Source of the DNA: a methane-oxidizing endosymbiont of Gigantopelta aegis
Lineage (GTDB): Bacteria > Pseudomonadota > Gammaproteobacteria > Methylococcales > Methylomonadaceae
Reading direction: 5' to 3'
Length of the DNA: 64,000 bases
Assembly: GCF_016097405.1 (NCBI RefSeq)
Contig: NZ_JAEHGD010000001.1
Span: 1,485,693-1,549,692 of the forward strand
The position numbers were made by a program, and so were the translations under genes. A model generated the notes under the pieces. That model had not been told where the DNA came from. It saw only the letters and a program-made list of their open reading frames with translations, and did no database searches. Positions 1 through 64,000 of this stretch are shown one piece after another; position 1 is the first letter of the stretch, and every line of letters begins with the position of its first letter.

Positions 1-1
1 C

Positions 2-1099
2 GAAAGTCATCTAGATGGAATGCTGGAGCGGGTTCAACAGAACAGTGCCGCTTTAAAACGGTTTCAGAAATTCGAGATGGGCTTGCTTGGTCTGAACACG
101 TTGGCCGAAATGATTGAGTATGTTTTAACCTATACTCAGAACTTTTTTGAGCTAGATCATGTCAGCTTCTGTCTGATTGATGAAAATAATGAAATTAGTC
201 GTTATCTGGTCGAAGACCGTTACGATTATAAAAATCGGCAAGGCCTGATACTATTGAGTGAGAAAGATTTCTTTTATGACCGCTTAGGCGCTATGGCGCG
301 GCCTTATTTGGGCGCTTATATGCCAAAATTATGCGATTATTTTTTTCTGGAACAGGAAAAGCCGGCATCTGTGGCTGTTTTGCCACTAAATCGTCGCGGC
401 AGGATATTAGGCTCGCTTAATCTGGGCAGTTTAAAGCCGGATCGGTTTTCGATGAGCATGGCGACAGATTTTATCGAACATATGATTTCGGTTATCAGCA
501 TTTGTCTGGAAAATAATCTGAATTTTGAAACCATGCGCCGAACCACGTTAATCGACACTTTGACCGGCGTTAATAATCGTTTTTTCTGGGAGCAGCGCAT
601 TGATGAAGAATTGGATCGCAGTAGCCGCAATAATCAACCCTTAACCTGCTTGTTTCTGGATATTGATTTTTTCAAAAAAGTGAATGATGTTTATGGGCAT
701 CAGGCCGGTGATTATGTGTTGACGGAAGTTGCTGGAACCATAAAGAAACAATTACGCAGCAATGATGTCTTAGCGCGTTATGGCGGGGAAGAGTTTGTTG
801 CTTTGTTATCTAATATCGATGAGGGAAAGGCCGATGAGATTTCCGAGCGCATCCGTTTAGCTATCAGCCAATTAACATTAAACTATAACGGTGATGATAT
901 ACCGGTTACAATTTCTATTGGCTCAGCGTCTTATCAACCTAATAGCGCATTTTCCTGTCCCTCGTCAGACATTGCCGAGGCTTTGATAAAGCAAGCGGAT
1001 ACGGCGTTGTATGAGGCCAAGAGAAAAGGCCGTAACCGGGTGGAAAATGGTGGCCGAATTGCCACAATCAATCGTCAACTCGATCATAAAATTGCTTAA
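2..1099 (+). CDS. Diguanylate cyclase with N-terminal DUF484/GAF-like domain (5' end outside window)
   Basis: Makes the second messenger c-di-GMP from two GTP. The reading frame is open to the window edge; the first ATG is at 20, so the true start may lie upstream. Numbering from that ATG, residues about 5-165 resemble a DUF484/GAF-like sensor domain, including a stretch around 116-137 typical of DUF484. A GGDEF domain covers about 175-340. The catalytic motif is GGEEF at 255-259. An RSND allosteric inhibition site (RxxD) lies at 246-249, five residues upstream, so product feedback is expected. No membrane segment is visible, so it is probably cytosolic. The input signal is unknown. Confidence 0.88.
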   Translation, partial: ESHLDGMLERVQQNSAALKRFQKFEMGLLGLNTLAEMIEYVLTYTQNFFELDHVSFCLIDENNEISRYLVEDRYDYKNRQGLILLSEKDFFYDRLGAMARPYLGAYMPKLCDYFFLEQEKPASVAVLPLNRRGRILGSLNLGSLKPDRFSMSMATDFIEHMISVISICLENNLNFETMRRTTLIDTLTGVNNRFFWEQRIDEELDRSSRNNQPLTCLFLDIDFFKKVNDVYGHQAGDYVLTEVAGTIKKQLRSNDVLARYGGEEFVALLSNIDEGKADEISERIRLAISQLTLNYNGDDIPVTISIGSASYQPNSAFSCPSSDIAEALIKQADTALYEAKRKGRNRVENGGRIATINRQLDHKIA

Positions 1100-1194
1100 A
1101 TGCCGTTTCAATGAAGTCATAAGTTTACGTTGGAAGTGCTGGCACGAATTCTTGTTGTCCTGAGCTTGCGAGCACCTCATCTATTCCCACAAAA

Positions 1195-2064
1195 ATGTCA
1201 AAACCTCCCGCAGTAAAGTCGCACCCGGTCAATTTAGTCCAACACTATGAGCAACAGGTTGAAGAGCAAGGTTTGATTTTTGACCTGGCACAGTTGAATG
1301 TTGTTCAACATCTGCAAGTTATTCTCGATCAGTTAGCCGCAGAGTCTGTGCGGAGAAAGCGCTGGTTTGGGCGGAAAAAGAAGCCGTCGTCATCTCAGGG
1401 TGTCCAGCATTTATATATCTATGGCGAGGTAGGACGGGGCAAATCCATGTTGATGGATATGTTTTATCACGCCTGTCCAATATCCCAAAAACGGCGGGTT
1501 CATTTTCATACCTTTATGCAGGAAGTTCATCAGTTTGTTCACAACTGGACGCAACAGGGCAATGTGATGTCAGCAATGGGGGAAGAGATTAGCCAATCTG
1601 CTCGTTTATTGTGTTTTGATGAATTCCATGTAACCGATATTGCCGACGCTATGATTATGGAACGTTTGTTTCAAAGTCTGTTTGATCAAGGCGTTTGTGT
1701 CGTGATTACATCAAATCGACATCCCTCCGATTTATATCAAGGGGGACTATTACGCGAACAGTTTTTGCGTTTTGTGAATAAGTTGTTGAACAAGGTTGAT
1801 GTGGTGGAATTGACGGCAAAGCAGGATTATCGGCGGCAAGGCGTGGCTTCAGAGCAGCTGCGTTTTATTTATCCTCTAGGGCAGGATAGCACAGCCTGTC
1901 TCCAGCAACGTTATCATCAGTTAAGCGATGCCGGTGTGGTTGAAGCAGGCATCGTACAAATATCAGGCCGAAAGATTCAGGTTGAAGCCTGGCACGGGCG
2001 GGTTTTATGGGCAACTTTTTCGCAATTATGCCGTGAATCATTAGGGGACTTTGGGAGAAACTGA
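1195..2064 (+). pseudogene. zapE: zapE, 5' fragment (AFG1-like cell-division ATPase, split by an IS remnant)
   Basis: ZapE is an AFG1-family AAA ATPase that acts on the FtsZ ring in Proteobacteria. Walker A GEVGRGKS is at residues 77-84 and Walker B LLCFDEF at 138-144. ZapE sequence runs to Leu283-Gly284, then five codons from the IS remnant lead to TGA at 2062. The missing C-terminal 100 or so residues resume at 2557. Joining the two sides across the duplicated TA restores a continuous protein of about 387 residues. The truncated product keeps the ATPase core but loses the conserved end, so function is doubtful. No clear ribosome-binding site precedes 1195. Confidence 0.85.
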
Positions 2065-2554
2065 AGATAATTATGTTGAAAATGGGAATTTATGACAAAC
2101 CTTGTCTTCGAAAAACAGTCGAAGGTATTTTTTATCGCTTGCGAGTAGGTTGTCCCTGGAGAGATTTACCCACGGCTTTTGGTAATTGGAATGCGGTATA
2201 TAAACGATTCAATGACTGGTCTCGTAAAGAAAAACTGATGGGTATTTTTAACGCCTTGGTTGTTGATCCAGACCTGGAATGGGAATTTATTGATGGGAGT
2301 ATTGTGAAAGCACATCAGCATAGTAGTGGTGCGGCCTGTGAACAAGAAACAGCGATAGGGAAATCTGTCGCCGGGAACACCAGTAAAATTCATATGGCCG
2401 TTGATGCCTGTGGTCTTCCTATTCATTTCTCAGTGACAGGCGGCGAAGTTCATGACTGTAAAGAAGCACCGAAATTAGTTGCAGAGCTCCCAAAAGGTGA
2501 CTATATAGTTGCTGACAGAGGCTATGACAGTGAAGCATTACGTCTTCCAGCCCC
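2044..2554 (+). mobile_element. Internally deleted IS5-family element (511 bp) inside zapE
   Basis: Aligned to the intact copy at 43538-44389, this copy keeps only the outermost 4 bp (GGGG) of the left end and 7 bp (CAGCCCC) of the right end. About 109 bp next to the left end and 232 bp next to the right end are missing, leaving 511 bp. TA is present on both sides (2042-2043 and 2555-2556), the same target duplication as in the other copies. It shares two base variants with the copy at 14384, not with the copies at 40180 and 43538. Insert plus duplication is 513 bp, a multiple of three, but it carries an in-frame stop for zapE. Confidence 0.85.
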
Positions 2555-2561
2555 TAGGTAG
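2073..2561 (+). pseudogene. Transposase fragment of the zapE IS remnant
   Basis: This is an internal piece of the 249-residue IS5-family transposase. It carries the first two catalytic aspartates (DGSIVKAH and ADRGYDS contexts) but lacks the N-terminus and the C-terminal region with the catalytic glutamate. The last codons run out of the element into zapE sequence. It cannot encode an active transposase. Confidence 0.8.
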
Positions 2562-2871
2562 TCGTGATTTTTTAGCTCTTGTTGGGCAGTTTGATACGGT
2601 CATTTTAGAGGCTATTCCAAAACTTTCGGCCGATGAATTTGACGCAGCGCGGCGGTTCAGCATATTGATCGATATTTTGTATGAAAACAAGCGCTTATTG
2701 ATTTGCAGCTGCGAGGTTAAAGCCGCCGAAATTTATACCGAAGGTGACGGCGTTTTCGAATTTCAGCGCACGGTGTCTCGGTTAATCGAGATGCAGAGTC
2801 AACAATATCTTGCAGAACATAATCAACAGGTAGAGAATAAGGAAAAGACAGTCACGCAATATTCGGGCTAA
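2557..2871 (+). pseudogene. zapE: zapE, 3' fragment
   Basis: This encodes the conserved C-terminal end of ZapE/AFG1, beginning GSRDFLALVGQFDTV and including EGDGVFEFQRTVSRL. It lies in the same frame as the 5' fragment (1195-2064) once the 511-bp insert and one TA are removed. An in-frame ATG at 2509 lies inside the IS remnant and could start a short chimeric peptide, which is unlikely to work alone. The V-ATPase operon starts 20 bp after its stop, so zapE and the operon may have shared a transcript. Confidence 0.82.
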
Positions 2872-2891
2872 TCATCTTAAGCGGAGGACGC

Positions 2892-4262
2892 ATGATTCAC
2901 AACATGATTCGACACCAGCGCATTGAAGCGATTATTGGTAATATCATGAAAGTGAAAATTTCCAATATTGCCCAATTACAGGATATTGCGCCCTGTTTTG
3001 GCGATCTTGCCCGGGTGGAGGATGGGAGCGGCTATTTTTCATTGGCGCAAGTAATCAAGATTACTGATGATGAAGTCTCTCTGCAGGTTTTTTCGGGTAC
3101 TCAGGGGCTTTCAACCCAGGCTTCCATTCTGTTTTTAGGCCATTCCATGCAGGTAACCTATTCGGCCAATATTTTAGGGCGGATTTTTAATGGTGTCGGT
3201 GAGCCGATGGATGGTGGTTCATCCCTGGCTCCCGACCCTAAAGTGTCGATTGAATCCGTGACGGTGAACCCGGTTAAGCGGCTATTGGCATCAAATATGA
3301 TTCGGACCAATATTCCGATGATCGATGTTTTCAATTGTCTGGTTGAAAGCCAGAAAATTCCCATATTTTCCATTTCCGGCGAACCATACAACCCTTTTCT
3401 GGCCCGTATTGCAATCCAGGCCGATGCGGATATTGTAGTTTTTGCGGGCTTAGGGTTGATTTATGATGATTTTCATTTTTTTCGTCATCAGTTTGAGCAG
3501 GCCGGGGTGTTTGCCCGGACTGTCATGTTTACCAACCTGGCTTCCGATCCGATTGTCGAGCGCCTGCTGGTGCCGGATATGGCGTTGACTGTGGCCGAGC
3601 GTTTTGCGGTGGAAGAGGGTAAAAGAGTTTTGGTTTTAATGACCGATATGACCGCCTATGCCGATGCCATGAAAGAAGTCGGTATCGCCATGGAACATGT
3701 GCCTTCGAATCGGGGGTATATGGGGGATTTGTATTCGCAATTGGCCAAGCGTTATGAAAAAGCCTGTGATTATCAAGGGGCTGGCTCGGTGACGATTTTG
3801 ACCGTCACCACCATGCCGGGCAATGATGTGACTCACCCAGTGCCGGATAATACCGGCTATATCACCGAAGGGCAGTTTTATTTGCATGACAATATGATTG
3901 ACCCTTTCGGTTCCTTGTCGCGATTGAAACAGCATGTTATCGGCAAGGTGACACGGGAAGATCACAGTCAGATTATGAACACTATGATCCGCTTTTATTC
4001 TTCGGCGGTTGAGGCTGAACAAAAACAGGCAATGGCATTTGATTTATCGGACTTTGATCTGCGATTGTTAAAATTTGGCCAATTATTTCGACAACGCTTT
4101 ATGGATATTACGGTTTCGATTCCGCTGGAGGAAGCACTGGATTTATGTTGGCAAACGTTGGCCGAGTGTTTTGAAGCCGAAGAACTGCTGATGAAGCAGG
4201 CGTTGATTGATAAATATTTCCCCGGCCGGAATACGGATCAGGTCATGGAAGCAGGGGGCTAA
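2892..4262 (+). CDS. atpB: V/A-type ATP synthase subunit B
   Basis: Non-catalytic nucleotide-binding subunit of the V1/A1 hexamer, 456 residues, normal length for the family. As expected for B subunits it lacks a canonical GxxGxGKT loop; the equivalent stretch reads SGEPYNPFLARIAIQ. The segments TDMTAYADAMKEV and the following SNRGYMGDLYSQLAKRYEKA are family hallmarks. GGAGG five bases before ATG 2892 supports this start. It is the first gene of a tightly packed operon (B, D, I, K, E, DUF2764, A), whereas related bacterial operons usually begin with E. Confidence 0.93.
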   Translation: MIHNMIRHQRIEAIIGNIMKVKISNIAQLQDIAPCFGDLARVEDGSGYFSLAQVIKITDDEVSLQVFSGTQGLSTQASILFLGHSMQVTYSANILGRIFNGVGEPMDGGSSLAPDPKVSIESVTVNPVKRLLASNMIRTNIPMIDVFNCLVESQKIPIFSISGEPYNPFLARIAIQADADIVVFAGLGLIYDDFHFFRHQFEQAGVFARTVMFTNLASDPIVERLLVPDMALTVAERFAVEEGKRVLVLMTDMTAYADAMKEVGIAMEHVPSNRGYMGDLYSQLAKRYEKACDYQGAGSVTILTVTTMPGNDVTHPVPDNTGYITEGQFYLHDNMIDPFGSLSRLKQHVIGKVTREDHSQIMNTMIRFYSSAVEAEQKQAMAFDLSDFDLRLLKFGQLFRQRFMDITVSIPLEEALDLCWQTLAECFEAEELLMKQALIDKYFPGRNTDQVMEAGG

Positions 4263-4263
4263 T

Positions 4264-4857
4264 ATGCGTCGATTAACCTTTAACAAAGCGGCCTTACATC
4301 AGCAAATACGCTTGTTGAAGCGGTATCGACAGTTTTTGCCGTCATTGGATTTAAAACGAAAACAATTATTACAAGAACGTGCCAAGGCTCAAGCGCGCTT
4401 ATCTGATACACAAAAGCAGCTGGAATTATGTTTGGACTGGGTTGAAACCGAACTGCCCATGTTGGCAGATTCGCGGATTGAGGTGGAAAGCCTGGTTAAG
4501 ATTCGGCGTATCAAAACCACTGAGAAAAATAGTGTCGGTATTCGCTTGCCGGTATTGGAAGCGGTTGAATTTGAACCTGTGCAGTATTCTTATTTTTGCA
4601 AGCCGCATTGGGTAGATGGCTATATCCATAAAATGCAGCAGGCGCTGAGGCTGAATATTCAATTATCGATCGAGCAGCAGCGTTTGGATATTCTGCAACA
4701 AGCACTCAGAAAGGTCACGCAGCGGGTGAATTTATTCGATAAGGTTTTGATTCCACAAACACTGGATAATATTCGAAAAATACGCATTTATTTGTCAGAT
4801 AATGAGCGCGCTGCGGTTATTCGGTCAAAAATCACTAAGCAAAAAAGAGCGGGCTAA
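4264..4857 (+). CDS. atpD: V/A-type ATP synthase subunit D (central stalk)
   Basis: Central rotor shaft subunit, 197 residues. It is rich in long helices with coiled-coil character at both ends, as expected for NtpD/AtpD, which couples ring rotation to the A3B3 hexamer. The start at ATG 4264 lies two bases after the stop of subunit B and has a purine-rich GCAGGGGGC ahead of it. An upstream in-frame extension to 4207 would overlap B and is less likely. The stop overlaps the next gene by one base. Confidence 0.87.
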   Translation: MRRLTFNKAALHQQIRLLKRYRQFLPSLDLKRKQLLQERAKAQARLSDTQKQLELCLDWVETELPMLADSRIEVESLVKIRRIKTTEKNSVGIRLPVLEAVEFEPVQYSYFCKPHWVDGYIHKMQQALRLNIQLSIEQQRLDILQQALRKVTQRVNLFDKVLIPQTLDNIRKIRIYLSDNERAAVIRSKITKQKRAG

Positions 4858-6659
4858 TGGCCATCGTCCGTTTAAAAAAAGTCACTGTTACAGGTCTTCG
4901 GAAAGAGAAGCAGGCGGTGCTGGAAAAATTGCAGCAATTAGGGCAAGCACATTTGATTGCTTTGAATCCACAAGCTGCTAAAAGTCAGGGTGAATTGCGG
5001 CAACAAAATCGTGATGTATTGACGGCGTTGAAATACCTCAATCAATGTCCCCGAAAACGGCCACAAATCGATGACATGGATGATTTCGATTTGGATAAGA
5101 CCATAGCTCAAATACTGGATATTAAAGAAAAAAGTCGACAATTATCGGAACAATTGGAACAGGTTCAGCTTAAGATCAAGCATCTTGAGCCGTGGGGTGA
5201 TTTTAAATTGCCGCCGCTGGATGCTTTGAAGGGTATTCGCTTATGGTTTTATCGCGTACCACGGCATTTGCTGAAAAAAATAGCCAAGAACTTGATTTGG
5301 CAAGTTGTCCATGAGGACAATATTCATTGCTATGTTGTGGTTTTATCGACCAAAGAGCCGGCGCGTAATGCGATGCCTGTTGCACGATCCCATACCGGTT
5401 CAGTGCCTTTATCCACGCTTCGAAAACAGGCTTTGCGCATCACTCTGGAGCTTGAAGACTTGCAAGCACAACGTGAATCCTTAACCCGTTGGATTACGTT
5501 AATTTCTTTTAGCCTGCTCAAATATCAAGATCGGCTCGATCTTAAACAAGCGATGTTGATGGCCCTGGATACGCCAGATTTGTTTATTATTCAGGCATGG
5601 CTGCCTGAGGCGGCTGAAGCTGAAATGATACGCTTTGCTCGCAGACAGCAGCTGGCGCTTTTGTTTGAAGCACCGGTGCCTAAGGACACGCCGCCAACCT
5701 TATTGAAAAACCCAGAATGGATAGCTGCCGGTGAAGACTTGATTCGATTTTATCAAATACCGGGATATCGCGAATGGGACCCCTCCGGTATCGTGTTTTT
5801 CTCGTTTGCTACATTTTTTGCCATGATTATGTCTGATGCAGGCTATGCCAGTGTGCTGGGGTTGATTTTACTGTTGAAATGGAAGCACGCAGGTCAAACT
5901 GAAAAGGGACGAAGAATGCGCATTCTTGCGTTGTTTATCGTGCTGTTCTCATTGCTTTGGGGCGTGATAACCGGCAGTTATTTCGCTATCCCATTACCGC
6001 CTGAGTCAATATTGGCGAAAGCTGCGATACTCGATTTATCTGATTTTGATCAAATGATGCGATTGTCGATTGCCGTGGGGGTCGCACACCTGATACTGGC
6101 GAATCTGATTAAAGCCTGGCAATATCGAAAAACGACGCGTGCACTGGCGTCCGTAGGCTGGGCTGTGTTGGCGGCGGCAGGGTTTATGGAATGGATTGAG
6201 TTTGGGCAGGCAGACGCAACGATGAGCCCAAGTCGAATCGGTATTGTGACAGGATTGGCATTCGTTTTATGTTTCAGCAGCTCTCGCCCACTTTCCCGTC
6301 CACAAGATTTATTCTGGCGTCTATTGGAGGGCGTAAAAAAAATGGCCCAGGTTTCGCAGATTTTTGGTGATGCTTTGAGCTATTTACGTCTGTTTGCATT
6401 AGGGCTTGCAAGTGCTTCTTTAGCGCTGACATTTAATCATCTGGCCGGCAATGTTTACCACGCTATGCCCGGGGTGGGCTTGTTTTTGAGTTTGCTGATT
6501 TTGTTGGCAGGACATCTACTGAATTTGATGTTATGTTTAATGAGCGGTGTGGTGCATGGGTTACGCCTTAATTTTATTGAGTTTTTTCATTGGAGCCTGT
6601 CAGATGAAGGGTATCCGTTTAAAGTTTTTGCTTGTCGGGAGGAAATAGGCCATGGTTGA
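4857..6659 (+). CDS. atpI: V/A-type ATP synthase subunit I (membrane stator)
   Basis: This is the Vph1/NtpI-type subunit forming the ion half-channels, 600 residues. Residues 1 to about 300 are cytoplasmic and partly coiled coil; about 310-575 hold several membrane helices. Both arginines known to matter in yeast Vph1 are recognisable: Arg511 in SYLRLFALGLAS and Arg570 in HGLRLNFIEFF. The protein is somewhat short for the family, like other bacterial V-type forms. It overlaps the start of K by 8 bp. Confidence 0.92.
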   Translation: MAIVRLKKVTVTGLRKEKQAVLEKLQQLGQAHLIALNPQAAKSQGELRQQNRDVLTALKYLNQCPRKRPQIDDMDDFDLDKTIAQILDIKEKSRQLSEQLEQVQLKIKHLEPWGDFKLPPLDALKGIRLWFYRVPRHLLKKIAKNLIWQVVHEDNIHCYVVVLSTKEPARNAMPVARSHTGSVPLSTLRKQALRITLELEDLQAQRESLTRWITLISFSLLKYQDRLDLKQAMLMALDTPDLFIIQAWLPEAAEAEMIRFARRQQLALLFEAPVPKDTPPTLLKNPEWIAAGEDLIRFYQIPGYREWDPSGIVFFSFATFFAMIMSDAGYASVLGLILLLKWKHAGQTEKGRRMRILALFIVLFSLLWGVITGSYFAIPLPPESILAKAAILDLSDFDQMMRLSIAVGVAHLILANLIKAWQYRKTTRALASVGWAVLAAAGFMEWIEFGQADATMSPSRIGIVTGLAFVLCFSSSRPLSRPQDLFWRLLEGVKKMAQVSQIFGDALSYLRLFALGLASASLALTFNHLAGNVYHAMPGVGLFLSLLILLAGHLLNLMLCLMSGVVHGLRLNFIEFFHWSLSDEGYPFKVFACREEIGHG

Positions 6660-7110
6660 TTTTATTATTGTGTTGTTGGGTTGGAGTGGCTTGTATGCAC
6701 CGATGGCATTAGGCGCTATTGGCAGTATCATTGGCTGTGCAACCGCAGGGCAGGCGGCAATCGGTGCAATTCTTGATTCAGAAACAGGGCATGGTCGATT
6801 AGTGGGGGTTTCTGCGATGCCTTCGTCACAGGTTATTTACGGCATTGTGATCATGTTTACCTTGCAACGCGCCATCAATCCCGATAATGCACCGGCTATT
6901 TTTGCCATTGGCTTGTTATCAGGGCTGGCGTTAATGTTCAGTGCGATTTATCAAGGCCGGTGTTGTGCTTCGGCAATTAGTGCTGCGAAGGCGAAACCGG
7001 AAATTTTCGGTATTTCGATTGCGCCGGCGGCGATTGTTGAGGGGTTTGCGGTTTTTGCCTTTATTTTTGCATTGGTCATCAGTGCAGGTATTCCACAGGG
7101 CGCAGTATGA
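6652..7110 (+). CDS. atpK: V/A-type ATP synthase subunit K (c-ring, two-hairpin)
   Basis: Rotor-ring proteolipid of 152 residues with four membrane helices formed by a duplicated hairpin. Only the second hairpin carries the ion-binding carboxylate, Glu130 in AAIVEGFAVF. Aligned by memory to Enterococcus hirae NtpK, the sodium ligands Thr64, Gln65, Tyr68, Gln110 and Glu139 correspond to Ser59, Gln60, Tyr63, Gln101 and Glu130. The Gln101 to Glu130 spacing (29) equals that in NtpK. This favours Na+ as coupling ion, by inference. The ATG lies inside the end of I. Confidence 0.92.
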   Translation: MVDFIIVLLGWSGLYAPMALGAIGSIIGCATAGQAAIGAILDSETGHGRLVGVSAMPSSQVIYGIVIMFTLQRAINPDNAPAIFAIGLLSGLALMFSAIYQGRCCASAISAAKAKPEIFGISIAPAAIVEGFAVFAFIFALVISAGIPQGAV

Positions 7111-7796
7111 AAAAAACACATAAAACACTGGTTTCATCCGGGGTTGAGCAACTGATTGAACGGCTCAGAAACGAAGGTGTTGAGGCTGGCCAAGCTGAGG
7201 CTAAAAAAATTATTGATGAGGCTCAGGCGCGTGCCGACTGGCTTGTGCAAGAAGCCGAGCGTGAAAGTGAGAAAATTCTGAAACAAACGCATGAGGATGC
7301 AGAGGCGATTCGGAAAGCCGCTGAAGACGCCTTGAAACTGGCTGCACGCGATGCGGTAATAAAATTACGCGATACGTTACTAAACAGTTTCAGTCAGGAA
7401 GTTGCCCGTACTGTGAACCAGAAAATGGCGGATAAAAACGTACTGCAGCAATTATTACAATCACTAGCGGGGACGGTTCGGGAAAAAATGGCGTTGGATG
7501 AACGGCAAAAATTAGTCTTTCATTTGCCTGAAACGGTGATGGGGGTTGAGGAGTTGAAACAGCATCCCGAAGAATTGACCCAAGGCGCGTTATCGCATTT
7601 GACGTCAGACTTTGCTGAACAGATGCTGCGTAAAGGCGTTACGATTGAAGTGGATCCGAGTCTTGAATCTGGCATCGTGATTCAGTTAGTGGATGAGAAG
7701 ATCCGTATTGATTTTACTGAGCAGACGGTGAGTGATTTGTTATTGAACCATTTGCAGCCGCGTTTTCGGGCGTTATTACAAGGTATCGTTAAATGA
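7107..7796 (+). CDS. atpE: V/A-type ATP synthase subunit E (peripheral stalk)
   Basis: Peripheral stalk subunit, 229 residues. The N-terminal 100 or so residues are highly charged and helical, with heptad-like Ala/Glu/Lys pattern (for example AEAKKIIDEAQARADWLVQEA), followed by a globular C-terminal half. This is the expected architecture of subunit E, which holds the catalytic head to subunit I. It overlaps K by 4 bp (ATGA) and the DUF2764 gene by 4 bp. No separate G/H gene is visible, which is also true of chlamydia-like operons. Confidence 0.85.
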   Translation: MKKTHKTLVSSGVEQLIERLRNEGVEAGQAEAKKIIDEAQARADWLVQEAERESEKILKQTHEDAEAIRKAAEDALKLAARDAVIKLRDTLLNSFSQEVARTVNQKMADKNVLQQLLQSLAGTVREKMALDERQKLVFHLPETVMGVEELKQHPEELTQGALSHLTSDFAEQMLRKGVTIEVDPSLESGIVIQLVDEKIRIDFTEQTVSDLLLNHLQPRFRALLQGIVK

Positions 7797-8467
7797 ATGG
7801 CGTCAAAAATCGCTATGTCATGTTAATGGCCAGTCTGCCGCCACATTCGGCCGATTTTTTTGCAACCCGTTATCCACCCATTTCGGCGATTCAACTGCAA
7901 CAACGTTTGGCCTGGTTAAGCCCTGAAGATGCGGCAGATTTAAACCGGATTCAAGGTATTTTATATTGGTCAGAGGTCATTGATGGATCCGATGCGGAAT
8001 TCCTACAGCATGTGCAGGGAGTATTGCAACAAATTGATAACTGTTATTTAAAAGCTATTATCCTTTGGCGATTGCAATTGCGGACACTGGTTGCCGCCAT
8101 GCGTTTAAAACATCATCAGCCGCAACAGGAGGTTAGCATGCAAATGTTGGCAATGACGCCTTTTGCCCGTGACATCCTCAGAAACTGGCAACTGCCGGAT
8201 TTCGGTTTGCGCTATCGTTTTCCCTGGATCAATGACATCGATGCCTTGATTCAACAAGAATCTTATCTGGCATTGGAGAAATATTTACTGAAACTGATCT
8301 GGCGCTATTATGAGCAGCAAAGTCAGGGGCATTTTTTTGATTTCGAAGCGGTCGTTGTTTATGTATTACGCTGGGATCTGGTGAATCGCTGGAATCAGCA
8401 GCATGGACAAAAAGCCCGGCAACGCTTTGTCGAGATCATGCAACGCCAGGTTGAGGAGGCGGTCTGA
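7793..8467 (+). CDS. DUF2764 family protein of V-ATPase operon (possible subunit C equivalent)
   Basis: This 224-residue protein has the N-terminal YVMLMASLPP pattern typical of DUF2764. Proteins of this family sit between subunits E and A in chlamydial, spirochaete and Bacteroidetes V-ATPase operons. It is also between E and A here, overlapping both (4 bp and 1 bp), so tight translational coupling is likely. No gene for subunits C or F is recognised in the operon. A role replacing subunit C has been suspected from context; that is inference, not shown by motif. Confidence 0.78.
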   Translation: MNGVKNRYVMLMASLPPHSADFFATRYPPISAIQLQQRLAWLSPEDAADLNRIQGILYWSEVIDGSDAEFLQHVQGVLQQIDNCYLKAIILWRLQLRTLVAAMRLKHHQPQQEVSMQMLAMTPFARDILRNWQLPDFGLRYRFPWINDIDALIQQESYLALEKYLLKLIWRYYEQQSQGHFFDFEAVVVYVLRWDLVNRWNQQHGQKARQRFVEIMQRQVEEAV

Positions 8468-10290
8468 TGCAGAAACAACCCGAGTTTTCAGCCGAGGTCA
8501 TCGCCATTCAGGATGATATTGTTTCCATTCGCATGCTGGATGCTGAGCACGCAGCCTTGATGAAAAACGAAGTGGTTTATATTTTGCCGAAGCGTAAACA
8601 AGAGGTCGATTATCAACCGTACCTGAAAGCGGAAGTGCTCCGAATCAAAGCGGATACTGCAGATGTCCAGGTCTATGAATCAACAACCGGTGTGGGTGTC
8701 GGTGACCCGGTTGTGCAAAGTCATGAAATGCTGTCGGTTGAACTCGGGCCAGGGTTGTTGGGACAAGTCTATGATGGCTTACAGAATCCTCTGGATGTCA
8801 TCGCCAACCAATATGGTTATTTTTTGCCTAAAGGTGTTGATATACCCGCCTTGGATCGAAACAAAAAATGGGCATTTACCCCTTGTGTTCGCAGTAACGC
8901 ACAGCTACAGGCCGGTAGTGTCATAGGTTCTGTGGTGGAAAATCGCTTTAATCATAAAATAATGCTGCCGTTTGATTTGCGTGGTGACGTGGAACTATGC
9001 TGGATTCAGGAAGGTAATGTCACGATTGATGAAGCCGTTGCGCAAATTAAGCACGCTAACGGTGAGTTGCAAAATATCACACTGAAGCAAGATTGGCCGG
9101 TCAGAATCCCATTGCCACAGTATTTGCTGAAACACAACTTGGCTAGAAGATGCTATCCACAGCAGCCTTTAATGACGCAATTGCGTATCATCGATACCTT
9201 TTTTCCGATTGCGCGGGGTGGTACGGGTTGTATTCCGGGCCCTTTTGGCGCCGGCAAAACCATTTTACAGAATTTGCTGGCTAAAAATTCCGATGTTGAT
9301 GTCGTGATCGTGGTGGCCTGTGGTGAAAGAGCCGGTGAAGTGGTGGAAACCATCAATACTTTTCCGCAGCTTAGCGATCCGAAATCATCGGGGTCGTTGA
9401 TGGAACGTACCATCATTATCTGTAACACATCATCGATGCCGGTTGCGGCGCGTGAAGCGTCAATATACACCGGCATAACATTGGGAGAATATTACCGGCA
9501 AATGGGGCTGAATGTTTTATTGATTGCCGACTCGACTTCGCGTTGGGCGCAAGCGATGCGGGAAACCTCCGGGCGGTTGGAGGAAATTCCTGGCGAGGAG
9601 GCTTTTCCGGCTTATCTGGACTCGGCCATAAAAACAGTTTATGAGCGGGCCGGTGTCATAGAAACATCACCGGAAAACAGTGGCTCATTAACGATGATCG
9701 GTACGGTTTCACCGGCCGGCGGCAATTTTGAAGAGCCTGTGACTCAGGCTACCTTGAATACAGTAAAAACATTTTTAGGATTGAGTGCGGATCGTGCTTA
9801 CAAACATTTTTATCCCGCTGTCGACCCGCTCATTTCATGGTCGCGTTATCTTGAGCAGTTGCATGACTGGTATGCACAAAACCTGCAGCCGGAATGGACT
9901 GAAATGGTGCAACGCGTTATACAATTATTGAAACAGGGTGATGCGGTGTTGCAAATGATTCAGGTTGCCGGCGAGGAAGGCATTACCTTGGATGATTTTG
10001 TGGTTTACCTTAAAGCGCAGTTTGTCGATACCGTTTATTTGCAACAGGATGCGTTTGACGCTGTCGATGTGGCCGCACCGCTTGCTCGCCAACATGAAAA
10101 TTTTGCCCTGCTGACAAAAATAGTGGAACATGATTACGTATTCAGTGACAGAGAGCAGGCCCGGCATTTTTTTACACAATTAAGCCATTTATTTAAAAAT
10201 TTGAATTATGCGCCTTTTAAATCACAGGAATATCAGAAATTGATCGATGAAATCATCCAATTGACCCATTTGACGTATGAAAAAAACTAA
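8467..10290 (+). CDS. atpA: V/A-type ATP synthase catalytic subunit A
   Basis: Catalytic subunit, 607 residues. Walker A GPFGAGKT is at 258-265. Further hallmarks are CGERAGEVVE, LLIADSTSRWAQAMRE and LEEIPGEEAFPAYL, all typical of the A subunit. The extra domain between the N-terminal barrel and the nucleotide fold, about 110-200, is present. It starts one base inside the DUF2764 gene and its 3' end overlaps dnaQ by 14 bp. It lies last in the operon, which is unusual because A normally precedes B. Confidence 0.95.
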   Translation: MQKQPEFSAEVIAIQDDIVSIRMLDAEHAALMKNEVVYILPKRKQEVDYQPYLKAEVLRIKADTADVQVYESTTGVGVGDPVVQSHEMLSVELGPGLLGQVYDGLQNPLDVIANQYGYFLPKGVDIPALDRNKKWAFTPCVRSNAQLQAGSVIGSVVENRFNHKIMLPFDLRGDVELCWIQEGNVTIDEAVAQIKHANGELQNITLKQDWPVRIPLPQYLLKHNLARRCYPQQPLMTQLRIIDTFFPIARGGTGCIPGPFGAGKTILQNLLAKNSDVDVVIVVACGERAGEVVETINTFPQLSDPKSSGSLMERTIIICNTSSMPVAAREASIYTGITLGEYYRQMGLNVLLIADSTSRWAQAMRETSGRLEEIPGEEAFPAYLDSAIKTVYERAGVIETSPENSGSLTMIGTVSPAGGNFEEPVTQATLNTVKTFLGLSADRAYKHFYPAVDPLISWSRYLEQLHDWYAQNLQPEWTEMVQRVIQLLKQGDAVLQMIQVAGEEGITLDDFVVYLKAQFVDTVYLQQDAFDAVDVAAPLARQHENFALLTKIVEHDYVFSDREQARHFFTQLSHLFKNLNYAPFKSQEYQKLIDEIIQLTHLTYEKN

Positions 10291-10987
10291 TCGACAGATT
10301 GTATTAGATACCGAAACCACAGGCTTAAACCCGAAAGAAGGACACCGTATTATTGAAATCGGCTGTGTTGAACTGGTCAACCGCAGGCTTACCCAAAATC
10401 ATTTTCATGTTTATATCAATCCAGAACGTGAAATTGATCAGGAAGCCATCGACGTTCATGGGATTACGAACGATTTTTTGCGGGAAAAACCTAAATTTGC
10501 CGAAATTACAGATGATTTTTTCAATTTTGTCGCTGGTGCCGAGCTGGTTATTCACAATGCGCCATTCGATGTCGGTTTTTTAAATCATGAATTATCTTTG
10601 ATCAAAGATGAACAACGTCGGATTGAAACGCAGTGTACGGTGTTCGATACCCTGGTTTATGCTCGCAAAAAACATCCGGGTGCGCGTAATACGCTAGATG
10701 CTTTATGTAAACGCTATGGTATTGACAATAGCCACCGTGAACTGCATGGAGCCTTGTTAGACGCCGAGATTCTGGCCGATGTCTATCTGTTAATGACAGG
10801 AGGCCAAGCCTCGTTACTGGAAGAAGATAATCTGTCGGATGCGATGCATGTTGAAGAAATTATCCGTTTACCGGCAGGACGCAAACCTCTGAAAGTGATT
10901 CAATGCAATGCGGCTGAGCGTGACAGCCATCTCAATTATTTAGAAGGCTTGAGTAATGTCGGCGGCGCTAAAATATGTTGGGAATAA
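10277..10987 (+). CDS. dnaQ: DNA polymerase III epsilon subunit (proofreading exonuclease)
   Basis: 3'-5' proofreading exonuclease of the replicative polymerase, 236 residues. Motif Exo I is DTETTG (Asp11, Glu13), Exo II is HNAPFDVGFL, and Exo III is HRELHGALLDAEILADVYL, so it is a DEDDh exonuclease. The C-terminal tail after about residue 185 is the polymerase-contacting region. The start lies 14 bp inside V-ATPase subunit A; the ATG is followed immediately by the conserved RQIVLDTET segment, so a later start is not possible. Confidence 0.95.
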   Translation: MKKTNRQIVLDTETTGLNPKEGHRIIEIGCVELVNRRLTQNHFHVYINPEREIDQEAIDVHGITNDFLREKPKFAEITDDFFNFVAGAELVIHNAPFDVGFLNHELSLIKDEQRRIETQCTVFDTLVYARKKHPGARNTLDALCKRYGIDNSHRELHGALLDAEILADVYLLMTGGQASLLEEDNLSDAMHVEEIIRLPAGRKPLKVIQCNAAERDSHLNYLEGLSNVGGAKICWE

Positions 10988-11004
10988 TGGCTGGCAGGCG
11001 AACT

Positions 11005-12471
11005 ATGGATAATACGAAACCACAGAATTTGTATTCTGTAGAACAAACCCGTCAACTCGACCGGTTGGCCATTCATCAATTTGGCATTGCCGGTATTGAA
11101 TTGATGCGGCGCGCAGGTTCTGCGTGTTTTGAAATTTTGCAGCGACAGTGGTCATCTCCTCGTCATATGACGGTGTTTTGTGGGGCTGGAAATAATGCCG
11201 GTGATGGTTATGTGATTGCCCGCCTGGCTTTGGCAAAAGCCTGGACGGTTACGGTCTACAGCCTGATTGATCCAAGTTCGCTTAAGCAGGATGCAAAAAC
11301 GGCATTTGAAGACTATGTTGCCGCAGGGGGGGCTGTGCTTCAATTTCACCCGGATATTGAATTGACAGATACACTTGTCGTCGATGCTTTGTTGGGTACA
11401 GGGCTAGCCAGAACAGTGACGGGAGATTTTAAAACAGCTATCGACATGATCAATGCGGCGCAATGTCCGGTGGTGGCGGTGGATATTCCTTCAGGCGTGC
11501 AGGGTGATACCGGCTGCGTCATGGGCTGTGCCGTTAAAGCCGATGTGACCGTGACTTTTATTGCATTGAAGGTTGGCTTGTTTACGGCGGATGCAGCCGA
11601 TTATTGTGGGCGCATACACTATGCCTCGCTCAATATCCCACAAGCGGTGTTTGACGATATGGAGCCATTCGCTCGCTTGATTGCGCCTCCCGCCTTGGCT
11701 TCAAGGTCGCGAGCTAGTCATAAAGGCCAGCATGGCCATGTGTTGCTCATCGGGGGCGATTGTGGCTATATGGGGGCGATTCGATTGGCGGCGGAAGCGG
11801 CGTTACGCGCTGGCGCTGGGCTGGTTTCGGTTGCAACCCGCGCCGATCACAGCCATTTGATCAATTCCGGGCGTTTCGAAATCATGAGTCATGCCGTTGA
11901 GCAGGCGGAAGATTTAACGCCCTTATTGGAAAAGGCGACTGTCATTGTTATCGGGCCGGGGCTGGGTTTGAGTGATTGGGCAAAAAGCCTATGGCAAAAG
12001 GCGTTGTTATCAGGGCGGCCAATGGTTGTTGATGCCGATGCATTGAACCTCTTAAGCCAAAATCCACATAAGAATAGCAATTGGGTACTGACGCCGCATC
12101 CTGGAGAAGCGGCACGATTATTGGCAACGGATACGAATACGATTCAACAAAACCGGTTCGAGGCTGTATCAAGGCTGTTTCAGCGTTATGCGGGTGTTTG
12201 CGTGTTAAAAGGCGCAGGGAGTTTGATTGCCAGCGAACACGGGTTAGCGGTTAATTCTACCGGTAATCCGGGGATGGCCAGTGGCGGCATGGGCGATGTT
12301 TTGGCCGGAATAATCGGTGCGTTGTTAGGGCAAGGGTTGAGCTTGGTCGAGGCCACCGAAACCGCCGTTTACACGCATGGTTTAGCGGCCGACCGGGCGG
12401 TGCAGGCGGGCGGCGAACGGGGGTTGTTGGCAGGTGATTTATTACCGTATATCAGGATGTTACTGAATTGA
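11005..12471 (+). CDS. nnrDE: Bifunctional NAD(P)H-hydrate epimerase and ADP-dependent dehydratase
   Basis: Repairs damaged NADHX and NADPHX. The N-terminal YjeF_N epimerase domain (about 10-220) has GAGNNAGDGYVIARLA. The C-terminal ribokinase-like dehydratase (about 235-485) has PHPGEAARLL and the glycine-rich SGGMGDVLAGIIGALLGQG. I chose ATG 11005, which has GGCAGG ahead of it; an ATG at 10987 overlapping the dnaQ stop and one at 10975 are also in frame. The stop overlaps the tsaE start. The order with tsaE and amiB matches E. coli yjeF-yjeE-amiB. Confidence 0.93.
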   Translation: MDNTKPQNLYSVEQTRQLDRLAIHQFGIAGIELMRRAGSACFEILQRQWSSPRHMTVFCGAGNNAGDGYVIARLALAKAWTVTVYSLIDPSSLKQDAKTAFEDYVAAGGAVLQFHPDIELTDTLVVDALLGTGLARTVTGDFKTAIDMINAAQCPVVAVDIPSGVQGDTGCVMGCAVKADVTVTFIALKVGLFTADAADYCGRIHYASLNIPQAVFDDMEPFARLIAPPALASRSRASHKGQHGHVLLIGGDCGYMGAIRLAAEAALRAGAGLVSVATRADHSHLINSGRFEIMSHAVEQAEDLTPLLEKATVIVIGPGLGLSDWAKSLWQKALLSGRPMVVDADALNLLSQNPHKNSNWVLTPHPGEAARLLATDTNTIQQNRFEAVSRLFQRYAGVCVLKGAGSLIASEHGLAVNSTGNPGMASGGMGDVLAGIIGALLGQGLSLVEATETAVYTHGLAADRAVQAGGERGLLAGDLLPYIRMLLN

Positions 12472-12941
12472 CGCAAATTTCATTAGCAAACGCGAAAGCA
12501 ACGGAGCGGCTGGGCGCAATTTTATGGCAAGTGCTACCCCCTTCATGTCTGGTGTTTTTGTACGGCGATCTGGGCGCAGGCAAAACGACGCTGGTTCGTG
12601 GGCTGTTACGGGCGGCAGGCTATCATGGGACAGTCAAGAGTCCGACCTATACTCTGGTCGAAGAATACCGGTTGGCACAACGAACGGTGTATCATTTTGA
12701 TTTGTATCGTTTGACCGATCCGGAAGAGCTGGAATGGATTGGCATGGATGATTATTTACGCGATAACAGCTTGTGTCTGATTGAATGGCCACAAATGGGG
12801 CAAGGTTTTTTGCCGGCTGCCGATGTGATTATTCGGCTTGAGATTGACAAGCAGCAGCGCCAGGCTGTGCTGGAATCGGGGTCGGAGGATTTTGAAAATA
12901 GATTTTTATTGAACTGGAAAAACAAAGACATACTGCTATAA
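12468..12941 (+). CDS. tsaE: tRNA threonylcarbamoyladenosine biosynthesis ATPase TsaE
   Basis: P-loop ATPase required with TsaB, TsaC and TsaD for the t6A modification of ANN-decoding tRNAs; 157 residues, normal size. Walker A is GDLGAGKTT near residue 34. The conserved SPTYTLVEEY and YHFDLYRL segments follow, and IEWPQMG is present. Translation starts at TTG 12468, overlapping the nnrDE stop by four bases. A promoter-like sequence for amiB lies at its 3' end. Confidence 0.93.
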   Translation: MTQISLANAKATERLGAILWQVLPPSCLVFLYGDLGAGKTTLVRGLLRAAGYHGTVKSPTYTLVEEYRLAQRTVYHFDLYRLTDPEELEWIGMDDYLRDNSLCLIEWPQMGQGFLPAADVIIRLEIDKQQRQAVLESGSEDFENRFLLNWKNKDILL

Positions 12942-12942
12942 T
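12915..12942 (+). promoter_or_regulatory. Candidate sigma70 promoter for amiB
   Basis: A perfect TATAAT lies at 12937-12942, with TGGAAA at 12915-12920 as a weak -35 and a 16-bp spacer. It lies 54 bp upstream of the amiB ATG at 12997. The -10 is strong but the -35 is only four of six, so this is a suggestion. Confidence 0.4.
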
Positions 12943-12996
12943 CTAATCAAGAGTATAAGATAAAGGTTTGGCATGATTGGTTTTCAAGGGGGGCGT

Positions 12997-14325
12997 ATGT
13001 CTAAAATATGGAAAGTCGTGGCATTTTCTGTGTTGTTAGGGCTGGCGCAAACGGCGAGCGCAGCCCCGGTCACCGTTGATGCGCTACGGCTATGGAGCGC
13101 GCCGGATCATTCGCGCATGGTATTTGATGTTTCAGCAACGCCATCTCATCAGGTTTTTTTGCTGGATAATCCACCGCGACTGGTGATCGATATTCATAAT
13201 GCGAAATTGCGGAAGAAGCTTAAGCAACCGTCTGCCAAAAATCCGTTTTTTTCACGTGTTCGCAGTGCCCAACGCCATAAAAAAGATTTACGCATCGTCG
13301 TCGATCTGAAACAGCCTGTTAATCCCAAAAGTTTTGTTCTGAAGCCCCGTAAACATTATGGTCACCGACTGGTTGTTGATCTTTATCAGAAGTCACTAAA
13401 AGGATCTGGGCAGGTCAAACAGGCTAAAAAGACAGTCACCAAAACGGTTAAAAACAAAGCACGCGATATTATTGTCGCCATTGATGCCGGTCACGGTGGC
13501 GAAGACCCAGGCGCACATGGTCCACATGGCACCCAGGAAAAAAAGGTGGTGCTGGCGATTGCTAAAAAGTTAGCCAAGATGATCGATCGGCAGCCGGGTA
13601 TGAAAGCCGTTTTGGTGCGTAAAGGGGATTACTTTATCAATTTAAGAAAACGGATGGCGATTGCGCGTAAAGAAAAGGCTGATTTATTTGTTTCCATTCA
13701 TGCCGATGCCTTTAAAAACCGTAACGTAAAAGGTGCATCGGTGTTTACATTATCTCGTCGGGGTGCATCGAGCGAGGCGGCACGCTGGTTAGCTAAACAT
13801 GAAAATGATTCCGACCTGGTTGGTGGTGTCAGTTTGGATGAAATGGATTCAACGCTGGCCTCGGTGTTGCTGGATTTATCACAAACGGCGACCAAAGATG
13901 CCAGTCGGAAAGTGGCCGCGAATGTGCTGAAACAACTTCGCCCTATTGGGCATTTACATAAAAATTCAGTTCAGAAGGCGGGTTTTGTGGTGTTGAAGTC
14001 ACCCGATATTCCATCTATTTTGGTTGAAACAGCGTTTATTTCCAATCCAACTGAAGAGCAGAAACTTAAAAACCATCGCCATCAACAAAAAATTGCTCGG
14101 GCTATTTTCAAAGGTATCCATGCGTATTTTAAACAATATGCACCGGCAGATACCTTGATGGCCGCTTTGTATAGCGAGCATCCAAAACATGTGATTTCAC
14201 GCGGCGAAACCTTATCCGGTATTGCCCAGCAATATGGCGTCAGCATGAGCGCCATTAAATCCGCAAATTCTCTGAATAACGATGTCATTCGGGTGGGACA
14301 AGTTTTAAAAATCCCAACATCTTGA
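12997..14325 (+). CDS. amiB: N-acetylmuramoyl-L-alanine amidase (AmiB/AmiC type, AMIN and LysM domains)
   Basis: Periplasmic zinc amidase that splits septal peptidoglycan during cell separation; 442 residues from ATG 12997. That start is preceded by AAGGGGGGCGT and begins a clean signal peptide ending TASAA (about 1-23). An upstream ATG at 12973 would add eight residues before it. Domain order: AMIN (about 25-130), a Lys-rich linker (135-155), Amidase_3 (about 158-385) with DAGHGGEDPGA at 163-173 and Glu181, then one LysM repeat near the C-terminus. The IS copy at 14384 lies downstream and does not cut the gene. Confidence 0.93.
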   Translation: MSKIWKVVAFSVLLGLAQTASAAPVTVDALRLWSAPDHSRMVFDVSATPSHQVFLLDNPPRLVIDIHNAKLRKKLKQPSAKNPFFSRVRSAQRHKKDLRIVVDLKQPVNPKSFVLKPRKHYGHRLVVDLYQKSLKGSGQVKQAKKTVTKTVKNKARDIIVAIDAGHGGEDPGAHGPHGTQEKKVVLAIAKKLAKMIDRQPGMKAVLVRKGDYFINLRKRMAIARKEKADLFVSIHADAFKNRNVKGASVFTLSRRGASSEAARWLAKHENDSDLVGGVSLDEMDSTLASVLLDLSQTATKDASRKVAANVLKQLRPIGHLHKNSVQKAGFVVLKSPDIPSILVETAFISNPTEEQKLKNHRHQQKIARAIFKGIHAYFKQYAPADTLMAALYSEHPKHVISRGETLSGIAQQYGVSMSAIKSANSLNNDVIRVGQVLKIPTS

Positions 14326-14383
14326 TTATCACGCATGTTAGTCGGGAAATTTTCTGAGTATTTCAGTAGAATAATCGTAACTA

Positions 14384-15236
14384 GGGGCTGTTGCCGTTTT
14401 GAAAATCCCCCTTGAAATTCAATAACTCCGCCACATAGATTGTTTATTTTGACTCAAAAACAAGCAAACTATGCCGCGACAACTGCTTACGGATGAACTT
14501 TGGGAGAAACTGAAGATAATTATGTTGAAAATGGGAATTTATGACAAACCTTGTCTTCGAAAAACAGTCGAAGGTATTTTTTATCGCTTGCGAGTAGGTT
14601 GTCCCTGGAGAGATTTACCCACGGCTTTTGGTAATTGGAATGCGGTATATAAACGATTCAATGACTGGTCTCGTAAAGAAAAAACTGATGGGTATTTTTA
14701 ACGCCTTGGTTGTTGATCCAGACCTGGAATGGGAATTTATTGATGGGAGTATTGTGAAAGCACATCAGCATAGTAGTGGTGCGGCCTGTGAACAAGAAAC
14801 AGCGATAGGGAAATCTGTCGCCGGGAACACCAGTAAAATTCATATGGCCGTTGATGCCTGTGGTCTTCCTATTCATTTCTCAGTGACAGGCGGCGAAGTT
14901 CATGACTGTAAAGAAGCACCGAAATTAGTTGCAGAGCTCCCAAAAGGTGACTATATAGTTGCTGACAGAGGCTATGACAGTGAAGCATTACGTCTTCAAA
15001 TTAAAGACAAAGGGGCTGTTCCTGTTATCCCAAGAAAAAAGAATTCAACTCGGGGAAATGATGAAATGGATTGGTGTCTCTACAAATATCGCCATCTCGT
15101 TGAAAATGTGTTTGCAAGACTTAAGCATTTCAGAGCGATCGCCACGCGATATGACAAACTCAAACGAAATTTTGAAGGCTCTATCGCTCTGGCTTGCGCC
15201 TTTTTATGGTTACCTATGTGAAATGGCAACAGCCCC
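14384..15236 (+). mobile_element. IS5-family (IS427-like) insertion sequence, copy with frameshifted transposase
   Basis: An 853-bp element bounded by perfect 12-bp terminal repeats GGGGCTGTTGCC, with TA duplicated on each side (14382-14383, 15237-15238). It is nearly identical to the 852-bp copies at 40180 and 43538. One extra A in an A-run at about 14682-14687 accounts for the length difference. It has inserted into the outer arm of a palindromic repeat whose core is at 15259-15360. It shares two variants (a His-Ser codon change and C to T in the following Ala codon) with the zapE remnant. Confidence 0.93.
14471..15221 (+). pseudogene. IS5-family transposase, frameshifted by one base
   Basis: The same transposase as at 43625-44374, but an A-run of six instead of five shifts the frame after residue 73. 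The reading stops at 14701; the rest continues in another frame to 15221. The DDE residues are all encoded in the second part. Homopolymer slippage, programmed shifting or a sequencing error could each explain this. Restoring the frame needs a +1 shift, and I see no convincing slippery heptamer in the correct frame. Confidence 0.85.
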
Positions 15237-15412
15237 TACTCGCACGATAATCATTTAGTGGGCGTAGGGTATTGATTTTTCAGGACGCGTAGATACATCC
15301 ATGTAGCTCTGTGCAACATCCATGTTGCACAAGCCTGAAAAACTCAATACCCTACGCCCAGTGTTTCTAAAAGCGTGAGTAGTTACAAATAATCAATTTT
15401 CTGGAACTTTGC

Positions 15413-17230
15413 ATGCGTATTCATCGGTTACCGACTCAACTTGTTAATCAGATTGCGGCAGGTGAGGTCGTTGAGCGGCCGGCTTCGGTGGTCAAAGAGT
15501 TAGTGGAAAACTGCTTTGATGCCGGCGCGACACAAATAGATATTGAGATTGAACAAGGTGGTGTCAGATTGATGCGCATTCGCGATAATGGCTGCGGCAT
15601 CGACAAGGACGATTTGCCATTAGCTTTATCCCGTCATGCAACCAGCAAAATTTCTTCACTGCAGGATTTAGAAAAAATCAATAGCATGGGCTTTCGGGGC
15701 GAAGCATTGCCTAGCATTAGTTCTGTTTCTCGTCTGGTTTTGATTTCTCGAACGGCTAATGCTGAATGTGCCTGGAAAGTCAGCGCTGATGGCACAGAAA
15801 CCGATTTTGACCCACAGCCTGACCCACATCCGCTCGGAACGACGGTTGAAGTCAGGGATTTGTTTTATAACACACCGGCTAGACGAAAATTTCTGAAAAC
15901 CGAAAAGACTGAATTTTCGCATATCGAAAATTTGATCAAAAAAATGGCCTTGAGCCATTTCGATGTTGGCTTCAGACTGTTGCACAATCAGCGAGAAGTC
16001 TTGAACTTTAAACCCGCTAAGTCAGAAGCTATGCAGGCGCAACGAATTGCGGCCGTGTATGGATCAGCCTTTATTGAAAATGCCGTATCAATCGATGTTT
16101 CAGCCTCCGGCTTGCTGTTACAGGGCTGGGTTGGGAGGCCAACATTTTCGCGTAGTCAAGCGGATATGCAGTATTTTTATGTCAATGGACGTTTAGTTCG
16201 AGATAAGCTGATCAGCCATGCCGTTCGACAAGCTTATCAAGACGTTTTATATCATGGTCGGCATCCGGTTTTTGTATTGTATTTGACTTTGGATCCTCAG
16301 CTGGTCGATGTGAACGCGCATCCGGCTAAGTTGGAAGTTCGTTTCAGAGAGGGGCGATTGGTGCATGATTTTTTGTTCAGCGCATTGCATAGGTCACTGG
16401 CTGAACAACGCCCCGGGCAGGTGGCAGATAGCCCCATAATACATGAAACGACGGTTGAGTCGGCATCACTCAAGCGCGATGATGGGGGGGTGAAATCATC
16501 AAAGGCATATCAGTCATTTTCCGAGGTCCCTCAGCAATCGGCTTTGCCTTTGACCGTCGCCGAGGAAATTCAGGCTTATGCCAAATTGTACCCGCAAGAA
16601 ACCAATACGGTGGCTCTGCCAAGGGGGGGCGCGGATAATAAAACGATACCTCCCTTGGGATTTGCACTGGCGCATATTCATCAAATCTATATTTTGTCCG
16701 AAACCGAAAATGGCATTATTCTGGTTGATGCGCATGCCGCACATGAACGTATTTTGTATGAGAAGCTAAAACGACAGTATCACCAAGGCTCGGTGCCTAT
16801 GCAGCCTTTGTTGTTGCCCTTAAAGATTCAGGTTAGCCAGAGCGAGGCAGATTGGGTCGAACAGCAGCAGGATTTTTTTGCCAGTTTGGGTTTTAGTTTG
16901 ACGCGTTCCGGGCCGGAAGCGGTCGTGCTGCGTTCGGTACCGGCTTTGTTGGGAAAGGCGGATGTAGAATTATTGATTAAGGATTTATTGGCCGATTTAG
17001 CGGAGTTTGGCTTGAGTGAAAGGGTGTTGGAAAAAAGCAACGAAATTCTGGCGACGATGGCTTGTCATGGCGCCGTTCGTGCCCGTCGTAAATTAACCCT
17101 TGAGGAGATGAATGCATTGCTCAGAGAGATGGAAAAAACGGAAAGAATCGGGCAATGTAATCATGGTCGGCCGACCTGGGTTGAGTTGTCGCATAGTGAT
17201 TTGGACAAGTTTTTTATGCGGGGACAATGA
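15413..17230 (+). CDS. mutL: DNA mismatch repair protein MutL (endonuclease-type)
   Basis: Mismatch repair matchmaker, 605 residues. The N-terminal GHKL ATPase has Glu29 in VKELVENCFDAGA, DNGCGI (58-63), and GFRGEAL (93-99). A variable linker covers about 335-410. The C-terminal domain has DAHAAHERILYE at 439-450, which fits the metal-binding endonuclease motif DxHA(x)2E(x)4E, with ACHGAVRARRKL and GQCNHGRPT further on. So it is predicted to nick DNA itself, unlike E. coli MutL, which relies on MutH. It overlaps miaA by 4 bp; mutS is in this window at 55814. Confidence 0.96.
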   Translation: MRIHRLPTQLVNQIAAGEVVERPASVVKELVENCFDAGATQIDIEIEQGGVRLMRIRDNGCGIDKDDLPLALSRHATSKISSLQDLEKINSMGFRGEALPSISSVSRLVLISRTANAECAWKVSADGTETDFDPQPDPHPLGTTVEVRDLFYNTPARRKFLKTEKTEFSHIENLIKKMALSHFDVGFRLLHNQREVLNFKPAKSEAMQAQRIAAVYGSAFIENAVSIDVSASGLLLQGWVGRPTFSRSQADMQYFYVNGRLVRDKLISHAVRQAYQDVLYHGRHPVFVLYLTLDPQLVDVNAHPAKLEVRFREGRLVHDFLFSALHRSLAEQRPGQVADSPIIHETTVESASLKRDDGGVKSSKAYQSFSEVPQQSALPLTVAEEIQAYAKLYPQETNTVALPRGGADNKTIPPLGFALAHIHQIYILSETENGIILVDAHAAHERILYEKLKRQYHQGSVPMQPLLLPLKIQVSQSEADWVEQQQDFFASLGFSLTRSGPEAVVLRSVPALLGKADVELLIKDLLADLAEFGLSERVLEKSNEILATMACHGAVRARRKLTLEEMNALLREMEKTERIGQCNHGRPTWVELSHSDLDKFFMRGQ

Positions 17231-18162
17231 TGATGGCTGAAAAGCAGCCCCCAGCCGTATTTATCATGGGGCCGACGGCATCGGGAAAAACGGCATTGTC
17301 GATTAAATTAGCTCAGCAATGGAATGGCGAAATTATCAGCGTGGATTCTGCTATGGTATATCGCGGCATGGATATTGGGACGGCCAAGCCGACATTAGCA
17401 GAGCGCTGCGGTATTCCCCATCATCTGATTGATATTTTGGACCCTGCAGAAACATTTTCTACCGGCCAGTTTAAAGCGCTGGCATTACAGAAAATGGCCG
17501 AAATAACGGCACAGGGAAAAATCCCCATTTTGGTCGGTGGAACGATGTTGTATTTCAATGTGTTGTTAAATGGGCTGGCAGAATTACCGGAAGCCGATTC
17601 AGTCATTCGACAACGGCTGGATCAATTATTGGCAGAGCAAGGTGTACACGCCTTGCATCAGCGTCTTGCAGAAATCGATCCGGAAGCGGCCGCGCGTATT
17701 CATCCGAATGATCCGCAGCGGATTCAGCGAGCATTGGAAGTTTATGAAATCAGTGGGCGTCCAATCAGTGATTTCTTTAAACAGCAAATGAGCGCAATTC
17801 CTTATACTATCTGGAATGTAAAATTAGTGCCACCGGATCGAAAAATATTGCATGACAGGATTGCCAGGCGCTTTGACAGTATGTTAAAAGAAGGGCTAGT
17901 GGAAGAAGTCAGGCGCTTATTTGTCCGGGGGGATTTGAATGTGTCTTTGCCTGCTATTCGGGCGGTGGGGTATCGTCAGGTTTGGTCTTATCTGCAAGGC
18001 GATATGGATTATGATGTCATGCGTGAAAAAGGCATTATTGCCACCCGTCAACTGGCTAAGCGGCAGTTCACCTGGCTTAGAAAACTGGATGTTGGGAAAA
18101 GTTTTGATAGCGACGATGATTTTTTAGTACAGAAAGTCGGTCATTACATAGATTTATCATGA
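17227..18162 (+). CDS. miaA: tRNA dimethylallyltransferase MiaA
   Basis: Transfers the isopentenyl group from DMAPP to A37 of tRNAs reading UNN codons, the substrate for MiaB. The 311-residue protein has P-loop GPTASGKT near residue 14, DSAMVYRGMDIGTAKP, and VGGTMLYFNVLLNGLAELP. It overlaps mutL by 4 bp (ATGA), so translation is probably coupled. MiaB, the next enzyme in the pathway, is encoded 7 kb downstream at 24880. Confidence 0.96.
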   Translation: MMMAEKQPPAVFIMGPTASGKTALSIKLAQQWNGEIISVDSAMVYRGMDIGTAKPTLAERCGIPHHLIDILDPAETFSTGQFKALALQKMAEITAQGKIPILVGGTMLYFNVLLNGLAELPEADSVIRQRLDQLLAEQGVHALHQRLAEIDPEAAARIHPNDPQRIQRALEVYEISGRPISDFFKQQMSAIPYTIWNVKLVPPDRKILHDRIARRFDSMLKEGLVEEVRRLFVRGDLNVSLPAIRAVGYRQVWSYLQGDMDYDVMREKGIIATRQLAKRQFTWLRKLDVGKSFDSDDDFLVQKVGHYIDLS

Positions 18163-18220
18163 AAAACATGAGGTTATAAATTGCAGATGAACTTCATAAA
18201 TAACAACATGTCATAGTTCA

Positions 18221-18285
18221 GCACAAAGTATTATGATGCGGCATTTTAATCTGAAAAATGCAAAGCAGGATGGTCTACTTTGTGC
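18221..18285 (+). other. Nested stem-loop between miaA and hfq
   Basis: Perfect 10-bp arms GCACAAAGTA (18221-18230) and TACTTTGTGC (18276-18285) enclose an inner 7-bp hairpin GCATTTT/AAAATGC (18241-18247, 18255-18261). The structure is followed by GTATTTTTAATA, so it could end miaA transcripts or be part of a small RNA or of the hfq leader. It is the only clear structure in the 257-bp gap 18163-18419. A weak promoter-like pair TTGATG/TTAAAT with 17-bp spacing lies at 18368-18396 ahead of hfq. Confidence 0.5.
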
Positions 18286-18419
18286 GTATTTTTAATATGC
18301 TGACACGATATTGTTGTTTATATTTTCATGATTTTTGGGCGGCCTGGGCAATATTCGGTTTTATGGGTTGATGATGCCGCGAAATGGGTTTTAAATTTAT
18401 AATAATAAGGAGAAAGTGG

Positions 18420-18659
18420 ATGTCAAAAGGTCACAATTTACAGGATATTTTTTTAAATACGCTCAGAAAAGAGCATGTGCCAGTTTCTATTTTTCTGGTG
18501 AATGGTATTAAATTACAGGGCAAAATTGATTCTTTTGATCAATATGTCATCATGCTGAAGAATACGATCAACCAAATGGTGTATAAACACGCTATTTCAA
18601 CCATTGTTCCTGGAAAGCCGGTCAAGTTGCCGCGCGAATCTGAACAATCTGATGAATAA
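18420..18659 (+). CDS. hfq: RNA chaperone Hfq
   Basis: Sm-like hexameric chaperone that pairs small RNAs with mRNAs; 79 residues. Sm1 (about 8-48) contains [20 protein letters not shown] and [20 protein letters not shown]; Sm2 contains [10 protein letters not shown]. The C-terminal tail is short (about 15 residues, acidic), as in many non-enteric Proteobacteria. AAGGAG at 18407-18412 fixes the start at ATG 18420; an in-frame extension to 18384 has no such signal. The gene lies in the classic miaA-hfq-hflX order. Confidence 0.96.
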
Positions 18660-18680
18660 TTTTTAACGAGAGGTATATTT

Positions 18681-19946
18681 TTGTTTGAAAGACCTGATGC
18701 CGGTGAACGGGCAATATTGGTTCATTTAACCTTACAAGCCGGGCAGGAAGACCTGGAAGAACTAAAAGAATTAACACGTTCGGCAGGTGCTGAGCCTGTC
18801 CATGTGATTACGGGTAGCCGTTATCGACCTGATCCAAAAAATTTTATCGGCTCTGGAAAGCTCGATGAAATCAAGCAGGCTTTGGAATTTTATCAGGCTG
18901 ATATTGTTCTGTTCAATCATCCCTTAAGCCCTAGTCAGGAGCGTAATCTCGAAACGGCGCTGGATGTTCGGGTCGTTGACAGGAATGGCTTGATTTTGGA
19001 TATTTTTGCCCAGCGCGCTCAGACCTTTGAAGGGAAATTACAGGTGGAGCTGGCTCAGTTAAGGCACTTGTCTACTCGCTTGGTGCGGGGTTGGACGCAT
19101 CTGGAAAGGCAAAAAGGTGGGATTGGTTTGAGAGGGCCAGGTGAAACCCAGCTGGAAACAGACCGTCGATTACTCGGTATGCGTATCAAACAAATTCAAC
19201 GGCGATTGGTAAAAGTGGACAAGCAGCGTGGGCAAGGACGGCGCAAGCGAAAAAAAGCCGAAATTCCTTCCGTTTCTCTGGTTGGTTATACCAATGCTGG
19301 GAAGTCAACATTGTTTAACACTCTGACGCAATCGGATATTTATGCGGCAAATCAATTGTTTGCAACATTAGATCCTACTTTGCGGCAATACCGGATTCAA
19401 AATGGTACTGAGCTGGTGATGGCCGATACTGTTGGTTTTATTCGACATTTGCCTCATGAATTAGTCGCAGCTTTCAAATCGACGTTGCAAGAAGCAAGTG
19501 AAGCAGATTTATTGCTCCATGTGGTTGATGCAAATGCAGCCGATCGAGATGAGACTATTTTTCAGGTGAATCAAGTATTGGAAGATATCAAGGCAAGTAC
19601 GGTTCCACAATTGCTCGTTTACAACAAAATTGACCTGTTAGATGGTGTTGCTCCCCATATTGATTATGATGATGAAGGCAAACCGGTTCGGGTTTGGCTG
19701 TCTGCCAAAACTGGTGATGGTTGTGAATTACTAGACCAAGCTTTGTCGGAAATTTTTGCCAGCCAAAAGGTTATCAGAAAGTGTGTGTTGTCTGCGAAAC
19801 AGGCCGGTATTCGGGCCAGATTATTCGATTATGCGCGTATTTTGCATGAGCAGACAGATGATTTTGGTGGCTGGAAGTTGAAGATTGAGATCGATAAAAA
19901 GCATTTAGGACTATTGAAAGAAGTTGAGTTGGAAGAGGTGGGCTAA
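18681..19946 (+). CDS. hflX: Ribosome-associated GTPase HflX
   Basis: GTPase that binds the 50S subunit and splits stalled ribosomes; 421 residues. The N-terminal HflX-specific domain covers about 1-190, with the helical RGPGETQLETDRR segment leading into the G domain. G1 is GYTNAGKST, G3 is DTVGF, and G4 is NKID. Translation starts at TTG 18681 with GAGAGG upstream; the family N-terminus begins close to this point, so no ATG start is available without losing conserved sequence. It is 21 bp after hfq. Confidence 0.95.
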   Translation: MFERPDAGERAILVHLTLQAGQEDLEELKELTRSAGAEPVHVITGSRYRPDPKNFIGSGKLDEIKQALEFYQADIVLFNHPLSPSQERNLETALDVRVVDRNGLILDIFAQRAQTFEGKLQVELAQLRHLSTRLVRGWTHLERQKGGIGLRGPGETQLETDRRLLGMRIKQIQRRLVKVDKQRGQGRRKRKKAEIPSVSLVGYTNAGKSTLFNTLTQSDIYAANQLFATLDPTLRQYRIQNGTELVMADTVGFIRHLPHELVAAFKSTLQEASEADLLLHVVDANAADRDETIFQVNQVLEDIKASTVPQLLVYNKIDLLDGVAPHIDYDDEGKPVRVWLSAKTGDGCELLDQALSEIFASQKVIRKCVLSAKQAGIRARLFDYARILHEQTDDFGGWKLKIEIDKKHLGLLKEVELEEVG

Positions 19947-20115
19947 CGGCTAAGCTTCTCGGCATTTTTTGTAATCATAGTGGATATAAACTTTAATGTT
20001 ATTTATCCTGTTAAATTAGGTACAATAGAAACAATGTACGAAGATCATGATGGTCATGATTGAGTACAATGTTTGCTGGAAAAAATACAAACACAAGTAA
20101 ATTGGAGCACTGAAT

Positions 20116-21303
20116 ATGGCCTGGAATGAACCCGGTGGCGATAACAAAGATCCCTGGAGTGGGCGAAATGATCAGGGGCCGCCTGATCTAGATGAAGCAA
20201 TACGTAACTTGCAAGATAAAATAGGCGGTTTGTTTGGCGGCGGTGGAGGCTCAGGTGATGATTCCTCTAAGAAAGGTCTTTTATTTTTATTGATTGCAGC
20301 CGTTGTTTTATGGTTGCTGAGTGGTTTTTATATTGTTGATGAAGGAACCCGGGGCGTGGTGACGCGATTTGGGCGTTATGTTGAAACCACACAGTCAGGT
20401 TTGAATTGGCATTTGCCTGCACCTATTGAGCAGGTACAAATTATTGATGTTAAACAACAGCGTTTCATTGAAGTCGGTTATCGTTCTGGTGGTCGCCAAG
20501 GTATGGGGTCTGTGCCCCGTGAAGCCTTAATGCTGACTAAAGACGAAAACATTATTGATGTTCGGCTAGCCGTGCAGTATCAGGTTAAAGATGCGAAAGA
20601 TTTTGCGTTCAATGTTTATAATCCGGCGGCAACCTTGAAACAGGTGACAGAAAGTGTTGAGCGTGGCGTGATCGGCCAGAACACGATGGATTTCGTATTG
20701 ACTGAAGGGCGTAGTGAGATTGTGTCCGAAATCAAACATGAAATTCAGACGATTATGGATTCTTACCAGGCTGGTATTCTGGTTACCAGTGTGAACTTAC
20801 AGGATGCACAACCGCCTGAACAGGTTCAGGGTGCCTTTGAAGATGCCATTAAGGCGCGAGAAGACAAGCAGCGGCTGATTAACGAAGCTGAAGCCTATGC
20901 CAATGATGTCGTGCCAAAGGCACGCGGTGCAGCTTCGCGTCTGGTTCAGGAAGCAGAAGGTTATCAGGCGAAAGTCGTTGCTAAAGCGACAGGTGAAGTC
21001 AGTCGCTTTGATCAAATGCTGAAAGAGTATAAAAAAGCACCTGTGGTGACGCGGCAGCGAATTTATATTGAGACGATGGAGAGCATGTTGGGTAATACAC
21101 CTACTGTGATGATTGATGTAAAAGGCGGTAATAACTTGATTTATTTACCCCTGGATAAATTAGCACCGCAGACAGGCAAGAAGGTTTCGCAAGAGCCTAA
21201 AACGAGTTTGCCAAAATATGTTCAACAACCAAAGACAAGAACCGATACAAGAGTACGAAGCTCTTTTCGCGGCCGTGAAACAAGAGGGAGGGTGGCACGA
21301 TGA
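20116..21303 (+). CDS. hflK: FtsH protease regulator HflK
   Basis: Membrane-anchored SPFH/band 7 protein that with HflC forms a large cage around FtsH; 395 residues. The Gly- and Asp-rich N-terminus (about 1-55) is followed by one membrane helix (about 56-73) and the band 7 domain (about 74-270). A charged coiled-coil portion and a basic, Arg-rich tail follow. RBS GGAG lies ahead of ATG 20116. The 3' end overlaps hflC by 4 bp. A promoter with TACAAT may lie in the 169-bp gap after hflX, where no other feature is visible. Confidence 0.95.
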   Translation: MAWNEPGGDNKDPWSGRNDQGPPDLDEAIRNLQDKIGGLFGGGGGSGDDSSKKGLLFLLIAAVVLWLLSGFYIVDEGTRGVVTRFGRYVETTQSGLNWHLPAPIEQVQIIDVKQQRFIEVGYRSGGRQGMGSVPREALMLTKDENIIDVRLAVQYQVKDAKDFAFNVYNPAATLKQVTESVERGVIGQNTMDFVLTEGRSEIVSEIKHEIQTIMDSYQAGILVTSVNLQDAQPPEQVQGAFEDAIKAREDKQRLINEAEAYANDVVPKARGAASRLVQEAEGYQAKVVAKATGEVSRFDQMLKEYKKAPVVTRQRIYIETMESMLGNTPTVMIDVKGGNNLIYLPLDKLAPQTGKKVSQEPKTSLPKYVQQPKTRTDTRVRSSFRGRETRGRVAR

Positions 21304-22151
21304 ATAAAATAATTGTTTCGATTGTACTGGTTGTCGTCGTGGTTTCGATGTCGGTATTTACAGTTTCAGAAACTGAGCGTGCCATTAAGTTTCGCTTTGG
21401 TGAGATTGTTGAAATGGATTTTGAACCCGGTATTCATTTCAAAATTCCGTTTATCAATAACGTGAAAAAATTTGATAAACGTATTTTGACGCTGGATTCT
21501 AAGCCTGAGCGGTTTTTAACGGCTGAAAAGAAAAATGTGATCGTCGACTCTTTCGTTAAATGGCGTATCGGTGATTTAAAAACGTTTTATACCACGGTAG
21601 CAGGGGATATCACGCAGGCTAATGTGCGTTTGGATCAGATTATCAAAGATGCATTTCGTAGCGAGTTCAGTAAGCGGCAAATCAATCAGCTGGTCTCCAC
21701 AGACCGGAAAATTGTTCGGGAAGCTTTGATTGCTAAAACGACAAGCTTGGCGGACAAGCTGGGTATTGATATTGTCGATGTACAGGTCAAGCGTATTGAT
21801 TTACCACAAGACGTCAGTGCATCGGTTTATCGTCGGATGGAAGCTGAGCGGGAAAGAGTAGCCCGAGAGTTTCGTTCGCAGGGCGCTGAAGCGGCTGAAA
21901 GGATTCGGGCAGATGCCGATAAGCAACGCGAAATTATTTTGGCCAATGCGTTTCGTGACGCTGAAATACTTCGTGGTGAAGGCGAAGCGAAGGCAGCCGA
22001 TATTTATGCCAAAACCTATGGAAAAGATGTCGAATTCTTTAATTTTTATCGAACTATGGTGGCCTATAAGAAAACCTTTGATAAAGAAGGCGATATGCTG
22101 GTATTGGAACCGAATTCCGATTTTTTCAAATATTTCAAAACACAGAAATAA
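21300..22151 (+). CDS. hflC: FtsH protease regulator HflC
   Basis: Partner of HflK, 283 residues. One N-terminal membrane helix (about 4-22) is followed by a band 7 domain starting SETERAIKFRFGEIVEMDFEPG, and a long helical region with EAERERVAREFRSQGAEAAERIRADADKQ-type charge pattern. It overlaps hflK by 4 bp. A terminator-like hairpin follows at 22193. Confidence 0.95.
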   Translation: MNKIIVSIVLVVVVVSMSVFTVSETERAIKFRFGEIVEMDFEPGIHFKIPFINNVKKFDKRILTLDSKPERFLTAEKKNVIVDSFVKWRIGDLKTFYTTVAGDITQANVRLDQIIKDAFRSEFSKRQINQLVSTDRKIVREALIAKTTSLADKLGIDIVDVQVKRIDLPQDVSASVYRRMEAERERVAREFRSQGAEAAERIRADADKQREIILANAFRDAEILRGEGEAKAADIYAKTYGKDVEFFNFYRTMVAYKKTFDKEGDMLVLEPNSDFFKYFKTQK

Positions 22152-22192
22152 TTTTAAGTTGATAGTTTGAGAAGGCTTTTTGCCTGAATAAG

Positions 22193-22217
22193 ACGCTCCA
22201 CATTGTGGGGCGTTTTG
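22193..22217 (+). terminator. Rho-independent terminator after hflC
   Basis: The stem ACGCtCCAC (22193-22201) pairs with GTGGgGCGT (22205-22213) around a three-base loop, followed by a short T-run. It separates hflKC from hisZ, although read-through to hisZ-purA is possible because the T-run is short. Confidence 0.65.
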
Positions 22218-22237
22218 TGCGATTAGGATATTAAAAA

Positions 22238-24726
<2,489 letters not shown>

Positions 24727-24772
24727 AGCGGGATTTAAATTTTGTTTGAATACAGGTATAATTATCTGTTAA

Positions 24773-24796
24773 AGCCCTGGAATCAGGGCTTTTTTC
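24773..24796 (+). terminator. Rho-independent terminator after purA
   Basis: A perfect 7-bp stem AGCCCTG/CAGGGCT (24773-24779, 24784-24790) with a four-base loop is followed by a run of T residues. It closes the hisZ-purA unit. Confidence 0.85.
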
Positions 24797-24879
24797 TTGG
24801 TTTGAAGTGCGTTTGTGGGGCATAAGCATACGGATAGAGGCATATTTAAACAAATAAACGGTTGGAGTTTTAACAATAA

Positions 24880-26235
24880 ATGACACAAAAACTTTATATA
24901 CAAACAAACGGTTGTCAGATGAATGAATATGATTCTGACAAAATGCGTGATGTGTTGAAAGCGTCGCATGGTTTAGAAATTACCCAAAACCCTGAAGATG
25001 CCGATGTCTTATTGTTAAATACCTGTTCAATTCGTGAAAAAGCTCAGGAAAAGGTTTTTTCAGCCGTTGGGCGCTGGAAAAAGATTAAGGACAAGCGTCC
25101 TGACATTATTATTGGCGTAGGTGGCTGTGTTGCAAGCCAGGAAGGCGAAGCTATCCAAAAGCGTGCCCCTTATGTTGACATTGTATTTGGTCCACAGACT
25201 CTACATCGGTTGCCCGAGCTTTTAAATCAAGCGCGCCGCGGAAAACAAAAGGTCGTTGATATTTCATTTCCCGAAATCGAAAAGTTTGATTCCTTACCGG
25301 AGCCTCGCGCAGAAGGCCCTAAAGCATTTGTTTCTGTCATGGAAGGCTGTAGCAAATATTGCACCTATTGTGTTGTTCCCTATACACGAGGTGAGGAAAT
25401 CAGTCGGCCATTAAATGATGTGATTGCAGAAATTGAGTCGCTCGCTCAACAAGGTGTACGTGAAATCAATTTGCTAGGACAAAATGTTAATGCCTACCGC
25501 GGTGAAATGGATGACGGTGATATTGCTAGCTTCAGTTTGCTGCTACATTATGTTGCCGCCGTTGATGGCATCGATCGGATTCGTTTTACCACGTCGCATC
25601 CTTTGGAATTTACCGATGATATCATTGAAGCCTACACAGAAATTCCACAGCTAGTCAGCCATCTTCACTTGCCTGTCCAAAGTGGCAGTAATCGTATTTT
25701 ATCGGCGATGAAGCGGGGGCATACTCGGGAAGATTATTTGCAAATCATGGAAAAGATAAAACAGGCACGGCCTGGTATCAGTCTGTCATCAGACTTCATT
25801 ATCGGTTTTCCGGGTGAAACCGATGAAGAGTTTGAAGACACGATGCGTTTGATTGAAGAAGTGGGTTTTGATTTCTCCTATAGCTTTATCTTTAGTCCGC
25901 GACCGGGTACGCCTGCTGCAGAGTTTGAAGATGCTATTCCGATGGACGTAAAAAAACAGCGGCTGGAGCGATTGCAGACGCGCTTGACAGAAATGACGCA
26001 AGCTATTTCCAAGTCTATGATTGGGACTGTACAGACCGTATTGGTGGAAGGTGTTTCACGTAAAAACCCACTGCATATGACGGGGCGAACAGAAAATAAT
26101 AGAGCCGTTAACTTTGCTGCCCACCCACGGCTGGCGGGGCAGTTTGTCGATGTATTGATTACGGAAGCGTTGCCGAATTCATTGCGTGGTCGTCTAGTTG
26201 AGTCTTCCGTCGAAAAAATTGTTCAAACGGCTTGA
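24880..26235 (+). CDS. miaB: tRNA-2-methylthio-N6-dimethylallyladenosine synthase MiaB
   Basis: Radical SAM methylthiotransferase acting on i6A37 made by MiaA; 451 residues. The N-terminal UPF0004 domain has cysteines in [21 protein letters not shown] and GGCVA that hold the auxiliary 4Fe-4S cluster. The radical SAM motif CSKYCTYC (CxxxCxxC) follows near residue 157, and a C-terminal TRAM domain spans about 380-445. GGTTGGAG precedes ATG 24880. It is the first gene of the miaB-phoH-ybeY-corC unit. Confidence 0.97.
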
Positions 26236-27215
26236 TGAGCGAATCGTGTTTTTCTCAGGAACTTACTTTATTACCGGCTGACAACCAGCGTTTGTCTGAT
26301 TTTTGTGGGCAATTTGATAATCATCTCAGGCAAATCGAGCAGCGTCTGCATGTCGAAATCTTGAATCGTGGCAATTCTTTTAAAGTAACGGGTGTAAAGC
26401 AGGCCGTTATTGCCGCGTGTACAGTCATGAAAAAGATTTATGAAATGAGTGCAGATGAAGAGATTACGCCGGAGCAGGTTCACTTAAGTATGCAAGATGC
26501 CAATATCGAACAATTGATTGCCGAGCCTAAGCAGGAATCATTTAAATTGCTGCATATTAAAACGCGGCGTGGTGTTATCAAGGGTCGGGGTGAAAATCAA
26601 CAAAAATATCTGCATAAAATCCTGACCCATGATATCAATTTTGGTGTGGGTCCTGCGGGTACCGGTAAAACCTATCTAGCTGTCGCCTGTGCGGTGGAAG
26701 CCTTACAATCAGAACAAGTCAGGCGTATTGTTCTGGTCAGGCCAGCCGTTGAGGCTGGTGAGAAGTTGGGCTTTTTACCTGGCGATATGGCGCAAAAAGT
26801 TGATCCGTATTTACGACCACTTTATGATGCGCTGTATGAAATGCTGGGTTTTGAAAAAGTTGAAAAACTGATCGAGCGGAATATTATAGAAGTTGCGCCG
26901 CTGGCTTTTATGCGTGGCCGTACATTGAATGATTCCTTTATCATTCTAGATGAAGCGCAAAATACAACCACCGAACAAATTAAAATGTTTTTAACCCGTA
27001 TCGGTTTTGGCTCTACTGCTGTTGTGACAGGCGATATCACCCAAATTGACTTACCGAATGAGCGTTCATCAGGCTTGATTCATGTCTTAAAAGTCTTAAA
27101 AGACGTTGAGGGTATCAGTTTTACCTTTTTCGATACTAAAGATGTGGTCAGACACCCTTTAGTTCAACGCATTGTCAGTGCCTATGAGCGCTATGAACAA
27201 GAACAATCTTCTTGA
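26235..27215 (+). CDS. ybeZ: PhoH-like ATPase (YbeZ)
   Basis: PhoH-family P-loop ATPase that in E. coli works with the rRNA-processing endonuclease YbeY; 326 residues. Walker A is GPAGTGKT and Walker B FIILDEAQN, with VTGDITQIDLP further on. The N-terminal 100 residues have the KH-like region usual for this group. The ATG at 26235 overlaps the miaB stop by one base, and the 3' end overlaps ybeY. Confidence 0.93.
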   Translation: MSESCFSQELTLLPADNQRLSDFCGQFDNHLRQIEQRLHVEILNRGNSFKVTGVKQAVIAACTVMKKIYEMSADEEITPEQVHLSMQDANIEQLIAEPKQESFKLLHIKTRRGVIKGRGENQQKYLHKILTHDINFGVGPAGTGKTYLAVACAVEALQSEQVRRIVLVRPAVEAGEKLGFLPGDMAQKVDPYLRPLYDALYEMLGFEKVEKLIERNIIEVAPLAFMRGRTLNDSFIILDEAQNTTTEQIKMFLTRIGFGSTAVVTGDITQIDLPNERSSGLIHVLKVLKDVEGISFTFFDTKDVVRHPLVQRIVSAYERYEQEQSS

Positions 27216-27666
27216 TCTTCAGTTGGTAACTGATTGTTCTGATTTACCTGACAGGGATCAGTTTAAGCTGTGGGTTGAGTTGGTTCTGTCAGATCAACAG
27301 CGCTCAGGTGAGATCGTTGTGCGGCTGGTTGATGAGGACGAAAGCAGTGGCTTAAATCAGACTTATCGGCATAAACCGGGGCCAACCAATGTATTGAGTT
27401 TTCCATTTGAAGCACCAGCGGAAATACAGACGACCTTGCTGGGTGATTTGGTTATCTGTGCGCCTGTTGTCCGTCACGAGGCCAAAGAACAAGGTAAATT
27501 ACTAGAACATCATTGGGCGCATATAGTTATTCACGGTGTTTTACATCTACTTGGTTATGATCATATTGATGATAATGATGCTGCTGTGATGGAAGCCTTA
27601 GAAATTAAATTGTTAAATAAACTTAAAATTCCAAATCCCTATCACGAGGATTTAATAGATGACTGA
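27193..27666 (+). CDS. ybeY: Endoribonuclease YbeY
   Basis: Zinc-dependent endoribonuclease for 16S rRNA 3'-end maturation and ribosome quality control; about 157 residues. The metal-binding motif HGVLHLLGYDH (HxxxHxxGxxH) is intact and is preceded by RHKPGPTNVLSFPFE. I prefer ATG 27193, inside the end of phoH; ATG 27184 and TTG 27172 are alternative in-frame starts. It overlaps corC by 8 bp. Confidence 0.94.
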   Translation: MNKNNLLDLQLVTDCSDLPDRDQFKLWVELVLSDQQRSGEIVVRLVDEDESSGLNQTYRHKPGPTNVLSFPFEAPAEIQTTLLGDLVICAPVVRHEAKEQGKLLEHHWAHIVIHGVLHLLGYDHIDDNDAAVMEALEIKLLNKLKIPNPYHEDLIDD

Positions 27667-28522
27667 CGAAAACCCTCCGAGTAGCTCCTCACCATCGAAA
27701 AGTTTTATTGATCGAATTGGTCAAATGTTAACCGGTGATCCGCAAGACCGGGAAGATTTACTCGAGTTTCTGCATGCCGCACATAAAAAACATCTACTTG
27801 ATGCCGATGCTCTGTCCATGATTGAAGGCGTATTGCAAATCAGTGAAATGCGTGCCAGGGACATTATGGTGCCTAGAATACAGATGGTGGTTGTGCCGCA
27901 TGATGCCGAACTCGATACTATCTTGCCGTTAGTGCTCGAGTCCGGACATTCCCGCTATCCTGTCATCGAAGGCGATCGCAGTAAAGTGGTCGGTATTTTA
28001 ATGGTCAAGGATTTGCTGGCTAATGTGTTGAAACAGAAAAGCCTGAAAGTTGAAGAAATTATGCGGCCAGTCAGTATCGTGCCCGAGAGTAAGCGTTTGA
28101 ATGTATTGTTGAAAGAATTTAGAACGCAACGGCATCACATGGCGATTGTGATTGATGAGTATGGTATGGCAGCAGGGCTAGTGACGATTGAAGATATTTT
28201 AGAGCAAATCGTTGGCGAAATTGAAGATGAGCATGATGCCGAAGAAGAGACATATGTTCAGCAAAAAAATAAGTTCGAATTTTTAATCAAAGCCTTGATG
28301 CCGCTTGATGAATTCAATGCCTATTTTGACGCAGATCTGGATGATGAGGAATGTGATACTCTAGGCGGATTCATTGTCCATCAATTGGAGCACCTACCTA
28401 AAAAAGGTGAAAAACTTAAATATGGTGACTTTAGATTTGAAGTGGTCAGGGCTGACAATCGACGGATTTATCTAGTGAAACTCAAGCTGAAAAAGAAACC
28501 AGAAAAAGAGGCAGTGGATTGA
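27659..28522 (+). CDS. corC: CorC/HlyC family CBS-domain protein (YbeX)
   Basis: Cytosolic member of the magnesium/cobalt homeostasis family; 287 residues. Two CBS motifs cover about 60-190 (RARDIMVPR at the start of the first, VKDLLANVL between them), followed by the acidic DEHDAEEE linker and a C-terminal CorC_HlyC domain (about 205-280). It overlaps ybeY by 8 bp. The next gene in E. coli, lnt, is not present here; a PilZ gene faces it from the other strand. Confidence 0.93.
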   Translation: MTDENPPSSSSPSKSFIDRIGQMLTGDPQDREDLLEFLHAAHKKHLLDADALSMIEGVLQISEMRARDIMVPRIQMVVVPHDAELDTILPLVLESGHSRYPVIEGDRSKVVGILMVKDLLANVLKQKSLKVEEIMRPVSIVPESKRLNVLLKEFRTQRHHMAIVIDEYGMAAGLVTIEDILEQIVGEIEDEHDAEEETYVQQKNKFEFLIKALMPLDEFNAYFDADLDDEECDTLGGFIVHQLEHLPKKGEKLKYGDFRFEVVRADNRRIYLVKLKLKKKPEKEAVD

Positions 28523-28542
28523 TCGGTGTATTCAACAGATTG

Positions 28543-28950
28543 TCACTGTTTGAATAGAAAATCTGTCTGGGTATTGAGCAAATGTTCGCCGAGCTTGTCG
28601 TTAGCATGGTTGAATTTCAGGCCATAAAAATAACAACCTTTTGAATTTCGATGATGGCGGATGGTTGCATCAATTCGGAACACTTTTCCATCTTTGAAAA
28701 TCAATTGTAAAGATACATTTTTATTTCGAGGAAACTTTTTACTGCATGCAATCAAAGCGCCCTTACTGCTGATGTCCACTAGATTGACCATAAGCTTTGA
28801 TGCGCTGAATAGGCTCCGAATCAATACAACAGTTGTGATATCTTTACGAATATAACGTACTGCGGTACGTTTGTTGATGAAGCCGGTATCCTCGTCGAGA
28901 TCGCGAAAAATATCATCGTCTTGTTTTTGGTCTTCAGATGTTGGTGTCAT
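28543..28950 (-). CDS. PilZ domain protein
   Basis: Probable c-di-GMP receptor, 135 residues from ATG 28950. The PilZ signature is visible: RTAVRYIRKD supplies the RxxxR part and VDISSKGALIA supplies the D/NxSxxG part. The N-terminal 25 residues are acidic. A longer reading to a TTG at 29010 is possible, but neither start has a clear ribosome-binding site. It converges on corC across a 20-bp gap. A target cannot be named; the diguanylate cyclase at the window's start is one possible source of ligand. Confidence 0.8.
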   Translation of the reverse strand: MTPTSEDQKQDDDIFRDLDEDTGFINKRTAVRYIRKDITTVVLIRSLFSASKLMVNLVDISSKGALIACSKKFPRNKNVSLQLIFKDGKVFRIDATIRHHRNSKGCYFYGLKFNHANDKLGEHLLNTQTDFLFKQ

Positions 28951-29107
28951 TAGCCGAAGGTGATAAACAATAATGCTTTTAAGTATTGACCTAAATGAGT
29001 GAAATTGCAATTTTTAAGCTGCATAAATTTGCTGAGTTGTTCAACTATTAAGGTATTATCGGCAAGGCGAGGGTTAGCGTGTATTTTTCAAATTATTATT
29101 GGCCAGC

Positions 29108-30289
29108 ATGAATCAGTTGTTTAAATATTTTTTTATTGTCGGTTTGCTTTTGCTAGAGATTCAGCATTCTGTTTTTGCCGATGAAAAACAAAAAATAAGC
29201 ATTGTTTTTTTAAGCCAAGAAAAACAAGTGCCTGCTGCCTTATCCAATCTTGATGCGTTTGTTCAGCACAAGGGTCTTAAAGGTGCTGAAATGGCGGTTG
29301 CGGATAATAATACGACAGGCCAGTTTACCGGGCAGAATTTTGAGTTGAAGCATGTCATTATTCCGCTTGGTGAAAGTGTATTGGCGGCTTTTAAGCGGCA
29401 TGCGAGCGATTCTGATTTGTTTGTCGTCAATGTGTCCGATAATCAACTATTGAAATTGGCCGACCTGGATGAGGCTAAAACCAAGCTGATTTTTGATGGG
29501 GTCAGTCGAGCCGATGAGTTACGAAATGAATTTTGCAGGCATAATGTGTTGCATATGTTGCCCAGTCGTGCCATGCGTGCCGATGCTTTGGCGCAATATA
29601 TGTTAAAGAAACGCTGGCAGAAATGGTTTTTAGTGGTTGGTCCGACAAAAGATGATAAACGTTTTGCCCAAGCGTTACATCGCGCGGCAGAGCGTTTTGG
29701 CATGGATATTGTTGCTGAAAAACAATGGTTACATACCTATGACGCCAGACGCACGGCGCAATCAGATGTGCCGGTTTTTACCCAAGATGTCTCGGAGTAT
29801 GATGTTCTGGTTGTGGCCGATGAACAAGGGCTGTTTGGCGAATACTTCAGTTATCGAACCTGGTTGCCAAGGCTGGTTATCGGTACTCAGGGGCTGGTTG
29901 CCACGGCCTGGCACAGAACCCATGAACAATGGGGGGCTGTGCAAATGCAGAACCGTTTTAAAGATTATGCCGGGCGATGGATGGAGGAAGAGGACTACGG
30001 TGCCTATTTAGCCGTAAGAGCCATTGGTGAGGCGGCGACGCGCACCCAATCGAATAAGATCAGTGATTTAAAAGCTTATTTGCTCAGTGATCAATTAGCT
30101 CTGCAAGGCTATAAAGGTCGACCTTTGTCATTCAGGCGCTGGAACGGGCAGTTGCGGCAACCGGTGTTATTGGCGGCGGCTCGCTCTTTAGTTGCCGTAG
30201 CGCCTTTAGACGGCTTTTTACACCCTAAAACAGAGCTGGATAGCTTAGGCTATGATCAGCCCGAAACACGTTGTCATCTCGGAGAGTAG
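29108..30289 (+). CDS. ABC transporter substrate-binding protein, PQQ-dependent alcohol dehydrogenase-associated type
   Basis: A secreted periplasmic binding-protein-like product of 393 residues. A signal peptide (about 1-25, ending SVFA) is followed by a Leu/Ile/Val-binding-protein-like fold. It is the first of four genes arranged exactly as in the systems that accompany quinoprotein alcohol dehydrogenases (binding protein, YVTN propeller, ATPase, permease). ATG 29108 is chosen because it begins the signal peptide; a TTG nine bases upstream is also in frame. The transported substrate is unknown. No quinoprotein dehydrogenase gene lies in the window. Confidence 0.8.
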   Translation: MNQLFKYFFIVGLLLLEIQHSVFADEKQKISIVFLSQEKQVPAALSNLDAFVQHKGLKGAEMAVADNNTTGQFTGQNFELKHVIIPLGESVLAAFKRHASDSDLFVVNVSDNQLLKLADLDEAKTKLIFDGVSRADELRNEFCRHNVLHMLPSRAMRADALAQYMLKKRWQKWFLVVGPTKDDKRFAQALHRAAERFGMDIVAEKQWLHTYDARRTAQSDVPVFTQDVSEYDVLVVADEQGLFGEYFSYRTWLPRLVIGTQGLVATAWHRTHEQWGAVQMQNRFKDYAGRWMEEEDYGAYLAVRAIGEAATRTQSNKISDLKAYLLSDQLALQGYKGRPLSFRRWNGQLRQPVLLAAARSLVAVAPLDGFLHPKTELDSLGYDQPETRCHLGE

Positions 30290-30290
30290 C

Positions 30291-31250
30291 ATGTTGAAAC
30301 AGGTTGCAGGTATTTTAGGTTTGTTGTTGGCAGTCAATGCTGGGGCCGATACCGTTTATGTCACGCTGGAAAAAGATAATGCCTTAGCGGTTGTGGATGC
30401 CGAGGCGGGAGCATTGATAAAAACGGTTACGGTAGGTCAGCGTCCGCGCGGAATTTTGCTCAGCAAAGACGGCACACAGCTTTATGTGGCAACCAGTGAT
30501 GACGATACTATTAAGATAATTGATGCTGAAACCTTGGCCGAAATTGGCCAGTTGCCTTCGGGAGAAGATCCTGAAACCTTTGCACAAAGTCCGGATGGCG
30601 CTTTTCTGTATGTTTCCAACGAAGATGATAACCAGGTCACGGTTATTGATATTAAACAGCGTAAGGTCGTGGCGAGGATTCCTGTCGGTGTCGAGCCTGA
30701 AGCAGTCGCGGTAAGTCCTAATAACAAATGGGTGGTCAGTGCCTCAGAAACCACCAATATGGTGCATTGGATCGACCCTGTAAGCCATCAAGTTGTCGCC
30801 AATACCCTGGTCGACCCGCGTCCGCGCGGCGCCAGCTTCAGTGCCGATGGCAAGCAGCTTTGGGTAACATCGGAGATGGCAGGGAGTTTGATGATTATTG
30901 ATGTCGCCAGCAAGAAAATCATCAAAAAATTGGCCCTCAGTATTCCAACGGTCACAGATGATAAAATACAGCCGGTCGGGGTGGTGATTGATGCCGCTCA
31001 GCGGTGGGCTTATGTCGCCATGGGGCCGGCTAATCGTGTCGCTGTGATCAATGCTCAAACGCTGGAAGTGGAAAAATTTCTGCTGGTTGGTCAGCGTGTC
31101 TGGAATTTGGCCTTTTCGCCCGATCAAAAACGTCTCTACACAACGAATGGTGTCAGCAACGATATTTCGATCATTGATTTGGACACACATAAAGTCATTA
31201 AATCCGTTGCGGTAGGACGTTATCCATGGGGCATCGTGTCAAGACCATGA
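30291..31250 (+). CDS. YVTN-family beta-propeller protein of the PQQ-type ABC set
   Basis: Periplasmic seven-bladed beta-propeller, 319 residues, with signal peptide (about 1-19, ending NAGA). YVTN-like repeats of about 42 residues run through the protein, with recurring motifs such as LYVATSDDDTIKIID, LYVSNEDDNQVTVID and LYTTNGVSNDISIID. GGAGAG lies ahead of ATG 30291, one base after the binding-protein stop. The propeller presumably docks to a periplasmic partner; which one is not known. Its 3' end overlaps the ATPase gene by 4 bp. Confidence 0.85.
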   Translation: MLKQVAGILGLLLAVNAGADTVYVTLEKDNALAVVDAEAGALIKTVTVGQRPRGILLSKDGTQLYVATSDDDTIKIIDAETLAEIGQLPSGEDPETFAQSPDGAFLYVSNEDDNQVTVIDIKQRKVVARIPVGVEPEAVAVSPNNKWVVSASETTNMVHWIDPVSHQVVANTLVDPRPRGASFSADGKQLWVTSEMAGSLMIIDVASKKIIKKLALSIPTVTDDKIQPVGVVIDAAQRWAYVAMGPANRVAVINAQTLEVEKFLLVGQRVWNLAFSPDQKRLYTTNGVSNDISIIDLDTHKVIKSVAVGRYPWGIVSRP

Positions 31251-31984
31251 AAAAGCCGGCGCTGGAGATTGAACAATTAAGTTTTGCCTACGGTAAAAAA
31301 AAGGCCTTGGATCATGTCAATTTGACGATTCAGCCAGCCGAATGCTGTGTTTTGTTAGGACCGAACGGCGCTGGAAAAAGCACTTTATTTGCACTGATTA
31401 CGCGACTTTATGATTGTCGTGAAGGGCGTATTGCCTTGTGCGGCTTTGATATTAAGCAGGAAAGCCTCAAGGCATTGGCAAAATTAGGCGTCGTGTTTCA
31501 ACAGACGACATTGGATCCGGATTTAACCGTTCTGCAGAACCTGCATTATCATGCCGCCTTGCATGGCATGAGTCGAAAGCAAGCAGACCAGCGCATTCAG
31601 CAGGAGCTGGAGCGGTTCGAAATGTATCATCGTCGCAAAGAAAAAGTCCGGCAGCTTAATGGCGGGCATAAACGTCGCGTGGAGATTGCCCGGGCTTTAT
31701 TGCACAAACCGCAATTATTATTGCTGGATGAACCGACTGTGGGCCTGGATATGCCTAGCCGACAAGGTATTGTCGAGCATGTCCATGCATTGGTGAAGGA
31801 TGAAAAAATAGCCGTTTTATGGGCCACGCACTTGGTTGATGAAATTTATCCGGATGATAAGCTAGTGATTTTGCATCAAGGCAAGATTAAAGCCGATGGT
31901 GTGGTAAGTGAGGTGCTGCAAAAAACGGGCACCGAGACCATTCGAGAGGCCTTCAGTCGGTTGACGGAGGGTATGGCGACATGA
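31247..31984 (+). CDS. ABC transporter ATP-binding protein, PQQ-associated type
   Basis: ABC ATPase of 245 residues. Walker A is GPNGAGKST, the Q-loop FQQTTLD, Walker B LLLLDEPT and the H-loop WATHLVDEI. The ABC signature is LNGGHKRRVE instead of LSGGQ, a deviation at two positions that could affect dimer chemistry. I take ATG 31247, which overlaps the propeller stop as ATGA; an ATG at 31226 would extend into that gene. It overlaps the permease by 4 bp. Confidence 0.9.
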   Translation: MKKPALEIEQLSFAYGKKKALDHVNLTIQPAECCVLLGPNGAGKSTLFALITRLYDCREGRIALCGFDIKQESLKALAKLGVVFQQTTLDPDLTVLQNLHYHAALHGMSRKQADQRIQQELERFEMYHRRKEKVRQLNGGHKRRVEIARALLHKPQLLLLDEPTVGLDMPSRQGIVEHVHALVKDEKIAVLWATHLVDEIYPDDKLVILHQGKIKADGVVSEVLQKTGTETIREAFSRLTEGMAT

Positions 31985-32784
31985 GGATTTTACATTATTG
32001 GCGGGCATTGTCCGGCATTGTCAGTCGAGAAGTTTGGCGCTTTCTGTATCAACGGGAACGCTTTATTGCTGCGCTGGTCAGGCCATTGGTCTGGCTGTTT
32101 GTATTTGCCGCAGGATTTCGCGCCGCATTGGGTATCGCTATCACACCACCCTATGAAACCTATATTCTGTATGAGGTTTATATAACCCCGGGACTGCTTG
32201 GCATGATCCAGCTTTTTAATGGTATGCAAAGCTCCTTGTCAATGGTATATGACCGCGAAATGGGTAGTATGCGGATACTGATGGTAGCACCGTTGCCACG
32301 TGGATTTCTGTTAATGGCAAAGCTTGTAGCAGGCACGTTTGTGTCTATCTTACAAGCCTATGTGTTTTTAGGGATTGCCTGGCTGTATGGTATTCAACCA
32401 CCCCTGGCAGGCTTGCTCTGGGTTTTTCCAGCTTTGGTTTTGTCTGGCATGATGTTGGGTGCGTTGGGTTTGTTGTTATCGTCTTTTATTAAACAACTGG
32501 AAAACTTTGCCGGAGTAATGAATTTCGTGATTTTCCCAATGTTTTTTATGTCAACAGCCTTGTATCCTCTGTGGAAAATCAAAGAATCCAGCGAATGGCT
32601 GTATTGGATTGCTCAATACAACCCATTTTCCCAGGCAGTTGAACTCATCCGCTTTGCTTTATATGGTCAATTAAATCAATATGCGTTGATTTATACCGGT
32701 GCGGCCTTTGTTATTTTTATGCTGTTGGCCATTTTAGGCTATAACCCGTCTAAAGGCATGATGATGCGAAAAGGACGGGGCTGA
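31981..32784 (+). CDS. ABC-2 type transporter permease, PQQ-associated type
   Basis: Integral membrane permease of 267 residues with about six helices. It contains the ABC-2 loop after the second helix (SMVYDREMGSMRILMVAPLPRGFLLMAKL), so it is probably an exporter or a lipid-handling permease rather than an importer. It resembles the permease of the PedC-like alcohol-associated systems. It overlaps the ATPase by 4 bp and is the last gene of the four; dtd faces it with a 12-bp gap. Confidence 0.87.
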   Translation: MRILHYWRALSGIVSREVWRFLYQRERFIAALVRPLVWLFVFAAGFRAALGIAITPPYETYILYEVYITPGLLGMIQLFNGMQSSLSMVYDREMGSMRILMVAPLPRGFLLMAKLVAGTFVSILQAYVFLGIAWLYGIQPPLAGLLWVFPALVLSGMMLGALGLLLSSFIKQLENFAGVMNFVIFPMFFMSTALYPLWKIKESSEWLYWIAQYNPFSQAVELIRFALYGQLNQYALIYTGAAFVIFMLLAILGYNPSKGMMMRKGRG

Positions 32785-32795
32785 TGCGTGCAGCG

Positions 32796-33239
32796 TTAGG
32801 CTTTAACCTGTAGCGTAAATGTGACGGGGCCATCATTGATCAAGCTCACCTGCATATCGGCTCCAAATTGACCAAATTCAGTATTGGGGTAAACCTTCTT
32901 CGCCCGTTGTTGCAAGTAGTGGAATAATTCACGCCCTTTTTCTGGCGGCGCAGCTGAAGCAAAACTCGGGCGGTTGCCTTTTTGTGTGTCTGCTGCGAGG
33001 GTGAATTGCGGAACTAACAATAAGCCACCGTTTATATCACGCAGGCCCAGATTCATTTTACCGACTTCATCCGAAAAAATACGATAATTCAAGATACGTT
33101 CCAATAAGCGGTCGGCCTGCTGTTCAGTATCATTTTTTTCAATGGCGACCAGAGCCATGATGCCTTGTTTAATGTTTCCAATACAGTGCGAGTCGACCGA
33201 AACCTGGGCCTGAGTCACGCGTTGAATAATTGAAATCAT
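32796..33239 (-). CDS. dtd: D-aminoacyl-tRNA deacylase Dtd
   Basis: Hydrolyses D-amino acids, and glycine wrongly attached to tRNA-Ala, from tRNA; 147 residues, normal size. It begins MISIIQRVTQAQVSV. The active-site motifs LVPQFTLAAD (SQxTL type, here PQFTL) and NDGPVTF (GPVT type) are both present. It is transcribed with the small membrane protein gene just upstream (8-bp gap). Confidence 0.95.
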   Translation of the reverse strand: MISIIQRVTQAQVSVDSHCIGNIKQGIMALVAIEKNDTEQQADRLLERILNYRIFSDEVGKMNLGLRDINGGLLLVPQFTLAADTQKGNRPSFASAAPPEKGRELFHYLQQRAKKVYPNTEFGQFGADMQVSLINDGPVTFTLQVKA

Positions 33240-33247
33240 GATGTTGT

Positions 33248-33661
33248 TTAGAACAAAAATAAAATGTAAAGCTTAAAAAATAACAATAACACAATAACCA
33301 GCGCCACTTTGTACATAAAGGGTTGAGCCTGCCAGAAATGAGCTATGGTCTCTGCGGTGTAATGGTATTGATGCTTTACTTTTCCAATGAGAACTGGCAT
33401 TTTTCGCCACAGCCAATACAAGCCATAAAGTCCCACAACCCAACTTAAATAGAAAAAAACTAAATGACTTTGGAATTTAGTCAGGCCAAAGCCATGTATC
33501 AGTAATTCTTCGACTAAAAAATCCAGGCCCTCGTATATATAGTGTAATAAAACAAAGCTGTAATGGGCAATTTCATACGGAAAATAAAAAAGCAACAGGA
33601 ATATGGCTATTTTTAATAGCAGGCGTGTTAATGCGTTTTCATAAAATGCTTTTAATGCCAT
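33248..33661 (-). CDS. Small multi-pass membrane protein of unknown function
   Basis: I do not recognise a family. The 137-residue product has three likely membrane helices, at about 15-40, 65-85 and 117-137, and is rich in Phe, Leu and Tyr. The gene lies 8 bp upstream of dtd on the same strand, so the two are probably cotranscribed. The start is an ATG with an AT-rich leader facing the metG promoter region (33662-33857), which holds no other gene. Confidence 0.65.
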   Translation of the reverse strand: MALKAFYENALTRLLLKIAIFLLLFYFPYEIAHYSFVLLHYIYEGLDFLVEELLIHGFGLTKFQSHLVFFYLSWVVGLYGLYWLWRKMPVLIGKVKHQYHYTAETIAHFWQAQPFMYKVALVIVLLLFFKLYILFLF

Positions 33662-33857
33662 ATTCTAGTTTTTATGGAGGACTTAAATCTGAATTAAGAG
33701 CTGAAAAATAGCAGCGAGTTCAGTTTTAGTTTTAAAAATATTGAGATGTCTTCATGATATAAAGTATAGGTGTAAACGACTTTTTGTTTAATGAAAATTG
33801 AACAAAAATATGCCATAATAACCGGTTCATTTTTTGTTGTGTTAATCACTGAGAGCC

Positions 33858-35876
33858 ATGTCCGAAAGAAAAATTCTCGTTACCAGCGCATTGCCTTATG
33901 CCAATGGCCCTATCCATCTGGGGCATTTAGTTGAATATATCCAGACCGACATCTGGGTTCGATTTCAGAAACAACGGGGGCATTGTTGTCATTACGTCTG
34001 CGCGGATGATACACATGGTACGCCAATCATGTTGCGCGCTGATCGAGAAAACATCACGCCGGAGCAGTTGATTGCCCAGGTGGAAAAGGAACATCGTGCC
34101 GATTTTGACGATTTTGGCGTGGCTTTCGATCATTACCACAGCACACATTCTCCTGAAAACAAAGAACTTTCAGCGCTGATCTATACGCGATTACGCGATG
34201 CCGGGCATATCAGCAAACGTACGATTGTACAAGCCTATGATCCGGTGAAAAAAATGTTTCTGCCAGACCGGTTCATTAAAGGTGATTGCCCGAAATGCGG
34301 CGCTAAAGATCAATATGGCGACAGTTGTGAAGCCTGTGGCGCAACCTATTCACCCACCGATTTGAAAAATGCGGTGTCAGTGGTCTCAGGCGAAAAACCT
34401 GTCGAAAAAGAATCAGAACATTTCTTTTTCAATCTGGCAGATTTCAGTGACATGCTGGCAGAGTGGGTTAATCAACCCGGCCATTTACAGCCGGAAGTCC
34501 GGAATAAAATGGCTGAATGGCTGGAAAATGGCTTGCAGCAATGGGACATTTCCCGCGATGCGCCTTATTTTGGTTTTGAAATCCCGGATGCGCCAGGTAA
34601 ATATTTTTACGTCTGGCTGGATGCGCCTATCGGTTATATGGCCAGTTTTAAAAAATTGTGCGAACTGAAAGGTTTAGATTTCGATGATTATTGGGGTAAG
34701 GACAGCGCGGCCGAGTTGTATCATTTCATTGGTAAAGATATTATCTATTTTCATGCCTTGTTCTGGCCTGCCATGTTATATGGTGCCGGTTTCAGAACAC
34801 CTAGCGCGGTCTGGGCGCATGGCTTTCTAACCGTCAATGGCGAGAAGATGTCCAAATCGCGTGGGACCTTCATTAAAGCGCGCACCTATTTAAATCATCT
34901 CAATCCTGAATATCTGCGCTATTATTTTGCCGCGAAACTGACTGCTGGCGTCGATGATCTGGATTTGAATTTTGATGATTTCAGTCAGCGGGTCAATTCC
35001 GACCTAGTCGGGAAAGTGGTTAATATCGCCAGCCGTTGCTCAGGATTTATCAAAAAACGATTTGATAACACCTTGTCGGCTGAATGTGCTGAGCCGGCAT
35101 TGTTTCAGCAATTTATTGATGCCAATGAGGTGATTGCCGCGTTGTATGAAAAACGTGAATTCGGCAAGGCCATGCGTGAAATTATGGCGCTGGCCGATAA
35201 GGCCAATCAATATATTGACGAGAAAAAACCTTGGATTATCGCCAAGGAAGAAGGTCGAGATGCCGAATTACATGCGATTTGTTCCATGGGTATTAATCTA
35301 TTCAGAGTGCTGGTTGCTTATCTAAAACCTGTATTGCCGGTGTTAGCGGGCAATGCCGAGCAGTTTTTGAATATCGAATCGCAGTCTTGGCCGGCCACTG
35401 CCGAACCGTTACTGAATCATGCTATCAATAAATTCAAACCGTTGATGACGCGTGTTGAACCGGAAAAAATCGCGGCGATTATTGAAGATTCCAAAGAAAA
35501 CCTGGAGAAAACAGCTGAAGCACCGGTTAAAAAGCACGAGCCAATTGCCGAGACGATCGAGTTTGATGATTTCGCTAAAATTGATTTACGCATCGCTAAA
35601 ATCATCAAGGCTGAACATGTTGAAGGGGCGGATAAATTATTGCAATTGACCGTAGATATTGGCGATGAAACCCGGACTGTTTTTGCCGGCATCAAATCGG
35701 CCTATGCCCCCGAGGATTTAGAAGGCAAAATGACCGTTGTGGTGGCTAACCTCAAACCGCGCAAAATGCGTTTTGGTGTCTCTGAAGGCATGGTGTTGGC
35801 GGCAGGCCCTGGCGGTAAAGACCTTTGGGTATTGCATCCTGATCAAGGCGCTAAGCCTGGTATGCGCGTTAAATAA
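33858..35876 (+). CDS. metG: Methionyl-tRNA synthetase
   Basis: Class I synthetase of 672 residues. The HIGH-type motif is PIHLGH near residue 14, the zinc knuckle is CPKCG...CEACG around 143-160, and the KMSKS motif is EKMSKSRG near 332. The C-terminal 110 residues are a tRNA-binding OB fold homologous to Trbp111, as in E. coli MetRS, and drive dimer formation. It starts a set of rightward genes running through the hybrid-cluster homologue and its ferredoxin. GAGAG lies ahead of the ATG. Confidence 0.97.
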
Positions 35877-35897
35877 TCCGCTTTATACGAGGTTTTC

Positions 35898-37580
35898 ATG
35901 TTTTGTTATCACTGTCAGGAAGCGAAAAAAAATAAAGTTTGTGATACGGCCGGAATTTGCGGCAAAAAAGCCAATATTTCGAGTCTTCAGGACTTATTGA
36001 TGTATAGCCTCAAGGGCTTGGCTTTTTATGCTGATCATGCGGTCAAGTTTAATTTAGTCAGTGTCAGGACGCATCGATTCATGGCCAAGGCGCTGTTTTC
36101 GATGGTGACCAATGTTAACTTTTCGGCGACTGATTTTGTGCAGTTGATTGATGAAGCCGTGCGTCGACGTAATTCGATTCGGGATAAACTGCTAATCGCT
36201 TGGCAGGAGAAGCATGGTGAGGCTTTCAATGAGCCGCTTCCTGAAGAAGCGTTGTGGCAATACGAGAGCGTGGACGAAAAAGCCTTTACCGAGAAGGGAG
36301 AGCAGGTCGGCATACCGTATTATCTGGAAAAATATAAGCTGGATACTGATGTTCATGCTTTGCAGGAATGTTTGCTTTACGCGGCAAAAGGATTAGGTTC
36401 GTTGGCCGTACATAATCTTGAGCTCGGCGTTGAAGAGACAAACTTTTACCTGTTTTTGTATCAGGCGTTGACGCTGACCTTAAACACCGATAATCAATTG
36501 GATGAAGTCTGGACAATACTGTTGGAGAGTGGACGCATAGGGCTAGCCGCTATGCATCAGCTAGAGCGTGCAAATGCACAGCAATTCGGTGAGATGGAGC
36601 CGACGACGGTATTTTTGGATACTTGGGACAGACCAGGTATTCTGGTTTCTGGGCATGATTTACGCGATATAGAAGATTTGCTGGTGCAAACTGCCGGTAC
36701 TGGCGTGGATGTTTACACCCATGACGAAGCAATGTCGGCACACGCTTATCCGGCGTTAAAAAAGTTTTATAACCTAGTCGCGAACTATGGCGGTGCCTGG
36801 CAGGATCAAAAAACACAGTTTCCCAAGTTTAATGGGCCTATTCTGGTCACCACCAACAGTATTCAGCAGCCGAAAAAAACCTATGAAAACAGATTGTTCA
36901 GTACCGGTATGGTGGGGTGGCCGAATGTACCACATATCCCCGATCGCAAGCCTGGGCAGCGTAAAGACTTCAGTGCCTTGATCGAATTGGCCAAAACCTG
37001 TGAGCCACCTGCGCCACTAATGGAAGGGGAGCATATCACAGGCTATGGTTTGTCGGCATTGAAGCGTTTACTGACGCCGATTGCCGAAGCCATAAAAACG
37101 GGAAAAATCAAACGTATTATCGTGTTGGCGGGCACTGACGGACGTCACAAAGAGCGTCGTTATTACACTGAGTTGGCTGAAACGCTGCCTGAAAACACCT
37201 TGATTCTTTCGGCAGGCGATGTCCGTTATCGTTTTTTTCAGCATGATTTTGGGAAAATAGATGATATTCCACGGTTGCTCGATTGTGGACAGAATTACGA
37301 CTTTAATGGCATCCTGGATTTTCTTGAACAATTGCAACAGGCTCTGCAGCTTGAACAGTTCAATCAGTTGCCGGTGTCATTCAACATTGCCTGGTATGAA
37401 CAAAAAACGATTTTGATGATGTTGGCTTTGTTTGCCCGAGATATCCAAAATGTTCGGGTCGGCCCAACCTTGCCGCCTTTCTTTACGCCAAACATTTTAG
37501 CCATGCTTGAACAAAAATATAGCTTGAAAGGTATCGACAGCGTTGAAAACGATATTGCTGCCATGTTGGCGGGGCAGTAA
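35898..37580 (+). CDS. Hybrid cluster protein (Hcp) homologue lacking all four hybrid-cluster cysteines
   Basis: A 560-residue homologue of hydroxylamine reductase/hybrid cluster protein. The N-terminal cysteines C3-x2-C6-x8-C15-x5-C21 match the class I 4Fe-4S motif. Of the known hybrid-cluster ligands (D. vulgaris numbering in brackets) His253 (H244), Glu277 (E268) and Glu501 (E494) are kept. Ser321 replaces C312, Thr413 replaces the persulfide C406, Asp441 replaces C434, and Asn466 replaces C459. Flanking sequence such as GHDLRDIEDLL, GVDVYTHDEA and WYEQK is well conserved, and the frame is intact, so this looks like a functional protein with a changed or absent second cluster. Calling it hydroxylamine or NO reductase would be unsafe. 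Confidence 0.85.
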   Translation: MFCYHCQEAKKNKVCDTAGICGKKANISSLQDLLMYSLKGLAFYADHAVKFNLVSVRTHRFMAKALFSMVTNVNFSATDFVQLIDEAVRRRNSIRDKLLIAWQEKHGEAFNEPLPEEALWQYESVDEKAFTEKGEQVGIPYYLEKYKLDTDVHALQECLLYAAKGLGSLAVHNLELGVEETNFYLFLYQALTLTLNTDNQLDEVWTILLESGRIGLAAMHQLERANAQQFGEMEPTTVFLDTWDRPGILVSGHDLRDIEDLLVQTAGTGVDVYTHDEAMSAHAYPALKKFYNLVANYGGAWQDQKTQFPKFNGPILVTTNSIQQPKKTYENRLFSTGMVGWPNVPHIPDRKPGQRKDFSALIELAKTCEPPAPLMEGEHITGYGLSALKRLLTPIAEAIKTGKIKRIIVLAGTDGRHKERRYYTELAETLPENTLILSAGDVRYRFFQHDFGKIDDIPRLLDCGQNYDFNGILDFLEQLQQALQLEQFNQLPVSFNIAWYEQKTILMMLALFARDIQNVRVGPTLPPFFTPNILAMLEQKYSLKGIDSVENDIAAMLAGQ

Positions 37581-37586
37581 AGTGCT

Positions 37587-38159
37587 ATGAATCGAGCACG
37601 GGTCGATGAGATCGACGCCATTTTGCCGCAAACGCAATGCACGCAATGCGGCTATCAGGGTTGCCGGCCTTATGCCGAAGCGATTGCGGCAGGTCTTGCC
37701 GATATTAACCAATGCCCACCGGGTGGTAAAGCCGGGATTAAAAAACTGGCTGCGCTGCTGAATCGACCCGAAAAACCACTAAATCCAGTACATGGGATAG
37801 AAAAGCCGCGCCAGGTGGCGGTGATTATTGAGGCCGATTGCATCGGCTGTACCAAATGCCTGCCGGCTTGCCCGGTCGATGCCATTATCGGCAGTAATAA
37901 GCATATGCACACCGTGATTATGACAGAATGCACCGGCTGTGAACTGTGCATTGCACCGTGTCCGGTCGACTGTATTGAAATGCAGACACTACATGATGCC
38001 GAGCCCTGGAATGAGAACATGGCCAATCACGCGCGGATGCGCTATTACAACAAATTGCAGCGACAACAACAGGACGCCCAGGCTAAGGCTGAGCGTCTTG
38101 CAAAACAAAAACAACGGCTGGCGAAAATAAAGTCGCGACAAAAAACCGTCACGCGATAG
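37587..38159 (+). CDS. RnfB-like ferredoxin (soluble, three 4Fe-4S sites)
   Basis: A 190-residue iron-sulfur protein with the domain order of RnfB but without its N-terminal membrane anchor. Residues 18-43 form the Fes-type site C18-x2-C21-x4-C26-x16-C43. Two ferredoxin motifs follow: C85-x2-C88-x2-C91-x3-C95 and C115-x2-C118-x2-C121-x3-C125, each with the usual proline. The C-terminal 45 residues are Lys/Gln-rich and helical. It starts six bases after the Hcp-like gene, so it is the probable electron partner of that protein; no other rnf genes are nearby. Confidence 0.85.
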
Positions 38160-38224
38160 ATTTTTTAAGAAATTCATCTAAACTTGATAGGTCTTGATTT
38201 AAGTAACTTAGGAGTTTATCGCTC

Positions 38225-39058
38225 ATGAAGCTGACGCTGGAAAAATTATTCGACCAAATCCATAAAGTCCCTCAAATTCCTGAAGTTGTTCGTGAGCTGA
38301 TCGCTCAAGTGAACAATCCTGATTTCGATTTTATGGCGGTTGCCAAAAATGTCGAGAAAGAACAAGTGATTGCACTAAAAGTGCTACGTTTAGTCAATTC
38401 CGCCCACTTTGGGCTGTCTCGAAAAATTGGCTCGATTGATGAAGCCGTCGTATTGCTTGGCATGGGACAGCTTAAAACCCTTGTTATTGCATCGGGTATT
38501 GTCAGTTCGGTTTCTGATATTCCTGGTATCAATATTAAAGAATTCTGGGCGGATAGTTTTTTAACCGCAACCTATGCCAAATGGTTGGCTGAACAAGCTG
38601 GACTTGAAAATAGTGAAACGGTTTATACCGCAGGCCTCTTGAGTGGTTTGGGAACTATTTTAATTCACTTGGCTGATCCAAAAGCAGCCAATGAAATTGA
38701 TCAGCATGTCAAGGCGGGTGAATCTCGGCCTGAATTTGAACGTAAACGAATCGGTTTTACCAGCGAAGAAGCCTGTGCAGCCTTGTGTGAACGCTGGAAG
38801 TTTGCACCTGAGTTGGTCGACACCGTGCGTCAATCGGGTGAGCCTTTAGCGTATGATCCGGTTTTGCCTGAAGCCTGTTGTGTTTATCTAGGTCGTTTTA
38901 TCACTCAGGCTAAACGCCACGGTTTAAGTCAAGATGAGATGATGGCCAATTTTCCGCTGGATGTCTGGAAAAAATTGGGCTTTAGCGAAGAGCAGTTGAG
39001 TGAAAAATTGACGGAACTGTTGACGCTGGAATCAGGTTTGGACGGTTTGGCTGATTAG
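38225..39058 (+). CDS. HDOD domain signal-transduction protein
   Basis: A 277-residue HDOD protein. The domain covers about 15-210: LPQIPEVVREL-like entry (here VPQIPEVV), VLRLVNSAHFGLSRKIGSIDEAV, and GMGQLKTLVIASGI. Metal-binding His/Asp residues of active HD phosphohydrolases are not preserved, as is usual for HDOD. Such proteins commonly act in signalling for motility and chemotaxis. TAGGAG precedes the ATG. It converges on the nuclease gene with a 30-bp gap. Confidence 0.85.
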   Translation: MKLTLEKLFDQIHKVPQIPEVVRELIAQVNNPDFDFMAVAKNVEKEQVIALKVLRLVNSAHFGLSRKIGSIDEAVVLLGMGQLKTLVIASGIVSSVSDIPGINIKEFWADSFLTATYAKWLAEQAGLENSETVYTAGLLSGLGTILIHLADPKAANEIDQHVKAGESRPEFERKRIGFTSEEACAALCERWKFAPELVDTVRQSGEPLAYDPVLPEACCVYLGRFITQAKRHGLSQDEMMANFPLDVWKKLGFSEEQLSEKLTELLTLESGLDGLAD

Positions 39059-39088
39059 TCTCGCAATATGGACAAGGATGTTACTCAA

Positions 39089-39928
39089 TTAGTCATTGAG
39101 CATGACGATAGCAACCGGGTGCCGGATCATCAGGTTGTAGCCATGGCGAGATTTATGAATCCAGCCGCGAGCTTCAATTTTTTTGCCTAAATAAATTTCT
39201 GGATCGGGAAACAGCGAAAGATACTTGCGGGCGATTTTTATCGCAAACTGATCTGAAAACTTCAAATAAACATTATGGCGTGTTGATTGAATGTGCTGGA
39301 CGGTTCCGGTAACACGTTTCCAGCCTTTATGGTATTTTCCTTTGATGTCGCTGTAAGGTTGTGGCGCAAAATAAGGCTGCCCCCATAATCCCAGTTTTGC
39401 ATTTTCGGCTTTTTGCTGTGCTGAGATCAGGGTATCGATATAGTTGAGATTAGGCGGATGTACAGTCACAAATGCCAAACCATTTTTTACCAGCAATGCA
39501 TTGATATGGCTGCCGTCTTCAGTAAAAACATGGGCAATTAAACGGCCATATTTATCCCGTTTTTCAAAGCCTGTTTCCAGGCGAATCTTAGTGTTTTTTA
39601 AGCGATTAGATAGCCACTGTCGAGCCTGCTCACCTATGGGCTCGCCGGTTTGATAACGGCTTTCAATCTCTGGTGTGTTGATACCTGATAACCGTACTTT
39701 GGTCTTATCATCTAAAATGATGGTATCACCATCATAAACATATCTAACCTTATGCCAGGCATAGCCAGGCTTGATGGATAGGACTTTGGCATTTTTATGG
39801 GGTTTATCAGAATAATGCTTCTGTCCATATTGATCTTGCCAGACAAAAATTTCACTATAGGCAGCGCGCTGGTGAAATAAGACTAATAAGAGTAAAGAGA
39901 ATACAATTCGACTTTTTTTATTCAGCAT
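39089..39928 (-). CDS. Secreted thermonuclease-like protein (DUF4124 plus SNase)
   Basis: A 279-residue exported nuclease. A signal peptide (about 1-25) is followed by a short DUF4124-like segment EIFVWQDQYGQKHYSDKP and then a staphylococcal-nuclease domain (about 58-180). The catalytic signature is present: DGDTI, the Arg and Glu of VRLSGINTPE, and the second Arg in EKRDKYGRLIAHV. The last 90 residues form an extra beta-rich region. It probably degrades nucleic acid outside the cytoplasm. Confidence 0.88.
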   Translation of the reverse strand: MLNKKSRIVFSLLLLVLFHQRAAYSEIFVWQDQYGQKHYSDKPHKNAKVLSIKPGYAWHKVRYVYDGDTIILDDKTKVRLSGINTPEIESRYQTGEPIGEQARQWLSNRLKNTKIRLETGFEKRDKYGRLIAHVFTEDGSHINALLVKNGLAFVTVHPPNLNYIDTLISAQQKAENAKLGLWGQPYFAPQPYSDIKGKYHKGWKRVTGTVQHIQSTRHNVYLKFSDQFAIKIARKYLSLFPDPEIYLGKKIEARGWIHKSRHGYNLMIRHPVAIVMLND

Positions 39929-40097
39929 AGTGCGATTAAATGACGGTTATAAAGTCAAGGTATAGCAAAATTTGGAAAAATGTGTTGCAAACAAGACGTA
40001 AAAGTTAGACATTACATTTCATGTGTACAGCATATAAGATAATCTGGTCTGATTGAGTTTTTGGTGCGATTTTTTATTGAATGATAAGGTGTTGGCT

Positions 40098-40200
40098 ATG
40101 AGCAGACGCAAACGAATAGATAGGCTGGAAGAAGAGGAAAGCCAAGATCGCTGGCTGGTCTCGTATGCTGATTTTATTAGGGGCTGTTGCCATTTCACAT
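40098..40200 (+). pseudogene. motD: motD, 5' fragment (MotB-family flagellar stator, split by IS)
   Basis: The first 27 codons of motD end at SYADFI, the start of the single membrane helix of MotB-type stators. The IS at 40180 follows and adds seven foreign codons to a stop at 40200. Native sequence resumes with TLLFAFFVVMYSIAQLN at 41033 after the second TA. No motC, cheA or cheB lies upstream, although these normally precede motD in polar-flagellum operons. Confidence 0.85.
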
Positions 40201-41031
40201 AGGTAACCATAAAAAGGCGCAAGCCAGAGCGATAGAGCCTTCAAAATTTCGTTTGAGTTTGTCATATCGCGTGGCGATCGCTCTGAAATGCTTAAGTCTT
40301 GCAAACACATTTTCAACGAGATGGCGATATTTGTAGAGACACCAATCCATTTCATCATTTCCCCGAGTTGAATTCTTTTTTTCTTGGGATAACAGGAACA
40401 GCCCCTTTGTCTTTAATTTGAAGACGTAATGCTTCACTGTCATAGCCTCTGTCAGCAACTATATAGTCACCTTTTGGGAGCTCTGCAACTAATTTCGGTG
40501 CTTCTTTACAGTCATGAACTTCGCCGCCTGTCACTGAGAAATGAATAGGAAGACCACAGGCATCAACGGCCATATGAATTTTACTGGTGTTCCCGGCGAC
40601 AGATTTCCCTATCGCTGTTTCTTGTTCACAGGCCGCACCACTATTATGCTGATGTGCTTTCACAATACTCCCATCAATAAATTCCCATTCCAGGTCTGGA
40701 TCAACAACCAGGGCGTTAAAAATACCCATCAGTTTTTCTTTACGAGACCAGTCATTGAATCGTTTATATACCGCATTCCAATTACCAAAAGCCGTGGGTA
40801 AATCTCTCCAGGGACAACCTACTCGCAAGCGATAAAAAATACCTTCGACTGTTTTCGAAGACAAGGTTTGTCATAAATTCCCATTTTCAACATAATTATC
40901 TTCAGTTTCTCCCAAAGTTCATCCGTAAGCAGTTGTCGCGGCATAGTTTGCTTGTTTTTGAGTCAAAATAAACAATCTATGTGGCGGAGTTATTGAATTT
41001 CAAGGGGGATTTTCAAAACGGCAACAGCCCC
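40180..41031 (-). mobile_element. IS5-family (IS427-like) insertion sequence in motD, reverse orientation
   Basis: An 852-bp copy in reverse orientation with 12-bp terminal repeats GGGGCTGTTGCC and a TA duplication (40178-40179, 41032-41033). It interrupts codon 28 of motD. It carries the same two variants as the copy at 43538. Relative to that copy it has one A missing near 40857 and one A extra near 40376, so its total length is unchanged. Confidence 0.93.
40195..40944 (-). pseudogene. IS5-family transposase with two compensating-length frameshifts
   Basis: The same 249-codon transposase as at 43625, but the reading is broken twice by A-run changes, so only residues about 20-185 and the C-terminal part are read in different frames. 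All three indels seen among the IS copies fall in runs of A, so mutation and sequencing error are both possible. Confidence 0.82.
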
Positions 41032-41035
41032 TACA

Positions 41036-41785
41036 TTGTTGTTCGCTTTTTTTGTGGTGATGTATTCGATTGCTCAACTTAATAATACCAAATACGATTC
41101 TTTGGTCGAGGCTTTAGAAGATGCATTTACATCCAAAAAGCAAAAACCAATCACCGCTGAACAGCCAATTCCAGCCGAGGATTCAGTCACCGTGATACAG
41201 CCGATAAAGCTGGATGATCCAACGGATGAAGAAAAGCGTAAGCGGCAACGGCTCAGCGATGAAATTTTACATGAACGACGTATTTTGGCCAAGGCTTCAG
41301 AAAACTTACATGCGGTTTTAGAGCCTTATATTAAAGATGACCTGGTATCGGTAAAGCGCAATGATTTCTGGTTGGAACTGGAAATGAAAAGCGACTTACT
41401 GTTTTTAAGTGGCGAAGCTGAGTTGTCAAAAAAGGCCTCTCCTGTTCTTAGAAAAATTGCGGAAGTGTTAGGGCGGATGCCGAATATGATCAATGTTGAA
41501 GGTCATACTGATAATATTCCTATCGATACTGTCGAATTTCCATCTAATTGGGACTTGTCGGCGGCACGGGCGACCAGTGTCGTCAGGGAATTGATAAAAG
41601 ATCATATCAATCCGAAAAGATTAGCGGTGGTCGGTTATGGAGAATTTCATCCTGTGGCCGATAACAGTACTGAAGAAGGTCGGTTTAAAAACAGGCGGGT
41701 TTTGTTGGTGGTGATGTCTCAGGCATTTGCGCGTTATGGGGCAAGCGATGAAGAACGGGCACGATTATTGAATTATAAAAGGTAG
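41036..41785 (+). pseudogene. motD: motD, 3' fragment (OmpA-like stator domain)
   Basis: This encodes the rest of the MotB-like protein: the membrane helix (LLFAFFVVMYSIAQ), a plug/linker of about 80 residues, and an OmpA/MotB peptidoglycan-binding domain ending near residue 235 with NVEGHTDNIPI and GYGEFHPVADNSTEEGRFKNRRV. The frame is open from a TTG at 41036 and could be expressed without the N-terminal tail. Spliced across the TA, motD would be about 277 residues. parA follows 60 bp downstream. Confidence 0.85.
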
Positions 41786-41845
41786 TGTCAAAAAACAGGC
41801 GTAGGGTTTTGGACAGACAGTAACGCATGAGTGCAAGGTAACCGT

Positions 41846-42640
41846 ATGAAAATTTGGGCAGTCTCCAATCAAAAAGGTGGCGTGGGTAAAACAACGACCG
41901 TCGTTTCATTGGCCGGATTATTATCATCCTGGGGTTTTCGCGTGTTATTGGTTGACCTGGATCCGCATGGTTCATTAAGCAGTTACTTCGGATTGGATCC
42001 TGATGGTATCAAGGCCAGTGTGTATAACTTGTTTCATGATGCCAGTCAGAAGAAAGCCATCAAAACGGAAGCCTATATTCGAAAAACAAAATTTGAAAAT
42101 ATTTCAATTCTGCCAGCATCGACAGCCATTGCCACGCTTGATCGACAGGTTGCATCAATGGGGGGCATGGGGCTGGTTGTCTCTAACGCCTTAAAAAAAG
42201 TCTCCAGTCAATATGATTATGTCATCATCGACAGTCCGCCTATGTTGGGTGTGTTGATGAGTAATGCATTAGCGGCATGCCAGCATCTTTTGATTCCTAC
42301 CTTGGCTGAATTTTTGGCTTTAAAAGGTTTGGAGCGCATGTTGCATACCTTTGATATGGTATTCCATTCGCGTAAAGTGAAACCGGCGTGTACTATTATT
42401 CCGACGATGTTTGACAAGCGAACCCGGGCAGCACGAGAAAGTTTGGTGGCATTAAAAAGTGCTTATCCTGATAAGGTTTGGGTAGGCTATATTCCCGTAG
42501 ATACTAAAATTAGAGATGCCAGCCAGGCTGGTGTTCCCGTTTCATTATTTGTAAAAAATTCCAAAGCGGCGGATGCCTATGCGGAATTGTTGGAGACTTT
42601 GTTGCAAGATGACATCGACCATGACAGAAAAATGGCATGA
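41846..42640 (+). CDS. parA: ParA-family ATPase of the polar chemotaxis operon
   Basis: A Soj/ParA-type P-loop ATPase of 264 residues. The deviant Walker A is KGGVGKTT near residue 11; Walker A' LVDLDPHGSLSSYFG and Walker B YVIIDSPP follow. In Pseudomonas and Vibrio the ParA encoded next to motD and cheW (ParC type) places chemotaxis arrays at the pole. The operon position supports the same role here. ATG 41846 follows GCAAGG; a GTG at 41831 is also in frame. Confidence 0.88.
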   Translation: MKIWAVSNQKGGVGKTTTVVSLAGLLSSWGFRVLLVDLDPHGSLSSYFGLDPDGIKASVYNLFHDASQKKAIKTEAYIRKTKFENISILPASTAIATLDRQVASMGGMGLVVSNALKKVSSQYDYVIIDSPPMLGVLMSNALAACQHLLIPTLAEFLALKGLERMLHTFDMVFHSRKVKPACTIIPTMFDKRTRAARESLVALKSAYPDKVWVGYIPVDTKIRDASQAGVPVSLFVKNSKAADAYAELLETLLQDDIDHDRKMA

Positions 42641-42687
42641 ACGCGGACTGGCAATCAATATGATTATTGACGCATTGGATGCAATAC

Positions 42688-43398
42688 ATGAAACCTAAAC
42701 AAAAAGCGGCAACAAAGCAGATTGCTCAGCATGAGCAGGCGCTCGACCTGTATTTTAAAAATATGCTTGGCGATTTGCTAAGCGGTCAGGCCGCGCCTGA
42801 ACCTAAGATCGAAGTCAAAGCACACCCTAAACCTAGAATCAAGCATGTTCAAAAACCTGTACCGGTTGTCGCTAAGGAGGTGGTTGTAGCGCAAACCAGG
42901 CAAGCGGCGACTAAGACAGAAGGCAAAATAATGCCGCTTTCGGTGATGCCTGAATGGTCACAACAGGAATTTCAGGCATTATTCTTTAAAATCGATAAAA
43001 TGATCCTGGCGGTGCCATTGACTGAGTTATTGAGAACAATTACCTTCGACCGGAAAGTGATCAAGATTCCAGAGCAACCCAGTTGGTTTATGGGTTTGAT
43101 GGATGAATTGGATAGTCGTGTTGGCGTGTTGGATAGTGGCCAGTTGATTTTGGGAAAAAGCCGCGGCATGCAGCGGAATATGCAGGATAACCCGTATAAA
43201 AGTATTCTGATTACGGCCGATGGTCGATGGGGGTTGGCGTGTGATGGTGTCTTGTCTATTGGCAAATTGACGCCGGAAAAAGTCCGCTGGCGAACTTATC
43301 GGGAAAAACGACCCTGGCTGGTTGGTACTGTGATTGATGAATTAGTTGCCGTGATTGATATTCAAAAGCTGGTGCCGCATCGAAAAAATGAGGTGTAA
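42688..43398 (+). CDS. CheW-like protein (ParP type)
   Basis: The N-terminal half (about 1-90) is Lys/Pro-rich and probably flexible; a CheW domain spans about 95-230 (FFKIDKMILAVPLTELLRTI, WFMGLMD). This layout and the place directly after parA match ParP, which links ParC to chemosensory arrays. The start is uncertain: ATG 42688 is taken, with TTG 42667 and ATG 42679 as alternatives; no strong ribosome-binding site is visible. Confidence 0.8.
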   Translation: MKPKQKAATKQIAQHEQALDLYFKNMLGDLLSGQAAPEPKIEVKAHPKPRIKHVQKPVPVVAKEVVVAQTRQAATKTEGKIMPLSVMPEWSQQEFQALFFKIDKMILAVPLTELLRTITFDRKVIKIPEQPSWFMGLMDELDSRVGVLDSGQLILGKSRGMQRNMQDNPYKSILITADGRWGLACDGVLSIGKLTPEKVRWRTYREKRPWLVGTVIDELVAVIDIQKLVPHRKNEV

Positions 43399-43412
43399 GG
43401 TCGTTTCGGTAA

Positions 43413-43517
43413 ACCCAGCACCTCGTCCTGAAGGACAAGGCTTTCTTAAGGAAATTTTTATCCAACACCTTAAACCTTACCCTGTTCGGAGCAAGATTCT
43501 GAAGTAAGGTGCTGGGT
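43413..43517. repeat. Palindromic element between parP and the IS
   Basis: Perfect 11-bp arms ACCCAGCACCT (43413-43423) and AGGTGCTGGGT (43507-43517) enclose smaller hairpins: GTCCT-GA-AGGAC (43425-43436) and TTTC/GAAA around 43443-43454. It is 105 bp long and differs in sequence from the element at 45483. It could act as an attenuator between parP and cheW or be a dispersed repeat; only one clear copy is in the window. Confidence 0.6.
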
Positions 43518-43537
43518 AAAATATCAATATTCGACTA

Positions 43538-44389
43538 GGGGCTGTTGCCGTTTTGAAAATCCCCCTTGAAATTCAATAACTCCGCCACATAGATTGTTTA
43601 TTTTGACTCAAAAACAAGCAAACTATGCCGCGACAACTGCTTACGGATGAACTTTGGGAGAAACTGAAGATAATTATGTTGAAAATGGGAATTTATGACA
43701 AACCTTGTCTTCGAAAAACAGTCGAAGGTATTTTTTATCGCTTGCGAGTAGGTTGTCCCTGGAGAGATTTACCCACGGCTTTTGGTAATTGGAATGCGGT
43801 ATATAAACGATTCAATGACTGGTCTCGTAAAGAAAAACTGATGGGTATTTTTAACGCCCTGGTTGTTGATCCAGACCTGGAATGGGAATTTATTGATGGG
43901 AGTATTGTGAAAGCACATCAGCATAATAGTGGTGCGGCCTGTGAACAAGAAACAGCGATAGGGAAATCTGTCGCCGGGAACACCAGTAAAATTCATATGG
44001 CCGTTGATGCCTGTGGTCTTCCTATTCATTTCTCAGTGACAGGCGGCGAAGTTCATGACTGTAAAGAAGCACCGAAATTAGTTGCAGAGCTCCCAAAAGG
44101 TGACTATATAGTTGCTGACAGAGGCTATGACAGTGAAGCATTACGTCTTCAAATTAAAGACAAAGGGGCTGTTCCTGTTATCCCAAGAAAAAAGAATTCA
44201 ACTCGGGGAAATGATGAAATGGATTGGTGTCTCTACAAATATCGCCATCTCGTTGAAAATGTGTTTGCAAGACTTAAGCATTTCAGAGCGATCGCCACGC
44301 GATATGACAAACTCAAACGAAATTTTGAAGGCTCTATCGCTCTGGCTTGCGCCTTTTTATGGTTACCTATGTGAAATGGCAACAGCCCC
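43538..44389 (+). mobile_element. IS5-family (IS427-like) insertion sequence, intact copy
   Basis: An 852-bp element with perfect 12-bp terminal inverted repeats GGGGCTGTTGCC/GGCAACAGCCCC, a TA duplication at 43536-43537 and 44390-44391, and one uninterrupted transposase gene. Size, end sequence, TA target and transposase type suit the IS427 group of IS5. It separates parP from cheW and may be the active parent for the other copies. Confidence 0.95.
43625..44374 (+). CDS. IS5-family transposase (intact)
   Basis: DDE transposase of 249 residues, the only uninterrupted copy in the window. The N-terminal region (PRQLLTDELWEKLKIIM...RVGCPWRDLPTAFGNW) is a DUF4096-like DNA-binding part. Catalytic residues are Asp in DGSIVKAHQH, Asp in ADRGYDSEAL and Glu in HLVENVFARLK. 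It is read as a single frame, whereas many IS427 relatives use two overlapping frames. Confidence 0.95.
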   Translation: MPRQLLTDELWEKLKIIMLKMGIYDKPCLRKTVEGIFYRLRVGCPWRDLPTAFGNWNAVYKRFNDWSRKEKLMGIFNALVVDPDLEWEFIDGSIVKAHQHNSGAACEQETAIGKSVAGNTSKIHMAVDACGLPIHFSVTGGEVHDCKEAPKLVAELPKGDYIVADRGYDSEALRLQIKDKGAVPVIPRKKNSTRGNDEMDWCLYKYRHLVENVFARLKHFRAIATRYDKLKRNFEGSIALACAFLWLPM

Positions 44390-44439
44390 TACACTAAAAG
44401 CATAAAATTTTAATCCGCTTTATCTAGGAAGAGTGAGCA

Positions 44440-44913
44440 ATGAGTGAAGATACAAATCAAAATGATCCCCTAATGCAATGGGTTACTTTTTATTTGGGCG
44501 ATGAAAAATATGGCATCAATGTGATGCAGGTTCAAGAGGTGCTCAGATACAGTGAAATAGCACCGGTACCGGGTGCGCCGAACTATGTGCTTGGCATTAT
44601 TAATTTGCGCGGCAATGTGGTTACGGTGATTGACACACGCAATCGTTTTGGTTTGCCTTCGAAAGAAACCGATGACGCTTCAAGAGTGGTGATCATTGAA
44701 ACAGAAAAGCATATTATCGGGATTTTGGTTGATAGTGTTGCCGAAGTGGTGGAATTAAAGGCTTCCGAGATTGAAACTGCACCGAATGTAGGTAATGAAG
44801 AGAGCTCAAAATATATTCAGGGTGTGACCAGTCGTGATAATGAATTACTGATTCTGGTTGATTTAAACAAATTATTGAGTGAAGATGAAAAAGCTGAATT
44901 GGATATGATCTGA
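44440..44913 (+). CDS. cheW: Chemotaxis coupling protein CheW
   Basis: Adapter that links chemoreceptors to the CheA kinase; 157 residues. The CheW domain spans about 10-150, with YLGDEKYGINVMQVQEVLRY, GAPNYVLGIINLRGNVVTVID and RVVIIETEKHIIGILVDSV. GGAAGAG lies ahead of ATG 44440, only 50 bp after the IS, so its own promoter or read-through from the IS would be needed. No cheA gene is in the window. Confidence 0.95.
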   Translation: MSEDTNQNDPLMQWVTFYLGDEKYGINVMQVQEVLRYSEIAPVPGAPNYVLGIINLRGNVVTVIDTRNRFGLPSKETDDASRVVIIETEKHIIGILVDSVAEVVELKASEIETAPNVGNEESSKYIQGVTSRDNELLILVDLNKLLSEDEKAELDMI

Positions 44914-44918
44914 TTCTC

Positions 44919-45080
44919 ATGATTGACATCCCACCGGTTACCCCGATTGCTCCTGTAAAACAGCCAAAAAAAATAAAGCGGGAGGAAGGCGCTAAAAAAC
45001 GGCCGGTTAAACCTGAAAAACAGGATGAAGAATCGGTCGATAAAGACACGGCTTTGCCCCATATCGATGAAAGAGTCTGA
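44919..45080 (+). CDS. Small Pro/Lys/Glu-rich protein between cheW and DUF2802 gene
   Basis: A 53-residue open frame, too short for most gene finders. It begins MIDIPPVTPIAPVKQPKK and ends PHIDERV. It starts five bases after the cheW stop and its TGA overlaps the ATG of the next gene, which suggests a translated, coupled gene. The composition suggests a disordered protein. I infer it belongs to the chemotaxis or flagellar set from place alone. Confidence 0.6.
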   Translation: MIDIPPVTPIAPVKQPKKIKREEGAKKRPVKPEKQDEESVDKDTALPHIDERV

Positions 45081-45475
45081 TGACAACTGTGTTCTTGATT
45101 GCCTTAAGCGGCATTAATTTAATCCTGTGCTTTGCGGTAATCAGACTGGTGATTATTTGTCGGCGGTTGGGGCGGGATGTCTCTGAGTTGGAAAACCAGG
45201 TCGCCCGAAACAGCAAAGATATTGCCGGGCTTTGTTCCGCTGCGGTTAAAGTGGATGCCAATTTGCAGCATAATGCGCATTTTCTATCTGAAATACAGGC
45301 AAAACTAACAGACTTGGAGCAGTTAGAGCATGATAATTACGGTGTATCGCCTTATCAAGATGTCATCGCCCGTATTCACCAAGGTGCAACGCCTGAGCAA
45401 TTAGTAAAAGACTGCGGCATCAGTCAGGAAGAAGCCAAATTACTGATTCGGTTGCATACGGACAGCGAAGCATAG
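45080..45475 (+). CDS. DUF2802 family protein of the flagellar/chemotaxis operon
   Basis: A 131-residue protein with one N-terminal membrane helix (about 5-27), a coiled-coil stretch (about 32-80), and the DUF2802 C-terminus YQDVIARIHQGATPEQLVKDCGISQEEAKLLIRLH. Genes of this family end the motD-parA-parP-cheW unit in Pseudomonas and relatives. The exact function is unknown. Confidence 0.82.
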   Translation: MTTVFLIALSGINLILCFAVIRLVIICRRLGRDVSELENQVARNSKDIAGLCSAAVKVDANLQHNAHFLSEIQAKLTDLEQLEHDNYGVSPYQDVIARIHQGATPEQLVKDCGISQEEAKLLIRLHTDSEA

Positions 45476-45482
45476 TTATTTT

Positions 45483-45635
45483 GTATCTACTCACCCTCTC
45501 TAAAAAGCAGGTGTAGGTTGTTGATTTATCAGGCTTGCATAACAGGGATGTTATGCAGAACTACATGGATGTATTCACGTGTCCTGATAAATCAATGACC
45601 TACTCCGGCTAAAACACAACCGGGTGAGCAGTTAC
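45483..45635. repeat. Nested palindromic repeat element, copy 2
   Basis: A 153-bp element of the same family as the one around 15259, in opposite orientation. Outermost arms are GTATCTACTC (45483-45492) and GAGCAGTTAC (45626-45635); CTCACCC/GGGTGAG extends them. Inner arms at 45506-45533 and 45583-45610 match at 24 of 28 positions. The 49-base centre has hairpins GCATAACA/TGTTATGC and ACAT/ATGT; its reverse complement aligns base for base with the centre of copy 1. It sits between the chemotaxis operon and the zinc receptor gene. Confidence 0.8.
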
Positions 45636-45675
45636 GTTATTTTTTTAGAATGGGGATGAGTATTTTGACGCTATA

Positions 45676-45692
45676 ATGTTATGATGTAACAT
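45676..45692 (+). promoter_or_regulatory. Zur box upstream of the TonB receptor
   Basis: The sequence ATGTTATGATGTAACAT matches the gammaproteobacterial Zur consensus ATGTTATAWTATAACAT at 15 of 17 positions. It lies 28 bp ahead of the receptor start and overlaps a TATAAT (45672-45677). A zur gene follows the receptor, so repression by zinc-loaded Zur is a reasonable inference. Confidence 0.65.
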
Positions 45693-45719
45693 ATCATAAA
45701 AATCATAAGGCTTCTAAAA

Positions 45720-47741
45720 ATGAATTATCAGGGGGATAGAAAACATATTTCTCAAGGGCTGTTGTTGCTGTTATTCATTTCTACATCTGTCTATGCAGAG
45801 CCAGAGCATGTTCAAACATTGGATGCGTTGGTGATTCATGCCACGCCGCCACAAGCTGCTGAAACAGCCTTGCCAGTATCGATGCTGAGTGGCGATGAAT
45901 TGCGTATGAAAGCCAGTTCAACCCTGGGTGAAACACTGCAAAACGAGCCGGGTATTAGTAGCCAGTCATTCGGTCCCGGTGTGGGGCAGCCGGTGATTCG
46001 GGGGCAATCCGGTGCCAGGGTGCAGGTTTTGCAAAATAGTCTGAGCAGTCTGGATGTGTCATCCTTAAGTCCGGATCATGCTAATAGTACGGAATCGCTG
46101 TGGGCGGAAAAGATTGAGGTTCTAAAAGGGCCGGCTACATTATTGTATAGCAGTGGAGCGATTGGTGGAGTTGTCAATGTATTGGATAATCGCATCCCCG
46201 ATATGTTGCCTGAAAAAGCGCTGCAAGGTGCGATTGAGCAACGTTACAATACCGTCAATGAAGGCAAGTCGACCGCATTCAAGCTGGAAGGGCGCGCGAA
46301 TCAGCTGGCTTGGCATTTAGACGGTTTTTACAGGGATAGTATCAATTTGCGAATACCGGGTTATGCCATCAATGGGCAGGCAAACAGCAGTCAAGGCCGC
46401 CTGCAAAATTCTAATACTCGGGCCCGTAGCGGCACGGCGGGTTTTTCCTGGGTTGGAGATAATGGCTTTGTTGGAGTTTCGGTGAATCATTTGAACAATA
46501 ATTATGGTATTCCGCCGGCAGAGGAGGCCGCGTCGGTGCGTATTGCCATGCAGCAAACCCGCTATGAGATGAAGTCGGCAGTAAATTCACCATTCGCCTT
46601 TGCTGAAAAATTACGTATCCAGTTGGGTTATAACGATTACCAGCATACGGAGTTGGAAGGCGGGGCAGCCAGCAATGTTTATAAGCAAGAGGGTTTTAGC
46701 AGTCGTCTGGAGCTGGTGCAAAAACCTTGGGCTATTTTTGATCACGGCGTGGTGGGTGTGCAAACCCGAAATAGTCGCTTTTCAGCCATTGGCGCAGAAG
46801 CGATAGTGCCAGCCTCAGATATCAATGGTTTTTCATGGTTTACCATGCAGGATATTCACACTGAATATATGACCTATGAGCTGGGTCTGCGGGTAGAACA
46901 ACAATGGATAAGCCCAGAGAATTTGCCCGAAAAATCGCATACCCCAGTTAGCTTTTCGGCCGCGGCTATTTGGAATGTTTCTGAAGAAGATAGTGTGACG
47001 CTGACATTTACGCGGTCGCAACGAGCGCCTGGTGTTCAGGAATTATTTTCCGATGGTCCGCATTTAGCGACACAGAGCTATGACCGAGGTAATGCCAATT
47101 TGATTGAAGAAACCTCGCATAATCTTGAATTAGGATTACATATCGATCACGAAAAGGTGCAAGCTGATATCAATTTATACCAGAATTGGGTGCAGGATTA
47201 CATCACTCAAATCAGTAGTGGGCAGTTTTTTGATTTAAATAACGAGATATTTATAACGAGTTGTACATTGAATTGTTTGCCGGTTTTCAATACGCAGCAA
47301 CGTGATGCCGAATTTCAGGGCTTTGAAGCGCAGATTAATTTACGCTTGGCTGATTTTAAAAACGGTTCACTGAATACGCAAGGGTTTGCTGATTATGTGC
47401 GAGGTCGGTTTAGTGGTGGGGGTGATGTGCCTCGTATGCCGCCATTGCGTTATGGCATGGCTTTATCCTGGCGCAGTCTGGACTGGATGGCGGATATGCG
47501 CATAACGCGTGCGGAAAAGCAGAATCATCCTGGGTTAAACGAAGCGGAAACGGCGGGTTACTGGTTGTTAAATCTTGCGGCGCAGTATCAACTGAATGCA
47601 GGCGATGATGCTGAAATAAAATTATTCGTAAATGCAAATAATCTATTAGACCAAGATATTCGCCACTCTGTTTCCTATTTACGGCAATTTGCTCCTGAGC
47701 CGGGTAGAGGTGTGGCTATGGGTGTCAGGGTGACGTTTTAA
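45720..47741 (+). CDS. TonB-dependent outer membrane receptor, probably for zinc (ZnuD-like)
   Basis: A 673-residue outer membrane receptor. A signal peptide (about 1-26) is followed by a TonB-box-like QTLDALVIHA, then a plug domain (about 45-155) with GQPVIRGQSGARVQVLQ, LSPDHA and IEVLKGPATLLYSSGAIGGVVNV, and a barrel ending in VRVTF. The plug resembles ZnuD-type zinc receptors, in which the LSPDHA motif is typical. A Zur box lies upstream and zur downstream (3-bp gap), which supports zinc as substrate. No long His-rich loop is seen. Confidence 0.85.
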   Translation: MNYQGDRKHISQGLLLLLFISTSVYAEPEHVQTLDALVIHATPPQAAETALPVSMLSGDELRMKASSTLGETLQNEPGISSQSFGPGVGQPVIRGQSGARVQVLQNSLSSLDVSSLSPDHANSTESLWAEKIEVLKGPATLLYSSGAIGGVVNVLDNRIPDMLPEKALQGAIEQRYNTVNEGKSTAFKLEGRANQLAWHLDGFYRDSINLRIPGYAINGQANSSQGRLQNSNTRARSGTAGFSWVGDNGFVGVSVNHLNNNYGIPPAEEAASVRIAMQQTRYEMKSAVNSPFAFAEKLRIQLGYNDYQHTELEGGAASNVYKQEGFSSRLELVQKPWAIFDHGVVGVQTRNSRFSAIGAEAIVPASDINGFSWFTMQDIHTEYMTYELGLRVEQQWISPENLPEKSHTPVSFSAAAIWNVSEEDSVTLTFTRSQRAPGVQELFSDGPHLATQSYDRGNANLIEETSHNLELGLHIDHEKVQADINLYQNWVQDYITQISSGQFFDLNNEIFITSCTLNCLPVFNTQQRDAEFQGFEAQINLRLADFKNGSLNTQGFADYVRGRFSGGGDVPRMPPLRYGMALSWRSLDWMADMRITRAEKQNHPGLNEAETAGYWLLNLAAQYQLNAGDDAEIKLFVNANNLLDQDIRHSVSYLRQFAPEPGRGVAMGVRVTF

Positions 47742-47744
47742 AGT

Positions 47745-48212
47745 ATGACGACTATCAACAAGATTGAGCGTATATTGAAAAAAGTCGAGCACGACTGTCT
47801 GCAATCGGGTTTGCGGCTGACAAAAAAACGCCGTAATGTGTTGCAGATTTTATTGCAAGAACAAGAGCCTTTATCGGCCTATGATATTGTCGAGCGCTAT
47901 AAAATAACGATGGCCGAATCGCTTTCGGCCATGTCTGTTTATCGTATGCTGGATTTTTTATTAGCGGCCGGGTTGGTACATAAACTGGAAACGACTAATC
48001 AATATTTAGCCTGCTCCCATATTATTTGTGAACATCAGCATCAAATTCCCCAGTTTTTGATTTGTGATCAATGTCATAAAGTTGAAGAGGTCGGTTTATG
48101 TAAACAACTTTTAGATGAGCTTAAAGCCAGTATTGAAAACACGGGTTTTTCTTTGTTGAGTCAACAATTAGAGTTGCATGGTTTGTGTGCACATTGTAAA
48201 AAACAGGAATAG
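47745..48212 (+). CDS. zur: Zinc uptake regulator Zur (Fur family)
   Basis: A 155-residue Fur-family repressor. The winged helix covers about 15-85 (RLTKKRRNVLQILL, AMSVYRMLDFLLAAGLVHKLE). The zinc site cysteines CDQC and CAHC are present, and the regulatory region has the Cys/His-rich CSHIICEHQHQIPQFLICDQCHKVEE pattern split around it. It follows the TonB receptor directly, so it is probably under its own control through the Zur box at 45676. Confidence 0.88.
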   Translation: MTTINKIERILKKVEHDCLQSGLRLTKKRRNVLQILLQEQEPLSAYDIVERYKITMAESLSAMSVYRMLDFLLAAGLVHKLETTNQYLACSHIICEHQHQIPQFLICDQCHKVEEVGLCKQLLDELKASIENTGFSLLSQQLELHGLCAHCKKQE

Positions 48213-48421
48213 TTTTTATCTTTTTTGGAGTGGGGTCTTAAATTGTTGCAAGTCTGTTTTATAGTGCCTTTAAATTGACAGGGATACATAAAAGGACTAA
48301 TTTGCGAATTAAGCTTTGCGTTAGAGAGTCTTATTCTAGTGTAATGGCTAAATCGGTAAAAGAGTTTTTGTTGTGATGAATTTAAATAGCCGGTTCAATC
48401 TAAGCAAAGAGGGTGGAGTCC

Positions 48422-49210
48422 ATGATACCTGTAGATGGTGATTTTATTTTATCTGTCGCACCACGTTTGTCGGGGAGTAGAGGTGAATCTCAGTGGCGAA
48501 TTGTGGCTGAGATATCGGGCGTTTTTTCGTCTACCCTTAGCAGCTACGAAATAAATACCCGATTACGTATTGCTCACTTTATGGCGCAGATAACCCATGA
48601 AAGTGCTGGGTTTTGTACGACAGAAGAGTTTGCCACGGGCGCTGCGTACGAGGGGCGAGAAGATCTTGGAAATATTCACCCTGGAGATGGTAGACGCTAT
48701 AAAGGGCGAGGATTGATTCAACTGACAGGTCGATCCAATTACAGGAAAATAGGACAGATGCTCAATTTGCCTTTAGAAGATAAGCCACAGCTCGCTGGGC
48801 AGCCGGTTATTTCTTTAAAGATTGCCTGTGAATACTGGAAAAGTCGAAATATAAATGACGCGGCCGATCGGGATAACTTAATTAAGGTAACAAAACTCGT
48901 TAATGGCGGCCTCAATGGTTTGGATGATAGGCGACAGTATCTGCAAAAAGCAAAAAGGGCGCTGGCCACTATTGAAGGCATAAGAGTAGCCATCAATGAA
49001 GGCGGAAACTCGATTGTATTACGACGTGGATCTTTTGGTGAATCCGTCAGAGAGTTACAAGAGTTTTTAGTGGGCAAAGGCTATAGCATTGCTATTGATG
49101 GTGATTTCGGAGCGGCGACAGAACTTGCTGTAATGTTATTTCAAAAAAATCATAACGTGACAGTAGATGGAATTGTAGGGCAGAAAACATGGGCCTTGTT
49201 GAAAGCATAG
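48422..49210 (+). CDS. GH19 (chitinase/endolysin-type) protein with C-terminal peptidoglycan-binding domain
   Basis: A 262-residue hydrolase. The GH19-like domain (about 1-185) has the catalytic-type segments ITHESAGF and TTEEFATGAAYEGREDLGN and the family signature GDGRRYKGRGLIQLTGRSNY. The C-terminal 60 residues are a PG_binding_1 domain (GSFGESVRELQEFL, IDGDFGAATELAV, VDGIVGQKTW). The layout is that of phage endolysins, but no other phage gene and no signal peptide is seen. GGTGGAG ahead of ATG 48422 favours that start over GTG 48413. The 209-bp gap before it holds nothing I can name. Confidence 0.85.
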   Translation: MIPVDGDFILSVAPRLSGSRGESQWRIVAEISGVFSSTLSSYEINTRLRIAHFMAQITHESAGFCTTEEFATGAAYEGREDLGNIHPGDGRRYKGRGLIQLTGRSNYRKIGQMLNLPLEDKPQLAGQPVISLKIACEYWKSRNINDAADRDNLIKVTKLVNGGLNGLDDRRQYLQKAKRALATIEGIRVAINEGGNSIVLRRGSFGESVRELQEFLVGKGYSIAIDGDFGAATELAVMLFQKNHNVTVDGIVGQKTWALLKA

Positions 49211-49299
49211 TGTAATAAGTATAGATTTTCTGGATGTAATCATTCTGTCATATTTGGTGCTTATAATCGACCTTTGCTAGAGAATCAGGTCAAAGGTTG

Positions 49300-50541
49300 A
49301 TGAAGCAATTATTTATTAATGCTGTATTGGTAACCGTCATGGCGACTACGGGTGCCGTCGCGAAAAATAGCCCAGTGGTCGAGGTGGACAGTGAAATGTC
49401 ATTGCGTGCCGCGATTGATAGCGCTAATCATGATGACCGAATCAAAAAGATCATTTTCAAGAATAACGTGTATATCGAATTGAATGCACCGGTTATTTAT
49501 TCTGGGACACAAGAATTGGAAGTTTTCGGAAATAATGCTGTCATCGATGGGCATAATGCAGGTTCCTTTGAGTTCGGTGAGGATTTGGTTGCGATTACTG
49601 ATGATGCAAGCCTGATTTTTAATACGGCCTCAAATATTACCATTCATGCACTTTCTGTAGTAAACAGTGCAACACGCGGCATAGTTATTAATATTCCATT
49701 AGATGCACACGGTACGGATATTGAAGTAACGCTAGATCGGGTCAATATTTCGAATTCGGCTTTATATGGTTTGCATGTCGATGACAATGCCGATGCGTTT
49801 GATAACGGTCTGGTGGGTTCTGATATTGGCGTAAATTTAAAAATTTCACATTCATCATTCACTCAAAATGGTACTGGTGCGATTGATTTTGATGGTGTTC
49901 GGGTTGATGAGCGTGGCTTGGGTGGAATTTATGCTGAAATCACCGATACACACATTGATATGAATGGTGGTGATGGAATTGAGCTGGACGAAGCGGGGCC
50001 GGGCGATGTTGTGGTTAATATGAGGCATGGCACATTGAATGAAAATGGGTTTTTTAATCCAAAAGATTTGGATGATGGGTTTGATATTGATGAGGCCGGT
50101 GCGGGTGATGTGGAAGTCATGTTTTTTGATATTGAAGTAAAGTCAAATCAGGATGAAGGTCTTGATTTTGATGAAAGTGGCGAAGGCGATGTGTATGCGG
50201 TATTAAGGCAAGTTACGGCGATGACGAATTTTGATGAAGCTATCAAAATCGATGAAGAAGGAGAGGGTGATATTTTGGTGCGTATGGCAAAAGTGATTGC
50301 TGATGATAATGGTGATGATGGTATTCAATTGACTGAATTAGGCGAAGGTGTCATCAATGCCTGGTTGAAGAAAGTCAGTGCTACAAATAATGTAAAATAT
50401 GGCATTAAGTTGGAACAGAGAGTGGTTGAAGATGAGGTGCGTCTACTTGGTGTACCGGGCAGACTGAAAGTCAAAAAAGTAGTACTGAGCGGAAATCATA
50501 AAGGCAATACAATCAAAACAAATAATGTGAACGTCATTTAA
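49300..50541 (+). CDS. Secreted parallel beta-helix repeat protein, acidic
   Basis: I do not recognise the family. The 413-residue product has a signal peptide (about 1-22, ending AVA) and then a right-handed beta-helix-like region (about 25-400). Acidic repeats are striking: DGIELDEAGPGDV (225-237), DDGFDIDEAGAGDV (258-271), DEGLDFDESGEGDV (285-298), DEAIKIDEEGEGDI (312-325) and DDGIQLTELGEGVI (339-352). The last four are spaced exactly 27 residues apart. The Asp/Glu clusters could bind calcium. ATG 49300 is preferred over the TTG three bases upstream. A terminator follows. Confidence 0.75.
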   Translation: MKQLFINAVLVTVMATTGAVAKNSPVVEVDSEMSLRAAIDSANHDDRIKKIIFKNNVYIELNAPVIYSGTQELEVFGNNAVIDGHNAGSFEFGEDLVAITDDASLIFNTASNITIHALSVVNSATRGIVINIPLDAHGTDIEVTLDRVNISNSALYGLHVDDNADAFDNGLVGSDIGVNLKISHSSFTQNGTGAIDFDGVRVDERGLGGIYAEITDTHIDMNGGDGIELDEAGPGDVVVNMRHGTLNENGFFNPKDLDDGFDIDEAGAGDVEVMFFDIEVKSNQDEGLDFDESGEGDVYAVLRQVTAMTNFDEAIKIDEEGEGDILVRMAKVIADDNGDDGIQLTELGEGVINAWLKKVSATNNVKYGIKLEQRVVEDEVRLLGVPGRLKVKKVVLSGNHKGNTIKTNNVNVI

Positions 50542-50569
50542 AAATAACCGCTTTATTTGACTGCTGTAA

Positions 50570-50603
50570 GCCCTTGTTCAGTTAGATTGGCAAGGGCTTT
50601 TTT
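50570..50603 (+). terminator. Rho-independent terminator after the beta-helix gene
   Basis: A perfect 7-bp stem GCCCTTG/CAAGGGC (50570-50576, 50591-50597) with a 14-base loop is followed by six T. Confidence 0.8.
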
Positions 50604-50790
50604 GTTATCCGAGGAGGTGGACAGGTCAAAAAATCAATAGTTACTTCTCATTATTCGTTCGTGAATGCAAGTTGTAAATACTCAGAATGATCAGGTTTAG
50701 CCACAGGTCGATAGCGGATATATTTCCTGGAGCGGGACAGTCTATAGAAATTGTACGAGGGGAGGTCGACGAAAAGCTTGATAATGTTCA
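50604..50790. other. Intergenic stretch without recognised genes
   Basis: Between the terminator at 50603 and the tRNA I see no gene, repeat copy or clear promoter. The 290 bp on the far side of the tRNA (50878-51167) are AT-rich and presumably hold promoters for the tRNA and for rnr, but no hexamer pair stands out. Confidence 0.4.
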
Positions 50791-50877
50791 TGGTGCCGAG
50801 GAGAGGACTTGAACCTCCACGGGGTTGCCCCCACTAGCACCTGAAGCTAGCGTGTCTACCAATTTCACCACCTCGGC
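50791..50877 (-). tRNA. tRNA-Leu (anticodon CAG)
   Basis: On the minus strand the 87-base gene folds as a class II tRNA. The acceptor stem is GCCGAGG/CCTCGGC with discriminator A and an encoded CCA. The anticodon stem is CTAGC/GCTAG with loop TTCAGGT, giving anticodon CAG. A long variable arm TGGGGGCAACCCCGT and T-loop GGTTCAAGTCC are present. It lies upstream of rnr on the opposite strand. Confidence 0.95.
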
Positions 50878-51167
50878 TAAGAGACTTGATTGATCAAGTT
50901 AGTGAATCAATAATTCTAATGATACATTATATATCTGTCAAATGTTTTTTATTTGTATATGTGTTTATGTTGGTTTGCTGCCTTTTTACGGTTTTTAAAT
51001 TTGATGTTTTCAATGTGGGCTTGTTTAATAGGTATTAATCACTATATAAGGTATATTAATTAACACGATTTGTGATGTTTGACTTTAGATAAAATTGTTT
51101 TCTGATGAACAGATTTTAACCAATTCGTGTAAGAATATTAAAAGAAACAAGAGTTTGGAACCTATCA

Positions 51168-53504
51168 ATGAATGATAAAAAGAACAATCAGGGAACTGAT
51201 AAGAATTATAAAGACCCGTATTTTGAGCGGGAAGCAAAAAAGTATGATAAGCCAATTCCCAGTCGGGAGTTGATTTTGCAGCTGATTCAAGAAGCCGGAA
51301 GGCCTTTGCGGCGGGATCAGATTGCACAGAAACTTGGGCTTGAAAGCGATGAGGAACGGGAAGCCTTACGTCGGCGTTTGCGAGCCATGGAGCGCGATGG
51401 ACAACTGGTGTTCAATCGACGCCAAAAATATTGCCTGGTCAATAACCGAGATTTAATTACAGGCCGTATCATTGCGCATCCAGATGGCTTCGGTTTTTTA
51501 AAGCCGGATGATGGCTCTGATGATTTATTTATGTCGCCTCGGGAAATGCGATCTTTAATGCATAATGATCGTGTCGTGGCTCGAATTCAAGGGGTTGACC
51601 GTCGCGGACGCCGTGAGGGTGGTCTGGTTGATATTTTGGAGCGCGGAACCCGGCAGATTGTCGGGCGTTTGTTTAGTGAGCACGGGGTAATGTTTGTTGT
51701 CTCGGAAAACAAACGCATGACACAAGATGTTTTGATTCCGCCTGATGCTTTAAATGGTGCTAAAAAAGGCCAGATTGTCGTTGTTGAGATTGTTGAATAT
51801 CCAACCCAGCGTAGTCAAGCTGTTGGCAAGATTGTCGAAATACTGGGCGAGCATATGGCGCCGGGTATGGAAATTGATGTGGCGATTCATAATTATGAAT
51901 TACCGCATGTGTGGCCGGAAGCGGTCGAAAATGAAATAGCAAAATTGTCGCCTGAGGTCGCTGAAGCTGACAAACAGGGGCGGACAGATATACGTCATTT
52001 ACCCTTAGTGACGATTGATGGTGAAGATGCACGTGATTTTGATGATGCCGTTTATTGTCAGAAAACCCCTAAAGGCTGGAAGTTATTGGTGGCGATTGCT
52101 GATGTATCGCATTATGTGAACATCAATACGGCACTGGATGAGGAAGCCAAAAAACGCAGTACCTCGGTTTATTTTCCAGAGCAGGTTATTCCCATGCTGC
52201 CGGAAATTCTGTCTAATGGCTTATGCTCCTTAAATCCGCATGTTGACCGTTTGTGTATGGTTTGTGAAATGCAGATCAATGAAGAAGGACGCGTCATTCG
52301 ATCACGGTTTTATGATGCGGTGATGCAATCGCATGCGCGGTTGACCTATGATGAAGTCGCTAAAATGCTGGTCACGGGAAATAAGCGATTACAGAAAAAA
52401 CATGCCGCGTTAATGCCGCATTTAGAACAGCTCTATGCTTTGTATAAGGTCTTGCGTACACAGCGGGAACGGCGTGGGGCAATGGACTTTGACACTCAGG
52501 AAACACGGATTATTTTTGGCCAGGATCGGAAAATTGAAAAAATTGTGCCGGTTGAACGCAATGATGCGCATAAGCTGATTGAAGAGTGTATGATCACGGC
52601 CAATACTACGGCAGCACGTTATTTAAACCGGAAGAAAATTCCTCGCTTGTTGCGGGTTCATGAGCCGCCGACACAGGAAAAAATACAGGCATTACGCGAA
52701 TTTTTAGGCGGCTTGGGGTTGCATCTAGGGGGAGGTGATAAACCAAGCCCTCTGGACTTTATGCAGTTGCTTGAGTCAGTAAAGGGGCGGGATGATGCGC
52801 ACCTGATTCAGACCGTATTATTGCGTACCATGTCGCAAGCGGTGTATAGCCCTGAAAATAAAGGCCATTTTGGGTTGGCTCTGGATACTTATACACATTT
52901 TACCTCACCGATTCGGCGTTATCCGGATTTATTGGTGCATAGAGGTATCCGGCATTGTTTGCAGGGCAAAAAACCGGAGACTTTTTTCTATGGTTTTCCT
53001 GATATGGCGGTATTGGGTGAACATTGCTCGGCGAATGAGCGGCGGGCGGACGAAGCAACCCGCGATGTCGAGAGTTGGTTGAAATGTGAATATATGCAAG
53101 ATAAAGTCGGTGAGGTGTTTACCGGCTTGATTACCGCAGTGACCGGATTTGGTTTTTTTGTCGAACTAAAAGATATTTTTGTCGAAGGTCTGGTTCATAT
53201 TTCAAGCTTACCGCAGGATTATTTCCATTTTGATGCACCGAATCATCAATTGCTCGGTGAACGTACCGGTATTCGCTTCCGGTTAGGCGATGTGGTAAAC
53301 GTCAAGGTTGTACAGGTCAGCCTGGACGAGAAGAAAATTGATTTTGAATTGGTTGGCGTTGCCAAAAAGCGGCGTAGCAAGGCGCAAACCAAGCCTGAAA
53401 AGAGAGCTAAACATCTGGCTAAAAAAGCCTCAAAAGCGAAAAAATCACAGAAAAATACGAAAACCGTCGATAAGAAAAAACACTCCAGGAAGAAAAGGCG
53501 CTAA
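51168..53504 (+). CDS. rnr: Ribonuclease R
   Basis: Processive 3'-5' exoribonuclease of the RNB family that degrades structured RNA; 778 residues. An N-terminal winged-helix region (about 30-95) is followed by two cold-shock domains, the RNB catalytic domain (about 280-610) with IDGEDARDFDDAVY, an S1 domain (about 640-725), and a Lys-rich tail (about 730-778) as is typical of RNase R. The rlmB start follows directly on its stop. Confidence 0.96.
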   Translation: MNDKKNNQGTDKNYKDPYFEREAKKYDKPIPSRELILQLIQEAGRPLRRDQIAQKLGLESDEEREALRRRLRAMERDGQLVFNRRQKYCLVNNRDLITGRIIAHPDGFGFLKPDDGSDDLFMSPREMRSLMHNDRVVARIQGVDRRGRREGGLVDILERGTRQIVGRLFSEHGVMFVVSENKRMTQDVLIPPDALNGAKKGQIVVVEIVEYPTQRSQAVGKIVEILGEHMAPGMEIDVAIHNYELPHVWPEAVENEIAKLSPEVAEADKQGRTDIRHLPLVTIDGEDARDFDDAVYCQKTPKGWKLLVAIADVSHYVNINTALDEEAKKRSTSVYFPEQVIPMLPEILSNGLCSLNPHVDRLCMVCEMQINEEGRVIRSRFYDAVMQSHARLTYDEVAKMLVTGNKRLQKKHAALMPHLEQLYALYKVLRTQRERRGAMDFDTQETRIIFGQDRKIEKIVPVERNDAHKLIEECMITANTTAARYLNRKKIPRLLRVHEPPTQEKIQALREFLGGLGLHLGGGDKPSPLDFMQLLESVKGRDDAHLIQTVLLRTMSQAVYSPENKGHFGLALDTYTHFTSPIRRYPDLLVHRGIRHCLQGKKPETFFYGFPDMAVLGEHCSANERRADEATRDVESWLKCEYMQDKVGEVFTGLITAVTGFGFFVELKDIFVEGLVHISSLPQDYFHFDAPNHQLLGERTGIRFRLGDVVNVKVVQVSLDEKKIDFELVGVAKKRRSKAQTKPEKRAKHLAKKASKAKKSQKNTKTVDKKKHSRKKRR

Positions 53505-54245
53505 ATGAGTCAGGCAAAAGTTTTTGGTATTCATGCTGCACAAGCAGCCTTAGATTATTCGGCCGATAAAATCAAACGCGCCTGGGTGGATCATCAACGC
53601 CAGGATAAGCGCTTGATGCCGTTGCTAGAGGCATTGAATAAATATCAGATTCCGGTGGTTAAAGCCGATCGCAAAAAACTGGATGGTTTGGCGGAAGGAA
53701 AAAATCACCAAGGCATCATTCTTGACATTCAATTACCTGGCGTACGCACTGAAGCCGATTTAAAATCGGCTGTGCAAAGCCTGGATACGCCAGCCTTTTT
53801 TTTGGTGCTGGATCAGGTGCAGGACCCTCACAATCTCGGCGCCTGTCTGCGTACCGCTGATGCCGTGGGAGCCGATGGTATTATTATTCCAAAAGATAAT
53901 TCGGTTGGGATTACCTCGACGGTGTGCAAAGTGGCCAGTGGCGCAGCAGAAACAGTGCCTGTCTATCAGGTGGTGAATCTGGCGCGCACCCTGCGTTGGT
54001 TGAAGCAGCAACAGATTTGGATTTTTGGTAGCTCGGGAGACTCAGAACAATCGGTATTTGCAGCAGATTTAACACTACCTTTGGCTTTGATCATGGGCAC
54101 TGAAGGGACAGGGATGCGGCAATTGACGGCTAGGCAATGTGATTTTCGGGTGAAAATCCCGATGCAGGGTACAGTTGAGAGCCTGAATGTGTCGGTGGCA
54201 GCCGGTATCATGATGTATGAAGTCAGAAGGCAACGCGGGATGTGA
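53505..54245 (+). CDS. rlmB: 23S rRNA (guanosine-2'-O-)-methyltransferase RlmB
   Basis: SpoU/TrmH-type knotted methyltransferase that modifies G2251 of 23S rRNA; 246 residues. An N-terminal substrate-binding domain (about 1-75) is followed by the SpoU domain with motif 1 DPHNLGACLRTADAVGADGI, motif 2 MGTEGTGM and motif 3 IPMQGTVESLNVSVAAGI. It begins immediately after rnr and overlaps the cytochrome gene by one base, linking rnr-rlmB to the fcc genes. Confidence 0.95.
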   Translation: MSQAKVFGIHAAQAALDYSADKIKRAWVDHQRQDKRLMPLLEALNKYQIPVVKADRKKLDGLAEGKNHQGIILDIQLPGVRTEADLKSAVQSLDTPAFFLVLDQVQDPHNLGACLRTADAVGADGIIIPKDNSVGITSTVCKVASGAAETVPVYQVVNLARTLRWLKQQQIWIFGSSGDSEQSVFAADLTLPLALIMGTEGTGMRQLTARQCDFRVKIPMQGTVESLNVSVAAGIMMYEVRRQRGM

Positions 54246-54517
54246 TGAAACGGCTGCTAATTTATGTTGTGTTGAGTGTAATGATCAAGCCGGTTATGGC
54301 GGATGTGGATAGTCGCTTGATACAGATGAATTGTCAGATATGCCATAGCGGGGGCACTACACGTTTGGCCCAATTTAAAGGTTTGCCGGAAACCGAGCGG
54401 GTAATCGTTTTGCGTGATTTTAAAACCGGCAAACGTCCGTCTTTGGTGATGGGGCGTTTGCTTAAAGGTTTGAGTGATCGCGAGATTGAGCAATTGGCAA
54501 AGCGGATAGATTTATGA
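54245..54517 (+). CDS. fccA: Monohaem cytochrome c, probable subunit of sulfide dehydrogenase
   Basis: A 90-residue exported cytochrome. A signal peptide (about 1-20, ending VMA) precedes a single haem site CQICH near residue 30, and MGRLLKGLS probably supplies the axial Met. It overlaps fccB by 4 bp, which marks it as the electron acceptor of the flavoprotein. It is smaller than the dihaem FccA of Allochromatium. The symbol is given by context. Confidence 0.75.
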   Translation: MKRLLIYVVLSVMIKPVMADVDSRLIQMNCQICHSGGTTRLAQFKGLPETERVIVLRDFKTGKRPSLVMGRLLKGLSDREIEQLAKRIDL

Positions 54518-55803
54518 TCGACCGGCGCAGATTTTTGCATTTGAGTGGTGCGGCGTGTTTGGCGTCAATGACAGGTTGTGGTGCTACACGCCTCGCCTCA
54601 CCTTATTCGGCGCATGTCGTTGTGATTGGTGGTGGATTTGCCGGGGCGACAGCGGCCAAAACTCTGCGTTTACTTAATCCACATCTTAAAGTCACTTTAG
54701 TTGAAGCGAATGCGTATTATATGACCTGTCCAACCAGTAATTGGGTGTTGGCCGGCATTAAATCAATTCGGGATTTGCGTTTTGACTACCGTGCATTAAG
54801 CCAAAATTATGGGGTCAATATGATCATCGACAGAGTCACCGCTGTTGATGCTGCGCAGAAAACGGTGATATTGCAACGCGGAGACTGTTTGCACTATGAT
54901 CGGCTGATTATGGCGCCAGGGATTGATTTTGTGTGGGATGATATTGCAGGCTATGATGCCGAAATCGCCCAGCGTGTCCCACATGCCTGGCAGGCCGGGC
55001 CACAAACGCGCTTACTTTGGAGACAATTGCAAGCGATGCCGGATAATGGACTTATTGTATTGCTGGCGCCGCCGAATCCCTTTCGTTGCCCACCGGGGCC
55101 GTATGAGCGTGCTAGTCTGATGGCCTATTATTGTCAGCGTTATAAGCCTAAAGCCAAGATTCTGATTCTCGATCAGAAACGCAGCTTCTCCAAACAGAGC
55201 CTGTTTATTCAAGGCTGGCGTAGATTGTATGGTTATGGTGCAGATAACGGCCGGATCGAATGGCAGTCGATAACAGATAACCCGGTGGTTGCCTTAATGC
55301 CTAAAAATACCCTGGAAACTGATTTCGGTGACCGCTTCACGGCCGATGTGTTAAATATTATTCCGCGCCAAAAAGCTGGAAAAATTGCACAGTTAACCGG
55401 GCTTGCTGATGACAGTGGCTGGTGTCCTGTGACGCCTTTAAGCGCAGAATCAACCCGTATTCCCGGTATTCATGTGATTGGCGATGCCGCCACTTATGCC
55501 GGGATTCCGAAATCTGCCTTCGCCGCTAATTCCGAAGCGAAAGCTTGTGCTATGGCCGTCGTCGCCTTATTAAATGATGAGCTACCGCAGGCACCATTAT
55601 GGATGAATACCTGTTTCAGTCTACTATCGCCAAGTCAGGCCATTTCAGTCAGCATGGTGTATAAACTCAATAGTGCACAACAGATCGAGAAGGTGAAAGG
55701 CGCCGGTGGGGTATCGGTAAAAACCGATACGGCATCATTACAACATGAGTCTGAATTTGCGCGTCACTGGTATCAAAGCATTACTCGGGATACCTTTTCC
55801 TGA
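54514..55803 (+). CDS. fccB: Flavocytochrome c sulfide dehydrogenase, flavoprotein subunit
   Basis: FAD enzyme that oxidises sulfide in the periplasm; 429 residues. A twin-arginine-type signal begins RRRFLHLSGAACLASMTG. The FAD dinucleotide fold is VVVIGGGFAGATAAKTL (about 35-51), and GDAATYAGIPKSAFAANSEAK is typical of the family. Cys72 corresponds to the covalent FAD Cys42 of Allochromatium FccB, and Cys192 and Cys367 to its redox disulfide Cys161-Cys337 (spacings agree). It is coupled to the cytochrome by a 4-bp overlap. A detoxification or energy role is inferred. Confidence 0.9.
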   Translation: MIDRRRFLHLSGAACLASMTGCGATRLASPYSAHVVVIGGGFAGATAAKTLRLLNPHLKVTLVEANAYYMTCPTSNWVLAGIKSIRDLRFDYRALSQNYGVNMIIDRVTAVDAAQKTVILQRGDCLHYDRLIMAPGIDFVWDDIAGYDAEIAQRVPHAWQAGPQTRLLWRQLQAMPDNGLIVLLAPPNPFRCPPGPYERASLMAYYCQRYKPKAKILILDQKRSFSKQSLFIQGWRRLYGYGADNGRIEWQSITDNPVVALMPKNTLETDFGDRFTADVLNIIPRQKAGKIAQLTGLADDSGWCPVTPLSAESTRIPGIHVIGDAATYAGIPKSAFAANSEAKACAMAVVALLNDELPQAPLWMNTCFSLLSPSQAISVSMVYKLNSAQQIEKVKGAGGVSVKTDTASLQHESEFARHWYQSITRDTFS

Positions 55804-55813
55804 GCCTTATCAA

Positions 55814-58390
55814 CTATTCAGAGCGGGTCTCATTCGCCAGTGATTTTAATTGATACAGGAGATCCAATGCATCGCGCGGGCTTATATTATCTGGCTCGAT
55901 ATCTTGCAACAGACCGATTGCCGGGTGAAACTCCTGGCCGGAAAATAAATCCAGTTGATGTGAGCCGGCGTCGCTCTGTTGATTCAGATAGGATTGGTGT
56001 TCAAGCTGTTGCAGTTTTTCACGCGCTTTATGAATGACAACCTGTGGGACACCTGCTAATGCGGCCACTTGTAAGCCATAGCTTTGACTAGCCGGGCCAT
56101 CTTTAACCGCATGCAAAAAAATAATTTTGTCGCCATGCTCAACAGCATCTAAATGCACATTATGAATGGCGGAATGCTCCTCACTCAGTAACGTCAATTC
56201 AAAATAATGGGTAGCGAATAAGGTAAAGGCTTTGGTTTTTCGTACCAGATAATCGGCACAGGCCCAGGCTAGCGACAAGCCATCAAAGGTACTGGTGCCA
56301 CGGCCGACTTCATCCATTAACACCAGACTGTTGCGGGTTGCATTTTGTAGAATATTGGCGGTTTCCGACATTTCCACCATAAATGTCGAACGGCCGCTGG
56401 CCAGGTCGTCGGACGCACCGATACGGGTGAATATCTTGTCAATTGGCCCGCACACCACGGATTTCGCTGGTGCATAGCAGCCACTGTGTATCATCAATAC
56501 AATTAAGGCCGACTGCCGCATATAGGTGGATTTACCACCCATATTCGGGCCGGTAATCATTAGCATTTTACGTTGATTGGAAAATGAGAGATCGTTGGCG
56601 ACAAAGGGAATATCAGAAACCTGCTCGACCACCAGATGACGTCCGGCTTCGATTTCAATGCCAGCCTTATCGGTCAATTGTGGTTGACACAAGTTTAAAG
56701 TTTCGGCGCGTTCGGCGAAATTACTCAAGACATCCAATTCAGACAGTGCATCGGCGCAGCGCTGAAAATCGATAACCGATTCGGCCAATTTTTCCAACAA
56801 TTGCTCATAAAGATTTTTTTCAAAAGCCAATGCTTTCTCACGCGCGCTCAACACCTTATCTTCAAAGGCTTTTAATTCTTCGGTGATGTAGCGTTCGGCA
56901 TTTTTCAGGGTTTGTTTGCGGGTGTAATGCGGTGGCGCTTTGTCAGAATGCAATTTTGACATTTCGATATAGTAGCCATGCACCCGATTATATTTGACTT
57001 TTAAGGTCGTAATGCCGGTGCTTTCGCGTTCGCGCTGTTCCATTTCCAGCAAAAATTGATCGGCATTCTGACTGAGGTTGCGCAGCTCATCGAGTTCTGG
57101 ATGGAAGCCCGGTGCAATCACGCCGCCATCCCGAATCAGAACCGGTGGATTATCAACGATGGCCGATTCAAGCTCGGCCACCCATTCAGGCTGCTCGCGC
57201 AATTGTTGCGCCAGTTGTTTTAAATGAGGATTATCGATTTTCGATAATGCCTGCTGCAATGCCGGCAGTGCAGCCAATGTCGTTTTCAGGCTGATTAAAT
57301 CGCGTGGGCGTGCCGTTTTTAACGCGATACGCGCAGAAATACGTTCGATATCACCGGTTTGCCGCAGAATATCTTGAATCACCAGGTAGTGTTGTTGTGA
57401 TAATAATGATTCAACACAACTAAAGCGCTGATTTAAAATGTCCTGATTGCGTAAAGGCCGGTTGAGCCAGCGGCGTAGACAACGGCTGCCCATTGCCGTA
57501 CTGGTTTTATCGAGTACACCCAGCAGGGTAAATTCCAGATTGCCGCTGGGGTGATTGTCCAGCTCAAGATTGCGGCGGCTGGCGGCATCGAGCAGAATGC
57601 AGTCGCTATGATGTTCAACAGAAATCCCTTGAATGTGGGGCAGGGCGGTTTGCTGAGTGTCTTTGATATATTGCAACAAGCAACCGGCTGCACCGATGGC
57701 AATGTTTAAGCTTTCACAACCAAAGCCTTTTAAATCATGCACATTAAATTGTTTCAGAATCAGCGCAGTCGCTGAGTCAGTATCAAAATGCCAATGCGGA
57801 CGTTGACATAGCCCCGTGCGTTTTTTGAGAAATTCCGGTACCGGAATTTCTTCAGAATACAATATTTCAGCGGGATCAAGCCGCTGAATTTCAGCCATCA
57901 ACAAGGTTTCGTTCTCGACTTCTTGCAGGGTAAGCTTGCCACAGCTCAGGTTCAGCCAGGCCAGGCCGTAGCTGTTTTGTTGTTGATGGAAGGCTAATAA
58001 AAGAGTGTCTTTGCGGTCTTCTAGCAATGCCTCGTCGGTGACGGTCGCCGGCGTGATAATCCTGACGACTTTACGCTCGACAGGGCCTTTGCTGGTCGCA
58101 GGATCGCCGATTTGTTCACACATTACCACCGATTCGCCCTGTTTGAGCAGGCGGGCAATATAGCCTTCGGCAGCATGATACGGAATACCGGCCATCGGAA
58201 TGGGTTCACCCGCAGACTGGCCGCGACGGGTTAAGGTAATATCAAGAAGTTGCGCGGCCTTTTTGGCATCATCAAAAAACAATTCATAGAAATCCCCCAT
58301 CCGATAGAACACCAGATTATCCGGATGTTGGGCTTTGATGCGCAGGTATTGCTGCATCATCGGGGTGTGTTGGTTTTTTGATGGTTTCAT
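55814..58390 (-). CDS. mutS: DNA mismatch repair protein MutS
   Basis: Mismatch recognition ATPase, 858 residues, normal length. The mismatch-reading FYELF (Phe-x-Glu) is near residue 34. Connector, lever and clamp domains follow, then the ABC-type ATPase with GPNMGGKST (Walker A), [15 protein letters not shown] (signature/Walker B) and ATHYFELT. It converges on fccB with an 11-bp gap. With the nicking-type MutL at 15413 it completes a MutH-independent repair pair. Confidence 0.97.
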
Positions 58391-58636
58391 TGAGTAGTGC
58401 GTGATTTATGTTTGTAAGATGAAAAAAGGGCAAATTTTAGCAAAATAGTGAGAGTCTGGCGCAAATATACGCCTCGTCGTATATGGATGCAGCTTGACAG
58501 TGGTTCATTGTTTATCGAGGGTAAGGGAAAAGGGAGAATGTCAGAGAAATGTCATGTGTGGAGAGTATAATGTCCCTATATTCAACTTGCTAAGTGAATA
58601 TGATAGAATTCACATATTTTTAAACGAGGTACAGCA

Positions 58637-58855
58637 ATGGCGAAAGAAGACCAAATTGAAATGGAAGGGAAAGTGATTGATACGCTTCCTAACACGATGT
58701 TCCGGGTGGAACTGGAAAACGGACATGTAATTACCGCACATATTTCCGGTAAAATGCGAAAGCATTATATCCGTATTTTAACGGGGGACAAGGTCAAGGT
58801 TGAGATGACGCCTTATGATTTGACCAAAGGCAGGATTACCTTCCGCATGCGCTAA
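58637..58855 (+). CDS. infA: Translation initiation factor IF-1
   Basis: A 72-residue S1-type OB-fold factor, [19 protein letters not shown] at its start, ending KGRITFRMR. Length and sequence are fully typical. The 246-bp gap before it (58391-58636) includes TATAAT at 58566-58571 but no convincing -35. The clpS-clpA pair is on the opposite strand beyond it, the usual neighbour arrangement. A 13-bp palindrome ATGCCC-T-GGGCAT straddles its stop. Confidence 0.97.
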
Positions 58856-58998
58856 TAATGCCCTGGGCATAAAGCACATGCGGTGATAAAGGCCTGACAC
58901 GGCACCATTTTTGCACTGACGGGGAAAGTTACAATATTTCCTTTGTTTGTCAGATAAGTTTTAGTGATCATCAATCGAAAATAAAAATAGATGCTGCG

Positions 58999-61263
58999 TT
59001 AGTTTATTGGCATCAGGTCTTTGTTATCGATTGAAAAGGCCAAATCATCATTGTTAACGGTAACCTGGACGTGCCCGCCTTTGGCCAGTTTTCCGAACAG
59101 TAGTTCATTGGCTAATGGCTTTTTGATTTTTTCCTGAATCAGGCGACTCATGGGTCTTGCACCCATTTTAGGGTCGCAGCCATGTTCGGCCAGCCATAAT
59201 CTGGCGTCTTGATCCAGGCTTAAGGTGACATTCTTTTCGGCCAATACGGCTTCCAGTTCAAAAATAAATTTGTCGACAACCTGACCGACGATTGAAATAT
59301 CTAACGGCTTGAATTGAACGATGGCATCGAGCCGATTACGAAATTCGGGTGAAAAGCTTTTTTCAATCACCTTCATGCTATCGGTCGAATGATCCTGTTG
59401 GGTAAAGCCGATAGATGCACGACTGCCTTCTTCGGCGCCGGCATTGGTTGTCATGACTAGAATAATATTACGGAAATCGGCTTTCCGACCGTTGTTGTCG
59501 GTTAAGGTGCCGTGATCCATAATTTGTAACAGAAGATTAAATACATCAGGATGCGCTTTTTCCAGCTCATCTAGCAATAACACGGCATGCGGATGTTTGG
59601 TTACGGCCTCTGTCAAAAGGCCTCCCTGATCAAAACCGACATAGCCTGGAGGTGCGCCGATCAAGCGGGAAACGGTATGCCGCTCCATGTACTCTGACAT
59701 ATCAAAGCGAATCAGTTCAATGCCTAGGACTTTGGCTAATTGGCGGGTGACTTCAGTTTTACCTACACCTGTTGGTCCTGCAAACAGGAACGAGCCAATG
59801 GTCTTGCTGGTGTCGCGTAAGCCTGAGCGGGATAGTTTTACCGCATTAGCCAATTCGGATATGGCTTGATCCTGGCCAAAAACCAGCATTTTGAGATTAT
59901 TCTCAAGATTCTGCAATTTATCGATTTCGTTGGACGATACCGTTTGTACGGGAACTCGGGCAACTTTGGCGATAACTTCCTCAATATCACGACTGTCGAT
60001 CACTTTTTTACGCTTTTCCTGTTTAAACAAGCGTTGCCGCGCTCCTGCCTCATCGATAATATCGATGGCTTTGTCGGGTAAGTGACGATCTGTGATGAAG
60101 CGCGAAGATAATTCCGCAGCCTGTTTTAAAGCTTCCGCGGTGTAGCTTAAATCATGATGTTCTTCAAAACGCGATTTTAAGCCCTGCAGAATTTTAATGG
60201 TGTCTTCAACCGAGGGCTCCAGTACATCAATTTTTTGAAAGCGGCGGGCCAAGGCATGATCTTTTTCAAAAATGCCGCGGTATTCCTGATACGTTGTCGA
60301 ACCAATGCAGCGCAGCTGGCCGGAGGCGAGAACTGGTTTAATCAGGTTTGACGCATCCATTACGCCACCGGAGGTTGAGCCGGCACCGATAATGGTGTGA
60401 ATTTCGTCAATAAACAGAATCGAATGAGGTTCTTTTTTGAGTTGATTAACCAGCGCTTTAAGGCGTTTTTCGAAATCGCCGCGGTATTTTGTACCCGCGA
60501 CCAATGCGCCTAAGTCCAAGGAATAGATGACATTATCCAACAAAATGTCGGGAACATCCTCCTCGACGATGCGCTTGGCCAAGCCTTCGGCAATCGCAGT
60601 TTTACCAACGCCCGATTCGCCCACCAGTAATGGGTTATTTTTGCGGCGCCGACATAAAATCTGTATGGTGCGCTCGATTTCCTCTTCACGACCAATTAGC
60701 GGGTCGATTTTGCCAGCCAACGCTTCTTCATTCAAGTTAGTGGCATATTTTTCTAATGGGGTTTCCTGAATCGGTTGTGGCGCTGTTTCTGGTTCGGCAT
60801 GATGGTCAACAAAGTCTTCGTTGTTATCGTCGCTTTTAGCGATACCATGCGCCAGATAATTGACCACATCCAGTCGGGTGATGTTTTGTTTGCCCAATAA
60901 ATACACAGCATGGGAATCTTGTTCACTGAACAGGGCGACAAATAGATTTGCGCCGGTAACTTCTTTTTTCTCAGAAGCCTGAACATGAAATACGGCGCGT
61001 TGCAAAACACGTTGAAAGCCCAATGTGGGCTGAGTTTCCCGATGGACGCCTTCAGGAATTAAAGAGGCGGTTTCATCGATAAACTGATTGAGTTCAGCAC
61101 GCAAGGTTTTAATATCGCATGCGCAGGCCTTGAGAATAGGTTCAACCGTTTCATTATCCAGCAAGGCCAGGAGTAAATGTTCAACGGTTATAAATTCGTG
61201 TCGTTTTTGGTGTGCTGTCGTGAAAGCCGTATTCAGGGTGACTTCCAACTCTTTACTTAACAT
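58999..61263 (-). CDS. clpA: ATP-dependent Clp protease ATP-binding subunit ClpA
   Basis: Hsp100 unfoldase that feeds proteins to ClpP; 754 residues. An N-terminal ClpN domain (about 1-145) binds ClpS. D1 has GESGVGKT and VLFIDEIHT-like SILFIDEIHTI; D2 has GPTGVGKT and VLLLDELEKAHP. The C-terminal half contains GGLLTEAV before the sensor motifs. It starts three bases after clpS on the same strand. Confidence 0.96.
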   Translation of the reverse strand: MLSKELEVTLNTAFTTAHQKRHEFITVEHLLLALLDNETVEPILKACACDIKTLRAELNQFIDETASLIPEGVHRETQPTLGFQRVLQRAVFHVQASEKKEVTGANLFVALFSEQDSHAVYLLGKQNITRLDVVNYLAHGIAKSDDNNEDFVDHHAEPETAPQPIQETPLEKYATNLNEEALAGKIDPLIGREEEIERTIQILCRRRKNNPLLVGESGVGKTAIAEGLAKRIVEEDVPDILLDNVIYSLDLGALVAGTKYRGDFEKRLKALVNQLKKEPHSILFIDEIHTIIGAGSTSGGVMDASNLIKPVLASGQLRCIGSTTYQEYRGIFEKDHALARRFQKIDVLEPSVEDTIKILQGLKSRFEEHHDLSYTAEALKQAAELSSRFITDRHLPDKAIDIIDEAGARQRLFKQEKRKKVIDSRDIEEVIAKVARVPVQTVSSNEIDKLQNLENNLKMLVFGQDQAISELANAVKLSRSGLRDTSKTIGSFLFAGPTGVGKTEVTRQLAKVLGIELIRFDMSEYMERHTVSRLIGAPPGYVGFDQGGLLTEAVTKHPHAVLLLDELEKAHPDVFNLLLQIMDHGTLTDNNGRKADFRNIILVMTTNAGAEEGSRASIGFTQQDHSTDSMKVIEKSFSPEFRNRLDAIVQFKPLDISIVGQVVDKFIFELEAVLAEKNVTLSLDQDARLWLAEHGCDPKMGARPMSRLIQEKIKKPLANELLFGKLAKGGHVQVTVNNDDLAFSIDNKDLMPIN

Positions 61264-61266
61264 AAT

Positions 61267-61590
61267 TTAAGCCTCTTCCATTGCGCACATCAAAGGATGA
61301 TGATGTTCGCGCGAATATTCGTTAACGATATGGACTTTGGTTTCTGCCACATCTTTGCTATAGGTACCACAAACGCCAACACCTTGTGTATGAACTTGTA
61401 ACATGACCTGGGTGGCTTTTTCTTCGGACATGTGGAAAAAATCAGTCAGGATTTCAACCACAAAGTCCATTGGCGTAAAATCATCGTTTAACAGGATGAC
61501 CTTATACAGAGGTGGTTTTTTTAGTTCTGGTTTTGCCTCCTGTACAAGCAGACCACTATCGTTATCATGTAAAGGATTCGTGTCGGACAT
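61267..61590 (-). CDS. clpS: ClpA adaptor ClpS
   Basis: N-end-rule adaptor of 107 residues. The N-terminal tail (about 1-25) is flexible; the core has [23 protein letters not shown], the N-degron pocket, and [20 protein letters not shown]. It is translated just ahead of clpA (3-bp gap) and shares a divergent intergenic region (61591-61796) with the Nudix gene. Confidence 0.96.
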
Positions 61591-61796
61591 CGTTTTATAT
61601 CGTCTGATTATTATTACCTAAGTCTTAAAATAGTGCTTTCAGATGAAAATTTCAATCTTTACAAACACAAAAATGACAATTCTTGTAAAATAGTTGTTGT
61701 TTAGTGTGTCATTCCAGCTTGTTTTTTGAAATACGCGGCAGGCACAGAATATGACTGTTTTAAATTCAAATCGTTCGCTAAAAAGTGGAGTCAGTT

Positions 61797-62249
61797 GTGG
61801 TTTGGAAGCCTCATGTCACGGTTGCTGCCGTGATTGAACAAAATCAGCGTTTTCTCCTGGTTGAAGAACAAACCTCAAGGGGCTTGGCTTTTAATCAGCC
61901 TGCAGGACATCTGGAAAACAATGAAGACTTGCTCGATGCAGTCAAGCGCGAAGTCAAAGAAGAAACCGCTTGGCGCTTTGAGCCAGATTATTTAATCAGT
62001 ACGCAGTTATGGCGGCGCTCAAGTACAGAGCCTACTTTCTTGCGGTTTTGTTTTGCAGGATATGTTCATTCCCATGATGCCAATCAAGCGCTGGATGATG
62101 GTATTTTGGCTGCACACTGGCTGAGTCGTGACGAGATTGCGCAAAAAAATAATTTACGTAGCCCTTTAGTGTTAGAAAGCATTGATGAATATCTGAATGG
62201 CGAGCGTTATCCTTTATCAATGCTGAAATCATTTATCGATTTAACATGA
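61797..62249 (+). CDS. nudJ: Nudix hydrolase (NudJ-like phosphatase)
   Basis: A 150-residue Nudix protein similar in layout to E. coli NudJ, an HMP-PP/nucleoside pyrophosphate phosphatase; it begins [14 protein letters not shown]. The Nudix box [20 protein letters not shown] is followed by TAW, where the consensus has xGU, so Ala replaces the usual Gly. The catalytic Glu residues are intact. GTG 61797 is chosen because GGAG lies six bases upstream; GTG 61785 is also in frame. It overlaps mnmA by 4 bp, as nudJ-mnmA do in E. coli. Confidence 0.87.
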
Positions 62250-63334
62250 GTAAACATATTATTGTCGGCATGTCGGGTGGCGTCGATTCGTCCGTCACAG
62301 CTTTGCAATTATTGGAACAGGGTCATCAAGTGACAGGACTGTTCATGAAAAACTGGGAAGAAGATGACGGCACCGAGTATTGTACGGCGATGGAAGACCT
62401 AGCCGATGCACAGCAGGTTTGCGATCGTTTGGGCATCCCGCTGAAAACGGTCAATTTCGCCGCAGAATACTGGGATGAGGTGTTTGAAGTCTTTTTATCG
62501 GAATTCAAACATGGCCGAACCCCGAATCCGGATATTTTGTGTAACAAACACGTTAAATTCAAAGCCTTTCTGGACTATGCGTTGGAAGACCTGAATGCCG
62601 AATATATTGCAACCGGGCATTATGCGCGTGTACGTGAAGTCGATGGGGAATTCCAATTATTGAAGGGCTTAGACCCTGGCAAAGAACAAAGTTATTTTTT
62701 GTACGCTCTAGGCCAGAAAGCGTTGTCCAAATCCTGGTTTCCCATTGGCCACTTGCATAAAACCGAAATTCGGAGACTGGCTGATAAAGCCGGTTTTGCC
62801 AATGCACGCAAAAAAGACAGCACCGGTATTTGTTTTATCGGTGAACGTAAATTCAAAGAATTTTTACAACGTTATCTGCCAACCCAACCCGGTGATATAA
62901 AAACCGATACAGGGCAGGTCATAGGACGTCATCAGGGCTTGATGTATTACACCCTGGGACAACGGCAGGGCTTGGGGATTGGCGGCGTTAAGAATGCGCC
63001 GGACGAGCCTTGGTATGTATTGGAAAAAGATTTGGATAATAATGTTTTAATCGTAGGGCAAGGGCATGAACATCCGATGATGATGCACTCCACGCTAGAG
63101 GCGATCAAACTGGACTGGTGTAATGACAGACCTTTGACAGAACCGATAAAATGCGCGGCCAAAACACGTTACCGTCAGGCGGATCAAGCCTGTCATGTCG
63201 AACCGATTGACGAAGACCGAGTCAAAGTGGTTTTTGACCGGCCGCAAAGAGCAATAACGCCCGGCCAATCTGTGGTTTTTTACCAGAACGAGGTTTGTCT
63301 AGGGGGCGGTATTATCGAATGCCGTTACAATTGA
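62246..63334 (+). CDS. mnmA: tRNA-specific 2-thiouridylase MnmA
   Basis: Adds sulfur to U34 of tRNA-Glu, -Gln and -Lys; 362 residues. The PP-loop is SGGVDSS (10-16). The catalytic cysteines are Cys99 ([11 protein letters not shown]) and Cys196 ([10 protein letters not shown]), matching Cys102 and Cys199 in E. coli. The ATG overlaps the Nudix stop by 4 bp. purB follows 28 bp downstream, the same order as in E. coli. Confidence 0.97.
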
Positions 63335-63359
63335 TATTTATTTTTTTTAGACAGGATAG

Positions 63360-64000
<641 letters not shown>

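Follow-up and report, generated by a model that had tools for sequence, protein, structure and literature searches.

hcpX, a putative neofunctionalised class I hybrid cluster protein paralogue with replaced hybrid-cluster cysteines in Methylococcales

According to an excerpt of PMC10210160, the physiological role of the unusual hybrid cluster that defines the hybrid cluster proteins (HCPs) remained elusive for three decades. The locus described here raises a related question, namely what is to be made of a full-length member of this family that carries none of the cysteines by which the cluster is held. The gene, hcpX (35898..37580, forward strand; coordinates are those of the window, the whole 64,000-nucleotide stretch of DNA that was analysed), encodes an HCP/prismane paralogue placed by profiles, phmmer and trees in a cysteine-depleted clade of methanotroph sequences, here named clade X. 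A first-pass annotation of the locus had described an intact gene of 560 codons with a series of altered ligand motifs, and both the gene and every motif quoted were recovered at 35898-37580 on the forward strand.

Family membership and ligand positions of the hcpX protein

The hcpX reading frame is open over 560 codons from an ATG start, 5 nt before which a Shine-Dalgarno-like GAGG (35889..35892, forward strand) can be read. Its product is matched over residues 1-558 of 560 by NF003658 (named 'hydroxylamine reductase') with 582.3 bits against a cut-off of 367, by PF03063 with 375.9 bits against a cut-off of 27, and by TIGR01703 with 535.5 bits, and phmmer aligned its residues 1-560 with residues 1-553 of Desulfovibrio vulgaris Hcp (1E2U) at an E-value of 2.6e-144. 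An AlphaFold2 model of the protein (pLDDT 90.6, pTM 0.91) was matched by Foldseek to 1E1D and 1E2U with a TM-score of 0.95 at 42% identity, and by VIA-align to D. vulgaris HCP with a Z-score of 50.2 and an rmsd of 1.6 over 548 residues. Confidence in the model was lower at the N-terminal cluster loop and at the loop of residues 411-420. The second dip, around Thr413, was considered as a sign of the lost cluster and rejected as such, given that a control model of a canonical class I HCP (L050), built with the same 44 sequences, showed the same dips (block means of 68 and 62 at the Thr413 loop) and a lower overall mean of 86.6. With its full-length profile match and three-domain HCP fold, the protein belongs to the Prismane/HCP family, and its proximal C-x2-C-x8-C-x5-C motif and place in the tree put it in class I.

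Alignment with Desulfovibrio (Dv) Hcp, whose numbering is used here for ligand positions, bore out the first-pass reading of the individual ligands, all encoded on the forward strand. The four proximal [4Fe-4S] ligands are retained as Cys3 (35904..35906), Cys6 (35913..35915), Cys15 (35940..35942) and Cys21 (35958..35960), each found in all 38 distinct full-length members of the clade. Also retained are the non-cysteine ligands expected of a catalytic HCP, with His253 (36654..36656) at the position of Dv His244, and Glu277 (36726..36728) and Glu501 (37398..37400), both clade-invariant, at those of Glu268 and Glu494; Dv Lys496 is kept as Lys503. The four hybrid-cluster cysteines, which a catalytic HCP also possesses, are absent: Ser321 (36858..36860) occupies the position of C312, Thr413 (37134..37136) that of C406, Asp441 (37218..37220) that of C434 and Asn466 (37293..37295) that of C459. 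By alignment, Dv 406 corresponds to the persulfide-bearing Cys402 of Methanothermococcus thermolithotrophicus HCP, and an excerpt of the report on that protein describes Fe8 in the oxidised state as bound by Glu490 (Dv 494) and persulphido-Cys402 (PMC10210160). The statement that all four cysteines are replaced thus applies to the hcpX protein and to some branches of its clade, but it is not valid for the whole clade because Cys406 is kept in 21 of the 38 distinct full-length members, the other 17 having Thr, Tyr, Ala or Gly.

Seven cysteines are present in the hcpX protein, at residues 3, 6, 15, 21, 158, 368 and 463, and none was found to compensate for those lost: among the 38 full-length members the only invariant cysteine columns are 3, 6, 15 and 21. 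Cys463 lies three residues ahead of the C459 position and had been named in advance as a residue that might take its place; 3 of the 68 clade rows have it, these being hcpX itself (counted twice) and a 93% relative (L003), and the other 65 have Ala or Val. Two further candidates were rejected. Cys211, present in 28 of the 38 members, is absent from hcpX; Cys368, present in 24 of the 38, is also found in 54 of the 56 class I rows. Both are distant in sequence from the ligand motifs.

It is very improbable that hcpX encodes an ordinary canonical HCP, that is, an NO/hydroxylamine reductase for which alignment or annotation has been misleading. NCBIfam and Pfam do score the protein as a full member, but the alignment is clear across all ligand motifs, which rules out misalignment as the cause of the missing cysteines, no conserved cysteine compensates for them, and the same ligand pattern is found in 41 distinct sequences. 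Judged from its sequence, the hcpX protein is unable to assemble the canonical [4Fe-2S-2O/3O] hybrid cluster, since each of the four positions has lost its thiolate. Its fold and descent mark it as an HCP derived from class I; the predicted cofactor site does not qualify it as a catalytic one. The earlier caution against transferring 'hydroxylamine reductase' from databases was well placed: the NF003658 score notwithstanding, the automatic name is unsafe, and for clade-X proteins it is probably wrong.

Distribution and descent of clade X

A contig scan yielded at least 80 loci, at least 25 of them close relatives of hcpX (L025-L047, L049 and L051), and these are assigned to Methylococcales, Methylococcaceae, member genera or methanotroph symbionts, with one (L046) assigned only to Gammaproteobacteria. 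Among 301 genomes of the order, 39 by hand count had a match of at least 640 bits, and all 39 were typed. The resulting clade-X set comprised 68 rows, representing 41 distinct sequences, 38 of them full-length. It includes genes on Methyloprofundus contigs (L036, L040, L041 and L049) and a gene of Methylobacter marinus A45 (L034), which we take to be a cultured strain; because A45 carries the gene, the idea of clade X set out here is testable.

Wider searches were made at the level of the class (369 genomes, 15 with a match) and of the phylum (398 genomes, 37 with a match), the counts of matching genomes including that of the window in each case and the query at class level being L125, an intact HCP introduced below. 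No further clade-X member was found in the 369 class-level genomes, nor in the 398 phylum-level genomes among the loci typed, which came from 29 of the 36 other matching genomes; in the genomes searched, clade X was found only in Methylococcales. Nearly all other HCPs typed retain every ligand in the part covered. The 67 non-clade rows among the 105 typed all read CCCC-HE-CCCC-EK, and in the columns covered no ligand was absent from the 14 other class-level genomes that had a match, one of which was represented by two fragments; in five class-level rows reading began at the match start, leaving the N-terminal columns outside, and the residues upstream showed the Cys motif. At the phylum level, 28 of the 29 loci typed had the full ligand set, and the remaining match began only at residue 257, with every ligand from there on present.

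Within clade X, E268 and E494 are each present in 68 of 68 rows. No cysteine occurs at position 312, which is Ser in 66 rows and Asn in 2 (37 and 1 of the 38 distinct members), or at position 434, which is Asp in 58 and Glu in 10 (32 and 6 of the distinct members). Position 459 is never Cys either and is occupied by Ser in 33 rows, Thr in 22, Ala in 5, Asn in 3, Ile in 2, Val in 2 and Gly in 1. Position 406 is Cys in 39, Thr in 16, Tyr in 6, Ala in 5 and Gly in 2; position 244 is His in 61, Ser in 4, Asn in 2 and Gln in 1, these three substitutes accounting for 4 of the 38 distinct members; and position 496 is Lys in 34, Gln in 30, Thr in 2 and His in 2. Cys3, Cys6 and Cys15 are found in 65 of the 68 rows and Cys21 in 66. 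Two of the sequences without the first cysteines (L049 and L051) begin at a contig edge, and a third (L132, genome G155) is without its first 18 residues and hence without Cys3, Cys6 and Cys15. DNA upstream of L132 is present and holds the Cys motif in none of three frames; this gene represents either an assembly fault or a real copy without the electron-input cluster. A separate observation concerns L133, from another Methylococcales family, in which ligands have been lost in another way and the clade-X signature is absent.

Clade X was monophyletic at 100/100 (28 sequences) in a first tree, for which the bootstrap had not quite settled and is rough according to the program, and again at 100/100 (18 sequences) in a second. 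In this second tree, which covered class I and class II proteins, clade X and L125 grouped with 18 class I rows at 100/100, with class II separate at 100/99. The sister of clade X, with support of 99/96, is L125, an intact class I HCP with all ligands (HE-CCCC-EK) from a Methylococcales assembly (G189) that also holds a clade-X gene; by eye, its contig carries a gyrA-like gene. L125 and clade X share His5, Ile20, Val73, Gln323, Met338 and Trp341, and at the first of these positions the remaining class I rows, 56 of 57, have Gln. By parsimony, the three cysteine losses at 312, 434 and 459 would have happened once, before the clade spread, and are most simply read as a single loss from a class I HCP that was still intact. 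For position 406, on the other hand, the tree requires a minimum of six switches between Cys and not-Cys, of which the starred branches force three. L125 comes from a single draft assembly, and a binning error is possible; in that event its place in the tree would stand and the argument for a loss within Methylococcales would fall.

The collection of homologues that the first-pass annotation had proposed as a check came out in its favour, with a loss of cysteines that extends over the whole clade, is focused on the cysteine ligands and is accompanied by purifying selection. Omega was 0.07-0.22 in 11 of 11 clade-X gene pairs, as compared with 0.05-0.12 for metG (six pairs), 0.11-0.13 for rnfB (four pairs) and 0.05-0.10 for class II hcp (three pairs), several of the underlying dS values being close to saturation. 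That hcpX is a decaying gene, or the product of a sequencing or assembly error, might be suspected from its lost catalytic-cluster ligands and from the irregular N-terminus of 1 of the 39 genes (L132), but the chance of this is close to negligible in view of these omega values, the single old origin of the clade, and the fact that no internal stop was found in the 39 order-level matches.

Constraint, gene neighbourhood and the probable nature of the site

The surroundings of the former cluster have been retained to the same degree as the rest of the protein. Clade X has lost 10 of the 43 conserved class I columns that lie no more than four residues from a hybrid-cluster ligand, as against 33 of 134 elsewhere (Fisher p = 1.0), and the same 43-column shell has also lost 10 of 43 in class II. 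General erosion of the active-site shell was looked for and not found, the shell being no more altered than the remainder. Inside the clade, the tree implies no change at E268 or E494, one at 312 and one at 434 (between Asp and Glu), about four at 244, five at 496, and seven each at 406 and 459, the mean for all columns being 5.8. That four of the eight ligand positions changed at most once is not exceptional, since 163 of the 560 columns equal this, and, given the changes at His244 and Lys496, the site is not rigidly fixed. The putative fixed ligand set of E268, E494, D/E434 and S/N312, all of them oxygen donors, is suggestive and not significant by itself.

Most likely, the protein contains a small oxygen/nitrogen-ligated site, probably of iron, or else an empty one, and this site would be connected to the [4Fe-4S] cluster. 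The first-pass suggestion of a carboxylate/His metal site is consistent with the remaining oxygen and nitrogen donors, E277, E501, D441, S321 and H253, which sit at HCP metal-ligand positions. The preferred reading, to which a probability of roughly 0.45 is given, is that of a mono- or diiron carboxylate site which draws its electrons from the [4Fe-4S] cluster. One or two irons would be held in the cavity by Glu277, Glu501 and Asp441 (Glu in a sub-branch), perhaps by Ser321 and usually by His253. Electrons would reach this site from the [4Fe-4S] cluster, which a ferredoxin-type donor, for example the neighbouring standalone RnfB, would in turn supply, and HcpX would probably reduce or sense a small oxidant, be it O2, peroxide or a nitrogen oxide, in the setting of oxygen-exposed methanotrophs. 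We judge hcpX to be, by its sequence and descent, a putative neofunctionalised class I HCP paralogue in Methylococcales, and the clade-X protein may do something new. A more far-reaching version, which we regard as unlikely, would have an Fe-S-O enzyme converted to an all oxygen/nitrogen-ligated mono- or diiron enzyme by exchange of its thiolates for Ser and Asp/Glu, yielding an oxygen-hardened descendant of HCP in aerobic methanotrophs; scaffold, carboxylate/His ligands and electron-feeding [4Fe-4S] cluster would all have been kept in that conversion.

The gene neighbourhood offers a candidate electron donor. Immediately upstream of hcpX, at a distance of 21 bp, lies metG for methionine--tRNA ligase (33858..35876, forward strand; NF001100, 1001 bits), and 6 bp downstream lies a standalone rnfB with FeS and 4Fe-4S dicluster domains (37587..38159, forward strand; TIGR01944, 213 bits, with matches to the Fer4_21 and FeS domains), the product of which is a candidate only for the electron donor of HcpX; an rnfC of an Rnf complex is found elsewhere in the same genome (G000:C2:950977). 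In a set of 38 clade rows, many of them two copies of one genome and some on contigs that end early, metG was on the locus in 23, other genes intervening in L044, and rnfB was directly downstream in 19. In the branch that contains Methyloprofundus, a UPF0114 gene follows hcpX in 11 rows, 4 of which have, by eye, a dnaA-like gene before it. RnfB as an obligatory partner was not supported, given this UPF0114 branch and two loci (L009 and L031) with metG-hcpX and no rnfB match after it. The association with rnfB is weak: among 20 relatives without hcpX in which the rnfB locus was examined (30 of 61 genomes having loci), metG was within about 1.5 kb of rnfB in 8, and hcpX may simply be an insertion beside rnfB because metG was already near rnfB in these. 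No hcr was seen by eye around hcpX. Promoter-like sites were at chance level, with 9 found and 8.7 expected, and terminator-like sites exceeded those of shuffled sequences (9 against 4.9, sd 2.0), none lying in the metG-hcpX and hcpX-rnfB gaps.

Whether another HCP could serve these genomes bears on a rival reading. A class II-like hcp match was present in 19 of the 39 clade-X genomes by hand count, so that a strict replacement of class II hcp by hcpX was rejected, and 20 of the 39, several of them draft assemblies, were without one; the genome of the window is among these 20, and no second prismane-family match was found in it. The rival reading takes HcpX as a pseudoenzyme that binds only the N-terminal [4Fe-4S] cluster, its cavity being metal-free, and that would serve as an electron carrier, as a sensor of redox state, NO or O2, or as a regulator, in the last case of the canonical Hcp or an RnfB-like partner. 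Such a role would suit the retention of the proximal cysteines in 38 of 38 distinct full-length members, the drift at positions 244, 496, 406 and 459, and those 19 genomes in which a class II-like protein could supply catalysis. We nevertheless hold it to be somewhat unlikely: the two acidic ligands are unchanged, a third position became Asp or Glu, and nothing else, after its cysteine was replaced, the cavity shell is no less preserved than in class II, the 20 genomes without a listed class II-like match include that of the window, and L132 is without three of the four proximal cysteines.

A third possibility would retain a modified Fe-S-O cluster on Ser, Asp and Glu, with Cys406 where it is kept, giving an 'oxygen-ligated' HCP with perhaps NO or peroxide chemistry. 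A precedent exists in the CO dehydrogenases (CODHs), for which an excerpt of PMC6344411 lists Cys-to-Asp/Glu or Thr substitutions at single C-cluster positions in structural groups B-1 to B-3, D-1 and G-1; Ser, Thr, Asp and Glu are oxygen donors, and Cys406 is present in 21 of 38 distinct members. The hcpX protein, however, is without Cys at all four positions, and 4 of the 38 distinct members carry Ile, Ala, Val or Gly at position 459; we consider a modified cluster quite unlikely. The mono- or diiron carboxylate site is retained as the preferred reading.

Comparison with known systems

In the openly licensed PMC literature, no description of HCPs without hybrid-cluster cysteines was recognised. 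Methanotroph HCPs themselves have been reported several times. The hcp of the hcp-hcr-norR cluster of Methylobacter tundripaludum is hypoxia-induced according to an excerpt of PMC6977074, and the conserved ligands of Crenothrix D3 Hcp were checked by its authors and found present (PMC5563964). For Methyloprofundus INp10, an excerpt of PMC8788690 mentions two hcp homologues, one of which is highly transcribed and was taken as a sign of hydroxylamine formation. The name 'hydroxylamine reductase' can be mis-transferred in methanotroph genomes, and INp10 is possibly a case. A further lead, PMC10623323, was set aside, the 'hydroxylamine reductase' of its excerpted text being hao. Of the ligands still present in clade X, Glu492 of E. 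coli Hcp is described as functionally important in an excerpt of PMC10502027.

The class I HCPs (D. vulgaris Hcp, 1E2U; M. thermolithotrophicus HCP, 8CNR) resemble the hcpX protein in their full length, fold and proximal motif, and the positions of His244, Glu268, Glu494 and Lys496 are common to both. They differ in that the four hybrid-cluster cysteines are replaced in hcpX by Ser, Thr, Asp and Asn, that GEMLPA beside Glu268 has become DEAMSA, and that a QQ after the former C312 is specific to clade X. The class II proteins (E. coli Hcp; the hcp-hcr systems of Methylobacter and Crenothrix) share the superfamily and fold, 7DE4 aligning with a TM-score of 0.87, but form a clade of their own, and in the 11 distinct Methylococcales loci that were typed, a subset of those in the order, their ligands are intact. 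The hcpX protein has the x2/x8/x5 spacing without the 4-residue insertion of class II, a class in which hcp often has hcr as a neighbour, and its gene stands in a metG-hcpX-rnfB run, whereas the class II gene of M. tundripaludum stands in its hcp-hcr-norR cluster. Class III HCP and CooS-V have the superfamily fold in common with hcpX (7E0L, Z 42.7; 7B7Q, Z 26.1). Class III proteins have a reduced N-terminal domain, and most CODHs carry Cys at the Glu268 position; in hcpX the HCP glutamates are retained, Glu277 among them, together with a class I-type N-terminus that aligns from residue 1. In the CODH groups one C-cluster position is substituted, as compared with four positions in hcpX and three or four across clade X. 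A further comparison is with L125, the sister of clade X, which shares its signature residues and has every hybrid-cluster ligand. Clade X, maintained by selection with its scaffold and electron-input cluster in place and its thiolate ligands removed, amounts to a natural experiment in separation of function within the HCP/CODH superfamily, and L125 represents its before state.

Ligand losses and a shortened N-terminus among HCP-like proteins

The HCP-like protein of genome G085 (locus L133, 3755-5374; Pfam Prismane, 256 bits) lacks the N-terminal cysteine motif, and at positions 244, 312, 406, 434 and 459 of D. vulgaris Hcp it carries D, G, S, P and C, respectively. It is a second ligand loss in HCP-like proteins, different from that of clade X, the Methylococcales paralogues lacking the hybrid-cluster cysteines at positions 312, 434 and 459. 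The host belongs to a Methylococcales family other than that of the window. The clade-X gene of genome G155 (locus L132, around 1538-3145) begins at residue 19-20 of other members; the proximal Cys3/6/15 motif was absent from the three frames read upstream of it.

Neighbours of hcpX

In 11 loci, from a branch including Methyloprofundus, hcpX is overlapped or followed by a UPF0114 gene (in locus L036, at 7701-8195), whose product is a possible functional partner of HcpX in that branch. The metG-hcpX-rnfB run is broken on either side of hcpX in one clade-X genome (locus L044) by genes at 1289-2936 and 4669-6469; named by eye, these resemble toxin-antitoxin and AAA/PIN modules.

Other genes of the window

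Two essentially identical copies of an IS4/5-type transposase element (40178-41033 and 43536-44391), in inverted orientation, enclose a motB-parA-cheW-like stretch (gene names partly by eye). Since the left copy ends at 41033, just before the MotB frame at 41036, whose profile match starts only at position 29 of MotB_plug, motB is probably interrupted. The group at 29099-32784 encodes a periplasmic-binding-like protein, a YVTN-type beta-propeller and an ABC transporter pair (the pair named by eye), and resembles a PQQ-dependent catabolism cassette of methylotrophs.
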